Below are positions 1-35,748 of a DNA stretch of 35,748 bases, in pieces (the first letter of the stretch is position 1; each line of letters begins with the position of its first letter). This DNA comes from a virus. The stretch lies in IMG/VR virus record IMGVR_UViG_3300047357_001736, positions 1 through 35,748 of that record; one strand, written 5' to 3'. A program made the position numbers and the translations under genes. The notes beneath the pieces were generated by a model. That model had not been told where the DNA came from. It worked only from the letters and a program-made list of their open reading frames with translations, and did no database searches.

Positions 1-1
1 G

Positions 2-3000
2 CAAAGAGGTTTTAATGTATTGGATGAAAGCGATGTAGCTGCTAATTCAGAAATAAGCGGTATATTAGAAAGTGAAGTACCTGTGTCAGAGCAAACAGGT
101 TACTATATAGTTATTGATAGCGAAAGCGTTTTAGCTCTTAAGACCATAGTTTTTAGTCATGGAAAATTGCCTACAAGAATTATAGAAGCCACATTATTCA
201 AGAAAGATAATGAACAATGGATATTGAAGGCCAACACTCGATTTAGTCATGTATTTTATTCGATGTTTAATTTAAGTGAAGATTCTACATTACTTACTTT
301 AGGTGGGTATTCTTACCCTTATGAAATTGGGATTTATAGATTAAGCGGAAATTACTCTAGATTATCTCAAGTTAGTAGTATGAATCTAAATGAATTAATT
401 GACTTCAGGATACTTCTAGACGTTTACATATCAAGAGATAATTTAGAATTAGTAGCTAAAGTTGAAGGTGGACTATTTGCAGTTGACGGATCAGCCGCCC
501 CGCTTATTGGGGTTCAAGTAGGTAATGTGTCAAATATTTTTGATAATAATTTAAACTCTTATTGGGGTATAGAGCAATTTAATAGCTTCGATCATGGTGG
601 TAGTGGGTTTACGAAGAGATTTATTATTGATTTAAAGGAAAATATTGTGGTTGATAAGATACAGTGGACATATCAAGTAGATGAGTGTTGCGGGAGTAGG
701 AAGATTACCGCATTTGATTCTAAAAGTTTTCAAAATGTAGTGCTTGTGGACGACTCAAACGGTGGCAGTGTAAAGAAAACCGTTACATCAACATTAAGTT
801 CACCTGTTATAATTAGCTGGTTTGATATTATATATAGTGGAAATAGTGGTAATGACAGGCTATTTAGGAATTATGAAGTTAAATTGTTTTATCAAAATCA
901 ACAAGTTCAGTTGAATTCAATACAATTTCCAGAAACAGTTCACGGAGCAGATATTAATAGTAGATGCCTTGGCACTATGCCAACACCTTCTGTTACCCCA
1001 AGCATTACAACAACACCCACTCCTACTGAAACGACTACTCCAACAACAACTAATACTCCTACGGTAACCCTTACCCCAACAAATACCCCTACGGTAACAA
1101 AAAGCCCGACAATAACACCAACTAATACTTTCACTCCCACACAAACACCAACTAATACTTTCACTCCCACACAAACACCAACGAATACGTTTACACCTAC
1201 AATAACACCAACTAGCACAGTAACTCCTACTCAGACACCAACTATTACGCCAACTCCATCAGTAACTTTAGTACCGCTGCAATTAATTGACATTAATGCA
1301 AGGCATACTAATGAACAACCTCATAAAAATAAAGAAGAAGTTGCTCTGGAAGGCGATGTCATATCTATTGATATTAGTAGAGCCGAACTGCTTGATGATT
1401 TGGATTTGTTTGAAAATGATAAAAGTATACTCTCTTATGAATCTGTAGATGTGCATTGGGAGATTCAATCAGATCATCCTGGATTTAACCATCAAGATAT
1501 TGGCATATTTGACACTAGTGGTACTATATCTTTCCCCGCGAATGATAGTAATCATTTTCATTCAATACTTATTACGGGTATGCAGGATAACACATTAGAG
1601 AGTTTCGTTGAATCATTTTTTGTAGCAATTACTGGAGTAAGTTTTAACGATCAAGATACTAGGGTAAACCTAGTCAGCGATTTTGTTTACATTAGTTTAA
1701 TTGACCAAACGACGCCAACGCCAACAATAACTCCAACACAAACGTCCACTTTCACACCGACTCCAACAATTACTCCAACAAGCACGGTAACTCCTACGAT
1801 AACGGCCACAGCAAGTAATACTCCAACTGTAACCCCTTCAAATACTCCTGTCGTTAGTCAAACACCAACGATTACAGTTACCCCAAGTATTACGCCTACT
1901 CATACAACTTGTATTCAGCATGTAAGATTTCAATACGAGCCAACAGTTATAATGGAAGGAACTGTAGATAAGATATGGTTGTATAGAGATGAAATTAGCG
2001 GACCAACTAATAGTTATTTTGAAATTGATTGGAGGACTCATCATAATCTTAACTCAACAGCTAATCTTGAAGATTATTACGAATTATCGGGTACATTGAA
2101 GTTTTATGAAAACCAAATGTCTGGGTATATTGATTTAGCTACAATACCTGTACCAAATGAATATACATTTGAAGTAGACGAATTCATGTATGTAGAGATA
2201 CATAGTGTAAGATCTTCTACTTGTGATGTTCAGATCAAAGGAGTTAATCCATACCCAATATTCATTATAGAACCTACTCCAACTCCAACAGTTACTCCGA
2301 CTTCTACAGTAACTCCGACTTCTTCAATTACTCCGACTCAGACACCAACAAGCTCGGTTACTCCAACAATTTCAGTAACTCCAACTAACACTGCTACTCC
2401 CACAATTTCAGTCACACCAACAAGTACCGTAACTCCAACAAGCTCGGTTACTCCAACAATTTCAGTAACTCCAACTAACACTGCTACTCCCACAATTTCA
2501 GTCACACCAACAAGTACCGTAACTCCAACAATCTCAGTTACTCCAACAAGTACCGTAACTCCAACAATCTCAGTTACTCCAACAAGCACCGTAACCCCAA
2601 CAAACTCAGTTACTCCAACAATTTCAGTAACCCCAACTAGCACTGTTACTCCAACTAGCACTATCACTCCAACCTCTTCAATTACCCCAACAAGCTCTGT
2701 TACCCCAACAATTTCAGTAACTCCAACTAACACTGCTACTCCCACAATTTCAGTCACACCAACAAGCACCGTAACTCCGACAATCTCAGTTACCCCAACA
2801 AGCACCGTAACTCCAACAATCTCAGTTACTCCAACAAGCACCGTAACTCCAACAATCTCAGTTACTCCAACAAGCACCGTAACCCCAACAAACTCAGTTA
2901 CCCCAACAATTTCAGTAACCCCAACTAGCACTGTTACTCCAACTAGCACTATAACTCCAACCTCTTCAATTACCCCAACAAGCTCTGTTACCCCAACAAT

Positions 3001-4072
3001 TTCAGTAACTCCAACTAACACTGTTACTCCAACCTCTTCAATTACCCCAACAAGCTCTGTTACCCCAACAATTTCAGTAACTCCAACAATCTCAGTTACT
3101 CCGACAAGCACCGTTACTCCAACAATCTCAGTTACTCCAACAAGCACCGTTACTCCAACAATCTCAGTTACCCCAACAAGCACCGTAACTCCAACAATCT
3201 CAGTTACCCCAACAAGCACCGTAACTCCAACAATCTCAGTTACTCCAACAAGCACCGTAACTCCAACAATCTCAGTTACTCCAACAAGCACCGTAACTCC
3301 AACAATCTCAGTTACCCCAACAAGCACCGTAACTCCAACAATCTCAGTTACCCCAACAAGCACCGTAACTCCAACAATCTCAGTTACCCCAACAAGCACC
3401 GTAACTCCAACAAGCACCGTAACTCCAACAATCTCAGTCACTCCAACAATCTCAGTTACCCCAACAAGCACCGCAACTCCAACAATCTCAGTTACCCCAA
3501 CAAACACCGTAACTCCAACAATCTCAGTCACTCCAACAATCTCAGTTACCCCAACAAGCACCGCAACTCCAACAATCTCAGTTACTCCAACAAGCACCGT
3601 AACCCCAACAATCTCAGTTACTTCAACAATTTCAGTCACTCCAACCCCAACTATCACTCCATCAACATCAACTATTCATACTCAATACATAAGATTTACT
3701 CATGAAACAGTATTTTTACGCGAAGGATTAACTACTGGTATTGATGTATATAGATCTGAGCCTCATAATATAGAAGCTCGTATTGATTTTACTACTAGCG
3801 GCATTGAAAATAGCGCTGTAGTCAATGAAGATTATGTATCAGGCTCTGGAATCTTGATATTTACAAATACAGGAGGCATTGGAGATTTCAAGCAAACAAT
3901 TACAGTGACAGGATTACCACTAATTGATGCAGATGATGACCCTGATCATGAAGATACTGAAGTATTTTTCTTGAAGTTAAGTAATCCAAGAAGCTCTTCT
4001 ATTAATGTTGAAATTACTGGAGTTAATCCTTATCCAGTATTTATATTGGAAGATAAAGACCCTCAGTCTTAA
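2..4072 (+). CDS. Giant Pro/Thr/Ser-repeat virion surface (tail-fibre-like) protein, 5'-partial
   Basis: The frame is open to the left edge (codons from base 2 read [10 protein letters not shown]), so the TTG at 20 is probably internal and the gene starts upstream. Numbering residues from that TTG, residues about 165-295 resemble a discoidin (F5/8 C-like) sugar-binding fold. Three Calx-beta-like beta-sandwiches follow at about 421-565, 633-750 and 1222-1345; the last two share the ending 'GVNPYP-hydrophobic'. They are separated by linkers rich in TPT and SVTPT at about 318-420, 567-632 and 751-1221. No transmembrane segment or C-terminal anchor is visible. Calx-beta and discoidin folds are common in adhesins and phage fibres, so a host-contact or decoration role is likely but inferred. 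The linkers are mucin-like and could be O-glycosylated. The stop overlaps the stop of the convergent gene in a shared TTAA. Confidence 0.8.
1115..1204 (+). repeat. 30-bp tandem repeat in first Thr/Pro linker
   Basis: Two identical 30-bp copies start at 1115 and 1145 (first bases ACACCAACTAATACTTTCAC), and a third, diverged copy starts at 1175. They lie in frame in the fibre gene and encode a ten-residue Thr/Pro unit ([10 protein letters not shown]). Copy-number change would keep the reading frame. Confidence 0.85.
2275..3660 (+). repeat. Long coding tandem array, 36-bp unit ([12 protein letters not shown])
   Basis: Most of this stretch repeats a 36-bp unit that encodes the twelve residues [12 protein letters not shown], with variants (NTAT, SSIT, NSVT, STIT). 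The copies from about 3100 to 3420 are nearly identical at the DNA level. Larger blocks are also repeated: the stretch starting near 2455 resembles the one starting near 2698. It is a repeat domain inside the fibre gene; there are no spacers, so it is not a CRISPR array. Near-identity suggests recent expansion, and assembly of this region from short reads may be unreliable. Confidence 0.9.
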
Positions 4073-4830
4073 TTCTTAATAGCTGCTAATAAAATTCTAC
4101 AATCTTTAGCAGATATATCAGAAAAATCTTTCCATTCTTTGATTATGTCTGTAGATATTGTAATTTTTTTATTCTTATGCATTTCCCGCAATGTAGGTAA
4201 AAAATCTTCATAAGAAGAAATTGACAGCTTGTCACTTAACTCTTTTTTTAAGAATCCTACTGGAGTTAAATCATTGCTTTGACTCGCGGGTTTACTGTTG
4301 TCAGATTTATCAATCTCATCATCTCCTACGATATGAACATTCAAGAAGTTTCTGACGCAGCGAACGAAGGCTCTATTGCATGCTATTGTTTCTAGGAATT
4401 TTTGAGCAAAACTGCTTGTGTTATTTAAGGTAGCGTTTGCCATATCTTCATAAACTACTTTTTCTCCTGTTTCGTAATTTGCGATAAATGTAATTAAGCA
4501 CTTTACAGCTACATGATCGAGATCGCATCTGACAGTTTCAAAGCGAACAGAATCAAAACCTCTTAGTCTGGCTAGTTCTTTTATCCCACTAAGCTTTATT
4601 AGCAATTGATGATCTTTTAATCCTTCAATACTTCTTGGCATATCTTTCTTTCTTAAATCAAACCAAGATTTATTTGGGAAAAGATGTTCGTCTTTAATCA
4701 TTGATCGCCAGTTTACTGAACCATCTTCATTAAATGTATACTGGATATTTTTTAGTAAACCATTTTCGTCTCTAATGTAACTGCTAGGTCCAGCAGTATT
4801 ATCTATTTTATTTGTTTTGCTTTTTACCAT
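4069..4830 (-). CDS. Putative single-strand annealing / recombination protein
   Basis: A soluble 253-aa protein, the last gene of the leftward block. The central part has an ETGEKVVYEDMA segment followed by a conserved-looking helix, NRAFVRCVRNFLNVHIVGDD. That pattern resembles the 'TRA..RALR...' helix of Rad52-type phage annealing proteins. The C-terminal 65 residues form a separate helical segment after a polar linker (residues about 172-188). Annealing activity is an inference from this resemblance; I cannot confirm the family. The start ATG at 4830 sits 7 bp from a near-consensus extended -10 promoter, so the mRNA may be leaderless. The gene converges with the fibre gene and shares the overlapping stop TTAA, leaving no room for an intergenic terminator. 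Confidence 0.45.
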   Translation of the reverse strand: MVKSKTNKIDNTAGPSSYIRDENGLLKNIQYTFNEDGSVNWRSMIKDEHLFPNKSWFDLRKKDMPRSIEGLKDHQLLIKLSGIKELARLRGFDSVRFETVRCDLDHVAVKCLITFIANYETGEKVVYEDMANATLNNTSSFAQKFLETIACNRAFVRCVRNFLNVHIVGDDEIDKSDNSKPASQSNDLTPVGFLKKELSDKLSISSYEDFLPTLREMHKNKKITISTDIIKEWKDFSDISAKDCRILLAAIKN

Positions 4831-4837
4831 AATTAAT

Positions 4838-4866
4838 ATGGTACCACTTATAGACTATAAAGTCAA
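4838..4866 (-). promoter_or_regulatory. Sigma-70-type promoter, leaderless context
   Basis: Read on the minus strand: TTGACT (4866-4861), 17-bp spacer, TACCAT (4843-4838), with a TGG extended -10 directly before it. Only 7 bp separate the -10 from the ATG at 4830, so the expected transcription start falls at or next to the start codon. The -35 overlaps the TGA stop of the upstream gene. Confidence 0.65.
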
Positions 4867-6005
4867 GAGTTTTTTTCGAAAATCCTACAATACGGAAGAT
4901 CTTCCCAAAATTCTTTTTTATTCAAAACTTTTGATATATTAGATTTTTCTGCAATTGATAAGTATGAATTATAAGCTTTACCTTCATGTATAATATTACG
5001 CTTACTAAGAAAGGTTAGGTTGGATAATGTCTTGCTCTTAACGTCTTTTCTTGTAAATTTTTCAATTAAATTGACAGGAAATTCAATTAAATTCAATCTT
5101 ATCTTATTTAAATTATTTTTATCTTTAGTTTGAAGGAATAAAGGATTGCCTCCAGAATGCATACTATCTACTTCTTCTTTTGTTGTATTTTTATTTACAT
5201 GAAAATAAATAGCTTGTACGCTATCTTTAATGTGAAACAAAATATCCTGCGGTATAACCTGATCCGTAGTAATAGATATATTTTTTAACTCTTTACAGGA
5301 TATCAAGAATTTTAAATCAAAATGCTTATCAAGCCTTATATTTATATTTTTTTGATTACGAAAATTGTCAATGCTAAATGATCCAGGCACTACATCTAAA
5401 ACAGATGAGCTATATTCAGACCCTAAATGAATAGTATTTAAGGAATCAAGATTATGATCTATGCCTAGCATACTTAATATTTCGGCAGCAATTTTTTCTG
5501 GATAAACTTGATCAATAGTCTTAGGCTCTTCTTTGTCACTAAAGGTTGGTAAATTGTCAGTTTCAGCTATTAAAATCTTGCAATTGTCATCGTTTGACCA
5601 GTAGGGTTTAAATGTGTTGGGTATATCATTATTAGATATAATAACAGTTGGTTTATTTAACGCTGAAGCTGAGTTTGATAAAAAATTAAAATTACCAAAA
5701 TACAATAAACTTTTATTGATTACATAATTTGCCTGCAATCGAGTGAGATCCCTGAAGTTCTTGGTATAAAAAATAGGATCAGCATTAGATTGACCAACTT
5801 CGATAATCGATATCTTCTCTTTGTCTAAGTAAGGTTTAATATGGAAGAGAATATCGCTAAAGTAAGTATATGATTTTGATGATGATATTGCATTTTGTGA
5901 AACGCATATAAATTTATCCTCAAGAACTGGGTAATAACATTGATCAACCCAGGGTCTATTAATTTTAGAACCTGTCGATAGGGCGAAGCTTTCTAATTTA
6001 TGCAT
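4863..6005 (-). CDS. GT9-like glycosyltransferase C-terminal half with extra C-terminal domain
   Basis: 380 aa. Residues about 100-165 resemble the nucleotide-sugar-binding half of family 9 (ADP-heptose type) glycosyltransferases: the FGNFNFLSNSASALNKPTV segment matches the family pattern 'GxxSGxxHlAaAlgkPtv', and PEKIAAEILSMLG is the usual closing helix. It lacks the N-terminal Rossmann half, which is found at the C-terminus of the gene immediately upstream (5998-7917) in another frame. The two overlap by 8 bases (ATGCATAA). They are therefore either two coupled chains making one enzyme or a single gene split by a frameshift. The last ~190 residues are of unknown type. The acceptor is unknown. 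Confidence 0.55.
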   Translation of the reverse strand: MHKLESFALSTGSKINRPWVDQCYYPVLEDKFICVSQNAISSSKSYTYFSDILFHIKPYLDKEKISIIEVGQSNADPIFYTKNFRDLTRLQANYVINKSLLYFGNFNFLSNSASALNKPTVIISNNDIPNTFKPYWSNDDNCKILIAETDNLPTFSDKEEPKTIDQVYPEKIAAEILSMLGIDHNLDSLNTIHLGSEYSSSVLDVVPGSFSIDNFRNQKNINIRLDKHFDLKFLISCKELKNISITTDQVIPQDILFHIKDSVQAIYFHVNKNTTKEEVDSMHSGGNPLFLQTKDKNNLNKIRLNLIEFPVNLIEKFTRKDVKSKTLSNLTFLSKRNIIHEGKAYNSYLSIAEKSNISKVLNKKEFWEDLPYCRIFEKNS

Positions 6006-7917
6006 AATTTAGATCGTATGGAATGGAATGTAATCCCCCGTGCCTAAAGTTTGGCATTTTATGTGTTTGTAGATGAGGGAGTAACACGAAATTAAAATAA
6101 CCTTCATGTGAATATTGACCTTCAGCCCATGCTGGACTTTCCATTATTGGGTTATATTCGATAGCTTTATGGATATAAGGATTGGTTGATACTATATCAA
6201 AATATTTTTTCTGAGTGGCATAATATATATTACAGTCAGGATATTCATCTTTAATATATTTCAATAAAGCTGTTGAATTAAAAATATCTATTTCATTTTC
6301 TGGCAGACAAAAAAGTATTCTTTTACCTTTATCATCTTCGCTTAATAGCTTTTCAAAATCAACTTTAATATTTTCTAAATTTTGTTTTTTAGCTACAGTA
6401 ATAAATGATTCATATACCTTTTGCCTGTTAATTCTGTTACTTGATAGTTCATTAATCCAGAACGTTAATTTATCAGGATCATCAGATTCGATATCTTTAT
6501 GTAAAATATTTTTATATAAATCAATAATCCAATCCTTGTGGCTTTCTATTACTGGAGGTATGTATTCCAGATTATTAGGCTCAAAGGATAGGTCAAAATC
6601 AAAGTCTGTTTTTTCTAATGAGTCAAGTATTGATTCAAACTTAGAGCATACTGCATCTATAGAACAGAAGCCTATCACAAACTCTCTAGCCTTTTTGCCC
6701 ATGCTAGCCCTCTTTTTTGGAGTCATATTGTACACATCTAAAATTTTTGCTGCAATATCTTCAGAAGAAGTTGAGGCTTTAATAAATTGAGTTCCAGGCT
6801 CTCGGTATTCACTCCAACTTAAAGGCATTCCTCCGCTCTCCTCAGTGCAGTAATCCTCTCCGCAGGAGTAATTTGTTGTTAAAGTAATTAATTCAGTTAG
6901 CTTTGCTTCTTGAATGGGAATTTCTTGACCGCCGCTAGTAAAAGGGTGGCAGTATAAATCCATTAAATTATATATTTCATTTAACTGATCTTCGGAAACT
7001 CCTCTAGTTATTTGAGCTGTTTGCTGTGACTTTTTAGTTTTGCAAAATGGGCAATCTAAATGTTGCGTGGTGAATGGCTTGATTTCATATTTAGCACATT
7101 TACTGCAATAGTATGTAGTTAGTACTGAATTTGGATCAATCCCCTTCTCTTTAATCAATCTAACAATATCCCAACCTTCTCCCCAGTGAGTATGTAATAA
7201 TAACTTCGCTTTAGAGTCAGGGTTTTCTTTTAAGAATAATTTAAAACCCTCTAATATATTGGGCACACCTTTTCTTAATTGATTTCTGAAAACAAAACCT
7301 ATAATGAAAGAATCTTGATCTATATTATATCTAGTTCTTAATGCGTTTCTTTTTTCATCATCAAGCTTATGGAAATTATTAGTATCAATAGGCACTGGCA
7401 ATAGGTGGGTATTCTCAAAGCCTTCCTCTTTTAGCCGTTTTTGTGCAAAGGAAGCTTGAACAATGAAATGCTTTGCTTTTCTGGCTCCTTTTAGATGTTT
7501 GTCTAATAAAGGTAGGCTGTCAATAGGGGTCCAGATAATACTGTTAATTTTATTCCACCATTTTTTTTCATAAAAGTCTTCGAGTCCCCATATGTCTTCA
7601 ATACCTAAATAAATGTCAGGCTTTTCTTGCGATATAACATCATCTATTTTATATACTCCGTAGTTACCTTTCCTCATCTTAACTTGATCTTGCTTCATTT
7701 CTTGAATGAAATTAGATTCAAAGGGCAACGAGCCGATACATTTCCATGGCAAGGTATTTAAAAGGGGATCATTCCATTGCTTTCCGTTGGCAAATTCAAC
7801 TATATCATACTTTTTAGTTTCATGCAAATAACTTAATAGGTGCAACATATGTTTGCCGAATCCTGTTTTGACTCTGCAGTGGTTACTATGTATGACAACT
7901 TTTTTCTTTTTGCTCAT
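5998..7917 (-). CDS. GT4 glycosyltransferase with zinc-ribbon insert, DUF4214-like domain and GT9 N-terminal half
   Basis: 639 aa, modular. Residues 1-435 look like a GT-B family 4 retaining glycosyltransferase: N-terminal VVIHSNHCRVKTGFGKHM loop, VPIDTNNFHK, a FRNQLRKG nucleotide-binding start, and GGQEIPIQEAK in the place of the family's E-x7-E region. An unusual insert carries two CxxC pairs (C271/C274 and C289/C292), a likely zinc ribbon. Residues about 460-512 match the DUF4214 pattern (DLYKNILHK...FWINELSS), a small domain often attached to phage and bacterial glycosyltransferases. Residues 531-639 look like the first Rossmann half of a GT9 heptosyltransferase, which is completed by the next gene. 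The TAATG overlap with the upstream gene suggests translational coupling. Sugar and acceptor are unknown. Confidence 0.75.
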   Translation of the reverse strand: MSKKKKVVIHSNHCRVKTGFGKHMLHLLSYLHETKKYDIVEFANGKQWNDPLLNTLPWKCIGSLPFESNFIQEMKQDQVKMRKGNYGVYKIDDVISQEKPDIYLGIEDIWGLEDFYEKKWWNKINSIIWTPIDSLPLLDKHLKGARKAKHFIVQASFAQKRLKEEGFENTHLLPVPIDTNNFHKLDDEKRNALRTRYNIDQDSFIIGFVFRNQLRKGVPNILEGFKLFLKENPDSKAKLLLHTHWGEGWDIVRLIKEKGIDPNSVLTTYYCSKCAKYEIKPFTTQHLDCPFCKTKKSQQTAQITRGVSEDQLNEIYNLMDLYCHPFTSGGQEIPIQEAKLTELITLTTNYSCGEDYCTEESGGMPLSWSEYREPGTQFIKASTSSEDIAAKILDVYNMTPKKRASMGKKAREFVIGFCSIDAVCSKFESILDSLEKTDFDFDLSFEPNNLEYIPPVIESHKDWIIDLYKNILHKDIESDDPDKLTFWINELSSNRINRQKVYESFITVAKKQNLENIKVDFEKLLSEDDKGKRILFCLPENEIDIFNSTALLKYIKDEYPDCNIYYATQKKYFDIVSTNPYIHKAIEYNPIMESPAWAEGQYSHEGYFNFVLLPHLQTHKMPNFRHGGLHSIPYDLNYA

Positions 7918-8480
7918 TAAAACTCGTATTCTGTTTTTGTGGATGGGGCTTCAGTTTTGTTTTCCTGCTGTTTGTAAAAAGTCGATTCGCAAATTTTACG
8001 CAAGACAGTTTCGCATAAAATCTTTATGCATTCAGCCTCACCTGGTTCTAGGGGAATTTTAAATGTTTGATTTCCATTTCTTGTAATAGTTATACCAAAA
8101 GCTGGGACTACAGTTTTAGACTCATATGCTTCTTTAGTCTTTTGATTAATTTTTGTAGACGTAATTTCTTTATCCCAAGGAGTAAGTCTTATTTGAGTTT
8201 TGTTTTCTTCGTATGCATGATATGTATTCCATTCGAATCTATTATTGATCGCACTAATAATTGCACCACACTCAAATTCATTAAATTTAATAGATATATT
8301 TTTTTGTGGATCTTGCTTGTTCCCTGAAAAGGATCCAATTCTTTTTTTAGAGTCCCACGAATGTTGAGCTATGGCATTAATAAATAATATAGGCATCTTA
8401 TTCTTATTATTTTGCCCTATGTAGAAGCTGAATGCAAAGCCTGTGTTATTCTTGTTTGGTTTATATATCTGGATACTCAT
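7917..8480 (-). CDS. Unknown protein, possible PC4-like ssDNA-binding fold
   Basis: 187 aa, soluble and basic. The N-terminal ~75 residues look like a beta-rich domain (IYKPNKNNTGFAFSFYI, KKRIGSFSG, KNISIKFNEFECGAIISAI) with the general look of small phage single-strand-binding proteins of the PC4/whirly type. A helical segment follows in the last third (EPGEAECIKILCETVLRKIC) and then a polar tail. The fold guess rests only on pattern recognition. The stop and the next ATG share TAATG, and the start overlaps the upstream stop by ATGA, so it is part of the leftward operon that also holds SSB and dUTPase. Confidence 0.4.
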   Translation of the reverse strand: MSIQIYKPNKNNTGFAFSFYIGQNNKNKMPILFINAIAQHSWDSKKRIGSFSGNKQDPQKNISIKFNEFECGAIISAINNRFEWNTYHAYEENKTQIRLTPWDKEITSTKINQKTKEAYESKTVVPAFGITITRNGNQTFKIPLEPGEAECIKILCETVLRKICESTFYKQQENKTEAPSTKTEYEF

Positions 8481-8860
8481 AAGTCTATTTTTATATGTTT
8501 ATTTTCAAAAGTTTTTGGATTTTTATCTGGATGTATAGCTCCATTTCTTTCTTTACTATATCTCTTGTAGTAATTTTCTCTTAAGGGATCTACCCCATTA
8601 TTTTGTGAGGCTCTTTCTTTAGATAAATCTGCGCTCATATCAAGCATGTCTCCTAACTTGCCCCTATCCTTACCTGTTTTTTCGACAAACTGCTTGCTGT
8701 TCCATGGGTCTGTTTTTCCCGACGCATTTAATTCAGGAGATGAGTATTCTCGCTGCCACTTTAGTCCGTCTTCGTCGACGTATGATTTCTCTTCGTCCAT
8801 ATGGAAAAAGAGTTCTCGGATTTCTCCTGTTTTAGGGTGTGAAAAAATATATAAAGGCAT
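8477..8860 (-). CDS. Phage FmdB-like small protein lacking the zinc-ribbon cysteines
   Basis: 127 aa. It opens with MPLYIFSHPKTGEIRELFF and continues with YVDEDGLKWQREYSSP, like the start of FmdB-type putative regulatory proteins (MPxYEYxCxxCG...). Here the family's CxxC pairs are gone, a form often seen in phages. The rest is a polar tail with PLRENYYKRYSKERNGAIHP. Function is unknown; the resemblance covers only the first 45 residues. It is joined to its neighbours by overlaps at both ends (ATGA and TAATG). Confidence 0.5.
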   Translation of the reverse strand: MPLYIFSHPKTGEIRELFFHMDEEKSYVDEDGLKWQREYSSPELNASGKTDPWNSKQFVEKTGKDRGKLGDMLDMSADLSKERASQNNGVDPLRENYYKRYSKERNGAIHPDKNPKTFENKHIKIDL

Positions 8861-9288
8861 TAGAAGAATGTGAATAGTATTCGGCCATCTATTTTGATGG
8901 TGTTAAAAAATTTAAATATGTATCTTTTTTCTTGTAGCGTTGCTATAAAGTCCTTATAGTCTGCTTCTCCTTCAGGAATAGAGAATATATGACCAGCAAT
9001 ATCTCTACTGGCATACTTTTCGTAAAATTCTTCGAAATTTATGCAGTCAGGATTTTCGTTGATAAAAGATACTGTCATTATGTCTACATTAAACTTATCT
9101 TTTCTGTACTGAGATAAAAGAACGGGTTTACATCCACAATTGGGATCATTGAAGAAATTAGACGCAGCGCTTTCTGTATCTGGATATTTCTCTTTCCATA
9201 ATTTATTATAGTCTTCATTATTATTTAATAAAAAAAGGACTATAGATACTGAATAAGTATTATATTTTGGATCTATATCAAGATTCAT
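8860..9288 (-). CDS. Hypothetical protein, unrecognised
   Basis: 142 aa, soluble, with an acidic middle part. A CGC cluster (NDPNCGCKPVLLSQYRKDK) at about residues 48-66 is the only distinctive feature, and there is no signal peptide or membrane segment. It overlaps the upstream DUF1360-like gene by 11 bases and gives way to the FmdB-like gene through TAATG, so it is translated within the operon. I do not recognise the family. Confidence 0.6.
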   Translation of the reverse strand: MNLDIDPKYNTYSVSIVLFLLNNNEDYNKLWKEKYPDTESAASNFFNDPNCGCKPVLLSQYRKDKFNVDIMTVSFINENPDCINFEEFYEKYASRDIAGHIFSIPEGEADYKDFIATLQEKRYIFKFFNTIKIDGRILFTFF

Positions 9289-9592
9289 TTCGTTTTTTAG
9301 TAAAGTATACTGAGGCTTCCTGAATAAGATCTAGAGCTGAGTCAAGAAACCAACAGAACCCAGAGCATATGAATGGTAGGTATAGTAAGTAAAAATCAAA
9401 ACCGATAAATATATATTCAAAATAAGCCAAAGATAATCCAACCCAAAAACCCAAGCACTGAGAACAAGAAAATAACTCTTTAAGCCATTTCGATTTTGAG
9501 CTTATATAATTTCTTGGAGATTTAAATATCAAGCTATCTTTAATTATCCAAACTAGACCTATTGAGGCCATTAATGTCATTAATATCTTCAA
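9278..9592 (-). CDS. DUF1360-like small membrane protein
   Basis: 104 aa with three hydrophobic segments at about 2-17, 47-62 and 64-84. A CSQCLGFWVGL motif (residues about 43-53) is the hallmark of DUF1360 (CxxCxGfW). Members are small phage and bacterial inner-membrane proteins of unknown role. The start overlaps the upstream small gene by 53 bases; in-frame ATGs at 9580 and 9571 would shorten the overlap but not remove it. Confidence 0.6.
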   Translation of the reverse strand: MKILMTLMASIGLVWIIKDSLIFKSPRNYISSKSKWLKELFSCSQCLGFWVGLSLAYFEYIFIGFDFYLLYLPFICSGFCWFLDSALDLIQEASVYFTKKRNES

Positions 9593-9746
9593 TTATCTTT
9601 TGAATTTGACCTTTAGGGATTTCGATTTGATTACCATAATCATCTTTGATGATGAATGCTTGCGATTTTTTTTCTATTGTTGGACAACAAGGATTGACGA
9701 ATGTACAGCAAAGAGTTACTATATCCTTATCTTTATCCCTTTTCAT
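9540..9746 (-). CDS. Small Cys-motif protein, copy 2 of a tandem pair
   Basis: 68 aa. Residues TLCCTFVNPCCP are followed by IIKDDYGNQIEIPKGQIQKI. The same order, CC..CP then 'I-x-DD-x-G' then a short helix, is seen in the next gene upstream (9733-9933), so the two are diverged tandem duplicates. The cysteines could bind a metal, but no known family is recognised. It overlaps both neighbours (14 bases upstream, 53 downstream). Confidence 0.6.
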   Translation of the reverse strand: MKRDKDKDIVTLCCTFVNPCCPTIEKKSQAFIIKDDYGNQIEIPKGQIQKIIEDINDINGLNRSSLDN

Positions 9747-9933
9747 TGTCTGTTAGATTCTCGACCGCAGATTTAATTAATTCAGCTTCTTCTTTTTTCA
9801 TCTTAACGAAGCCGCCAAAATCATCTTCGATCTTGATCATACCTTCCTCTACGGAAACACTAGGGCATTTAGCTTTTCCGCAGCACATGAATATTTTATT
9901 CCCTTCGGGTCTTAAGTAATAATTATTTTTCAT
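9733..9933 (-). CDS. Small Cys-motif protein, copy 1 of a tandem pair
   Basis: 66 aa. FMCCGKAKCPSVSVEEGMIK is followed by IEDDFGGFVKMKKEEAELI. It is related to 9540-9746 by the CC/CP cluster and the 'DD-x-G' turn. It is acidic at the C-terminus and has no membrane segment. It overlaps the upstream glycosyltransferase gene by 11 bases. Role unknown. Confidence 0.6.
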   Translation of the reverse strand: MKNNYYLRPEGNKIFMCCGKAKCPSVSVEEGMIKIEDDFGGFVKMKKEEAELIKSAVENLTDNEKG

Positions 9934-11014
9934 TGTTTATAATTTTTAATATTTGGTTTACAGTTTTTTGATAAGTAAAGTCTTTCTGTAGTTTTATTCC
10001 CTCCTTGTTTTGAGCCTTATTCTTTGCTTCGGCCTTTTTAAAACCTTGGATCATTTTCTCATCTGAGACTTGAAACATATTTCCTTGATTAAATAAAGAT
10101 CCTTCTTTAAAGAATAAATTATCATAGATGGGTGTTTTGCCGTCAGGTTCAATTAAGATTGCATTGTCTTTTGTTGCCCAATCTTTATGTGCAGTGCAGT
10201 CTAAGACGACACTCCACTTGCCTAACGCTGTAGCATTGAATGCTGGTATATTCCAACCTTCGGCTCCACTAAGTCCAGATAAATCAATGTCTATAGAATT
10301 AATTAAATCATTAACTTCTGAATTAGTTTTTAAATGTGGAAGAAAATTAATATTCGCATATGTTGCACCTTCTAGGGCCTGAAAAACAAGTTGATTCATT
10401 TGCTCTTGTTTTAAGAAGCCATTATTAATGCAGCAAGATAACTGATAATCGGTGTTATTACCATATGTCTTAGCCCAATTTCTTAAAATTTGAGCTGTAT
10501 TTTTTCTTCTTTCAAACTTTCCAATTAAACCAAAATGAATTTTGTCTTTAAAGTATTCATTCCCAGTTATGCAAAAGTCTTCATCGAAACCTAAACCAAC
10601 ACTATGGACATTACTGCAACCACTATCTTTAAAGATGTCCCTAGAGTATGAACTTTTAAAGATACAATTATCTTGAAGTTGTGCTATATTTTTTTCTATT
10701 GGAGTAGCTTGATCTGTTTCATGTGCAGTAAGTAAAGTTTGGTACCTAGAGATTCTGTTTTCTGAACTATTAAGGTGCCATTGGCTTAGTGTATGGTAGT
10801 CTCTATCGATAAGATGGAATCTGTTTTGGGACATAGATATAATCCAATTTTTAAAATCTTCTTCAATTTTATCGAAAGCTTCAAAGTTTAAATTTTCGCC
10901 AAAAGGAAAAAATGCTACAGTTAAGCCTTTTCTGTAAAGCTCTCTTAGAATGTTATAGCTAACATTCCCAAAGCTTAGCGAGTTAATTGCTCCTTTATAT
11001 ATTAAATTATCCAT
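9923..11014 (-). CDS. GT4-type glycosyltransferase
   Basis: 363 aa GT-B protein. The N-terminal half starts KGAINSLSFGNVSYNILREL, a typical family 4 N-terminal loop. HFGLIGKFERRKNTAQILRN marks the start of the nucleotide-sugar domain (the 'GR.e.rKn' motif), and LSGLSGAEGWNIPAFNATAL is the C-terminal donor-site motif with an E in the usual place. Close in type to family 4 enzymes that add hexoses. It lies 3 bases downstream of SSB, so it belongs to the leftward operon, an odd location for a sugar enzyme between SSB and small phage genes. Donor and acceptor unknown. Confidence 0.75.
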   Translation of the reverse strand: MDNLIYKGAINSLSFGNVSYNILRELYRKGLTVAFFPFGENLNFEAFDKIEEDFKNWIISMSQNRFHLIDRDYHTLSQWHLNSSENRISRYQTLLTAHETDQATPIEKNIAQLQDNCIFKSSYSRDIFKDSGCSNVHSVGLGFDEDFCITGNEYFKDKIHFGLIGKFERRKNTAQILRNWAKTYGNNTDYQLSCCINNGFLKQEQMNQLVFQALEGATYANINFLPHLKTNSEVNDLINSIDIDLSGLSGAEGWNIPAFNATALGKWSVVLDCTAHKDWATKDNAILIEPDGKTPIYDNLFFKEGSLFNQGNMFQVSDEKMIQGFKKAEAKNKAQNKEGIKLQKDFTYQKTVNQILKIINNEK

Positions 11015-11017
11015 AAA

Positions 11018-11461
11018 TCAAAAAGGTATATCGTCTATATCATCAATTTCAGAAGCTCCATTTTCTATTTTTTCTTCAACAGCTTGTAATTCTTTTTTAT
11101 CGGGTCTTGAGTGAGCTGCACTTACAGGGCTTTGATTCGATTGACCCTCTTCGGAGCCTAGGAAGTGAACTTTTTCAGCTAAGACGAAAATTTTTGTAAA
11201 CTTTTTACCATTTTTCTCCCAGCTATTGGTTTTAAGTTTGCCTTCTATGGCTACTTTTTTGCCCTTAGAGAGGAATCTAGTGCAATTTTCTGCTTGCTTG
11301 CTCCATGTTTCTATATCGATAAATAGAGTGTTTTTCTTCTTTTCTCCATTTGAGTAGTAGTATTCGTTTACTGCAATGCCGAAATTACATACTTTGGTTT
11401 CACCAACATCCTTACATTCTGGATCCTGTGTTAAGTTACCTATTGCCATATATTTATTCAT
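11018..11461 (-). CDS. ssb: Single-stranded DNA-binding protein (SSB)
   Basis: 147 aa bacterial-type OB-fold SSB. MNKYMAIGNLTQDPE at the start, TLFIDIETWSKQAENC in the core and KGKKVAIEGKLKTNSWEKNG are standard SSB blocks. A Ser/Pro/Glu-rich linker leads to the acidic tip DIDDIPF, the signature through which bacterial SSBs recruit partner proteins. It coats ssDNA during phage replication and recombination. This bacterial form differs from T4 gp32. It follows the sigma-like gene by 2 bases. Confidence 0.92.
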   Translation of the reverse strand: MNKYMAIGNLTQDPECKDVGETKVCNFGIAVNEYYYSNGEKKKNTLFIDIETWSKQAENCTRFLSKGKKVAIEGKLKTNSWEKNGKKFTKIFVLAEKVHFLGSEEGQSNQSPVSAAHSRPDKKELQAVEEKIENGASEIDDIDDIPF

Positions 11462-11463
11462 GA

Positions 11464-12060
11464 TTATATTTCTTTTATTATTTTGTTTTTAAATTGTTGC
11501 ATTGCTGAATTGTGCAAATTAATGCAACCTTGTATACTCATATCTAATTCACCGCTAATCATCCTCCAAGGCATCACGGAATTATTGATACCTTTTTCAT
11601 ATCGAAGAAAGAATATTTTTCTGATTCTTTTATCTGGATGTTTTTGTGACTGGTTAATTATATTTGAATAAATGTCTATATCTTGATTGTTAGTAGAAGA
11701 TTTATTTGAATAACTTAAGTATTCTATTTTATCGTCTTCTACTGGAACAGCTTGCCTTTTCTTGTCTCTATTAAAGATATTTAGGCATTTCCACTTAATA
11801 CAGTTAGCTAGAAAAGTGCTAAATTTAGCTCCCTTAGAGGCTTTATATTTCAAGGCGGAACTGTATATTAAATAGTCTTTTTCCTTAATAAACTCTTCCC
11901 TCAAGCTATTATTATAATTTTTAGATAAGAAAGAATTAATCATATCAACACAAATACCTGAATGCCTTTCAATTAATACGTTAAGGGCTTCCTCTGAGTC
12001 GTTATTCTTTTGCATGAAGAGCACTATTTCTTCATCACTCGTATGCCTAAAATTACTCAT
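11464..12060 (-). CDS. Sigma-70-family-like factor (putative phage sigma)
   Basis: 198 aa. Residues about 25-103 resemble sigma region 2: LIERHSGICVDMIN, then YSSALKYKASKGAKFSTFLA with the aromatic core that binds the -10 element, then a basic end (NRDKKRQ). Residues about 130-196 look like a region 4-type helix-turn-helix (KIFFLRYEKG...WRMISGELDMSIQGC). The architecture matches short two-region sigma factors. Some phages use such factors to redirect RNA polymerase to late genes; this role is inferred. Its stop lies 2 bases before SSB and its start overlaps dUTPase by ATGA. Confidence 0.7.
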   Translation of the reverse strand: MSNFRHTSDEEIVLFMQKNNDSEEALNVLIERHSGICVDMINSFLSKNYNNSLREEFIKEKDYLIYSSALKYKASKGAKFSTFLANCIKWKCLNIFNRDKKRQAVPVEDDKIEYLSYSNKSSTNNQDIDIYSNIINQSQKHPDKRIRKIFFLRYEKGINNSVMPWRMISGELDMSIQGCINLHNSAMQQFKNKIIKEI

Positions 12061-12602
12061 AATCCAGTACTTCCAAAGCCTCCTTCGCCTCTGTTTGATC
12101 CAGACAATTGATCAACGAAATCTATTGTCATAAAGTTATGGTTGCAAGGAATAAGTTGAGCGATTTTATCTCCTTTTTGATAAATCCTTTGGGGATTTAT
12201 GGATGATACTATGCCTTTAGCATCCTTACCTTCGATTGTTTTACCTTCTACTATTTTCATGTCTTCTGGTTGGGTTATGTATTTAAAGCAGACCTTTATA
12301 TTACCACGATACCCCGAATCTATTACGCCAACTGAATTATTTAATAACAAATTAGTCTTAATTATACTTGATCTAGGATAAAGAAGCAAGAAAAATTTGA
12401 AGTTTCCAGAGTAATTATCAAACTCAGGCTCAACTTTTATTTCAGTATCATACTCTATGTGAGATACCGAAGTATAGTACAGCCCTTGATAAATTGAACC
12501 AATGATTCTAGGCTCACAATTTGCGTAAATATCAAAACCTGCATCGCCTAATTTCGCTGGGCGATCTATTTTTCCAGAATTAGTTAATACTTTTAAATTC
12601 AT
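12057..12602 (-). CDS. dut: dUTP diphosphatase
   Basis: 181 aa trimeric-type dUTPase with all five motifs: DAGFDIYA (20-27), PRSS (76-79), GVIDSGYRG (92-100, catalytic Asp and Tyr), GDKIAQLIP (144-152) and RGEGGFGSTG (171-180, the flexible C-terminal arm). It hydrolyses dUTP to dUMP and pyrophosphate, keeping uracil out of phage DNA and feeding dTTP synthesis. It is longer than the usual ~150 aa because of inserts at about 33-60 and 110-140. It pairs functionally with the ribonucleotide reductase genes across the divergent region. It overlaps the upstream gene by 23 bases. Confidence 0.95.
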   Translation of the reverse strand: MNLKVLTNSGKIDRPAKLGDAGFDIYANCEPRIIGSIYQGLYYTSVSHIEYDTEIKVEPEFDNYSGNFKFFLLLYPRSSIIKTNLLLNNSVGVIDSGYRGNIKVCFKYITQPEDMKIVEGKTIEGKDAKGIVSSINPQRIYQKGDKIAQLIPCNHNFMTIDFVDQLSGSNRGEGGFGSTGL

Positions 12603-12882
12603 TTAAAGAAAGTGTTAGCTCTTGAAAAGATTGGGATAATTGATCTAGCCCTATGTTTTTCAATATTTTAAATGTTGGAAAAAAATTAGCTTCAGATATG
12701 TTGTCATTTAAATGATCATCTTTCGAATTGACCATTATGACTGTTGATAGCATTAACTTATTTCCAGATTTACCAAACGCAAGAAAGGTTGCTGTATTGA
12801 CGGCTGATTCTTCATCAAGCTCATCAACCTCAAACTCCCAGTCTGCGGATGACACGATATAACTTTTGACCTTTTGATTCAT
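12580..12882 (-). CDS. Hypothetical protein, first gene of leftward operon
   Basis: 100 aa, acidic and soluble. An N-terminal beta-type stretch (VKSYIVSSADWEFEVDELD) is followed by SAVNTATFLAF and KLMLSTVIMV. It resembles small early-operon phage proteins of unknown role, and no family is recognised. Its ATG lies 9 bp from the -10 of a TTGACA promoter, so the leader is at most a few bases. It probably marks the start of leftward transcription. Confidence 0.6.
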   Translation of the reverse strand: MNQKVKSYIVSSADWEFEVDELDEESAVNTATFLAFGKSGNKLMLSTVIMVNSKDDHLNDNISEANFFPTFKILKNIGLDQLSQSFQELTLSLNEFKSIN

Positions 12883-12891
12883 GATGATTTT

Positions 12892-12920
12892 ATTTTAACA
12901 GTAAAAAACCAAACTGTCAA
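12892..12920 (-). promoter_or_regulatory. Sigma-70-type promoter for the leftward operon
   Basis: Read on the minus strand: TTGACA (12920-12915), 17-bp spacer, TAAAAT (12897-12892), with TGT extended -10 before it. The start codon at 12882 is 9 bp further, so the leader would be about 3 nt or absent. Best promoter candidate for the whole block down to 4069. Confidence 0.7.
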
Positions 12921-12930
12921 TACCGAAAAA

Positions 12931-12947
12931 GAAATACTTCGTATTTC
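12931..12947. repeat. Perfect inverted repeat in divergent control region
   Basis: GAAATAC-TTC-GTATTTC, a 7-bp perfect stem with a 3-base loop. On the minus strand it is followed by a T5 run, so it could weakly terminate leftward transcripts that begin to its right. It lies just upstream of the TTGACA promoter, where an operator would also fit. Confidence 0.4.
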
Positions 12948-13080
12948 AATATTATTATATATTTTATTATTAATAATTTAAATTAAGCATATATGCCTAT
13001 ATTTTATACTTAGATATTTTATATATATAATAAGTAACATAAAATAAAAAAATGTCAATAAAAAAATAGAATTTCTGGAG
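12948..13080. other. Nearly pure A/T divergent intergenic region
   Basis: This part of the 227-bp gap between the divergent operons is almost entirely A and T. It contains the perfect palindrome GCATATATGC (12987-12996). A rightward promoter candidate is TTTATA (13003-13008), 17 bp, TATAAT (13026-13031). No ORF fits. The position between two divergent transcription units and the low duplex stability suit a regulatory switch or a replication origin; neither is shown. Confidence 0.4.
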
Positions 13081-13109
13081 CAACCAAGACATAATTCAGG
13101 AAAGCATTA

Positions 13110-13754
13110 ATGAAAAATATGAAAAACTTTGCAATAGGAATACCAACAATCAATCGAGCTGACCTACTCAATCAGGCCTTACATTCCTACTTTAAGATTT
13201 TTCCTAATACAGAAATTTTCATCATAGACAATGGCAACCAGGACATTAATGAAAGAGATGATTTGTTTGAAATACATAGACCTGATCGTAATTTAGGTGT
13301 ATCTGCTTCATGGAATTTACTTTGTGAAAAAATTTTCAAAGATCACAAATATGCATTGATCCTGAATGATGACATTCAACTCTCAAGTTCAGAATCTACA
13401 TTCAATAACTTCTGCAACTCGAATGATTTTGACTTAGCTCGATGCTATAAGCAATTTCATTTATGTTCTTTTGCGATAACTAAAAAATGTTTTATGTCTT
13501 ACAGATTTGATGAAACCTTTTACCCAGCATACTATGAAGATAGGGATATGCTTTATAGATTAAAGCTTGATCGTAAAAAAATCCTTGAACATTTTATGCT
13601 TAATCCGCAAATTTTTAGGAATAGTCAGACGATTTCTACAGATGGAGGTAATCCCGAATTAAACAAAAACTTTCAAAAACTAACACAATTATATATCGAA
13701 AAATGGGGCGGACCGCCAGACTACGAGAAGTACAAAACTCCTTTCAATAAATAA
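13110..13754 (+). CDS. GT2-like (GT-A) glycosyltransferase
   Basis: 214 aa. It starts FAIGIPTINRADLLNQAL, the usual GT-A opening, followed by IFIIDNGNQD, NLGVSASWNLLCEK and ALILNDDIQL, where NDD fills the metal-binding DxD position. A later PAYYEDRDMLYRL matches the 'ED.d...R' acceptor-side motif. Length is short for GT2, so it is a minimal catalytic domain. A Shine-Dalgarno-like AGGAAA lies 6 bases before the ATG at 13110, unlike most genes here; ATG 13119 is an alternative start. It is the first rightward gene, ahead of nrdA. Substrate unknown. Confidence 0.7.
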   Translation: MKNMKNFAIGIPTINRADLLNQALHSYFKIFPNTEIFIIDNGNQDINERDDLFEIHRPDRNLGVSASWNLLCEKIFKDHKYALILNDDIQLSSSESTFNNFCNSNDFDLARCYKQFHLCSFAITKKCFMSYRFDETFYPAYYEDRDMLYRLKLDRKKILEHFMLNPQIFRNSQTISTDGGNPELNKNFQKLTQLYIEKWGGPPDYEKYKTPFNK

Positions 13755-13781
13755 ATTGTTAATAACTATTGAATTATGTTC

Positions 13782-13810
13782 TTGCCTTAATTTGGCATCT
13801 ATTATATAAT
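13782..13810 (+). promoter_or_regulatory. Sigma-70-type promoter for nrdA
   Basis: TTGCCT (13782-13787), 17-bp spacer, TATAAT (13805-13810), about 50 bp before the nrdA ATG. The leader (about 43 nt) has an AGGA about 20 bases from the ATG, too far for a normal ribosome-binding site. Confidence 0.65.
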
Positions 13811-13859
13811 ATTCAATTTAAACAACCCCCCATTAGGACAAAAAGTGTAAAATCTAATC

Positions 13860-16307
13860 ATGGACATAAAAGTAAAAAAAAGAAACGGTAGACTAGAAGA
13901 TTTTATTGTAGACAAAATAAATGCAAGTGCTCAAAGAGCTTGTGAAGGTATCAGCGATGTATCTCCAAGTGAAATAGTTTTAGATGCACAATTGCAATTA
14001 TTTGATAAGATTACTACTAAAGAATTAGATCAAGCATTAATTTTCTCGGCAAGAGAAAAGATTGAAAAAGAGCCAAACTATTCGCTTGCAGCCGCTCAGC
14101 TTTTATTAAATAATTTATATAAAGAGGTCTTCAAAGAGGGGGTCGATTCCGATACTTTCAAACTTCAATACAGAAAAAGTTTCATACAAAATACTAAAAA
14201 GTTAGTTAAAGAAAACCGTCTAGACAAAAGGCTTTTAGACTTTGACTTAGAGAAACTTTCAGAAGCAATTAAAATTCGCAGAGACAAGCAATTAAGATAT
14301 TTAGGTGTACAAATACTGTATGATAGGTACTTTATCAGGGTTAATGATAAAATCACGGAAGCTCCACAATCGTTTTTTATGCGAGTTGCAATGGGGCTAT
14401 CTATTAATGAAAAAGATAAAGATAAGAAGGCTATAGATTTCTACAATTTAATTAGCCAACAGCTTTATACCCCATCTACTCCAACACTTTTTAACAGTGG
14501 AACTACCCATTCACAACTTAGCTCCTGTTATCTTAATACTTTTGATGATAGTATTGATGGTATCTTTGACGGTGCTTGGCAAGAAGCTCGTAAATCAAAA
14601 TACGCTGGTGGCCTTGGCCTTGATGTTACCCCTTTTCGCTCTACAGGCGCTTATATTCAGGGAACTAATGGCATCTCTAGCGGCCTTGTTCCTTGGCTTA
14701 AAATATACAACGATCTTTTGGTTGCCGTAAATCAAGGTGGCAAAAGGCCAGGCGCTGGTTGTGCCTACCTAGAACCTTGGCATTTAGATTTTGAAGACTT
14801 CCTTAACTTAAGAAGGAATACTGGGGATGATAGACTTAGATGTCACGACTTAAATACTGCAGCATGGATTCCAGACGAGTTCATGCGTAGAGTTAAGAAC
14901 GAAGAGGATTGGTATTTCTTCGATCCAAGCGAAATGGTTTATGAAGACGGAAAGACTCTCCACGATTTCTTTGGTAAAGATTTTGATGATAGATACGAAG
15001 ATGCATGTCGAGCTGCAGAAGATGGTCGTATCAATAACTTTAGAAAAATTCCAGCCAAGGAGCTTTGGAAAAAAATGCTAAAGGTTTTATTTGAAACGTC
15101 TCATCCATGGAACACATTTAAAGATCCTTGCAATATTAGATATACCAACCAGCATCAAGGTGCGGTTCGTAGCTCAAATTTATGCACGGAAATTACATTA
15201 CACACAAAACCCTCAAAGTACGAGAGTGGTGAAAAAGTAGAAATTGGAGAAACGGCAGTGTGTAACCTAGGTTCCGTTAACGTTTTAAATCATTTAGATG
15301 AAAATGGAGATATAGATTTCAATCTATTAAAATCAACAATACATACAGCAATAAGAATGCTTGATAATGTTATTGATATTAACTTTTACCCAACGAAAGA
15401 GGCTAGTAATTCAAATTTAAAAAATAGACCTGTAGGCATAGGGGTAATGGGCATACAAGATGTTTTGCATAAAAAGAATATACAAATTGATAGTGATGAA
15501 GCTGTAGAGTGGAATAATTATTTTTTTGAATTTTATAGCCAACAAGCTATTTTAGCCAGCTCAACGTTAGCCAAGGAAAGAGGTAGTTACAAAAATTACG
15601 AAGGCTCACTATGGTCTCAAAATATACTACCAATTGACAGTTGGAATAATTTAAGTAAATACAGAAAAAGCAAAAATCCTGAAGCCAAAGAATCATTAAA
15701 ATCTTGGGATGAAGTTAGAGCTCACGTATCAGAATATGGTATGCGTAACTCAAATGTTATGGCCATTGCTCCAACAGCAACAATAGGTTACATAAATGGT
15801 GTAGAGCAAAGCATAGAACCAAACTTTTCTGTTTTATTTGTTTACGAAAATAAAAGTGGAAACTTCTTCATTACAAACCCTCATTTTGTTAACGATATGA
15901 AACAAGAAGGTTTATGGAATTTAGAGATGGCATCAATGGTAAAGAACGTAGATGGGGACTTATCCTTACTTAATGGCAGCATACCTGAACATATAAAAAA
16001 TAAGTACAAAACAGCTTTTGATAGGGACATGTTAAAACTTATTGAAAGTAATGCTGCTCGCCAAAAATGGATTGATCAAGCAGTCAGTTTTAACTTATAT
16101 AACAAAACTACTTCTCTAAAATATCTCAATGATATATATATGTCATGCTGGGAATCAGGCTTAAAAACTACCTATTATCTCAGGAATAGAGCAGCCAGTA
16201 AAGTAGAAAAGTCTACTACTTCAACTGAATCTAACGCTAAATCCGAACCTACTGCATGCAGTATAGAAGCCATGAAAAATGGTGAAACTTGCGAAAGTTG
16301 CCAGTAG
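13860..16307 (+). CDS. nrdA: Class I ribonucleoside-diphosphate reductase, alpha subunit
   Basis: 815 aa. It reduces ribonucleoside diphosphates to deoxy forms together with NrdB. A single N-terminal ATP-cone (about 3-90, VKKRNGRLEDFIVDKI) gives dATP/ATP activity control. The active-site set is complete: Cys223 (QLSSCYLNT) and Cys468 (AVCNLGS) as the redox pair, Cys442 in NLCTE as the thiyl radical residue with Asn440 and Glu444. TTYYLRNRA holds the two tyrosines of the radical-transfer path. The C-terminal CESCQ carries the shuttle cysteines 811 and 814. The Nudix gene follows with no gap. nrdB is 5.4 kb downstream, separated by an adhesin on the other strand, although alpha and beta genes are often adjacent. 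Confidence 0.97.
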   Translation: MDIKVKKRNGRLEDFIVDKINASAQRACEGISDVSPSEIVLDAQLQLFDKITTKELDQALIFSAREKIEKEPNYSLAAAQLLLNNLYKEVFKEGVDSDTFKLQYRKSFIQNTKKLVKENRLDKRLLDFDLEKLSEAIKIRRDKQLRYLGVQILYDRYFIRVNDKITEAPQSFFMRVAMGLSINEKDKDKKAIDFYNLISQQLYTPSTPTLFNSGTTHSQLSSCYLNTFDDSIDGIFDGAWQEARKSKYAGGLGLDVTPFRSTGAYIQGTNGISSGLVPWLKIYNDLLVAVNQGGKRPGAGCAYLEPWHLDFEDFLNLRRNTGDDRLRCHDLNTAAWIPDEFMRRVKNEEDWYFFDPSEMVYEDGKTLHDFFGKDFDDRYEDACRAAEDGRINNFRKIPAKELWKKMLKVLFETSHPWNTFKDPCNIRYTNQHQGAVRSSNLCTEITLHTKPSKYESGEKVEIGETAVCNLGSVNVLNHLDENGDIDFNLLKSTIHTAIRMLDNVIDINFYPTKEASNSNLKNRPVGIGVMGIQDVLHKKNIQIDSDEAVEWNNYFFEFYSQQAILASSTLAKERGSYKNYEGSLWSQNILPIDSWNNLSKYRKSKNPEAKESLKSWDEVRAHVSEYGMRNSNVMAIAPTATIGYINGVEQSIEPNFSVLFVYENKSGNFFITNPHFVNDMKQEGLWNLEMASMVKNVDGDLSLLNGSIPEHIKNKYKTAFDRDMLKLIESNAARQKWIDQAVSFNLYNKTTSLKYLNDIYMSCWESGLKTTYYLRNRAASKVEKSTTSTESNAKSEPTACSIEAMKNGETCESCQ

Positions 16308-16724
16308 ATGAAAAAACGGTGTGCATTTGTTGGGCTTGTATATAATAATAGCGTATGCTTAGCTAAAAGACACACCGTTGATAACGGACAAAAAGTTCCC
16401 TTCGGTGGCTATTGGTCTTTATTTGGGGGCTCCATAGAAAAAGGTGAATCTCCTTTTTTTGCTGCCCATAGAGAGCTTAAGGAAGAATCGAATATTGAAA
16501 TTCCTTTAAATCAATTAAAGTACTGCAAGACGCTTAGGAGCGAAAATGAAACTCTACATATCTATTTTGCTGAAATGGATAAACTTATAAATCCTATTCT
16601 CGATTTTGAACATACAGAATTTGGCTGGTTTGATATAAATAAAATAGACTCTTTTCCTTATTTAATTGATGAAAATATAGTTTTTGCTATAAAAAAATAT
16701 CAAAAAAATAGATTTATTTCATAA
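16308..16724 (+). CDS. Nudix hydrolase
   Basis: 138 aa. A full Nudix box spans about residues 42-64: GSIEKGE, seven residues, then RELKEES (pattern G-x5-E-x7-REU-x-EE-x-G-U, the last Gly replaced by Asn). Such enzymes hydrolyse nucleoside diphosphates linked to another group. In phages they clear oxidised or modified nucleotides, nucleotide sugars or RNA caps; the substrate here is unknown. WSLFGG just before the box is typical of the MutT-like fold. The ATG follows the nrdA TAG directly, so it is co-transcribed with nrdA. Confidence 0.88.
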   Translation: MKKRCAFVGLVYNNSVCLAKRHTVDNGQKVPFGGYWSLFGGSIEKGESPFFAAHRELKEESNIEIPLNQLKYCKTLRSENETLHIYFAEMDKLINPILDFEHTEFGWFDINKIDSFPYLIDENIVFAIKKYQKNRFIS

Positions 16725-16745
16725 TTTAGTGTATTATATATAGTT

Positions 16746-17462
16746 ATGGAACTAGACTTTTCTGATAAAATTAGAGCAAGAATACTAGAGGAAGTTGGAT
16801 CTGAAGAAGAAATCTCTGAAGAAGCTTGGGCCTCTGAAAAAAATAAGGGTAAAACCTTGAACAAGCCATTTAGAACCTCAGGAGGACCTAAAAAGTTTTC
16901 TGTTTATGTTAAGAATGAAAAAGGTAATGTTGTTAAGGTAAACTTCGGCGATCCAAACATGGAGATTAAACGCGACGATCCTGCTCGTAGAAAATCTTTC
17001 AGGGCTCGCCATAATTGCGACAACCCAGGCCCTAAGACTAAAGCTAAATACTGGTCTTGTAAAATGTGGTCGAAGAAAAGTGTGACTAAAGTTACCAAGG
17101 GTTCAGAGGAAGAGGCTGAATTGGCTCTACTTGAATGGCTAGACGAATCACTTTCTAAACATTCAGGCTTAACAGAAAAGCAAAAAAAGTTACCAGAAGC
17201 AATCCAGAAATCGATTCTAAAAAAGAAAGGTAAATCTGGAGACTCCAAGGATAATAAGAAAGAATCTGACAAGGAAGGTTCTGATAAAAAAGAAGAGTCT
17301 GATGCAAAAAAGGGTCTTTGGGAAAATATTCGCGATAAGAAAAAACGCGAAGGCAAAAATTATCGCCCCGCAAAACCAGGCGATAAAGATTATCCAGACC
17401 CTAAAGCCCTTAAAAAAGCTCAAGAATCTAGTAAAAAGAAGAAAGACTCCAAGAAGTCATAA
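16746..17462 (+). CDS. Lys-rich phage protein with conserved Cys/Trp domain and DUF5872-like tail
   Basis: 238 aa. Residues about 45-105 form a compact domain (KFSVYVKNEKGNVVKVNFGD, then RKSFRARHNCDNPGPKTKA, then YWSCKMW) seen in many phage proteins of unknown function. After it come helix segments, a strongly charged Lys/Glu/Ser/Asp region, and a C-terminal GLWENIRDKKKREGKNYRPA segment, similar to the 'GLWxNIxxKRKR' motif of DUF5872. It may be a virion-internal or DNA-associated protein, but this is not shown. TATTAT and TATATA lie just before the ATG, without a clear -35. The stop codon abuts the encoded CCA of the tRNA gene on the other strand. Confidence 0.6.
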   Translation: MELDFSDKIRARILEEVGSEEEISEEAWASEKNKGKTLNKPFRTSGGPKKFSVYVKNEKGNVVKVNFGDPNMEIKRDDPARRKSFRARHNCDNPGPKTKAKYWSCKMWSKKSVTKVTKGSEEEAELALLEWLDESLSKHSGLTEKQKKLPEAIQKSILKKKGKSGDSKDNKKESDKEGSDKKEESDAKKGLWENIRDKKKREGKNYRPAKPGDKDYPDPKALKKAQESSKKKKDSKKS

Positions 17463-17552
17463 TGGCGGAGAGAGTGGGATTCGAACCCACGGTGGGTTTT
17501 ACCCCACACAGCATTTCCAATGCTGCACAATCGGCCACTCTGTCATCTCTCC
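17463..17552 (-). tRNA. tRNA-Ser (anticodon GGA), CCA encoded
   Basis: On the minus strand: acceptor GGAGAGA pairing with TCTCTCC, D-arm with GTGGCC, anticodon stem CAGCA/TGCTG around loop TTGGAAA (anticodon GGA, reading UCU/UCC), a long variable arm as in serine tRNAs, T-arm GTGGG-TTCGAAT-CCCAC, discriminator G and encoded CCA. It is the only RNA gene seen. It lies opposite to the flanking genes and directly abuts the stop codon at 17460-17462. Confidence 0.93.
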
Positions 17553-17624
17553 TTATTTATATAATACACCTATTGGCGTCATTAATGCATATATTATATT
17601 AAGAATACTCATAATGAGGTTCCC

Positions 17625-17641
17625 GAGAGCCGAAAGGTCTC
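17625..17641 (+). promoter_or_regulatory. GNRA-loop hairpin in the hsp20 leader
   Basis: GAGA-g-CC-GAAA-GG-TCTC: a six-pair stem with one bulged G and a GAAA tetraloop, 25 bp before the hsp20 ATG. A possible promoter lies upstream (TTGGCG 17573-17578, 16 bp, TATATT 17595-17600), which would place the hairpin in the leader. Leaders of small heat-shock genes often hold RNA thermometers, but the hairpin here does not visibly cover the start site. The element is suggestive only. Confidence 0.35.
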
Positions 17642-17666
17642 ACTAACAATAGAAAGATAATATATT

Positions 17667-18119
17667 ATGACAAAATTACACATTAAACCAAGCAGGGAAG
17701 AGTTTATGGTACCCTTTGATTCTCTGTTTGATGATATAATTCAAAAAACCATGCCATCATTTACAGATGAATTTGGAGTGAACTTTTTTGGCTCCAATAG
17801 TTACCCTAAAGTTGATGTTATAGATTACGATGATAGAATCACTATTGAAGCTGAAATACCTGGACTATCAAAAAAAGAAGTTTCAGTTGATCTTGAAGAA
17901 AATATCTTAACTATATCTGGAGCAAAACAATCTAAAGATGAAAGTCTAGAGATTAAGTACATCAGAAAGGAATTAAAAAGATCATCCTTCAAACGATCTT
18001 TTAAGTTAGGTGAAAACATAAATCAAAAAAATGTCAACGCAGATTTCAACAATGGTGTTCTTTTAATAACTTTACCCAAAAAAGAACCAGAGAAACCCAA
18101 GAAAATTAAAATATTATAA
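17667..18119 (+). CDS. Small heat-shock protein Hsp20 (alpha-crystallin family)
   Basis: 150 aa. An alpha-crystallin domain spans about residues 45-138: YPKVDVIDYDDRITIEAEIP, LSKKEVSVDLEENILTISG, FKRSFKLGENIN, and NADFNNGVLLITLPKKE with the G-V-L motif. The short C-terminal IKIL matches the I-x-I/L tail motif used for oligomer assembly. It is an ATP-independent holdase; T4-like cyanophages commonly carry Hsp20, where it is thought to help virion protein folding. It is a single gene followed by a strong terminator, so it is expressed on its own. A TAATAT box sits a few bases before the ATG. Confidence 0.95.
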   Translation: MTKLHIKPSREEFMVPFDSLFDDIIQKTMPSFTDEFGVNFFGSNSYPKVDVIDYDDRITIEAEIPGLSKKEVSVDLEENILTISGAKQSKDESLEIKYIRKELKRSSFKRSFKLGENINQKNVNADFNNGVLLITLPKKEPEKPKKIKIL

Positions 18120-18122
18120 ACC

Positions 18123-18149
18123 AAAAGCCCCCTAATGAGGGGCTTTTTT
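18123..18149 (+). terminator. Rho-independent terminator after hsp20
   Basis: AAAAGCCCC, 7-base loop, GGGGCTTTT with further T residues: a 9-bp perfect stem and T-tract 3 bases after the hsp20 stop. The A/T symmetry would let it act weakly on the other strand too. Confidence 0.92.
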
Positions 18150-18163
18150 GTGTATTTTATTAT

Positions 18164-18406
18164 GTGAGAAAAAAAACTTTAGAGCAATACAAGAAAGAAG
18201 CTCCTGAAATACCAACTAACACATGTCCATATATTGATTTCATCCAAGAAATCCTCAAAGAAGTTGCGGACGAAAATGATTCCTATCTCATTAGAGAAAA
18301 ACTAAATCTAGCAGACGGTATGCTGGAATATGTTAGGTCATCCAATGACAGCTTAAGAAAAAGCTCATTCTATTGGTTTAGTAAATTCAAATCTAAATTT
18401 AAATAA
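18164..18406 (+). CDS. Small phage protein, unrecognised
   Basis: 80 aa, start GTG at 18164. It is helical and charged: CPYIDFIQEILKEVADEND, then LADGMLEYVRSSNDSLRKSS and a basic, aromatic end. The pattern 'CPYID...L...E.vR..N..LR' resembles small hypothetical proteins encoded near phage structural genes. It follows the hsp20 terminator, so it probably has its own promoter, but none is clear. No function is assigned. Confidence 0.6.
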   Translation: MRKKTLEQYKKEAPEIPTNTCPYIDFIQEILKEVADENDSYLIREKLNLADGMLEYVRSSNDSLRKSSFYWFSKFKSKFK

Positions 18407-18412
18407 TATATT

Positions 18413-18562
18413 ATGCCATTACCGTCAAAACAAAATAAAGAAAAAAAATCTAAATTCATGTCTCGCTGCGTAGCAGATTCAGTCATGAGAAAAGAATACA
18501 AAGACATAAAACAAAGAATTGCAGTTTGTCTCACCCAATATAGTAAAAAAGATAAAAAATAG
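18413..18562 (+). CDS. 49-aa phage protein (MPLP...SRC...QR.AVC type)
   Basis: ATG at 18413, TAG at 18560-18562. The product starts MPLPSKQNKEKKSKFMSRCV and ends DIKQRIAVCLTQYSKKDKK. The two blocks SRC and QR-x-AVC-x-x-QY are a widespread pattern in short phage proteins, and in larger phage proteins where the same segment is fused to prohead-protease-like domains. The conserved pattern supports a real gene despite its length. The gaps to its neighbours are 6 and 17 bases. Confidence 0.7.
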   Translation: MPLPSKQNKEKKSKFMSRCVADSVMRKEYKDIKQRIAVCLTQYSKKDKK

Positions 18563-18579
18563 TGTAATTACTCTTTATC

Positions 18580-18837
18580 ATGAGTTTACAAGAAATTTTA
18601 AATCGCATACATGCAACAAGAAGCCCTAACGAATTAAACTCAAAATTAAATTTATTTAAACAAGAAATTAGCGCCGAACTTTCTGGCAGCGATCCTTTTC
18701 AGGAAAATTACTATAAAAATCACACTGGTCGAGAATTATTTAAAAAAATGAATAACTATGGTTTGGAAAATTTAATTCCAACATCCTACGACTCAGGCTT
18801 TAGGCCTGACGATACAAGCCTAGGATTAGGTTCTTAA
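18580..18837 (+). CDS. Hypothetical protein, unrecognised
   Basis: 85 aa, mainly helical at the N-terminus (ILNRIHATRSPNELNSKLNL) and Gly/Ser-rich at the end. The segment DPFQENYYKNHTGRELFKK echoes DPLRENYYKRYSKE in the FmdB-like protein at 8477-8860, so a short shared motif (DP-x-x-ENYYK) links the two. No further function can be given. Confidence 0.55.
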   Translation: MSLQEILNRIHATRSPNELNSKLNLFKQEISAELSGSDPFQENYYKNHTGRELFKKMNNYGLENLIPTSYDSGFRPDDTSLGLGS

Positions 18838-18851
18838 AGTAAGAATCTTCA

Positions 18852-19577
18852 ATGAACTATACACTAATATTAAATTATTTTAATAAGTCTATAGATCACA
18901 TGAAGACTCATATTTCTTACTGGAACAATCAAAGTGTGAAACCTACATGCGTCTTTGCTTGTTTTTTTGGGTTAAGTGAAGAAAAAAATAGCGAAATGAT
19001 AAAGGTATTTAAACATGAAACTCGAAACATTGAAAATGTTCATGTTATTGAATCTACTTTTAATTTTAAATATATCGGTAGATACCAAATAGCTCTTGGG
19101 GCCCCTACTGAAAATATTATTATGATGGATGATGACAGGTTCCCTAGGAATCAATATGCAGAGTTTATGTTAAACATTTTATCACTTAAAAATGCAATTA
19201 TAGGTCAAGATGGCTGGATATTAGATGAAAATAAAAACGACTGCTCTGGCAGGTATGTCACATCTTGGCTTGATTTTAAAGATTATGATGAAGTAACTCG
19301 CCTTGAAGGAGATTATCTTTGCGGTGGCATGGTTTTTAAAAAAAGTCACTTATTAAATTTATTCTCAAAACCTTTTACAACTAAAACTGGAGAAGATATT
19401 TTGATGTGCATAAGGAATAAAAAAGCTGGAATCCCAACTCATATATATATTCCTTCAAAAAAATACCCTAAAGCAATTATTGGTCATAATTCAGAAAAGA
19501 TTAATACCACTATCAATAGCGATGAAATTACTGATTTTAGAACTAAATTAATTAAAAAAGAAATTAGCACTGAATGA
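18852..19577 (+). CDS. GT-A-fold glycosyltransferase-like protein
   Basis: 241 aa. It starts YTLILNYFNKSIDHMKTHI, and ENIIMMDDDRFP has a DDD in the metal-binding DxD position of GT-A enzymes; GDYLCGGMVFKKSHL and KTGEDILMC match the acceptor-loop and 'ED' motifs. No membrane segment, so it probably acts in the cytoplasm. It is the last gene of the rightward block and stops just before a two-way terminator. Substrate unknown. Confidence 0.65.
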   Translation: MNYTLILNYFNKSIDHMKTHISYWNNQSVKPTCVFACFFGLSEEKNSEMIKVFKHETRNIENVHVIESTFNFKYIGRYQIALGAPTENIIMMDDDRFPRNQYAEFMLNILSLKNAIIGQDGWILDENKNDCSGRYVTSWLDFKDYDEVTRLEGDYLCGGMVFKKSHLLNLFSKPFTTKTGEDILMCIRNKKAGIPTHIYIPSKKYPKAIIGHNSEKINTTINSDEITDFRTKLIKKEISTE

Positions 19578-19580
19578 AGC

Positions 19581-19608
19581 AAAAAAAAAGCCCGCCATTA
19601 CGACGGGC
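19581..19608 (-). terminator. Rho-independent terminator of the adhesin gene
   Basis: Stem GCCCG (19590-19594) / CGGGC (19604-19608). Read leftward it is followed by a run of nine T (A run at 19581-19589), 26 bp after the adhesin stop at 19634. Rightward transcripts also meet the hairpin, but followed only by CTATATTTT, so it may stop both converging units. Confidence 0.88.
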
Positions 19609-19633
19609 CTATATTTTAGTTTAAAACAAAGAA

Positions 19634-21580
19634 TTAAGCTTCTCGAATATAAAATGTTAGACTCGAACCGCTTTGCATTGTTGTCGGTTGATTAGTAAAA
19701 ACGCTAACATTTACTTCTGTACTACTGTTTCTCGAAACTGAAAGTAGAAACTCGTTATTGGCGGGCGTAAATGACCATGCTCCACAATCCACTTCTGGAC
19801 ATATTTCAAAGTCGCTCCAGCCACTAGGTATTTGCGATGAAATATCTATCGTACTGGACTGAGCTCCACTTAAGGTTACTTGAGTTTGAGCTGGCCTACT
19901 TGCAGATGGAGTAGGAGTAGGGGTAGGAGTAGGAGTAGCTGTCGATGTTACAGTTGGAGTAACAGATGGAGTTGGTAAAACTGCAGTAAACCCATTATAA
20001 GTTGGTGCATTATCGGCAAAACTACTATCATCATATATACCTACGGTATTGAAAAATGCTGAGTGCTCATTTCCATTTGCATCTTCTACATCTGATGGGT
20101 GTAAATTAATGTCCCAAGAGTCTACTAAATTTGTACAAGAAGGATTAGTGGATACACCATTAATTACATAAGGATTAGAACTTGAATCCCTTAAAACTGA
20201 ACTCGCATTTAAAGTGCCGTTGTTTGCATATAGAAACCAACCTCCATAGCATGTATCACCTCCTGAACTTGCCAATTGATACGCGAATGCAACAGTAAAT
20301 TTCTGACCACTAACGGTGGCAGAATATGTATCCTTACCATTAATTTGTCCTAAATTCGAATCTACAGTGAAAGTTGCTTCATCAACATCATATGTACCAT
20401 TGTCAAAAGATAATGCGAAATTAGCTCCAGTCGTAGATGCCGATACTGAAGGCGTCGGGGTTGGAGTTACTGCAGCCGAACTGCTTGGGGTTGGAGTTAC
20501 TGCAGCCGAACTGCTTGGAGTTGGCGTTGGTGATGGCAAAACAACAGTATCAGGAACTTTAGCCTGACTCATTTGCAGCGCTCCATCAAACATACTAACT
20601 TTACTACTTACATTATCTAGATCCCAAGAGCTAACATCTCTGCTAAAGCTATCATTATCCTTGAACATTCCGTCGGTTTTCTCAAGTACATTATCATTTT
20701 TAAACCATTTCCATATTGGTTTATTAAAGTTTGAGTCTTTAAACATATTGGAGGTATCTTTGACGGTAGATAAGTCCCAATCATTTAATCTTTTATTAAA
20801 ATTGGCACCCTCAAACATACCAGACATATCTTCGATGGCATATGTTTTGCCTTCTGACTCCATAAACCACTTCCACAACCCTACGGATATCACAGAATCT
20901 TTACAGGCCCCTGTTGCGATAGTTACCTTTTCCATATCCCAATTATTAATTGCCTTACATTTATCTAAGCTAGTACATTTGGATAATGTATACTGCAAAC
21001 TAGTTAGATTAGTGGGTTCAAATTTTCCAAAAAACTTTAACTTTCCGCAATTAAAAAAAGTTTTATCCATAAACATGGTTGCTGTACTAGCTGTAGATAG
21101 AGCTATGGATGTACCAGGATTTGCAGAAGTTAGAGGTAGAATGTCAGTGTCAAGCCTAAATAGTTTACCAAAATTCCTAAAATCACCCTGTCCATGAATA
21201 TAAAACTGAGTACCAACATTACACTCATATATTTTTTTTATGAGAAATCTATTTCCATATAAATCTAAATCTTGAGCGTCGCCATTAACATCCTGTTTTG
21301 TGGTTTGCATGAATGCAATTTTATTATCATATCCGCCAGTAATAGTAATCGTTTTAAAACTACCCCGATTAGTATATGTGTGAGTTAATAAATTACAGAT
21401 TACATTACCGCTGTCATCAGTAATCCTATTTGATCCAGAGAATGAGGTTATAGTCTCGGAGTCTGTTCCATCACCCCAATCTACGGTTAAACTTAAATCA
21501 TCATCATTGAAAAACGATGATGGACACAGGGGGATTTTTATCGTCTTACCCTTTTTTATGAAAGTGGTTTGTATTTTCAT
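19634..21580 (-). CDS. PKD/BspA-like (DUF285) virion adhesin with Pro/Thr linkers
   Basis: 648 aa. A PKD-like domain at about 10-75 (VDWGDGTDSETI ... HTYTNRGSFKTITITG) is followed by BspA-type DUF285 repeats at about 190-340 (NDWDLSTVKDTSNMF, SSWDLDNVSSKVSMF). These repeats are known from bacterial surface proteins and are scarce in phages. Linker 1 at about 350-378 and linker 2 at about 541-562 are TPTPS-rich, like the giant fibre protein. A 160-residue middle domain and an 85-residue C-terminal domain are unrecognised. No signal peptide, so it probably reaches the outside as part of the virion. It is a single gene between rightward units with its own terminator, and no sigma-70-type promoter is visible, which fits late expression. 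Confidence 0.75.
   Translation of the reverse strand: MKIQTTFIKKGKTIKIPLCPSSFFNDDDLSLTVDWGDGTDSETITSFSGSNRITDDSGNVICNLLTHTYTNRGSFKTITITGGYDNKIAFMQTTKQDVNGDAQDLDLYGNRFLIKKIYECNVGTQFYIHGQGDFRNFGKLFRLDTDILPLTSANPGTSIALSTASTATMFMDKTFFNCGKLKFFGKFEPTNLTSLQYTLSKCTSLDKCKAINNWDMEKVTIATGACKDSVISVGLWKWFMESEGKTYAIEDMSGMFEGANFNKRLNDWDLSTVKDTSNMFKDSNFNKPIWKWFKNDNVLEKTDGMFKDNDSFSRDVSSWDLDNVSSKVSMFDGALQMSQAKVPDTVVLPSPTPTPSSSAAVTPTPSSSAAVTPTPTPSVSASTTGANFALSFDNGTYDVDEATFTVDSNLGQINGKDTYSATVSGQKFTVAFAYQLASSGGDTCYGGWFLYANNGTLNASSVLRDSSSNPYVINGVSTNPSCTNLVDSWDINLHPSDVEDANGNEHSAFFNTVGIYDDSSFADNAPTYNGFTAVLPTPSVTPTVTSTATPTPTPTPTPSASRPAQTQVTLSGAQSSTIDISSQIPSGWSDFEICPEVDCGAWSFTPANNEFLLSVSRNSSTEVNVSVFTNQPTTMQSGSSLTFYIREA
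20461..20520 (-). repeat. 30-bp tandem duplication in the adhesin linker
   Basis: Two adjacent 30-bp units (20461-20490 and 20491-20520) differ at one base only. Each encodes a TPTPSSSAAV-type decapeptide, so linker length can change without shifting the frame. Confidence 0.9.
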
Positions 21581-21631
21581 AACTTTTATTACACATTACT
21601 TTTATTTTTTCTTACAAAATTTTGAATTTTG

Positions 21632-21660
21632 TTGACTTAATTTAGCCTTTATGTTATTAT
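21632..21660 (+). promoter_or_regulatory. Sigma-70-type promoter for nrdB
   Basis: TTGACT (21632-21637), 17-bp spacer, TATTAT (21655-21660) with a TGT extended -10. The leader to the nrdB ATG would be about 33 nt and lacks a Shine-Dalgarno site. A second -10-like TATAAT follows at 21661-21666. Confidence 0.7.
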
Positions 21661-21699
21661 TATAATCTAAAATTATTAAATTATCGTTATAAATATACT

Positions 21700-22713
21700 A
21701 TGTCAGACAAAACTGGAGAACTTTTAACTAAAAATATCGCTGGAGTAAATAGAATTTTGCCCCATAAACACAAGTATGCATGGGATTTATTTCTAAAAAG
21801 TTGTGCCAATAACTGGATGCCTACAGAAATCAGCATGCAGAACGACATAAAACAATGGAAAAACGATGAAATCACAGAAGATGAAAAATTACTTGTCAAA
21901 CGCTGCTTAGGCTTCTTTGCTGGATCGGAGTCTTTGGTTGGCAATAACCTTTTACTTTCTGCTTTTCGATTTATTACGGACGCTGAATGCCGTCAGTACA
22001 TTCTTCGTCAAGCTTTTGAAGAAAGCCTTCACAATCTTACGATAGTTTACATTTGTGACAGCTTGGATCTGGATATAGATGAAGTGTTCACTGCTTACGA
22101 AACCATTCCGAGTATTAAAGCTAAGGATGATTTTCTAATGAGCATTACTAATGATATTAGTAGGCAAGATTTTGATCCACATACAAAAGAAGGCAAGCAA
22201 GAAGTCCTTAGAAACTTTTTAACTTACTGGATCGTTTGCGAAGGTACATTCTTTTTTAGCGGATTCGCTATGCTTCTCGCTCTAGGTAGACAAAACAAAT
22301 TGCAAGGAGTATCTGATCAAATTAAATATACACTCAGAGACGAAAGTTCTCATATTGCATTCGGTGCATACTTAATTAACACCCTAATTGAACAAAATCC
22401 ATCCATTTGGACTAAATCAATTCAAGATGAATTTATCGAGCACATTAAAAAAGCAGTTGAGCTAGAAATTGCCTATGCTCACGATGTGCTTCCTACGGGT
22501 ATCTTGGGACTCAATGCTGAAATGTTTGTCGATTATATGTATTACATAGGTAACAGAAGGCTTGAATCTATTGGTCTAGATTACAGGTTCCCTAGTGATC
22601 AAAATCCATTCCCTTGGCTCAGTGAAGTTGTTGATGTTCAAGCAATGGGTAACTTTTTTGAACGCAGGGTGAGAGAATACCAACAAAGTGGTTCCCTTGA
22701 AGATGATTTTTAA
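21700..22713 (+). CDS. nrdB: Class I ribonucleotide reductase beta subunit, class Ic-like (no radical Tyr)
   Basis: 337 aa ferritin-like metal subunit. By alignment to known R2 motifs the metal ligands are Glu77 (GFFAGSESLVGNN; most R2 have Asp), Glu108 and His111 (FEESLHN), Glu181 (VCEGTFFFSGF), Glu215 and His218 (RDESSH). The residue four after His111, which is the radical tyrosine in standard R2, is Ile115. Glu as first ligand together with loss of this tyrosine is the signature of chlamydia-type class Ic R2 (Mn/Fe cofactor, metal-based oxidant). HNLTIVYICDSL also follows the chlamydial block (as I recall it). The C-terminal Tyr327 needed for radical transfer to NrdA is kept. It partners with nrdA at 13860-16307 and has its own promoter. 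Confidence 0.95.
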   Translation: MSDKTGELLTKNIAGVNRILPHKHKYAWDLFLKSCANNWMPTEISMQNDIKQWKNDEITEDEKLLVKRCLGFFAGSESLVGNNLLLSAFRFITDAECRQYILRQAFEESLHNLTIVYICDSLDLDIDEVFTAYETIPSIKAKDDFLMSITNDISRQDFDPHTKEGKQEVLRNFLTYWIVCEGTFFFSGFAMLLALGRQNKLQGVSDQIKYTLRDESSHIAFGAYLINTLIEQNPSIWTKSIQDEFIEHIKKAVELEIAYAHDVLPTGILGLNAEMFVDYMYYIGNRRLESIGLDYRFPSDQNPFPWLSEVVDVQAMGNFFERRVREYQQSGSLEDDF

Positions 22714-22714
22714 C

Positions 22715-22743
22715 TTGACTTAGTTTATGAATTATGCTACAAT
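22715..22743 (+). promoter_or_regulatory. Extended -10 promoter, leaderless context
   Basis: TTGACT (22715-22720), 17-bp spacer, TACAAT (22738-22743) preceded by TGC. The GTG start codon is 6 bp further, so transcription should begin at the start codon itself. Probable promoter for the recombinase and the long glycan operon. Confidence 0.7.
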
Positions 22744-22749
22744 CTAACT

Positions 22750-23085
22750 GTGGCAAAATTAAATAAAAAACAAATTGTGCTCAATTTAATAACTCCGCCC
22801 AAAACAATAAAAGGGCCATTTTGGTCAAGAGAGTACAAGATATTAAATTCATTGATGGATGAGTTTCCATCTGAAAACTTCTGGCAAAAAGTAAACTTTA
22901 ATAAAGGTTGGGACTCTATGGTTATATTCCAAAGTGAATATGGCAAATCTTTACTTGAAAAAAAGTATAAAGAGTTTCATTATAATATACCAGAGTCAAA
23001 ACCAATAGCTTTATCATGTGAAAAATCTGGAGAAGATAAGGTTTTTAAATCAATCCCCAAAACAGTTAGAGGTTTATTTTTATGA
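22750..23085 (+). CDS. Hypothetical protein preceding the recombinase
   Basis: 111 aa with GTG start (22750), chosen because the -10 box leaves no room for a longer 5' end. It is basic and soluble: ITPPKTIKGPFWSREYKILN, then DEFPSENFWQKVNF. No known family is recognised. Its stop overlaps the ATG of the recA-like gene (ATGA), which implies coupled translation and perhaps a helper role in recombination; that role is a guess. Confidence 0.6.
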   Translation: MAKLNKKQIVLNLITPPKTIKGPFWSREYKILNSLMDEFPSENFWQKVNFNKGWDSMVIFQSEYGKSLLEKKYKEFHYNIPESKPIALSCEKSGEDKVFKSIPKTVRGLFL

Positions 23086-24179
23086 GTAAAACATTAGATC
23101 AAATTACTAAATTCCTAGATAACAAGGAGAATCAAAAATACCACTTCAATCATTTTGAAGAAGAAGAGTACAAAATATCAAGTGGAAGCTTGAATTTAGA
23201 TTTAGCATTAGGTGGTGGGTTACCAGCTGGAGCACACAGGTTTACAGGGATTAATGAAGGGGGCAAAACAAGCTGTGCACTAACTGTTGCTAGAAACTTT
23301 CAAGAAAAGTTTGGTAAAACAGGTATGGTTGTCGTCGTAAAGTCTGAAGGTAGGCTAAGTAAAGAAATGCTACAAAGAACAGGAGTAGACCAAGATCCAG
23401 AAAAGTTCTTTATCCTTGATTGCAATATATTCGAAAAAGTTTTTGAGTTCATCAGAGATTTAGTTTTTAACAATGAAGATAAAAAGAAGTACATGTTCAT
23501 TATCGATAGCGTTGATGCTCTTTGTCGAATGAATGACATGGATAAACCTTTTAATGAGAGCGAGCAAGTTGCTGGAGGAGCACTAGTTACATCTGTATTT
23601 TTAAAAAAAATGGTATTACCTATCACAAAAATGGGCCATATGATGCTTTTAACATCACAGGTTCGTGTTGAAGTTGCGGCTAATCCTTACGCGGCCAGAG
23701 GTGGACCAAAGGTCAAGCAGGCTGGCGGTAATGCGATTAAACATTATGCTAACTTTATTTTAGAATTTGAAGAACGCTACAATAATGATATAATGTGGGA
23801 AAACCCTTCTGCATCAAAGATTGAAGACAAAGGTAATCCAATAGGACATTATTGTAAAATTAGATTTAGAAAAAGTATTAATGAAAAAACTGGAGCTCAA
23901 GTTCGCTACCCAATTAGATACGGTAGAACTGACGGTAATTCAATTTGGTTAGAAAAAGAAATCATTGACATGATGTACCTTTGGGGCTTCATCGAAAAGA
24001 AAGGAGCCTGGATATCATTTGATGAAGAAATTTTATCAGAGTTAAAGAAAGAAAACATTGAGTGCCCTGAAAAAATACAAGGCGACAATAAACTATTAGA
24101 GCTACTTGACTCAGATGGAAAAATAAAACAATTTTTTTATAATACAATAAATAACATATTTAGTAATGAAGAAAAATAA
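23082..24179 (+). CDS. RecA/UvsX-like recombinase
   Basis: 365 aa. Walker A is GINEGGKT (56-63) and Walker B YMFIIDSVDAL (Asp142); Glu89 in VVKSEGRLS fits the RecA catalytic Glu. TSQVRVEVAANPYAARGGPK matches the DNA-binding loop L1/L2 region. It forms the ssDNA filament for strand exchange and recombination-dependent replication, like T4 UvsX. The C-terminal ~70 residues are acidic/basic and phage-specific. Overlaps the upstream gene by ATGA and the next glycosyltransferase by 14 bases, so it is expressed together with glycan genes. Confidence 0.92.
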   Translation: MSKTLDQITKFLDNKENQKYHFNHFEEEEYKISSGSLNLDLALGGGLPAGAHRFTGINEGGKTSCALTVARNFQEKFGKTGMVVVVKSEGRLSKEMLQRTGVDQDPEKFFILDCNIFEKVFEFIRDLVFNNEDKKKYMFIIDSVDALCRMNDMDKPFNESEQVAGGALVTSVFLKKMVLPITKMGHMMLLTSQVRVEVAANPYAARGGPKVKQAGGNAIKHYANFILEFEERYNNDIMWENPSASKIEDKGNPIGHYCKIRFRKSINEKTGAQVRYPIRYGRTDGNSIWLEKEIIDMMYLWGFIEKKGAWISFDEEILSELKKENIECPEKIQGDNKLLELLDSDGKIKQFFYNTINNIFSNEEK

Positions 24180-25431
24180 AATATTTATATCGATAGCTAG
24201 TTACAGAGATCCAGAACTTATTCCAACCATTGAAAACTGCATAAAAAATGCAGACAATCCCGAGCATTTAGTTTTTGGAATATCCAGACAGTATCATCCT
24301 GACGACAAGTTTGATGATTTATCTAAATATAAAAAGAAAAAAAACTTCAGGGTCATAGAAACAGACTATAAAAAAAGTTTAGGGGTATGTAATGCTCGAC
24401 ATCATATTCAACAGCTTTTCAAGGATGAAGAATACTATTTGCAATTAGATTCCCATCATCGCTTCATTAAAGGCTGGGATACTAAAGTTAAAAAGACTTT
24501 AAATGATCTCAAAAAATCTGGCAGCAAAAAACCTTTACTGACAGCATACTTACCTTCATATGATCCCGAAGCTAAAGATGAAAATAGATTAAAAGATGTA
24601 TGGCGCATGTATATAGATAGGTTTATGCCAGAAGGCCCAGTTTTTATTTTTCCAGAATCAATTCAAGGTTGGTCGAAAAAAAACAGTAAGCCTGAAAAAT
24701 CCAGATTTACGAGTGGTCACTTCATTTTCACTTTAGGATCTTTTATTCAAGAAGTCCCTTATGACCCACAGCTTTACTTCCATGGAGAAGAAAGCTCACT
24801 AGCCGCTCGAGCATATACATGGGGTTACGACCTCTTCCATCTCCATAAACCTTGGTTTTGGCACCACTATACACGAGCAGGCAAGGCTAGACACTGGGAC
24901 GATGTCTCTAAGTGGGCCAAGCTAAACAAAGAAAGCTTTACTCGATATCGAAAATTATTCGGAATGGATGGATGCAGGAGACAGCACTTTAATAAATATG
25001 GCTTCGGTAAAGAGCGTAGTCTTGCAGACTATGAAATCTATTCAGGAATTTCTTTCAAAGATAGAAAAATCCAACAACACACGCTTGACAGAAAAGAGCC
25101 GCCAACTCCATTTAAATCCAAGAAAGATTATAAAAATAATTTTGTCTCTAAGTTTAAGTATTGTATAGATATACATAAACCTGCATTTACTGAAAATGAT
25201 TATGATGTTTGGGTCATAGCATTTAAAGATAAAAATGGAAAAGAAATGGTTAGGCTCGATGCAGATGAGCAAGAATTAAATAATTTATTAAAACAAAATC
25301 CAAAAGATGATTTTGTTAGATTATGGAGAGAGTTTGAAACTTCAGATCTTCCAAAGTCTTGGTTAATTTGGCCCCATTCAAAGTCTAAAGACTGGATGGA
25401 TATCATAGAAGGAGAAGTTCCAGCTCCTTGA
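24166..25431 (+). CDS. GT60-like (GlcNAc-type) glycosyltransferase, paralogue 1
   Basis: 421 aa. The first ~260 residues fit the 'Glycosyltransferase (GlcNAc)' family (PF11397-type, GT60): IFISIASYRDPELIPTIENC, FGISRQYH, the metal-site motif LQLDSHHRF followed by KGWD, SGHFIFTLG, and FHGEESSLAARAYTWGYD with HxPxFWHHY. Known members add alpha-GlcNAc to Thr or hydroxyproline of proteins, for example mucins of Trypanosoma cruzi. A C-terminal extension of ~150 residues starts YGFGKERSLADYEIY. Overlaps the recombinase by 14 bases. Its target could be the Thr-rich virion linkers; that is inference. Confidence 0.8.
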   Translation: MKKNKIFISIASYRDPELIPTIENCIKNADNPEHLVFGISRQYHPDDKFDDLSKYKKKKNFRVIETDYKKSLGVCNARHHIQQLFKDEEYYLQLDSHHRFIKGWDTKVKKTLNDLKKSGSKKPLLTAYLPSYDPEAKDENRLKDVWRMYIDRFMPEGPVFIFPESIQGWSKKNSKPEKSRFTSGHFIFTLGSFIQEVPYDPQLYFHGEESSLAARAYTWGYDLFHLHKPWFWHHYTRAGKARHWDDVSKWAKLNKESFTRYRKLFGMDGCRRQHFNKYGFGKERSLADYEIYSGISFKDRKIQQHTLDRKEPPTPFKSKKDYKNNFVSKFKYCIDIHKPAFTENDYDVWVIAFKDKNGKEMVRLDADEQELNNLLKQNPKDDFVRLWREFETSDLPKSWLIWPHSKSKDWMDIIEGEVPAP

Positions 25432-26693
25432 GAACAATTCTTGTCCATCTTCCAGCTTATAGAGAGCCAGAATTAATCCCTACAATTCAAAGCGCTCTTT
25501 CAAATGCTGCACATCCAGAAAGAATACACTTTGGTATTTGCAGGCAATTTTGCGAAGAAGATAGGTTTGATAACATTGATGAATATAGAAGCGATCCGCG
25601 TTTTAAAATTCATGACATGCCTTATACAGAGGCGAAAGGTCTAGCAACAGCTCGAGCGATCATCAACGACGAGTTACTAACAGATGAAGATTTTGTTTGT
25701 CAGCTAGACTCCCACCATCGATTTACAAAAGATTGGGACAATACTTTGATTGGATGGTATGATAATTTAAAAGATGAAGGCTATAACCCTATTATCGGAG
25801 GATACCTACCTTACTACAATCCATTTAATGACCCCGAAGATAGGGTGCAAGAACCTTGGTTTTCTGAAGCTGCATGTTTTTATCCTCATAACACTATCTT
25901 TATTCGCCCAACAGCAGTAAGAGAATGGAAAACTTTAACAAAGCCTTATCCAGCTAGATTTTTAAGCGGACATTTTGCATTCAGTTCTAATCAATGGGCC
26001 AGAGATGTCAAGCATGATAGAGATATATTTTTCGCTGGCGAAGAACTTAATTTAAGTGTTCGAAGTTTTACTCATGGTTATGATTTATTTCACCCACACG
26101 AAGTCGTTATTTGGCATGCAACAATGAGAGAAGAAAGAGCTGGAAAATTAGTGTGGGATGATCAAAGTAAACGCGGAGAAGATATGTGGTGGAAAGGAAA
26201 CGACTCTGCTAGGGCCAGAATCAGACAGCTTATAGGCGTAGAAGATAATGGTATTGATTTAGGTGAGTACGGTCTAGGTGATAAAAGATCATTAAGAGAT
26301 TACGAAAAATATGCGGGCATTCATTTTAAGAAAAAATCTTTTCAAAAATACACTAAAGACAATTATTTCCCCCCTAATCCCTATCCATATAAAAATGAAA
26401 AAGAATGGGAAGATAGTTTTATGTTCTCCTTTTATCATTTAGTAAATTTAGAACGGCATGAAATGCCTAAAGATGATTATGAATCCATACTCGTAGCGTT
26501 TGATGATGAAAATGGAGAAGGCATCTTCTCTACATCAATCGAAGGAGAAAGGCTAAACCAATTTATGAAAAATTCAAAACCAATACATTACGAAGAAATG
26601 TTTTTAACTGATAAAAAGCCAGCTCGCGTTGTTTACTGGGGTGCCAGCAAAAAACGCGGTTGGACAGAAAGAGTAGAAAGGCAAATACCATGA
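25428..26693 (+). CDS. GT60-like (GlcNAc-type) glycosyltransferase, paralogue 2
   Basis: 421 aa, the same length and domain order as the preceding gene: HLPAYREPELIPTIQSALSN, FGICRQFCEEDRF, CQLDSHHRFTKDWD, LSGHFAFSSNQW, FAGEELNLSVRSFTHGYDLF, and the C-terminal YGLGDKRSLRDYEKYAG extension. The two are tandem paralogues, diverged well beyond recent copying. The start is TTG at 25428, which overlaps the upstream TGA (TTGA), the same coupling device as ATGA. Possibly the two act in sequence or on different acceptors. Confidence 0.8.
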   Translation: MRTILVHLPAYREPELIPTIQSALSNAAHPERIHFGICRQFCEEDRFDNIDEYRSDPRFKIHDMPYTEAKGLATARAIINDELLTDEDFVCQLDSHHRFTKDWDNTLIGWYDNLKDEGYNPIIGGYLPYYNPFNDPEDRVQEPWFSEAACFYPHNTIFIRPTAVREWKTLTKPYPARFLSGHFAFSSNQWARDVKHDRDIFFAGEELNLSVRSFTHGYDLFHPHEVVIWHATMREERAGKLVWDDQSKRGEDMWWKGNDSARARIRQLIGVEDNGIDLGEYGLGDKRSLRDYEKYAGIHFKKKSFQKYTKDNYFPPNPYPYKNEKEWEDSFMFSFYHLVNLERHEMPKDDYESILVAFDDENGEGIFSTSIEGERLNQFMKNSKPIHYEEMFLTDKKPARVVYWGASKKRGWTERVERQIP

Positions 26694-27331
26694 GCGTGCA
26701 AGGTCACTTTACATATAAATCAAAACATGGACATCAAGTAACTGCCATGCAGGTACCTAAAGCACTCGATGTATTCCAATCATTATTTAACCAAGTTCCA
26801 TTCAGTAGAGTCATTGAAATTGGGTCGGCATTTGGCGGCACTACCTTAATGGTAATGGACGCATTAAATAATGCGGGGCAAAAAGACTGTGAGGTTTGGA
26901 CATTTGATACTAATCATAAATCGGCACCCCCAGCCATTCAATCTTATATCGATAAAGGGGAAAATGTAAAATTTTTCAATTATAATGTTTTTAACACAAA
27001 AGTTCATCCTTGGCAAATATTTGACAGGAATTCAGATCCCGTAAAATTCATACAATCTTCTGGTAGAACTCTTGTTTTATGTGATGGCGGCTGCAAACGT
27101 TTAGAGTTCCCTGTGCTTTCTGAATTCTTAAAGCCTGGAGATCACATTATGGCCCATGATTATGCCAAAGATGTAGACTATTTCAATTCTCATATTAAAG
27201 ATAAAATTTGGAATTGGCAGGAGATTAAATTTTCTGATGTAGAAAAACCTTTTGACACTTATAATCTAGAAACTTTTATGAATAATGATTTTAGTTCTGT
27301 TGCTTGGTTAAGTGCTCGCAAAAAATTCTAA
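26690..27331 (+). CDS. SAM-dependent class I methyltransferase-like protein
   Basis: 213 aa from ATG 26690, chosen because it overlaps the upstream TGA (ATGA) and reads MSVQGHFTYKSKHG; a longer frame from 26660 is unlikely. VIEIGSAFGGTTLMVMDAL is the SAM-binding motif I, VWTFDTNHK fits the acidic loop, and LVLCDGGCKRLEF with MAHDYAKDVDYF resemble the cephalosporin-hydroxylase/TylF-like and Methyltransf_24 group often found in phage and bacterial sugar-decoration loci. Probably O-methylates a sugar; substrate not known. Confidence 0.7.
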   Translation: MSVQGHFTYKSKHGHQVTAMQVPKALDVFQSLFNQVPFSRVIEIGSAFGGTTLMVMDALNNAGQKDCEVWTFDTNHKSAPPAIQSYIDKGENVKFFNYNVFNTKVHPWQIFDRNSDPVKFIQSSGRTLVLCDGGCKRLEFPVLSEFLKPGDHIMAHDYAKDVDYFNSHIKDKIWNWQEIKFSDVEKPFDTYNLETFMNNDFSSVAWLSARKKF

Positions 27332-28254
27332 TGTTATTTGCTGGAGACATTTCTGCAGGTCGCACAGAATGGTTTTGGCATTTCAATCAATTGTTTTTTG
27401 AGTTTTTAGAAAGCAAAAAGTTAAATCCAAAACACATACAGCCTAGTGGTAAAGATTCTTCTGGGTACGGAGTTAGAAATCTTTTTGGTTATGAAGTAAG
27501 CTTCAATTTAAACAATTTACTTATAGCTAATCCAAAAACAGAAAAGTGTATATTATTTACAACTTTCTTCGATCTAAGACAACTCAGGGGAGGTCTTAAA
27601 AACTTACCAATTAATAATATTGAAGCCGTCTACTCTGGACATTATGATGAAAAAATAATTAAGCGAGATTGGCCTGAAATTATACCTAAAATTAAACCTT
27701 GGTATTTTAGACCTTGGCGTACTAATTCTGCATATAAAGAAAATTGCTATAACCCTAAAAACGACAACATTTATTTCAGGGGCTTAATGATCCCTGGGGT
27801 CCGAAATCTCTTAGATCATTTATCTAAATCAAACATTAAAGGTATTAATATTCAAAGCTCTAAATCCAAAAATTACCATGAAGAGCTAACTTCCTCTAGA
27901 TTAGCTTTTTCCATGTCAGGCATTAGAGATATGTGTAACCGTGATATCGAATATTGGCTAACTGGCATGCCTTTTATTAGACCTAGATTTACATCTAAAT
28001 TATTAATTAATATACCAGACGACACATATATACCTATAGATTGGGAACCCAACTATAACGCCTTAACTCCAATCCCTAAAAATATTGAGTTACTATCTCA
28101 ACACATAATTGAAAAATATCAATCAGTCAGAAAAGATTATAATTACCTAAATAAAATTTCTCGAAATGGTTACAATTTTTATAAATCTAATTTCACAATG
28201 GATTTAATGATTAAAAATACATTTAATTTATTATTAAAATCAAATATTATATAA
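27331..28254 (+). CDS. Putative glycosyltransferase (GT-B-like)
   Basis: 307 aa from ATG 27331 (TAATG overlap with the upstream stop); a longer frame from 27304 would extend into the methyltransferase. A C-terminal block SSRLAFSMSGIRDMCNRDIE followed by YWLTGMPFIRP resembles the sugar-binding end of GT-B or exostosin-like enzymes ('s+l.ls..G....c.R..E.la.G..pi'). The N-terminal DISAGRTEWFWHFNQLF is not typical. Assignment rests on these segments and the surrounding glycan genes. Confidence 0.5.
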   Translation: MLFAGDISAGRTEWFWHFNQLFFEFLESKKLNPKHIQPSGKDSSGYGVRNLFGYEVSFNLNNLLIANPKTEKCILFTTFFDLRQLRGGLKNLPINNIEAVYSGHYDEKIIKRDWPEIIPKIKPWYFRPWRTNSAYKENCYNPKNDNIYFRGLMIPGVRNLLDHLSKSNIKGINIQSSKSKNYHEELTSSRLAFSMSGIRDMCNRDIEYWLTGMPFIRPRFTSKLLINIPDDTYIPIDWEPNYNALTPIPKNIELLSQHIIEKYQSVRKDYNYLNKISRNGYNFYKSNFTMDLMIKNTFNLLLKSNII

Positions 28255-28255
28255 T

Positions 28256-28400
28256 ATGAATTGCGTTATATCACTATATGATGAAGACTATTCCTGGACT
28301 AATTTACTGCCAAATTAAAAATGATTTCAGCAATTGCATTTTATACCAATCTAATATTAGTGAAGGTAAATCTTTAATATTGCAAAAAAGATCATTTTAA
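28256..28400 (+). pseudogene. Decayed or frameshifted small ORF between glycan genes
   Basis: ATG 28256 gives MNCVISLYDEDYSWTNLLPN and stops at 28316. Skipping one base restores a frame KNDFSNCILYQSNISEGKSL that runs to TAA 28398-28400. The combined ~47-residue product looks like the beginning of a GT-type protein of the 'S-x-Y-x-D-x-x-W' kind (DUF3431-like), cut off before its core. It may be a relic of gene loss in the cluster. The only other content of this 149-bp gap is AT-rich sequence. Confidence 0.35.
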
Positions 28401-28403
28401 ATT

Positions 28404-29369
28404 GTGATTTATTTTTTTTCAGATCCATATATTTATTCTTTTGAAAACCTATATCCACTTTATTTAAAATGTAAAGAAAGTAATATAGATTGTTTTTTTG
28501 ATACTGAATTCTCCCATCAAGGTTCAAATATATCAAAGACAGCTAAATTTCATAAAGGAAAGCGTAATTTAAGTAAAATTAGGAAGGGAGAGCTACCTCA
28601 ACCAAAATTAGTAATATTAAATCAGTGCTGGGGATTAACTGGCGGAAAAATATGTAAAGAGTTTTCCTCAAAAGGGATTCCAGTTATCACAACAGAGCAT
28701 GGGTCACCTATGCTTTACTATGGGGAAGGTTATTATAGAGGCAACTTAAGAGGATCTATTTCCCATCCAACCTGGGGTAAAGTAGGTTCGGAATTAATGA
28801 TTAAATTTGGCTGTAAACCAGAAACCGTACCAGCCCTAGGTAGTCCAAGAATAGATTATTATTTTGCTAGCAGAGAAATTAAATCAAAAAAAAACAACGA
28901 TGCTGTAATTTTTGGAACGAAAAAAGAAGGAATGAAGCCTTGGTCTAAAAGTATAGAAGAAAAAGTAAACATAATTTGCGAGAAACATAATAATGTAAAA
29001 TTTAAAGGAAAAGTTTTAGGTCCAATGAATGTGCAAAAACTTGAATCAATAGATAAGGATTTTTCTTCTGATGATTTTTATAACTTATTCAACAATATAG
29101 GTCATGCGTATTTCTGGTTTCCTTCTAGTTTGATAACCATCGCAAAAGTTATGGGGTGTAAAACATATGCATTATATTCTGATTCTAAATGCAAATATAC
29201 ATCTAAATATTTCAATGATCATAAAGATCATATTATTCCATATACATCAAGTAAACCAATTAATACTGAGTCTAATTCTACTTTTTTAGATGATAATTTA
29301 ACCAACAACGGCACTGAAAATATCTTAAATTATATATTAAATGAAAAAAGTTTCAATATTAATAACTAA
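28404..29369 (+). CDS. Putative GT-B glycosyl- or glycerophosphotransferase
   Basis: 321 aa, start GTG 28404. PVITTEHGSPMLYYGEGYYR matches the region of TagF/CDP-glycerol-type and related GT-B enzymes where a conserved His precedes the donor site. PALGSPRIDYYF fits the usual 'x-G-x-P-R-x-D' motif of that group, and GHAYFWFPSSLITIAKVMGC the end of the C-terminal Rossmann half. Probably transfers a sugar or polyol phosphate. Overlaps the next GT2 gene by 29 bases. Donor unknown. Confidence 0.5.
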   Translation: MIYFFSDPYIYSFENLYPLYLKCKESNIDCFFDTEFSHQGSNISKTAKFHKGKRNLSKIRKGELPQPKLVILNQCWGLTGGKICKEFSSKGIPVITTEHGSPMLYYGEGYYRGNLRGSISHPTWGKVGSELMIKFGCKPETVPALGSPRIDYYFASREIKSKKNNDAVIFGTKKEGMKPWSKSIEEKVNIICEKHNNVKFKGKVLGPMNVQKLESIDKDFSSDDFYNLFNNIGHAYFWFPSSLITIAKVMGCKTYALYSDSKCKYTSKYFNDHKDHIIPYTSSKPINTESNSTFLDDNLTNNGTENILNYILNEKSFNINN

Positions 29370-29943
29370 TTACAATTACGGTCGATATATCAATAGATGT
29401 ATCAGATCTTGCTTAAATCAAAACTTTAATCAAAACGAATATGAAATCATAATCATTGACGACAACAGTAATGACAATAGTTGCTCTCAATTAAACTACT
29501 GGAATAACAAAGAAAACATTAGGGTAATTTTTAACGAAGAAAATTTAGGCTTGGGTCATAGCTGCAACAGGGGTCTAGCTGAATGTAGGTCTCCATATGT
29601 CGTAAGGGTCGATGCAGATGACTACATTAATGAAAACTTTTTATTATTTTTATACAATTATGCACACTACAATAAATCCCAAGCTGTCGCATGTGATTAT
29701 ATTCAAGTAGATTTTAATGAAAATGTTATAGCTCGCAGCAATCCAAAAGAAAACCCTATAGCTTGCGGAATATTATTCAGGTTGGATTGTTTAGATTTTG
29801 TTGGAGGATATTCTAATCAAAGGGTTGGTGAGGAAGTTGAATTAAGAGGTAGGTTCGATAAACATTTTAATGTTGAATATTTAAACTTACCCCTTTATAG
29901 ATATATGAAACATGAAAAATCTTTAACCAGTATAAATAAATAA
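29341..29943 (+). CDS. GT2 glycosyltransferase
   Basis: 200 aa. Classic inverting GT-A family 2: VSILITNYNYGRYINRCIRS, IIIIDDNSND, ENLGLGHSCNRGL, and VVRVDADDYI with DADD as metal site; GGYSNQRVGEEVELRGRF fits the ED/GEE catalytic-base region. The short length means the catalytic domain only, with no membrane anchor. It is a normal sugar-adding enzyme for a glycan chain in this cluster; substrate unknown. Confidence 0.88.
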   Translation: MKKVSILITNYNYGRYINRCIRSCLNQNFNQNEYEIIIIDDNSNDNSCSQLNYWNNKENIRVIFNEENLGLGHSCNRGLAECRSPYVVRVDADDYINENFLLFLYNYAHYNKSQAVACDYIQVDFNENVIARSNPKENPIACGILFRLDCLDFVGGYSNQRVGEEVELRGRFDKHFNVEYLNLPLYRYMKHEKSLTSINK

Positions 29944-29953
29944 AATTTTAATT

Positions 29954-30598
29954 ATGGAATTAGAAAATATTTTTTTTAAAAAATGTAACACATCAAAAGA
30001 TGAGTATTTTAAATATTTAAATGATGCTGAGGAACTAACAGAAGATTTTAAGTATAGGCACTTCGATAATCACGCCAAGTCACTACTCGGCTGTTATCGC
30101 TGGAAGGGCGTTTATCAACATAGAGACTATTTAAAAAATATTCTTGAATCATCTAACTCCATAGATCTCGGAGGAGCTGCAAGTCCAATAGGCAATTCAA
30201 TAGTGGTGGATAATTTAAAATTTGACTATAATAATAATCCTGTAAAGTATAACACCATTGAAAGTGTTGACTTTGATGTGAATTTTATTTTTTCTTCACA
30301 CACTTTAGAGCATGTTTTTGATATTAAAGGAATACTCTTATCAATGTCTCGCAAACTAAATGAATCTGGTTCAATCTTCTTACATCTACCTGCTTATACA
30401 TGCAAAAGATGGCTTCCTGGAATTCACTCTCATTTAGATTTTGGAGATCATCAGTGGTCTTTTTCTTTATCTAGTGATAAAAACGCTCCTTCAACTGATA
30501 GAAATATTGTAATCGATAAACTTGTTAAAAACTACTTTAATAATATCAAGTCTTTTTATACTGGTGATAATTCAATAATTGTGATGGCTGACAAATGA
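29954..30598 (+). CDS. SAM methyltransferase-like protein
   Basis: 214 aa. NSIDLGGAASPIGNSIVVDN gives a degenerate SAM motif I. VNFIFSSHTLEHVFDIKGIL is the strongest block ('SSHTLEH' of class I methyltransferases), followed by LNESGSIFLHLPAY. HSHLDFGDHQWSF is typical of sugar-cluster methyltransferase-like proteins. It overlaps the NeuA-like gene by ATGA. It probably modifies a sugar or its carrier. Confidence 0.65.
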   Translation: MELENIFFKKCNTSKDEYFKYLNDAEELTEDFKYRHFDNHAKSLLGCYRWKGVYQHRDYLKNILESSNSIDLGGAASPIGNSIVVDNLKFDYNNNPVKYNTIESVDFDVNFIFSSHTLEHVFDIKGILLSMSRKLNESGSIFLHLPAYTCKRWLPGIHSHLDFGDHQWSFSLSSDKNAPSTDRNIVIDKLVKNYFNNIKSFYTGDNSIIVMADK

Positions 30599-31143
30599 GA
30601 ATACACACACTAATACCAGCGAGAGGTGGTTCCAAGCGGCTTAAATATAAAAATATTTATCCCTTAAAAGGCAAACCTTTAATTCTCTGGACAATAGATG
30701 CTGCCTTAGGATCAAAATATATTAATAAAAATAATCTTTATATATCTACTGAAGATCAAAAAATTAAAAATGTATGCTGTGATTTTCAAATCATTGATCG
30801 TCCACACGAACTGTCTGGAGATGATGTATGGACTCAGCCAGTAGTTGACCATTTTACACAATATATTAATGCTCAAGACGATGATATTATAGTTTTATTG
30901 CAGGCAAATTCTCCTCAAATTACAAGCCTAGTAATAGATCAATGTATAGATAAACTTATTAATAATAACTTATGGCAAGTGCATACTACTGGAGAAGATC
31001 TAATTCACAATGGAGCAGTTCATGTTTACAGAAATTTCGTAAGCTCTCACAAAGGTAAAATAAGTTATAATGGTTTTGTTGTAACAAATTGGCTTGATAT
31101 TCATACAAAAAACGATATAATAGAATTACTTAAAATATTATGA
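30595..31143 (+). CDS. Compact CMP-nonulosonate cytidylyltransferase (NeuA-like)
   Basis: 182 aa. LIPARGGSKRLKYKNIYPLK is the nucleotide-binding motif of CMP-sialic, CMP-legionaminic or CMP-pseudaminic acid synthetases; RPHELSGDDVWTQPVVDHF, IVLLQANSPQI and the terminal NWLDIHTKNDIIELL follow in family order. Family members are usually about 220-240 aa, so ~45 residues are missing from the middle and the enzyme is a compact form. It activates a nine-carbon acidic sugar with CTP. It is directly followed by the NeuB-like gene (ATGA), the usual pairing for this pathway. Confidence 0.82.
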   Translation: MRIHTLIPARGGSKRLKYKNIYPLKGKPLILWTIDAALGSKYINKNNLYISTEDQKIKNVCCDFQIIDRPHELSGDDVWTQPVVDHFTQYINAQDDDIIVLLQANSPQITSLVIDQCIDKLINNNLWQVHTTGEDLIHNGAVHVYRNFVSSHKGKISYNGFVVTNWLDIHTKNDIIELLKIL

Positions 31144-31871
31144 GTCTTACTATAGCTGCAGAACTAGGAATTAATCATAATGGTGACATGGATTTGTGTC
31201 ATGAGTTAATTAGACAAGCCTCCATTAACGGTGCGGACTTAGTCAAATTTCAATTATATGAACCTAAAATACTTTTTGCAGATGAACCACATTTAATAGC
31301 AGAAGGTCAAAGGTGTCAATTCGATTATGAAGAATTTAAAAGAGTTTTAGATTGGTGTCACGAAGAATCTATAGAACCATTTTTTAGCGTCTTTGATGAA
31401 ACCAGATTAGCTTGGACAGAAAAACATGATTGCAAAATTTACAAGATTGCATCTAGATCTGTTAAAAAAAACCCAGATTTTTGCAAAACTATCTGCGATT
31501 TAGGTAAACCAACTTATGTAGCACTGGGCATGGAGTCTCTAGAAAAAGCTAAATGTATAATGAGTGATTATAGTAATGTGAAATATTTGTTTTGCAAATC
31601 TCTATACCCATCTCAGTATAAAGACTATTCAGATCAACCTAAAGATTACCCTAGTTCTGAATACTACGGAATATCAGACCATACTCATGGCATTGAAATG
31701 TCTCTTTTAGCTATAGCAAGAGGGGCATCTTTTGTGGAAAAACATTTTACCCTGTCAAAATCAATGAATGGTTCAGACCACAAATGCAGTATTACCCCTT
31801 CAGAATTATTTAGTTTAAAACAGTATGGAACTTCACTATGTAAATGTTATAATATATGTAGTAAAAGATAA
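31140..31871 (+). CDS. NeuB-like nonulosonate synthase lacking the SAF domain
   Basis: 243 aa. Condenses an N-acetyl-hexosamine with PEP to make a sialic-type acid. The TIM-barrel blocks AAELGINHNGDMDLCHELI, ADLVKFQLYEP, KIYKIASRS, FCKSLYPSQYKDYS, YYGISDHTHGIEMS and FVEKHFTL with GSDHKCSITPSEL match NeuB. Family members are about 340 aa with a C-terminal antifreeze-like SAF domain; here the protein ends right after the barrel, so the domain is absent. The exact product (sialic, legionaminic or pseudaminic acid) cannot be told. No NeuC or other upstream enzyme is visible, so precursors may come from the host. Confidence 0.85.
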   Translation: MSLTIAAELGINHNGDMDLCHELIRQASINGADLVKFQLYEPKILFADEPHLIAEGQRCQFDYEEFKRVLDWCHEESIEPFFSVFDETRLAWTEKHDCKIYKIASRSVKKNPDFCKTICDLGKPTYVALGMESLEKAKCIMSDYSNVKYLFCKSLYPSQYKDYSDQPKDYPSSEYYGISDHTHGIEMSLLAIARGASFVEKHFTLSKSMNGSDHKCSITPSELFSLKQYGTSLCKCYNICSKR

Positions 31872-31874
31872 CAA

Positions 31875-33560
31875 ATGAACAACAATTTAACCATAGTTAG
31901 TGGCCTCTGGGACATTAATCGCGTCGGACGCGATTGGTCTAGATATGAAGAGCACTTTGATAAATTTCTAAAAATTCCATGCAATATGGTACTCTGGATT
32001 CCTAAGTCGCTGGAGTCATTTGTGTGGGAGCGCCGATCAAAGGAAAACACATTTGTTCGCATTTATGAATTAGAGGATATCAAAACTGGAATGTTTTCAC
32101 CTTTTTGGGACAAATGGCAATTAATTAGAACTAGCGAAAAGTGGCGAAATCAGGCGGGCTGGCTACCCGAAAGTCCTCAGTGTAAAAATGAATACTACAA
32201 TCCTATCGTCATGTCCAAAATGTTTTTCTTGCATGACTCAAAAGTATGGAATCCATTTGATACGGACTATTTTATATGGCTCGACGCAGGAATCAGTCAA
32301 ACAGTTTATGAAAATTATTTTTACGAGTCTACAAATCTAGACCGTATCACCAAAAATTTAGATCCGTTTTTATTCCTTTCTTACCCTTACGAAGCTGATA
32401 AGGAAATTCATGGCTTTGAATTTAATGCTATCAATAGATACGCTGGCTCCAAAGTTGATTATGTTTGTCGCGGTGGATTATTTGGTGGGCACAAAGATTT
32501 TATATCTCAAGCTAATGGAGAGTATTACCATCTTCTTGAAAGAACTATCAATGAAGGCTTAGCTGGTACAGAAGAAAGCATTTTTGCTATACTAGCAAAA
32601 CTGCACCCTGATAATTATCGACGCTACGAGCTGGACAGTAACGGTTTAATTGTAAAATTCATGCAAGCTATCAACGATGATACTGCCAATTTAGTTCCCG
32701 TTGATAAACCTAAAAATCAATTCAAACCAGTCGTTAATGATATATCTAGCATAAAAACTAATTTATATTTTTTAACATTCAATTTCCCTGAGCAACTCGA
32801 AGCGACGATTAAGTCTCTACAAAAACATGAAGGCTTCTTAACTCACCCTTTTCAAAAAATTGTTATTGACAACTCTACAAATCAAGAAGCTCGCGCGGGC
32901 AATAAATTGATTTGTGATAAATACGGATTTCATCATATAATAATGAATAAGAACACTGGAATCTGCGGAGGCAGGCAATTTGCTGCAGAGCATTTTCACT
33001 CCAGCGATTCTGATTTTTATTTATTCTTCGAAGATGATATGACAATATCAGACCCAGAGGAAGGATTATGCCGAAATGGATTCCAAAAACACATCCCAAA
33101 TCTTTATAAAAAAATCCATCAAATTATGTTGAAAGAAAGGTTTGACTTCCTTAAACTTTCTTTTACTGAGGTATATATGGACAACCAAGTGCAAGTTAGT
33201 TGGTATAATGTTCCTCAGGATGTCAGAACCTCAAACTGGCCAGACTACGACAAGCTGCCCACTACTGGACTTGATCCAAATTGCCCTAGAACAACATTTA
33301 AAAACATTAATTCACTTGGTGGGCTTCCTTATATCGACGGGGAAATTTATTATGCTAATTGGCCGCACATTGTTAGCAAGTCTGGCAATCAGAAAATGTT
33401 TATCAATACGAAGTGGGTACACCCTTATGAACAGACTTGGATGTCTCATATTTTTCAAGAAACTAAAAAAGGTGAAATTAAACCTGCGGTTTTGTTAGCT
33501 TCTACCGTCACTCACGATAGATTCAAACACTACAAACCTGAAGAAAGAATCGAAGGTTGA
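31875..33560 (+). CDS. Two-domain glycosyltransferase: HtrL/WlaTC-like plus GT2-like
   Basis: 561 aa. Residues 1-270 match the HtrL/WlaTC group: TIVSGLWDINRVGRDWSRYE, NMVLWIP, YFIWLDAGISQTVY (DAG in the metal-site place), VCRGGLFGGHKDFI and GTEESIFAILAKLHP. Residues about 290-555 form a GT-A domain: NLYFLTFNFPEQLEATIKSL, KIVIDNSTNQ, NKNTGICGGRQFAAEHF, LFFEDDMTI (EDDM as metal site) and a catalytic-side block with FINTKWVHPYEQTW. The fusion suggests two sequential sugar additions by one chain. It is the last glycan gene, 3 bases after the NeuB-like gene. Confidence 0.75.
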   Translation: MNNNLTIVSGLWDINRVGRDWSRYEEHFDKFLKIPCNMVLWIPKSLESFVWERRSKENTFVRIYELEDIKTGMFSPFWDKWQLIRTSEKWRNQAGWLPESPQCKNEYYNPIVMSKMFFLHDSKVWNPFDTDYFIWLDAGISQTVYENYFYESTNLDRITKNLDPFLFLSYPYEADKEIHGFEFNAINRYAGSKVDYVCRGGLFGGHKDFISQANGEYYHLLERTINEGLAGTEESIFAILAKLHPDNYRRYELDSNGLIVKFMQAINDDTANLVPVDKPKNQFKPVVNDISSIKTNLYFLTFNFPEQLEATIKSLQKHEGFLTHPFQKIVIDNSTNQEARAGNKLICDKYGFHHIIMNKNTGICGGRQFAAEHFHSSDSDFYLFFEDDMTISDPEEGLCRNGFQKHIPNLYKKIHQIMLKERFDFLKLSFTEVYMDNQVQVSWYNVPQDVRTSNWPDYDKLPTTGLDPNCPRTTFKNINSLGGLPYIDGEIYYANWPHIVSKSGNQKMFINTKWVHPYEQTWMSHIFQETKKGEIKPAVLLASTVTHDRFKHYKPEERIEG

Positions 33561-33976
33561 AGTTTAAAACCTTAACTGGCTCTACTCGCAAGATTATAGG
33601 TATACAAAAATACAATATAGATTGGGAGTCAGGCAGTAAAAGTAAATTTCAAAAAAGCGTCAAAGATTTTCTTAAAGATTACTGGAATAGGCATGTCGTA
33701 TTTGAAGAGTTTCCAGTCGCGGGTACTCGAATGACTTTCGACTTTTATAATGCTAATGAAAAAATAGCAGTGGAAGTCCAAGGGGGGCAGCATACAAAAT
33801 ATGTCCCTTTCTTTCACGGCAATTATAAAAATAACTACCTAATGCAACTCAAGCGAGATCATCAAAAGCATGACTTTTGTGAATTAAATAATATTAAATT
33901 AATTGAAATATATGAGAAAGAAAAAGACAAACTTTCCAAGGAGTTCTTTCGTAAAAAATTTGACATTAGTCTCTAA
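33557..33976 (+). CDS. PD-(D/E)XK nuclease-like protein
   Basis: 139 aa, start TTG at 33557 overlapping the upstream TGA (TTGA). MTFDFYNANEKIAVEVQGGQ holds the PD-(D/E)XK core: Asp in the first strand and E-x-Q (EVQGGQ) in the second, as in Vsr/DUF559-like endonucleases. KRDHQKHDFCELNNIKLIEI is the usual next helix and strand. It probably cuts or processes DNA (repair, recombination or a free-standing mobile endonuclease). Which of these is not clear. The last codons overlap the TTGACA box of the next promoter. Confidence 0.65.
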   Translation: MKFKTLTGSTRKIIGIQKYNIDWESGSKSKFQKSVKDFLKDYWNRHVVFEEFPVAGTRMTFDFYNANEKIAVEVQGGQHTKYVPFFHGNYKNNYLMQLKRDHQKHDFCELNNIKLIEIYEKEKDKLSKEFFRKKFDISL

Positions 33977-33988
33977 CTAGTGTATAAT
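33960..33988 (+). promoter_or_regulatory. Full-consensus sigma-70 promoter, leaderless context
   Basis: TTGACA (33960-33965), exactly 17 bp, TATAAT (33983-33988), both consensus hexamers without a mismatch. The GTG codon at 33995 lies 6 bp after the -10, so the transcript should start at the start codon. The -35 is inside the nuclease gene's 3' end. Confidence 0.85.
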
Positions 33989-33994
33989 ATATTA

Positions 33995-34258
33995 GTGAGT
34001 AACATTAACCCAGACAACCTACCAACTTTTCAAATGCCTGAAGAGCTTCTTGAAAAATTATATGAATTTACTGGAAATTCTCACGACAGTTCTAAAGGTT
34101 TCTTATTAGCTTACACAGATCAAAACGGCACTCCATTAATTTTATGTAAAGCGGCAACGCAAATTATTGAAATGGGAATCCGTAAATCTCTTGAGCAATA
34201 TTTAATTAATCTTGAGGGAGCAGACTCTCCTCTCGACATGAACGGCGATCAAGATTAG
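33995..34258 (+). CDS. Hypothetical protein, probably leaderless
   Basis: 87 aa from GTG 33995 (product MSNINPDNLPTF...). An in-frame GTG at 33980 would overlap the -10 box, so the shorter start is chosen. Helical: MPEELLEKLYEFTGN, KAATQIIEMGIRKSLEQYL; acidic C-terminus (DMNGDQD). No family recognised. It precedes the helicase gene by 46 bp with its own strong promoter, so it may be an early gene. Confidence 0.65.
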   Translation: MSNINPDNLPTFQMPEELLEKLYEFTGNSHDSSKGFLLAYTDQNGTPLILCKAATQIIEMGIRKSLEQYLINLEGADSPLDMNGDQD

Positions 34259-34260
34259 TC

Positions 34261-34289
34261 TTGACTTTTCTTACCTCGTATAATATACT
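34261..34289 (+). promoter_or_regulatory. Sigma-70-type promoter for the helicase gene
   Basis: TTGACT (34261-34266), 17-bp spacer, TATACT (34284-34289); ATG 34305 follows 15 bp later, so the leader is about 9 nt. A better-looking TATAAT at 34279 has only a 12-bp spacer to this -35 and is less likely. Confidence 0.65.
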
Positions 34290-34304
34290 CCTAGTATTAC
34301 AGTT

Positions 34305-35748
34305 ATGCATTCTTACGATCTAGAAAGGCAATGTCTTGCCACGCTCATTAATCACCCAGATTCTTTTATAGAGATATCTCACTTAATTACAGAAGATGAT
34401 TTTTATAATGGTAGCTCTCAAGTCAATAGGACAATCTTTTCAATACTCAAAAACTCTATCGAATCAGGTAAGAAGATTGACTATGTTATTCTCTCAGAGA
34501 GAATGAATGCATTAGGCCTCTCCTTTGAGGATAACATTAATATTTCAGATTATATTCAGTCACTTTCTTTACGCAAAACTAATCCTGATAATTTAATTGA
34601 TTTAGTTAAAGAACTTAAAAACTTCTCAGTAAGAAGACAGGTTTCTAAAACTGCAGATCAAATAAAATCAAAAATGAAATCCGCTCCACCAGAGACGAGT
34701 TTCATAGAGTTAGTTGAGATGGCCGATCAAGAATATAATGATTCTTTGTCGATATACGATAATGGTGAAAATATACCTCAAGATCTTTGCTCCCGAATGG
34801 AAGAGTTTATTGAGGAAAGAGGTAACAACCCAATGGATAACTATGGTTTTCTTGGTCCACACTCAAGGCTCCATGAAATGTACGGATCCTTACTTAGGCC
34901 AGGCAATCTGTCTGTTATCTGTGCTCGTTCAGGAGTTGGAAAGACTCAGTTCTGCATAGATTACTGCTTAAAAACTTCTGAGATAAATGGCTACATGCCT
35001 ATTTTACACCTTGATAATGGAGAAATGAGTCAAGAAGAACTTATGGCTCGAATATGTTCATCTATGTCCGATGTACCTGTATATTTAATTGAGACAGGAA
35101 AATGGAGGAAGGCTGGGCAAGATGTAGTAAATAAAGTTCGTTCAGTTTGGAAAGAAATTAAAAAACACAAGCTACATTATTTTAATGTAGGTGGTATGAG
35201 TATAGATCAAATTATTAATTTAGTAATTCGATTCTACTATGCCAAAGTTGGAAGAGGGAATCATATGATATTAAATTATGACTACATCAAAACCGCTTCT
35301 GAAAAATTTAATAACAAAAGTGAGTGGCAAATTGTTGGAGAAATGGTTGAAAAATTCAAACACCTTGTTCAAACTAGTGTTGTATATGACAAAAAACCAA
35401 TGATTGCAATGATGACGAGTGTTCAAGGTAATAGAATTGGAATTACTAACAATAGATCTTCAGATAATATAGTCGAAGATGAAAGCACTGTTTCGCTTTC
35501 AGATAGGATCCAACAAGTTAGTTCTCACTTATTCTTACTACGTAATAGAACTCATGATGAGCTCCTAGAAAGCCCTCACTTTGGAACTCATAAATTGGTC
35601 TGTTTAAAAAATCGGCACCTAGGTGAAAATGCGGTCAGAGCATTACAGCCCGTCCGAATGGAAGATGGAACCCTTCAGAAAAATGCCATATTACTTGATT
35701 TTAAAAACTTCAACATAACAGAAGTGGGAGACGTACAAGATCTCGTTG
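34305..35748 (+). CDS. dnaB: DnaB-like replicative helicase, 3'-partial
   Basis: The frame starts at ATG 34305 (MHSYDLERQCLATLINHPDS) and runs open past the right edge; 481 codons are visible. The N-terminal ~140 residues resemble the DnaB helical domain. Then comes the RecA-like motor: SVICARSGVGKTQFC (Walker A), HLDNGEMSQEELMARI (DnaB-type motif 1a), MILNYDYIKT (Walker B region), and a later SDRIQQVSSHLFLLRN followed by LVCLKNRHLGENAV (motif 4-like). It unwinds DNA at the phage fork, 5' to 3' by family. Same role as T4 gp41. The C-terminus lies outside the window. Confidence 0.88.
   Translation, partial: MHSYDLERQCLATLINHPDSFIEISHLITEDDFYNGSSQVNRTIFSILKNSIESGKKIDYVILSERMNALGLSFEDNINISDYIQSLSLRKTNPDNLIDLVKELKNFSVRRQVSKTADQIKSKMKSAPPETSFIELVEMADQEYNDSLSIYDNGENIPQDLCSRMEEFIEERGNNPMDNYGFLGPHSRLHEMYGSLLRPGNLSVICARSGVGKTQFCIDYCLKTSEINGYMPILHLDNGEMSQEELMARICSSMSDVPVYLIETGKWRKAGQDVVNKVRSVWKEIKKHKLHYFNVGGMSIDQIINLVIRFYYAKVGRGNHMILNYDYIKTASEKFNNKSEWQIVGEMVEKFKHLVQTSVVYDKKPMIAMMTSVQGNRIGITNNRSSDNIVEDESTVSLSDRIQQVSSHLFLLRNRTHDELLESPHFGTHKLVCLKNRHLGENAVRALQPVRMEDGTLQKNAILLDFKNFNITEVGDVQDLV

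Follow-up and report, generated by a model that had tools for sequence, protein, structure and literature searches.

A phage NrdB of the class Ic lineage without a radical tyrosine and with a probable manganese/iron cofactor

The nrdA and nrdB genes and the predicted metal site

The window, by which we mean the whole stretch of 35,748 nucleotides analysed here (IMG/VR virus record IMGVR_UViG_3300047357_001736), encodes both subunits of a class I ribonucleotide reductase (RNR). The plus-strand open reading frame at 21700-22713 is complete and uninterrupted and specifies a 337-residue small subunit, NrdB, that matched Pfam Ribonuc_red_sm at 258 bits, NCBIfam PRK07209 at 451 bits (cut-off 309) and the R2 protein of Chlamydia trachomatis (PDB 1syy) at 380 bits. 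The large subunit gene, nrdA, lies on the same strand at a spacing of 5.4 kb, which is smaller in many relatives. The two genes and the residues placed by alignment are listed below with the evidence for each; Trp39 and Tyr327 are given the radical-transfer roles of their counterparts in known R2 proteins, which we take to hold here as well.

13860-16307, plus strand: nrdA, large subunit with one ATP cone and intact catalytic motifs (profile matches, motif check)
21700-22713, plus strand: nrdB, class I RNR small subunit (R2), 337 residues (open reading frame translation, Pfam, NCBIfam, C. trachomatis alignment)
21814-21816, plus strand: Trp39, presumed radical-transfer tryptophan (invariant)
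21928-21930, plus strand: Glu77, metal ligand 1, codon GAG; Glu89 in C. trachomatis, Asp in class Ia (alignment; best 80 of 261 relatives)
22018-22023, plus strand: Glu107 (second sphere) and Glu108 (ligand 2) (NrdBzc pattern, alignment, relatives)
22030-22032, plus strand: His111, ligand 3 (alignment, relatives)
22042-22044, plus strand: Ile115 at the radical-tyrosine position, codon ATA; Phe127 in C. trachomatis (alignment; Val in most relatives)
22240-22242, plus strand: Glu181, ligand 4 (alignment, relatives)
22339-22344, plus strand: Asp214 (second sphere, relay) and Glu215 (ligand 5) (alignment, relatives)
22351-22353, plus strand: His218, ligand 6 (alignment, relatives)
22678-22680, plus strand: Tyr327, presumed C-terminal radical-transfer tyrosine (invariant)

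The phmmer alignment to 1syy is gap-free around the radical site and sets ESLHNLTI of the phage protein on EAVHTHTF, so that Ile115 falls on Phe127 and Glu77 on Glu89. The first-pass annotation had placed isoleucine where the radical tyrosine is expected and glutamate at the first ligand, and the alignment confirmed both residues at the codons it had given. It had also stated that the remaining ligands and the C-terminal tyrosine are kept, and indeed Glu108, His111, Glu181, Glu215, His218 and Tyr327 did not vary across an alignment of 52 sequences. Trp39 and Tyr210 of the relay and Glu107 and Asp214 of the second sphere are all present in the phage protein.

In proteins of the NrdBzc group the ligands run E E H E E H and the second sphere has E and D (PMC6370689 Table 4), and phage NrdB matches all eight of these residues (E77, E108, H111, E181, E215 and H218; E107 and D214). 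The group is further defined by Phe, Leu or Val instead of the radical Tyr (PMC6370689); Val, which most of the phage clade carries, is on this list, and the Ile of the window is absent from it. When an AlphaFold2 model of phage NrdB (mean pLDDT 83) was compared with the PDB, C. trachomatis R2c structures, Mn/Fe forms included, matched best, at 51% identity and TM 0.85-0.87 over the query; such matches of a predicted structure speak to fold and lineage, not to metal content.

Comparison with known R2 proteins placed these features in context. C. trachomatis R2c/NrdBzc (PDB 1syy, 4d8f, 4m1i; ~51% identity), nearest to the phage protein among PDB entries by sequence as well as by fold, shares with it the six ligands, the second-sphere Glu and Asp, the Trp/Tyr/Asp relay, the fold and the lack of a radical Tyr, but it has Phe127 where the phages have Ile or Val, and Cys69 and Cys180 are specific to the phages. 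Class Ia NrdBza proteins, such as those of betaproteobacteria and Pseudomonas putida phage Peetri, share the fold and relay residues at 43-51% identity, whereas 54 of 54 examples combine Asp as ligand 1 with Tyr at the radical site. The Cyano SP R2 of cyanophage P-SSP7 likewise lacks the radical Tyr and has Glu as ligand 1; it differs from the phage protein in having Asp rather than Glu in the second sphere before ligand 2, and in a phylogeny that places it away from class Ic. The nearest match under a phage name, Acinetobacter phage MD-2021a (L082, CAKLQH020000007.1), was set aside, as its nrdAB is class Ia and stands beside PhzF, LysR and hcpC in what looks like bacterial chromosome. Searches with RecA/UvsX-like and terminase proteins reached named phages only at a distance (~25% identity), and a search for the T4-type capsid protein Gp23 gave no match, with its controls silent as well.

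Conservation, linkage and phylogeny

In IMG/VR, 261 stretches encoding relatives were detected, and the best 80 of these, at 87-100% identity, were fetched; a repeat scan of viral contigs based on an alignment gave these 80 again. Glu77 is present in 80 of these best 80, and the radical site is Val in 69 and Ile in 11, a pattern that excludes sequencing error. All ligand and relay residues are invariant across the same set. For 74 full-length copies, counting that of the window, divergence from the window gene had a median pN of 0.06 and a median pS of 0.77, and omega was ~0.03 where finite. The gene is under strong purifying selection, and the gap between pN and pS rules out decay, in agreement with the first-pass view of nrdB. 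On the tree of phage nrdB genes, Val and Ile have exchanged at the radical site at least six times, switching that would be expected of a hydrophobic filler and not of a functional distinction.

Two cysteines, Cys180 (22237-22239) and Cys69 (21904-21906), are invariant in all 80 phage R2s examined (best 80 of 261). Relatives have Met, Phe or Thr in place of the former and Asn, Ser or Ala in place of the latter, and the phage-specific Cys180 stands immediately before ligand Glu181. At the nucleotide level, Glu77 is encoded by GAG in 73 of 74 phage copies, although most other Glu codons prefer GAA and synonymous positions are close to saturated; synonymous sites are also mildly more conserved across codons 46-75.

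Outside the phage clade, ligand 1 and the radical site were strictly linked. Across 82 relatives (80 bacterial loci and two phage-collection loci) we counted 54 with Asp and Tyr, 27 with Glu and Phe and one with Glu and Leu, with no mixtures, and other IMG/VR relatives obeyed the same pairing. Nearly all Asp/Tyr relatives carry Tyr117 beside their radical Tyr, so this residue, which the first-pass annotation had named as a possible occupant of the radical site, is not that site. Motif scans of 922 genomes in three phyla listed cellular R2 matches with Phe at the site and one with Leu, and none with Val or Ile; the Chlamydiota list covered a portion of the matches and the pattern fixes other residues too, so that rare Val/Ile cases may have escaped. 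Four odd hits from these scans, three of them with Val or Ile at the site, were inspected and are not R2 proteins. Val/Ile at the radical site appears to be confined to the phages of this clade.

Phylogenetic analysis was performed after removal of the distant phage class Ia outgroups, with which the long phage branch was drawn to the base and the tool warned of long branches meeting. Once both trait columns had been deleted, an NrdB tree without outgroup joined the phages to the Glu/Phe clade of Chlamydiota, Verrucomicrobiota and Planctomycetota (99/92) on a very long branch (2.9). Constrained alternatives for NrdB alone were not rejected (p-AU 0.39 and 0.23), and because these tests were indecisive NrdA was added, giving a combined alignment of 1124 columns. 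In the NrdA+NrdB tree the phages were nested within the Glu/Phe (class Ic) clade (SH-aLRT 100, 95, 97), and an alternative that placed them with Asp/Tyr sequences of gammaproteobacteria and Glu/Phe sequences of actinobacteria was rejected (p-AU 0.032). The comparison of a nested with a sister position to the class Ic clade gave p-AU 0.22, with long branches blurring the exact place. Sister to the window's phages in this tree were the sequences of three other IMG/VR contigs, L253, L254 and L255.

Taken with the ligand set, the two-subunit phylogeny is most parsimoniously read as descent from a class Ic ancestor, with Val or Ile later replacing Phe. The first-pass annotation had called the gene class Ic-type and proposed alignment with C. 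trachomatis R2 and placement in a tree as its check. The ligand pattern, the linkage, the nearest structures and the NrdA+NrdB tree uphold that reading, with NrdB alone indecisive and with Ile or Val at the site, not Chlamydia's Phe.

Two further groups in these trees deserve mention. The contigs L253, L254 and L255 (436, 74 and 176 kb) encode viral Glu/Phe class Ic-type R2s with Phe at the position of Tyr210. Actinobacterial and some proteobacterial Glu/Phe R2s (L095, L120, L123, L126, L153) group with the Asp/Tyr enzymes and not with the Chlamydia-type Glu/Phe clade, so that repeated origin or repeated loss of the Glu/Phe pair is possible.

Proposed cofactor and alternative readings

We consider it likely that the phage gene encodes the radical-generating R2 of a large marine phage's working class I RNR, of the class Ic lineage, most likely with a Mn(IV)/Fe(III) centre and without a tyrosyl radical. 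The metals, their oxidation states and the electron route in this proposal are modelled on the Chlamydia enzyme. The six carboxylate and histidine ligands, with Glu77 as the first, would bind a pair of metal ions able to react with O2, and the side chain of Val or Ile would fill position 115 in place of Tyr. The metals themselves would then retain the oxidising equivalent, most likely in the Mn(IV)/Fe(III) state, instead of giving it up to a Tyr. From the oxidised centre this equivalent would pass via Trp39/Asp214 to Tyr327, and onward into the phage-encoded NrdA, to its Tyr-Tyr pair and the cysteine of its active site. In 53 of 53 phage copies, NrdA retains this Tyr-Tyr pair together with its catalytic Cys motifs and CxxC tail. 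The first-pass annotation had suggested that such a phage may depend on Mn in low-iron water, and an advantage under low iron is conceivable.

The invariant, phage-specific Cys69 and Cys180 indicate that the phage protein is not simply Chlamydia-like. It is possible, though unlikely, that Val/Ile together with Cys180 (and Cys69) mark a tuned class Ic variant with altered metal preference or cofactor stability, which would fit hosts in metal-poor seawater. We regard as quite unlikely a metal-only initiator with another pair, either Mn/Mn in the manner of class Id or high-valent Fe/Fe; in that case Val/Ile and Cys180 would have turned the metal preference away from Mn/Fe. Glu as ligand 1 is common to classes Ic and Id (PMC6370689 Table 3), Cys180 adjoins a ligand, and the phage branch is long and divergent, but Glu107 is the second-sphere residue of class Ic where class Id has Cys or Ser, class Id structures are ~20% identical to phage NrdB compared with 51% for R2c, and the lineage from the two-subunit tree is that of class Ic.

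A stable radical on some other residue, whether Tyr117, Tyr210, the phage-specific Tyr224 or a Cys, is very unlikely. Tyr117 lies only two residues past the radical site and position 224 is Tyr in the phages where relatives have Asp or Glu; however, Asp/Tyr and Glu/Phe relatives both conserve Tyr117 and Tyr210, which are therefore not replacements, and no Tyr or Trp has been gained in the stretch that bears ligands E77, E108 and H111. Inactive R2 homologues occur in some organisms, and the loss of the radical Tyr might on its face suggest an inactive or regulatory subunit that relies on a radical from the host R2, but this is highly improbable given the 80 of 80 invariance of ligands and relay (best 80 of 261 relatives), the strong purifying selection, the single R2 found per contig in 10 of 10 related phage contigs (126-211 kb) and the intact paired NrdA.

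The defining features of three other subclasses are not those of the phage protein, and class Ie and class Ib were rejected as readings. Metal-free class Ie enzymes have their ligand carboxylates replaced and a modified Tyr, and the phage keeps all carboxylates and has no such Tyr. Class Id (NrdBi) has Cys or Ser before ligand 2 and retains Tyr at the radical position, where the phage has Glu107 before Glu108 and Ile115. Class Ib (NrdF/NrdI) is excluded by the missing radical Tyr and by the lack of any NrdI match in the 10 related phage contigs (126-211 kb, possibly incomplete), in searches whose positive controls matched.

A virus clade without the radical Tyr has already been reported (PMC12918982), which limits the novelty of the present case. 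This bioRxiv preprint of February 2026, based on GOV 2.0, placed 269 marine-virus NrdA sequences next to NrdAz and found Ile or Val at the radical site of the partner beta subunit. The clade was named subclass Ic-like and kept apart from class Ic because the Ic references used there have Phe or Leu, and its cofactor was left between Mn/Fe, another cofactor or none (PMC12918982). It was anti-correlated with predicted iron, with no single metal explaining the pattern (PMC12918982). The phages described here resemble that clade in their alpha subunit nearest NrdAz and in Ile or Val at the radical site of beta, and, from its description as a clade of marine viruses with these traits, the window and its relatives appear to fit within it.

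Our analysis extends that report with the complete class Ic ligand set, the strict pairing of ligand 1 with the radical site, a phylogeny of both subunits, and the finding of neither NrdI nor a second R2 in the 10 related contigs. It also suggests that Val/Ile at the radical site is peculiar to the phages of this clade. The full ligand pattern argues against the metal-free option and against class Id, and the cofactor question of this marine-virus clade becomes a specific, testable prediction, namely Mn/Fe and no protein radical. The evidence indicates that a type of cofactor known chiefly from Chlamydia is common in a marine phage family with contigs of up to ~210 kb, and the metals required for phage DNA synthesis may bear on trace-metal limits to oceanic viral production.

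Other features of the window

Downstream of nrdB, positions 24166-33560 hold a phage glycosylation cluster with two GlcNAc-type glycosyltransferases, one family 2 glycosyltransferase, a cytidylyltransferase (30595-31143) and a NeuB-family protein (31140-31871). A tRNA-Ser(GGA) at 17463-17552 on the minus strand abuts the end of the opposite-strand open reading frame 16746-17462, and the open reading frame 17302-17646 is probably spurious because it reads through this tRNA. At the start of the window, the open reading frame 20-4072 (1350 residues) contains a Pro/Thr/Ser-rich repeat of 36 bp in 36 copies (2345-3645), and the antisense open reading frame 2338-3657 is probably its shadow.

Follow-up and report, generated by a model that had tools for sequence, protein, structure and literature searches.

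A modular glycosylation island in a T4-like marine phage that probably provides its threonine-rich linkers with a mucin-like coat

We analysed a stretch of viral DNA of 35,748 nucleotides (IMG/VR record IMGVR_UViG_3300047357_001736), referred to as the window. The ten co-directional ORFs found at 24166-33560, directly behind uvsX, probably form a modular island for mucin-like glycosylation of the virion in a T4-like marine phage, which would O-glycosylate the linkers of its own surface proteins; this grading concerns the fibre-glycosylation reading as a whole.

A Pfam scan of the island ORFs identified a domain above the curated cut-off in six of them (Table 1). The two GT60-like enzymes, the GT2 and the NeuA-like and NeuB-like proteins of the original prediction are all confirmed in this way, the two PF11397 matches lying far above the cut-off. 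Both methyltransferases expected in the cluster gave matches that remain sub-threshold and, as for the proposed HtrL/WlaTC-GT2 fusion, the HtrL_YibB half is above the cut-off and the GT2 half below it. The description of two further products as GT-B-like was not borne out: the protein at 27304-28254 has zero Pfam or NCBIfam matches and a PHROGs match at chance level only (0.048), while that at 28404-29369 likewise matches neither Pfam nor NCBIfam and gives an unusable structure model (pLDDT 49.8). A scan for further relatives of the latter, which we regard as a candidate transferase, returned only two contigs already known (L015 and L016). Elsewhere in the window, where four more glycosyltransferase genes and a GT9-like half had been predicted, three of the genes were confirmed and the fourth and the GT9-like half were not found.

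Table 1. Features of the island, additional glycosyltransferase genes and linker proteins in the window.
Feature	Position	Strand	Evidence and remarks
GT60a	24166..25431	+	PF11397 9.9e-63, 213.1 bits (cut-off 21); first island gene
GT60b	25428..26693	+	PF11397 5.6e-47, 161.3 bits (cut-off 21); 35% identity to GT60a
Methyltransferase, TylF/CmcI-like	26660..27331	+	Pfam 2.8e-4, sub-threshold
Protein without family assignment	27304..28254	+	85% conserved in L009
Protein without family assignment, member of the NeuA/NeuB cassette	28404..29369	+	accompanies NeuA/NeuB in L015 and L016
GT2 glycosyltransferase, short (200 aa)	29341..29943	+	Pfam 1e-27; without hydrophobic segment
Methyltransferase	29954..30598	+	Pfam 6.9e-5, sub-threshold
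NeuA-like CMP-sugar synthetase, 182 aa	30595..31143	+	CTP_transf_3 8.6e-22, 78.5 bits (cut-off 22.6)
NeuB-like synthase, 243 aa, barrel only	31140..31871	+	PF03102 3.5e-38, 131.9 bits (cut-off 22.1)
HtrL/YibB::GT2 fusion	31875..33560	+	HtrL_YibB 8.1e-11; GT2 half 0.0035, sub-threshold; last island gene
Glycosyltransferase gene	5998..7917		phrog_2170
Glycosyltransferase gene	9923..11014		phrog_2170
Glycosyltransferase gene	13110..13754		PF00535
Linker protein, proposed acceptor	2..4072	+	open at window edge; linkers at residues 310-434, 557-648, 744-1231
Longest linker of the preceding protein	2231..3694	+	488 aa: 191 Thr, 81 Ser, 82 Pro
Second linker protein, proposed acceptor	19634..21580	-	DUF285 3.1e-19; linkers at residues 334-394, 518-585

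The cluster is conserved and not a product of chance: in 9 of 11 related contigs uvsX is immediately followed by GT60a, and the genes that come next also recur. A second GT60 of the GT60b type and the HtrL::GT2 fusion, which is part of the conserved core, are each present in 8/8 related contigs reaching that far, and an endonuclease gene and dnaB come after the island in those relatives whose contig extends there. Comparison of two near-identical phages shows that they have the island edges in common, but not the interior (25.4-33.0 kb), which is exchanged between neighbouring phages.

GT60 genes are widespread among viral contigs, and the DxH metal-site motif (D95-S96-H97 in GT60a) is invariant in 34 of 34 aligned sequences. 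DxH in place of DxD is described as a feature of GT27 and GT60 enzymes (PMC7185993), and the Trypanosoma cruzi GT60 enzyme TcOGNT1 is reported to form GlcNAc-alpha-O-Thr in mucins (PMC9472816). The predicted structure of GT60a is confident (pLDDT 94.2) and corresponds to a GT-A fold near the polypeptide transferases. In the VIA-align comparison with solved structures, polypeptide GalNAc-transferases take the first 29 places (Z 18.9-22.4 with an identity of only 11-15% across the aligned part; Z 17.0 for the entry that follows), headed by ppGalNAc-T2 (6e7i; Z 22.4, rmsd 3.6, 279 aligned). The first 17 rows obtained with Foldseek are polypeptide GalNAc-transferases as well. A PDB sequence search with GT60a gave nothing (best E 0.9), and other phage and giant-virus GlcNAc-type transferases were matched in BFVD. 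In the whole-protein profile scan against Pfam, GT60a is recognised by PF11397, not by GT27, and without a lectin domain. We propose that GT60a is an initiating polypeptide (Thr) HexNAc-transferase.

The long Thr/Ser/Pro linkers attributed to two virion-type proteins of the window are real, and their residue ranges could be mapped; the virion role of the two proteins (ORFs 2-4072 and 19634-21580) is presumptive. phrog_15511 matches the window protein as well as other linker proteins; since the best-matching stretch falls within the repeats, it was not taken as domain homology. In the window linkers Thr/Ser occur at every second residue, and the 92-94% of Thr/Ser found in one phase is partly a product of how this measure is built. 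A measure of alternation coverage did not discriminate, as half coverage was reached in 281/500 cases when the window linkers were shuffled without restriction, and was therefore replaced by a shuffle with prolines fixed, which gave 101 adjacent Thr/Ser pairs against 200 expected (z -14.5). The same alternation is also seen outside the GT60-positive set, namely in G011 and L016, which are without GT60 (4 pairs, 41 expected), and in the proline-rich ORFs of bacterial loci (311 pairs, 484 expected). GT60-positive linkers are distinguished by the residue that separates the Thr/Ser positions, which is proline in 36-38% of cases versus 74% in G011 and L016.

The co-occurrence of PT-repeat genes with GT60-like genes, suggested as a check in the original prediction, was found across viral records. 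A Thr/Ser/Pro-rich ORF on the same strand lies directly upstream of GT60 in 58 of 79 viral loci (of 80; L067, of the window's lineage and a duplicate of G008, was left out). At position -1 such ORFs make up 58/69 of the same-strand ORFs, compared with 79/1101 of the other ORFs and 0/66 at position +1; after dereplication the upstream linkage is weaker (14/23 at 80%, 6/12 at 70% and 3/7 at 60% identity). The upstream genes belong to unrelated clusters (c15, c23, c9, c55 and c33, plus 22 unclustered genes), and therefore the property that they share is the repeat, not the gene. At the level of whole records, the TPTxTxTP motif is present in 49/57 GT60-positive and 3/34 GT60-negative records (Fisher p 1.2e-13, kinship ignored), two sets that differ also in lineage and habitat and are thus confounded. 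One whole-record scan covered 50 of 80 records (contigs of at least 30 kb, L145 and L146 left out) and the NeuB-anchored records were 14 (L015, L016 and L031 left out); the 34 GT60-negative records are mostly fragments, including two of 13.7-23.8 kb and two of 21.1-26.5 kb. Since GT60 lies directly behind genes of Thr-rich proteins in many phages, those phages probably sugar-coat their own fibres.

Some records depart from this pattern. In a clade anchored on DNA polymerase, a neutral anchor, no association between GT60 and linkers was detected within 10 kb (linkers in 20/23 GT60-positive and 11/13 GT60-negative loci); a whole-record search showed that 10 of the 13 loci taken as negative do have GT60 in another part of the record (10/21 of all records searched), the remaining 3 records being 24-46 kb long. 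Linkers are present and GT60 was not found in G011 (45 kb). In the window's own lineage GT60a is preceded by uvsX instead of a linker gene, and the neighbour of GT60 in XacN1 and in RAS14 does not encode a linker protein. A literature search joining GT60 glycosyltransferases with phages gave no match, and one on threonine-rich proteins, O-glycosylation and tail fiber gave, judged by titles, none on phage fibres.

Alternatively, GT60 could modify a protein but not the linkers, namely a capsid, tail or host protein, with the island merely tending to insert behind linker genes. Other phage glycosyltransferases act on capsid proteins, as described for mycobacteriophages in the excerpted text (PMC11256854). 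Of 74 bacterial loci with a recovered GT60 ORF, 24 have this ORF immediately after a fimbrial-type gene, many with T6SS genes nearby, and GT60 is present without such linkers in G003 (59 kb) and G047 (114 kb); nevertheless, we hold this alternative to be improbable, given that unrelated upstream genes have only the repeat in common. Hardly more likely is that the island remodels host LPS, capsule or another surface glycan, for instance to prevent superinfection or to mimic a pathway of the host. Loci for surface polysaccharides often contain NeuA/NeuB, GT2, GT4 and methyltransferases, cyanophages are known to carry LPS-type gene clusters, and the nearest PHROGs of the GT2 are GtrB-like O-antigen conversion (6.5e-18). 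However, GtrB-type enzymes are membrane-anchored, and a hydrophobic 19-mer occurs in 0/10 island proteins, at variance with a Gtr-type system of anchored GtrB and flippase GtrA. Moreover, no flippase-, polymerase- or ligase-like protein with at least 6 segments was seen in G005 and G008 (by crude hydropathy, on records of uncertain completeness), and both the modelled GT60 fold and the linkage to linker genes point to polypeptide acceptors. The host-glycan alternative of the original prediction has therefore lost ground. Modification of phage DNA bases is very improbable: T4-like relatives do glycosylate their bases and the HtrL fusion has a chance-level PHROGs match (0.056) to beta-glucosyl-HMC-alpha-glucosyltransferase, but GT60 is related to polypeptide transferases and no pyrimidine hydroxymethylase-type gene appeared in scans covering most window ORFs.

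A separate matter is the nonulosonic-acid (NulO) cap. The NeuB-like protein scores 142.4 bits with TIGR03569 (equivalog cut-off 399.65) over positions 3-248 of 329, lacking the C-terminal part and keeping the metal- and catalytic-region motifs; for the NeuA-like protein, the nearest NCBIfam equivalog is PseF (72.5 bits, cut-off 205.7). Neither precursor enzymes (epimerase/aminotransferase) nor a recognised NulO transferase were found among the window ORFs scanned, and the cassette recurs at comparable identity in only two further contigs, L015 and L016. On these grounds the cap is not supported, in contrast to fibre O-glycosylation, which has strong but indirect backing from the GT60a fold, the upstream linkage, the motif co-occurrence and the XacN1 glycoproteins (see below). 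It is conceivable, if rather doubtful, that NeuA and NeuB act on another keto-acid sugar, or are decaying. Their short length, the scores far below equivalog level, the missing NeuB C-terminal part and the NeuA-like end, which reads LDIH where known enzymes presumably have DID, all agree with this. Decay is disfavoured by the kept motifs and by the similarity of the three copies of the cassette (75-87% identity), and shortness is common: among the 16 viral NeuB-like ORFs that no contig end truncates, 14 have 301 aa or fewer, and the chain of the best solved relative (6ncs) has 290 residues. NeuA and NeuB belong to a mobile cassette; possibly the host supplies the precursor and the 28404-29369 product is the unrecognised transferase.

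According to the favoured reading, mucin-like coating of phage fibres, GT60a and GT60b would move HexNAc from a host UDP-sugar, the presumed donor, onto the threonines, and onto part of the serines, in the linkers, which are the putative acceptors; this would take place in the cytoplasm of the host as the phage assembles. The methyltransferases, GT2, the two unassigned proteins and HtrL::GT2 would presumably act afterwards, extending and decorating the sugars in a way that varies from phage to phage, with a nonulosonic acid, made from host-supplied precursor, possibly added by NeuB and NeuA. The product, supposedly located on the virion, would be a mucin-like stalk, stiffened, protease-shielded and easily re-coded. 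The evidence is evenly balanced on a wider proposal, in which tailed phages in general modify their virions by mucin-type O-glycosylation. A portable operon would then encode a Thr-x-Thr-x stalk protein, GT60 as initiator, extenders that can be exchanged and HtrL::GT2 as finisher, and would produce fibre stalks coated with sugar. A large fraction of the uncultured phages would carry it and re-code it by interior swaps between near-identical phages, and its initiator would also serve the contractile machines of bacteria (T6SS loci), next to proteins of the fimbrial type. Few systems of phage virion glycosylation have been documented, and the initiation of mucin-type chains (GT27/GT60) has been described mainly in eukaryotes. 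Should our reading be correct, hundreds of uncultured phages encode a mucin-like stalk together with its coating enzymes, which would explain why phage proteins contain Thr-Pro repeats, so far a puzzle, and would also offer a source of simple soluble O-glycosylation enzymes and raise the question whether phages change sugar coats to evade receptors, proteases or predators.

Among known systems, GT60a resembles the GT60 polypeptide alpha-GlcNAc-transferases, such as TcOGNT1 and Dictyostelium Gnt1, a family whose acceptor residues are Thr or hydroxyproline; with TcOGNT1 it shares PF11397, DxH, the polypeptide-transferase fold (in the model) and a Thr-rich proposed acceptor. Unlike TcOGNT1-type enzymes, it is a soluble, cytoplasmic protein encoded by a phage; it has an additional region at the C-terminus, and its acceptor and donor are putative. 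The GT27 polypeptide GalNAc-transferases, which start mucin-type chains, provide the closest solved folds, but differ in sequence and Pfam family, as described above; of their C-terminal ricin-type lectin domain, the Pfam scan of GT60a gave no match. Streptococcal serine-rich-repeat adhesin islands have the same acceptor-initiator-extender layout, the acceptor gene coming first, then a conserved enzyme for initiation and variable extenders, with GtfA/GtfB (GT4-type) and an accessory Sec system; the acceptors are cell-wall adhesins there and phage proteins here. Virion glycosylation in Che8/Corndog-type mycobacteriophages, reportedly the subject of work by Freeman and colleagues in 2023, involves, to our knowledge, other enzymes and lacks a Thr-x-Thr linker stalk. 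In these phages the transferases that act on virion proteins, mainly capsid proteins in the excerpted text, are encoded by the phage itself (PMC11256854). Finally, three GT60-bearing isolates were found, among them Xanthomonas phage XacN1, and glycan on virion proteins is reported, in the text available, for XacN1 only (PMC5852040). By annotation XacN1 has no HtrL/NeuA/NeuB island beside its GT60 gene (ORF334, 39.6% identity to GT60a), unlike the window, and the excerpted report names neither acceptor linkers nor the GT60 family (PMC5852040). Its genome contains 59 linker-motif matches (reversed control 0), several of them in ORFs beside tail sheath and head genes, and the authors' proteomics revealed at least two virion glycoproteins, for which the phage's own transferases were suggested (PMC5852040).

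By its gene content, the 35,748-base IMG/VR fragment comes from a T4-like phage. Its backbone genes encode ribonucleotide reductase, a UvsX-like recombinase (at most about 27% identical to those of isolate phages), a gp32-type SSB, a sigma factor, Hsp20 and, at the end, a DnaB-type helicase; a tRNA-Ser gene is also present (see table). The island consists of ten co-directional ORFs, mostly overlapping or tightly packed. From the enzyme set of the original prediction, the two GT60 enzymes, the GT2, the NeuA-like and NeuB-like proteins and HtrL_YibB have assignments that lie, in whole or in part, above Pfam's own cut-off. The two methyltransferases score below it, as does the GT2 part of the HtrL fusion, and two island proteins gave no match in the Pfam and NCBIfam scans and stay without assignment.

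Positions of the features discussed in the window and in related records
Feature	Record	Positions	Strand	Remark
Island	window	24166-33560		ten ORFs
GT60a	window	24166-25431	+	PF11397
GT60b	window	25428-26693	+	PF11397
Protein found with NeuA/NeuB	window	28404-29369
HtrL::GT2 fusion	window	31875-33560	+	last island gene
Linker protein	window	2-4072	+	proposed acceptor
DUF285 linker protein	window	19634-21580	-	proposed acceptor
DUF285 linker protein	L002	5886-7415
tRNA-Ser (GGA)	window	17463-17552	-	flanked by two plus-strand genes
Match to L004	window	11939-18837		97.3% identity
Match to L004	window	20512-25421		94.7% identity
No match to L004	window	25421-32958
Match to L004	window	beyond 32958		84.0% identity
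Membrane protein, 330-331 aa	G005	near 80751
Membrane protein, 330-331 aa	G008	near 46629
Membrane protein, 330-331 aa	G007	near 20360
Membrane protein, 330-331 aa	G003	near 42796
Thr-Pro protein, 1008 aa	L014	3-3029		G011 42257-45283
Bacterial GT60 locus	L225	2900-12200
Bacterial GT60 locus	L193	6854-9377

The predicted model of GT60a has a mean pLDDT of 94.2 and a pTM of 0.90. Its 29 best VIA-align entries are all polypeptide GalNAc-transferases, with Z from 18.9 to 22.4 (the top row aligns 279 residues at rmsd 3.6 and 12% identity), the first entry outside this group having a Z of 17.0; in Foldseek the same enzymes occupy ranks 1-17, and rank 18 is TarS, a teichoic-acid GlcNAc-transferase. 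The DxH motif, given for both GT27 and GT60 in the accessible part of one source (PMC7185993), is invariant in 34/34 aligned sequences. According to the available text of another, the GT60 enzyme TcOGNT1 forms GlcNAc-alpha-O-Thr in T. cruzi mucins, which are later sialylated (PMC9472816). The shared fold favours a polypeptide acceptor for GT60a, although fold alone is no proof of function. The same predicted fold occurs in giant-virus proteins named GlcNAc transferases (Pandoravirus salinus and Megaviridae samples; BFVD).

A profile scan of viral DNA gave at least 599 matching stretches, 594 of them with a GT60 relative; 80 loci were kept, the window's lineage contributing few. Among 79 of these (L067 left out), 69 have an ORF at position -1 to GT60 on the same strand, and 58 of these ORFs are Thr/Ser/Pro-rich, as compared to 79 of 1101 other ORFs in the same loci; the corresponding counts are 23/62 at position -2 and 0/66 at +1. 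After dereplication the -1 linkage stands at 31/40 (90% identity), 14/23 (80%), 6/12 (70%) and 3/7 (60%). Since the upstream linker genes span several sequence clusters, it is the repeat, not the gene, that recurs. Of the 80 loci, 71 have a member of one cluster that includes HtrL_YibB proteins (membership by BLAST overlap, so that some members may match by a single domain), and the representative of this cluster also carries an FkbM methyltransferase domain; the GT60 and HtrL core is therefore not peculiar to the window.

Co-occurrence of Thr-Pro repeats with GT60, part of a check proposed originally, is seen across records. The DNA pattern for the linker motif TPTxTxTP is present in 43 of 50 GT60-positive records (the reversed control pattern in 5, once each), in 4/5 records from the same lineage as the window, and in the isolate phages XacN1 (59 matches) and RAS14 (23), that is, in 49/57 GT60-positive records. 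The GT60-negative total is 3/34: 2/18 UvsX-anchored records, 0/14 NeuB-anchored records, and G011 with the motif but G010 without it (Fisher p 1.2e-13, uncorrected for kinship or habitat). Within the UvsX-anchored subset the motif occurs in 4/5 GT60-positive vs 3/20 GT60-negative records (p 0.012). G003 and G047 are exceptions, having GT60 and no linkers of this type, while G055 lacks the motif yet has several Thr-rich segments.

The three linkers of the window's plus-strand linker protein together comprise 705 residues, of which 271 are Thr and 95 are Ser. When prolines are kept fixed in shuffling, adjacent Thr/Ser pairs number 101 vs 200 expected, and i,i+2 pairs 337 vs 204. The residue between alternating Thr/Ser is proline in only 36% of cases, and therefore the constant element is a hydroxyl at every second position. 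Such alternation is also present without GT60; linkers that occur with GT60 are set apart by the diversity of the in-between residues.

Relatives of the window's UvsX were found in 11 loci on 11 contigs, and GT60a immediately follows uvsX in nine. The other two, L013 and L014, have no GT60a there, and PF11397 was not found in their records. Where the contig reaches, the order is uvsX, GT60a, second GT60, variable genes, HtrL::GT2, endonuclease, small ORF, dnaB. Because the match to L004, a close relative, stops at 25421 and resumes past 32958, GT60a has been retained and the stretch from GT60b to mid-HtrL::GT2 exchanged; the island interior is changing fast. The DUF285 linker protein diverges strongly from its L002 counterpart (74% over 427/648 residues), in phages otherwise 95-97% identical near this gene, so that the proposed acceptor varies along with the island. 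A conserved protein with four hydrophobic segments is the only such membrane protein seen among the lineage records. In the GT60-negative L014, the 1008-aa Thr-Pro protein lies directly upstream of the uvsX neighbourhood and, read by eye, has an apparent intein/Hedgehog-like segment past its linker.

NeuA, NeuB, the unassigned protein at 28404-29369 and GT2 co-occur in L015 and L016 at sites different from that in the window; the L015 site has the dUTPase neighbourhood on one side and nrdA on the other. The NeuA/NeuB DNA is 86% identical between the window and L015, more alike than the backbone genes (67-82%), which fits a recent cassette exchange. Both proteins are short and under the NCBIfam equivalog cut-offs; the NeuB-like protein (243 residues) leaves the C-terminal quarter of TIGR03569 unmatched. 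In known NeuB, this C-terminal domain aids substrate binding. Of 16 NeuB-like viral ORFs uncut by a contig end, 14 have at most 301 aa, short forms thus being usual in viral records, and a nonulosonic-acid cap is therefore plausible, if unproven.

In bacterial loci (L176-L225), a fimbrial-type gene lies directly upstream of GT60 in 24/74 cases, in Enterobacterales and Burkholderia relatives. T6SS genes also occur in such neighbourhoods (TssF, PF05947, 2.7e-210 in L223), and L225 has OmpA- and DcrB-type genes downstream of GT60. We know of no GT60 serving a contractile secretion machine.

Our best reading is that enzymes of the island O-glycosylate stalk proteins of the phage itself, in the cytoplasm and in a lipid-independent way, every functional step of which we infer. 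GT60 would start the sugar chain on a stalk protein, and the variable island enzymes would lengthen it. Remodelling of the host LPS is kept as a rival; against it, a crude hydropathy count finds no hydrophobic segments in the island proteins and no membrane protein of large size in the lineage's two longest records, which may be incomplete. We likewise retain as rivals that GT60 acts on another protein acceptor, or that the glycosyltransferases modify DNA.

GT60a relatives at E 1e-5 occur in 3 of 50,697 isolate phage records, XacN1 among them. In the accessible part of their paper, the XacN1 authors report at least two glycoproteins by proteomics and suggest that the phage's ORF328 and ORF334, both transferases, may be responsible (PMC5852040). 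The second of the two is the relative of GT60a. XacN1 linker motifs lie in ORF369, 370 and 372, adjoining the tail sheath and sheath stabiliser genes, and in ORF350, which is flanked by the head completion gene and a structural protein gene. A search of the open-licence literature gave no paper that links GT60 with phage. As far as the available texts tell, phage-encoded virion glycosylation is already known from mycobacteriophages (PMC11256854) and XacN1 (PMC5852040); what would be novel here is an initiator of the mucin type, a stalk with alternating Thr, and an island whose interior can be swapped.
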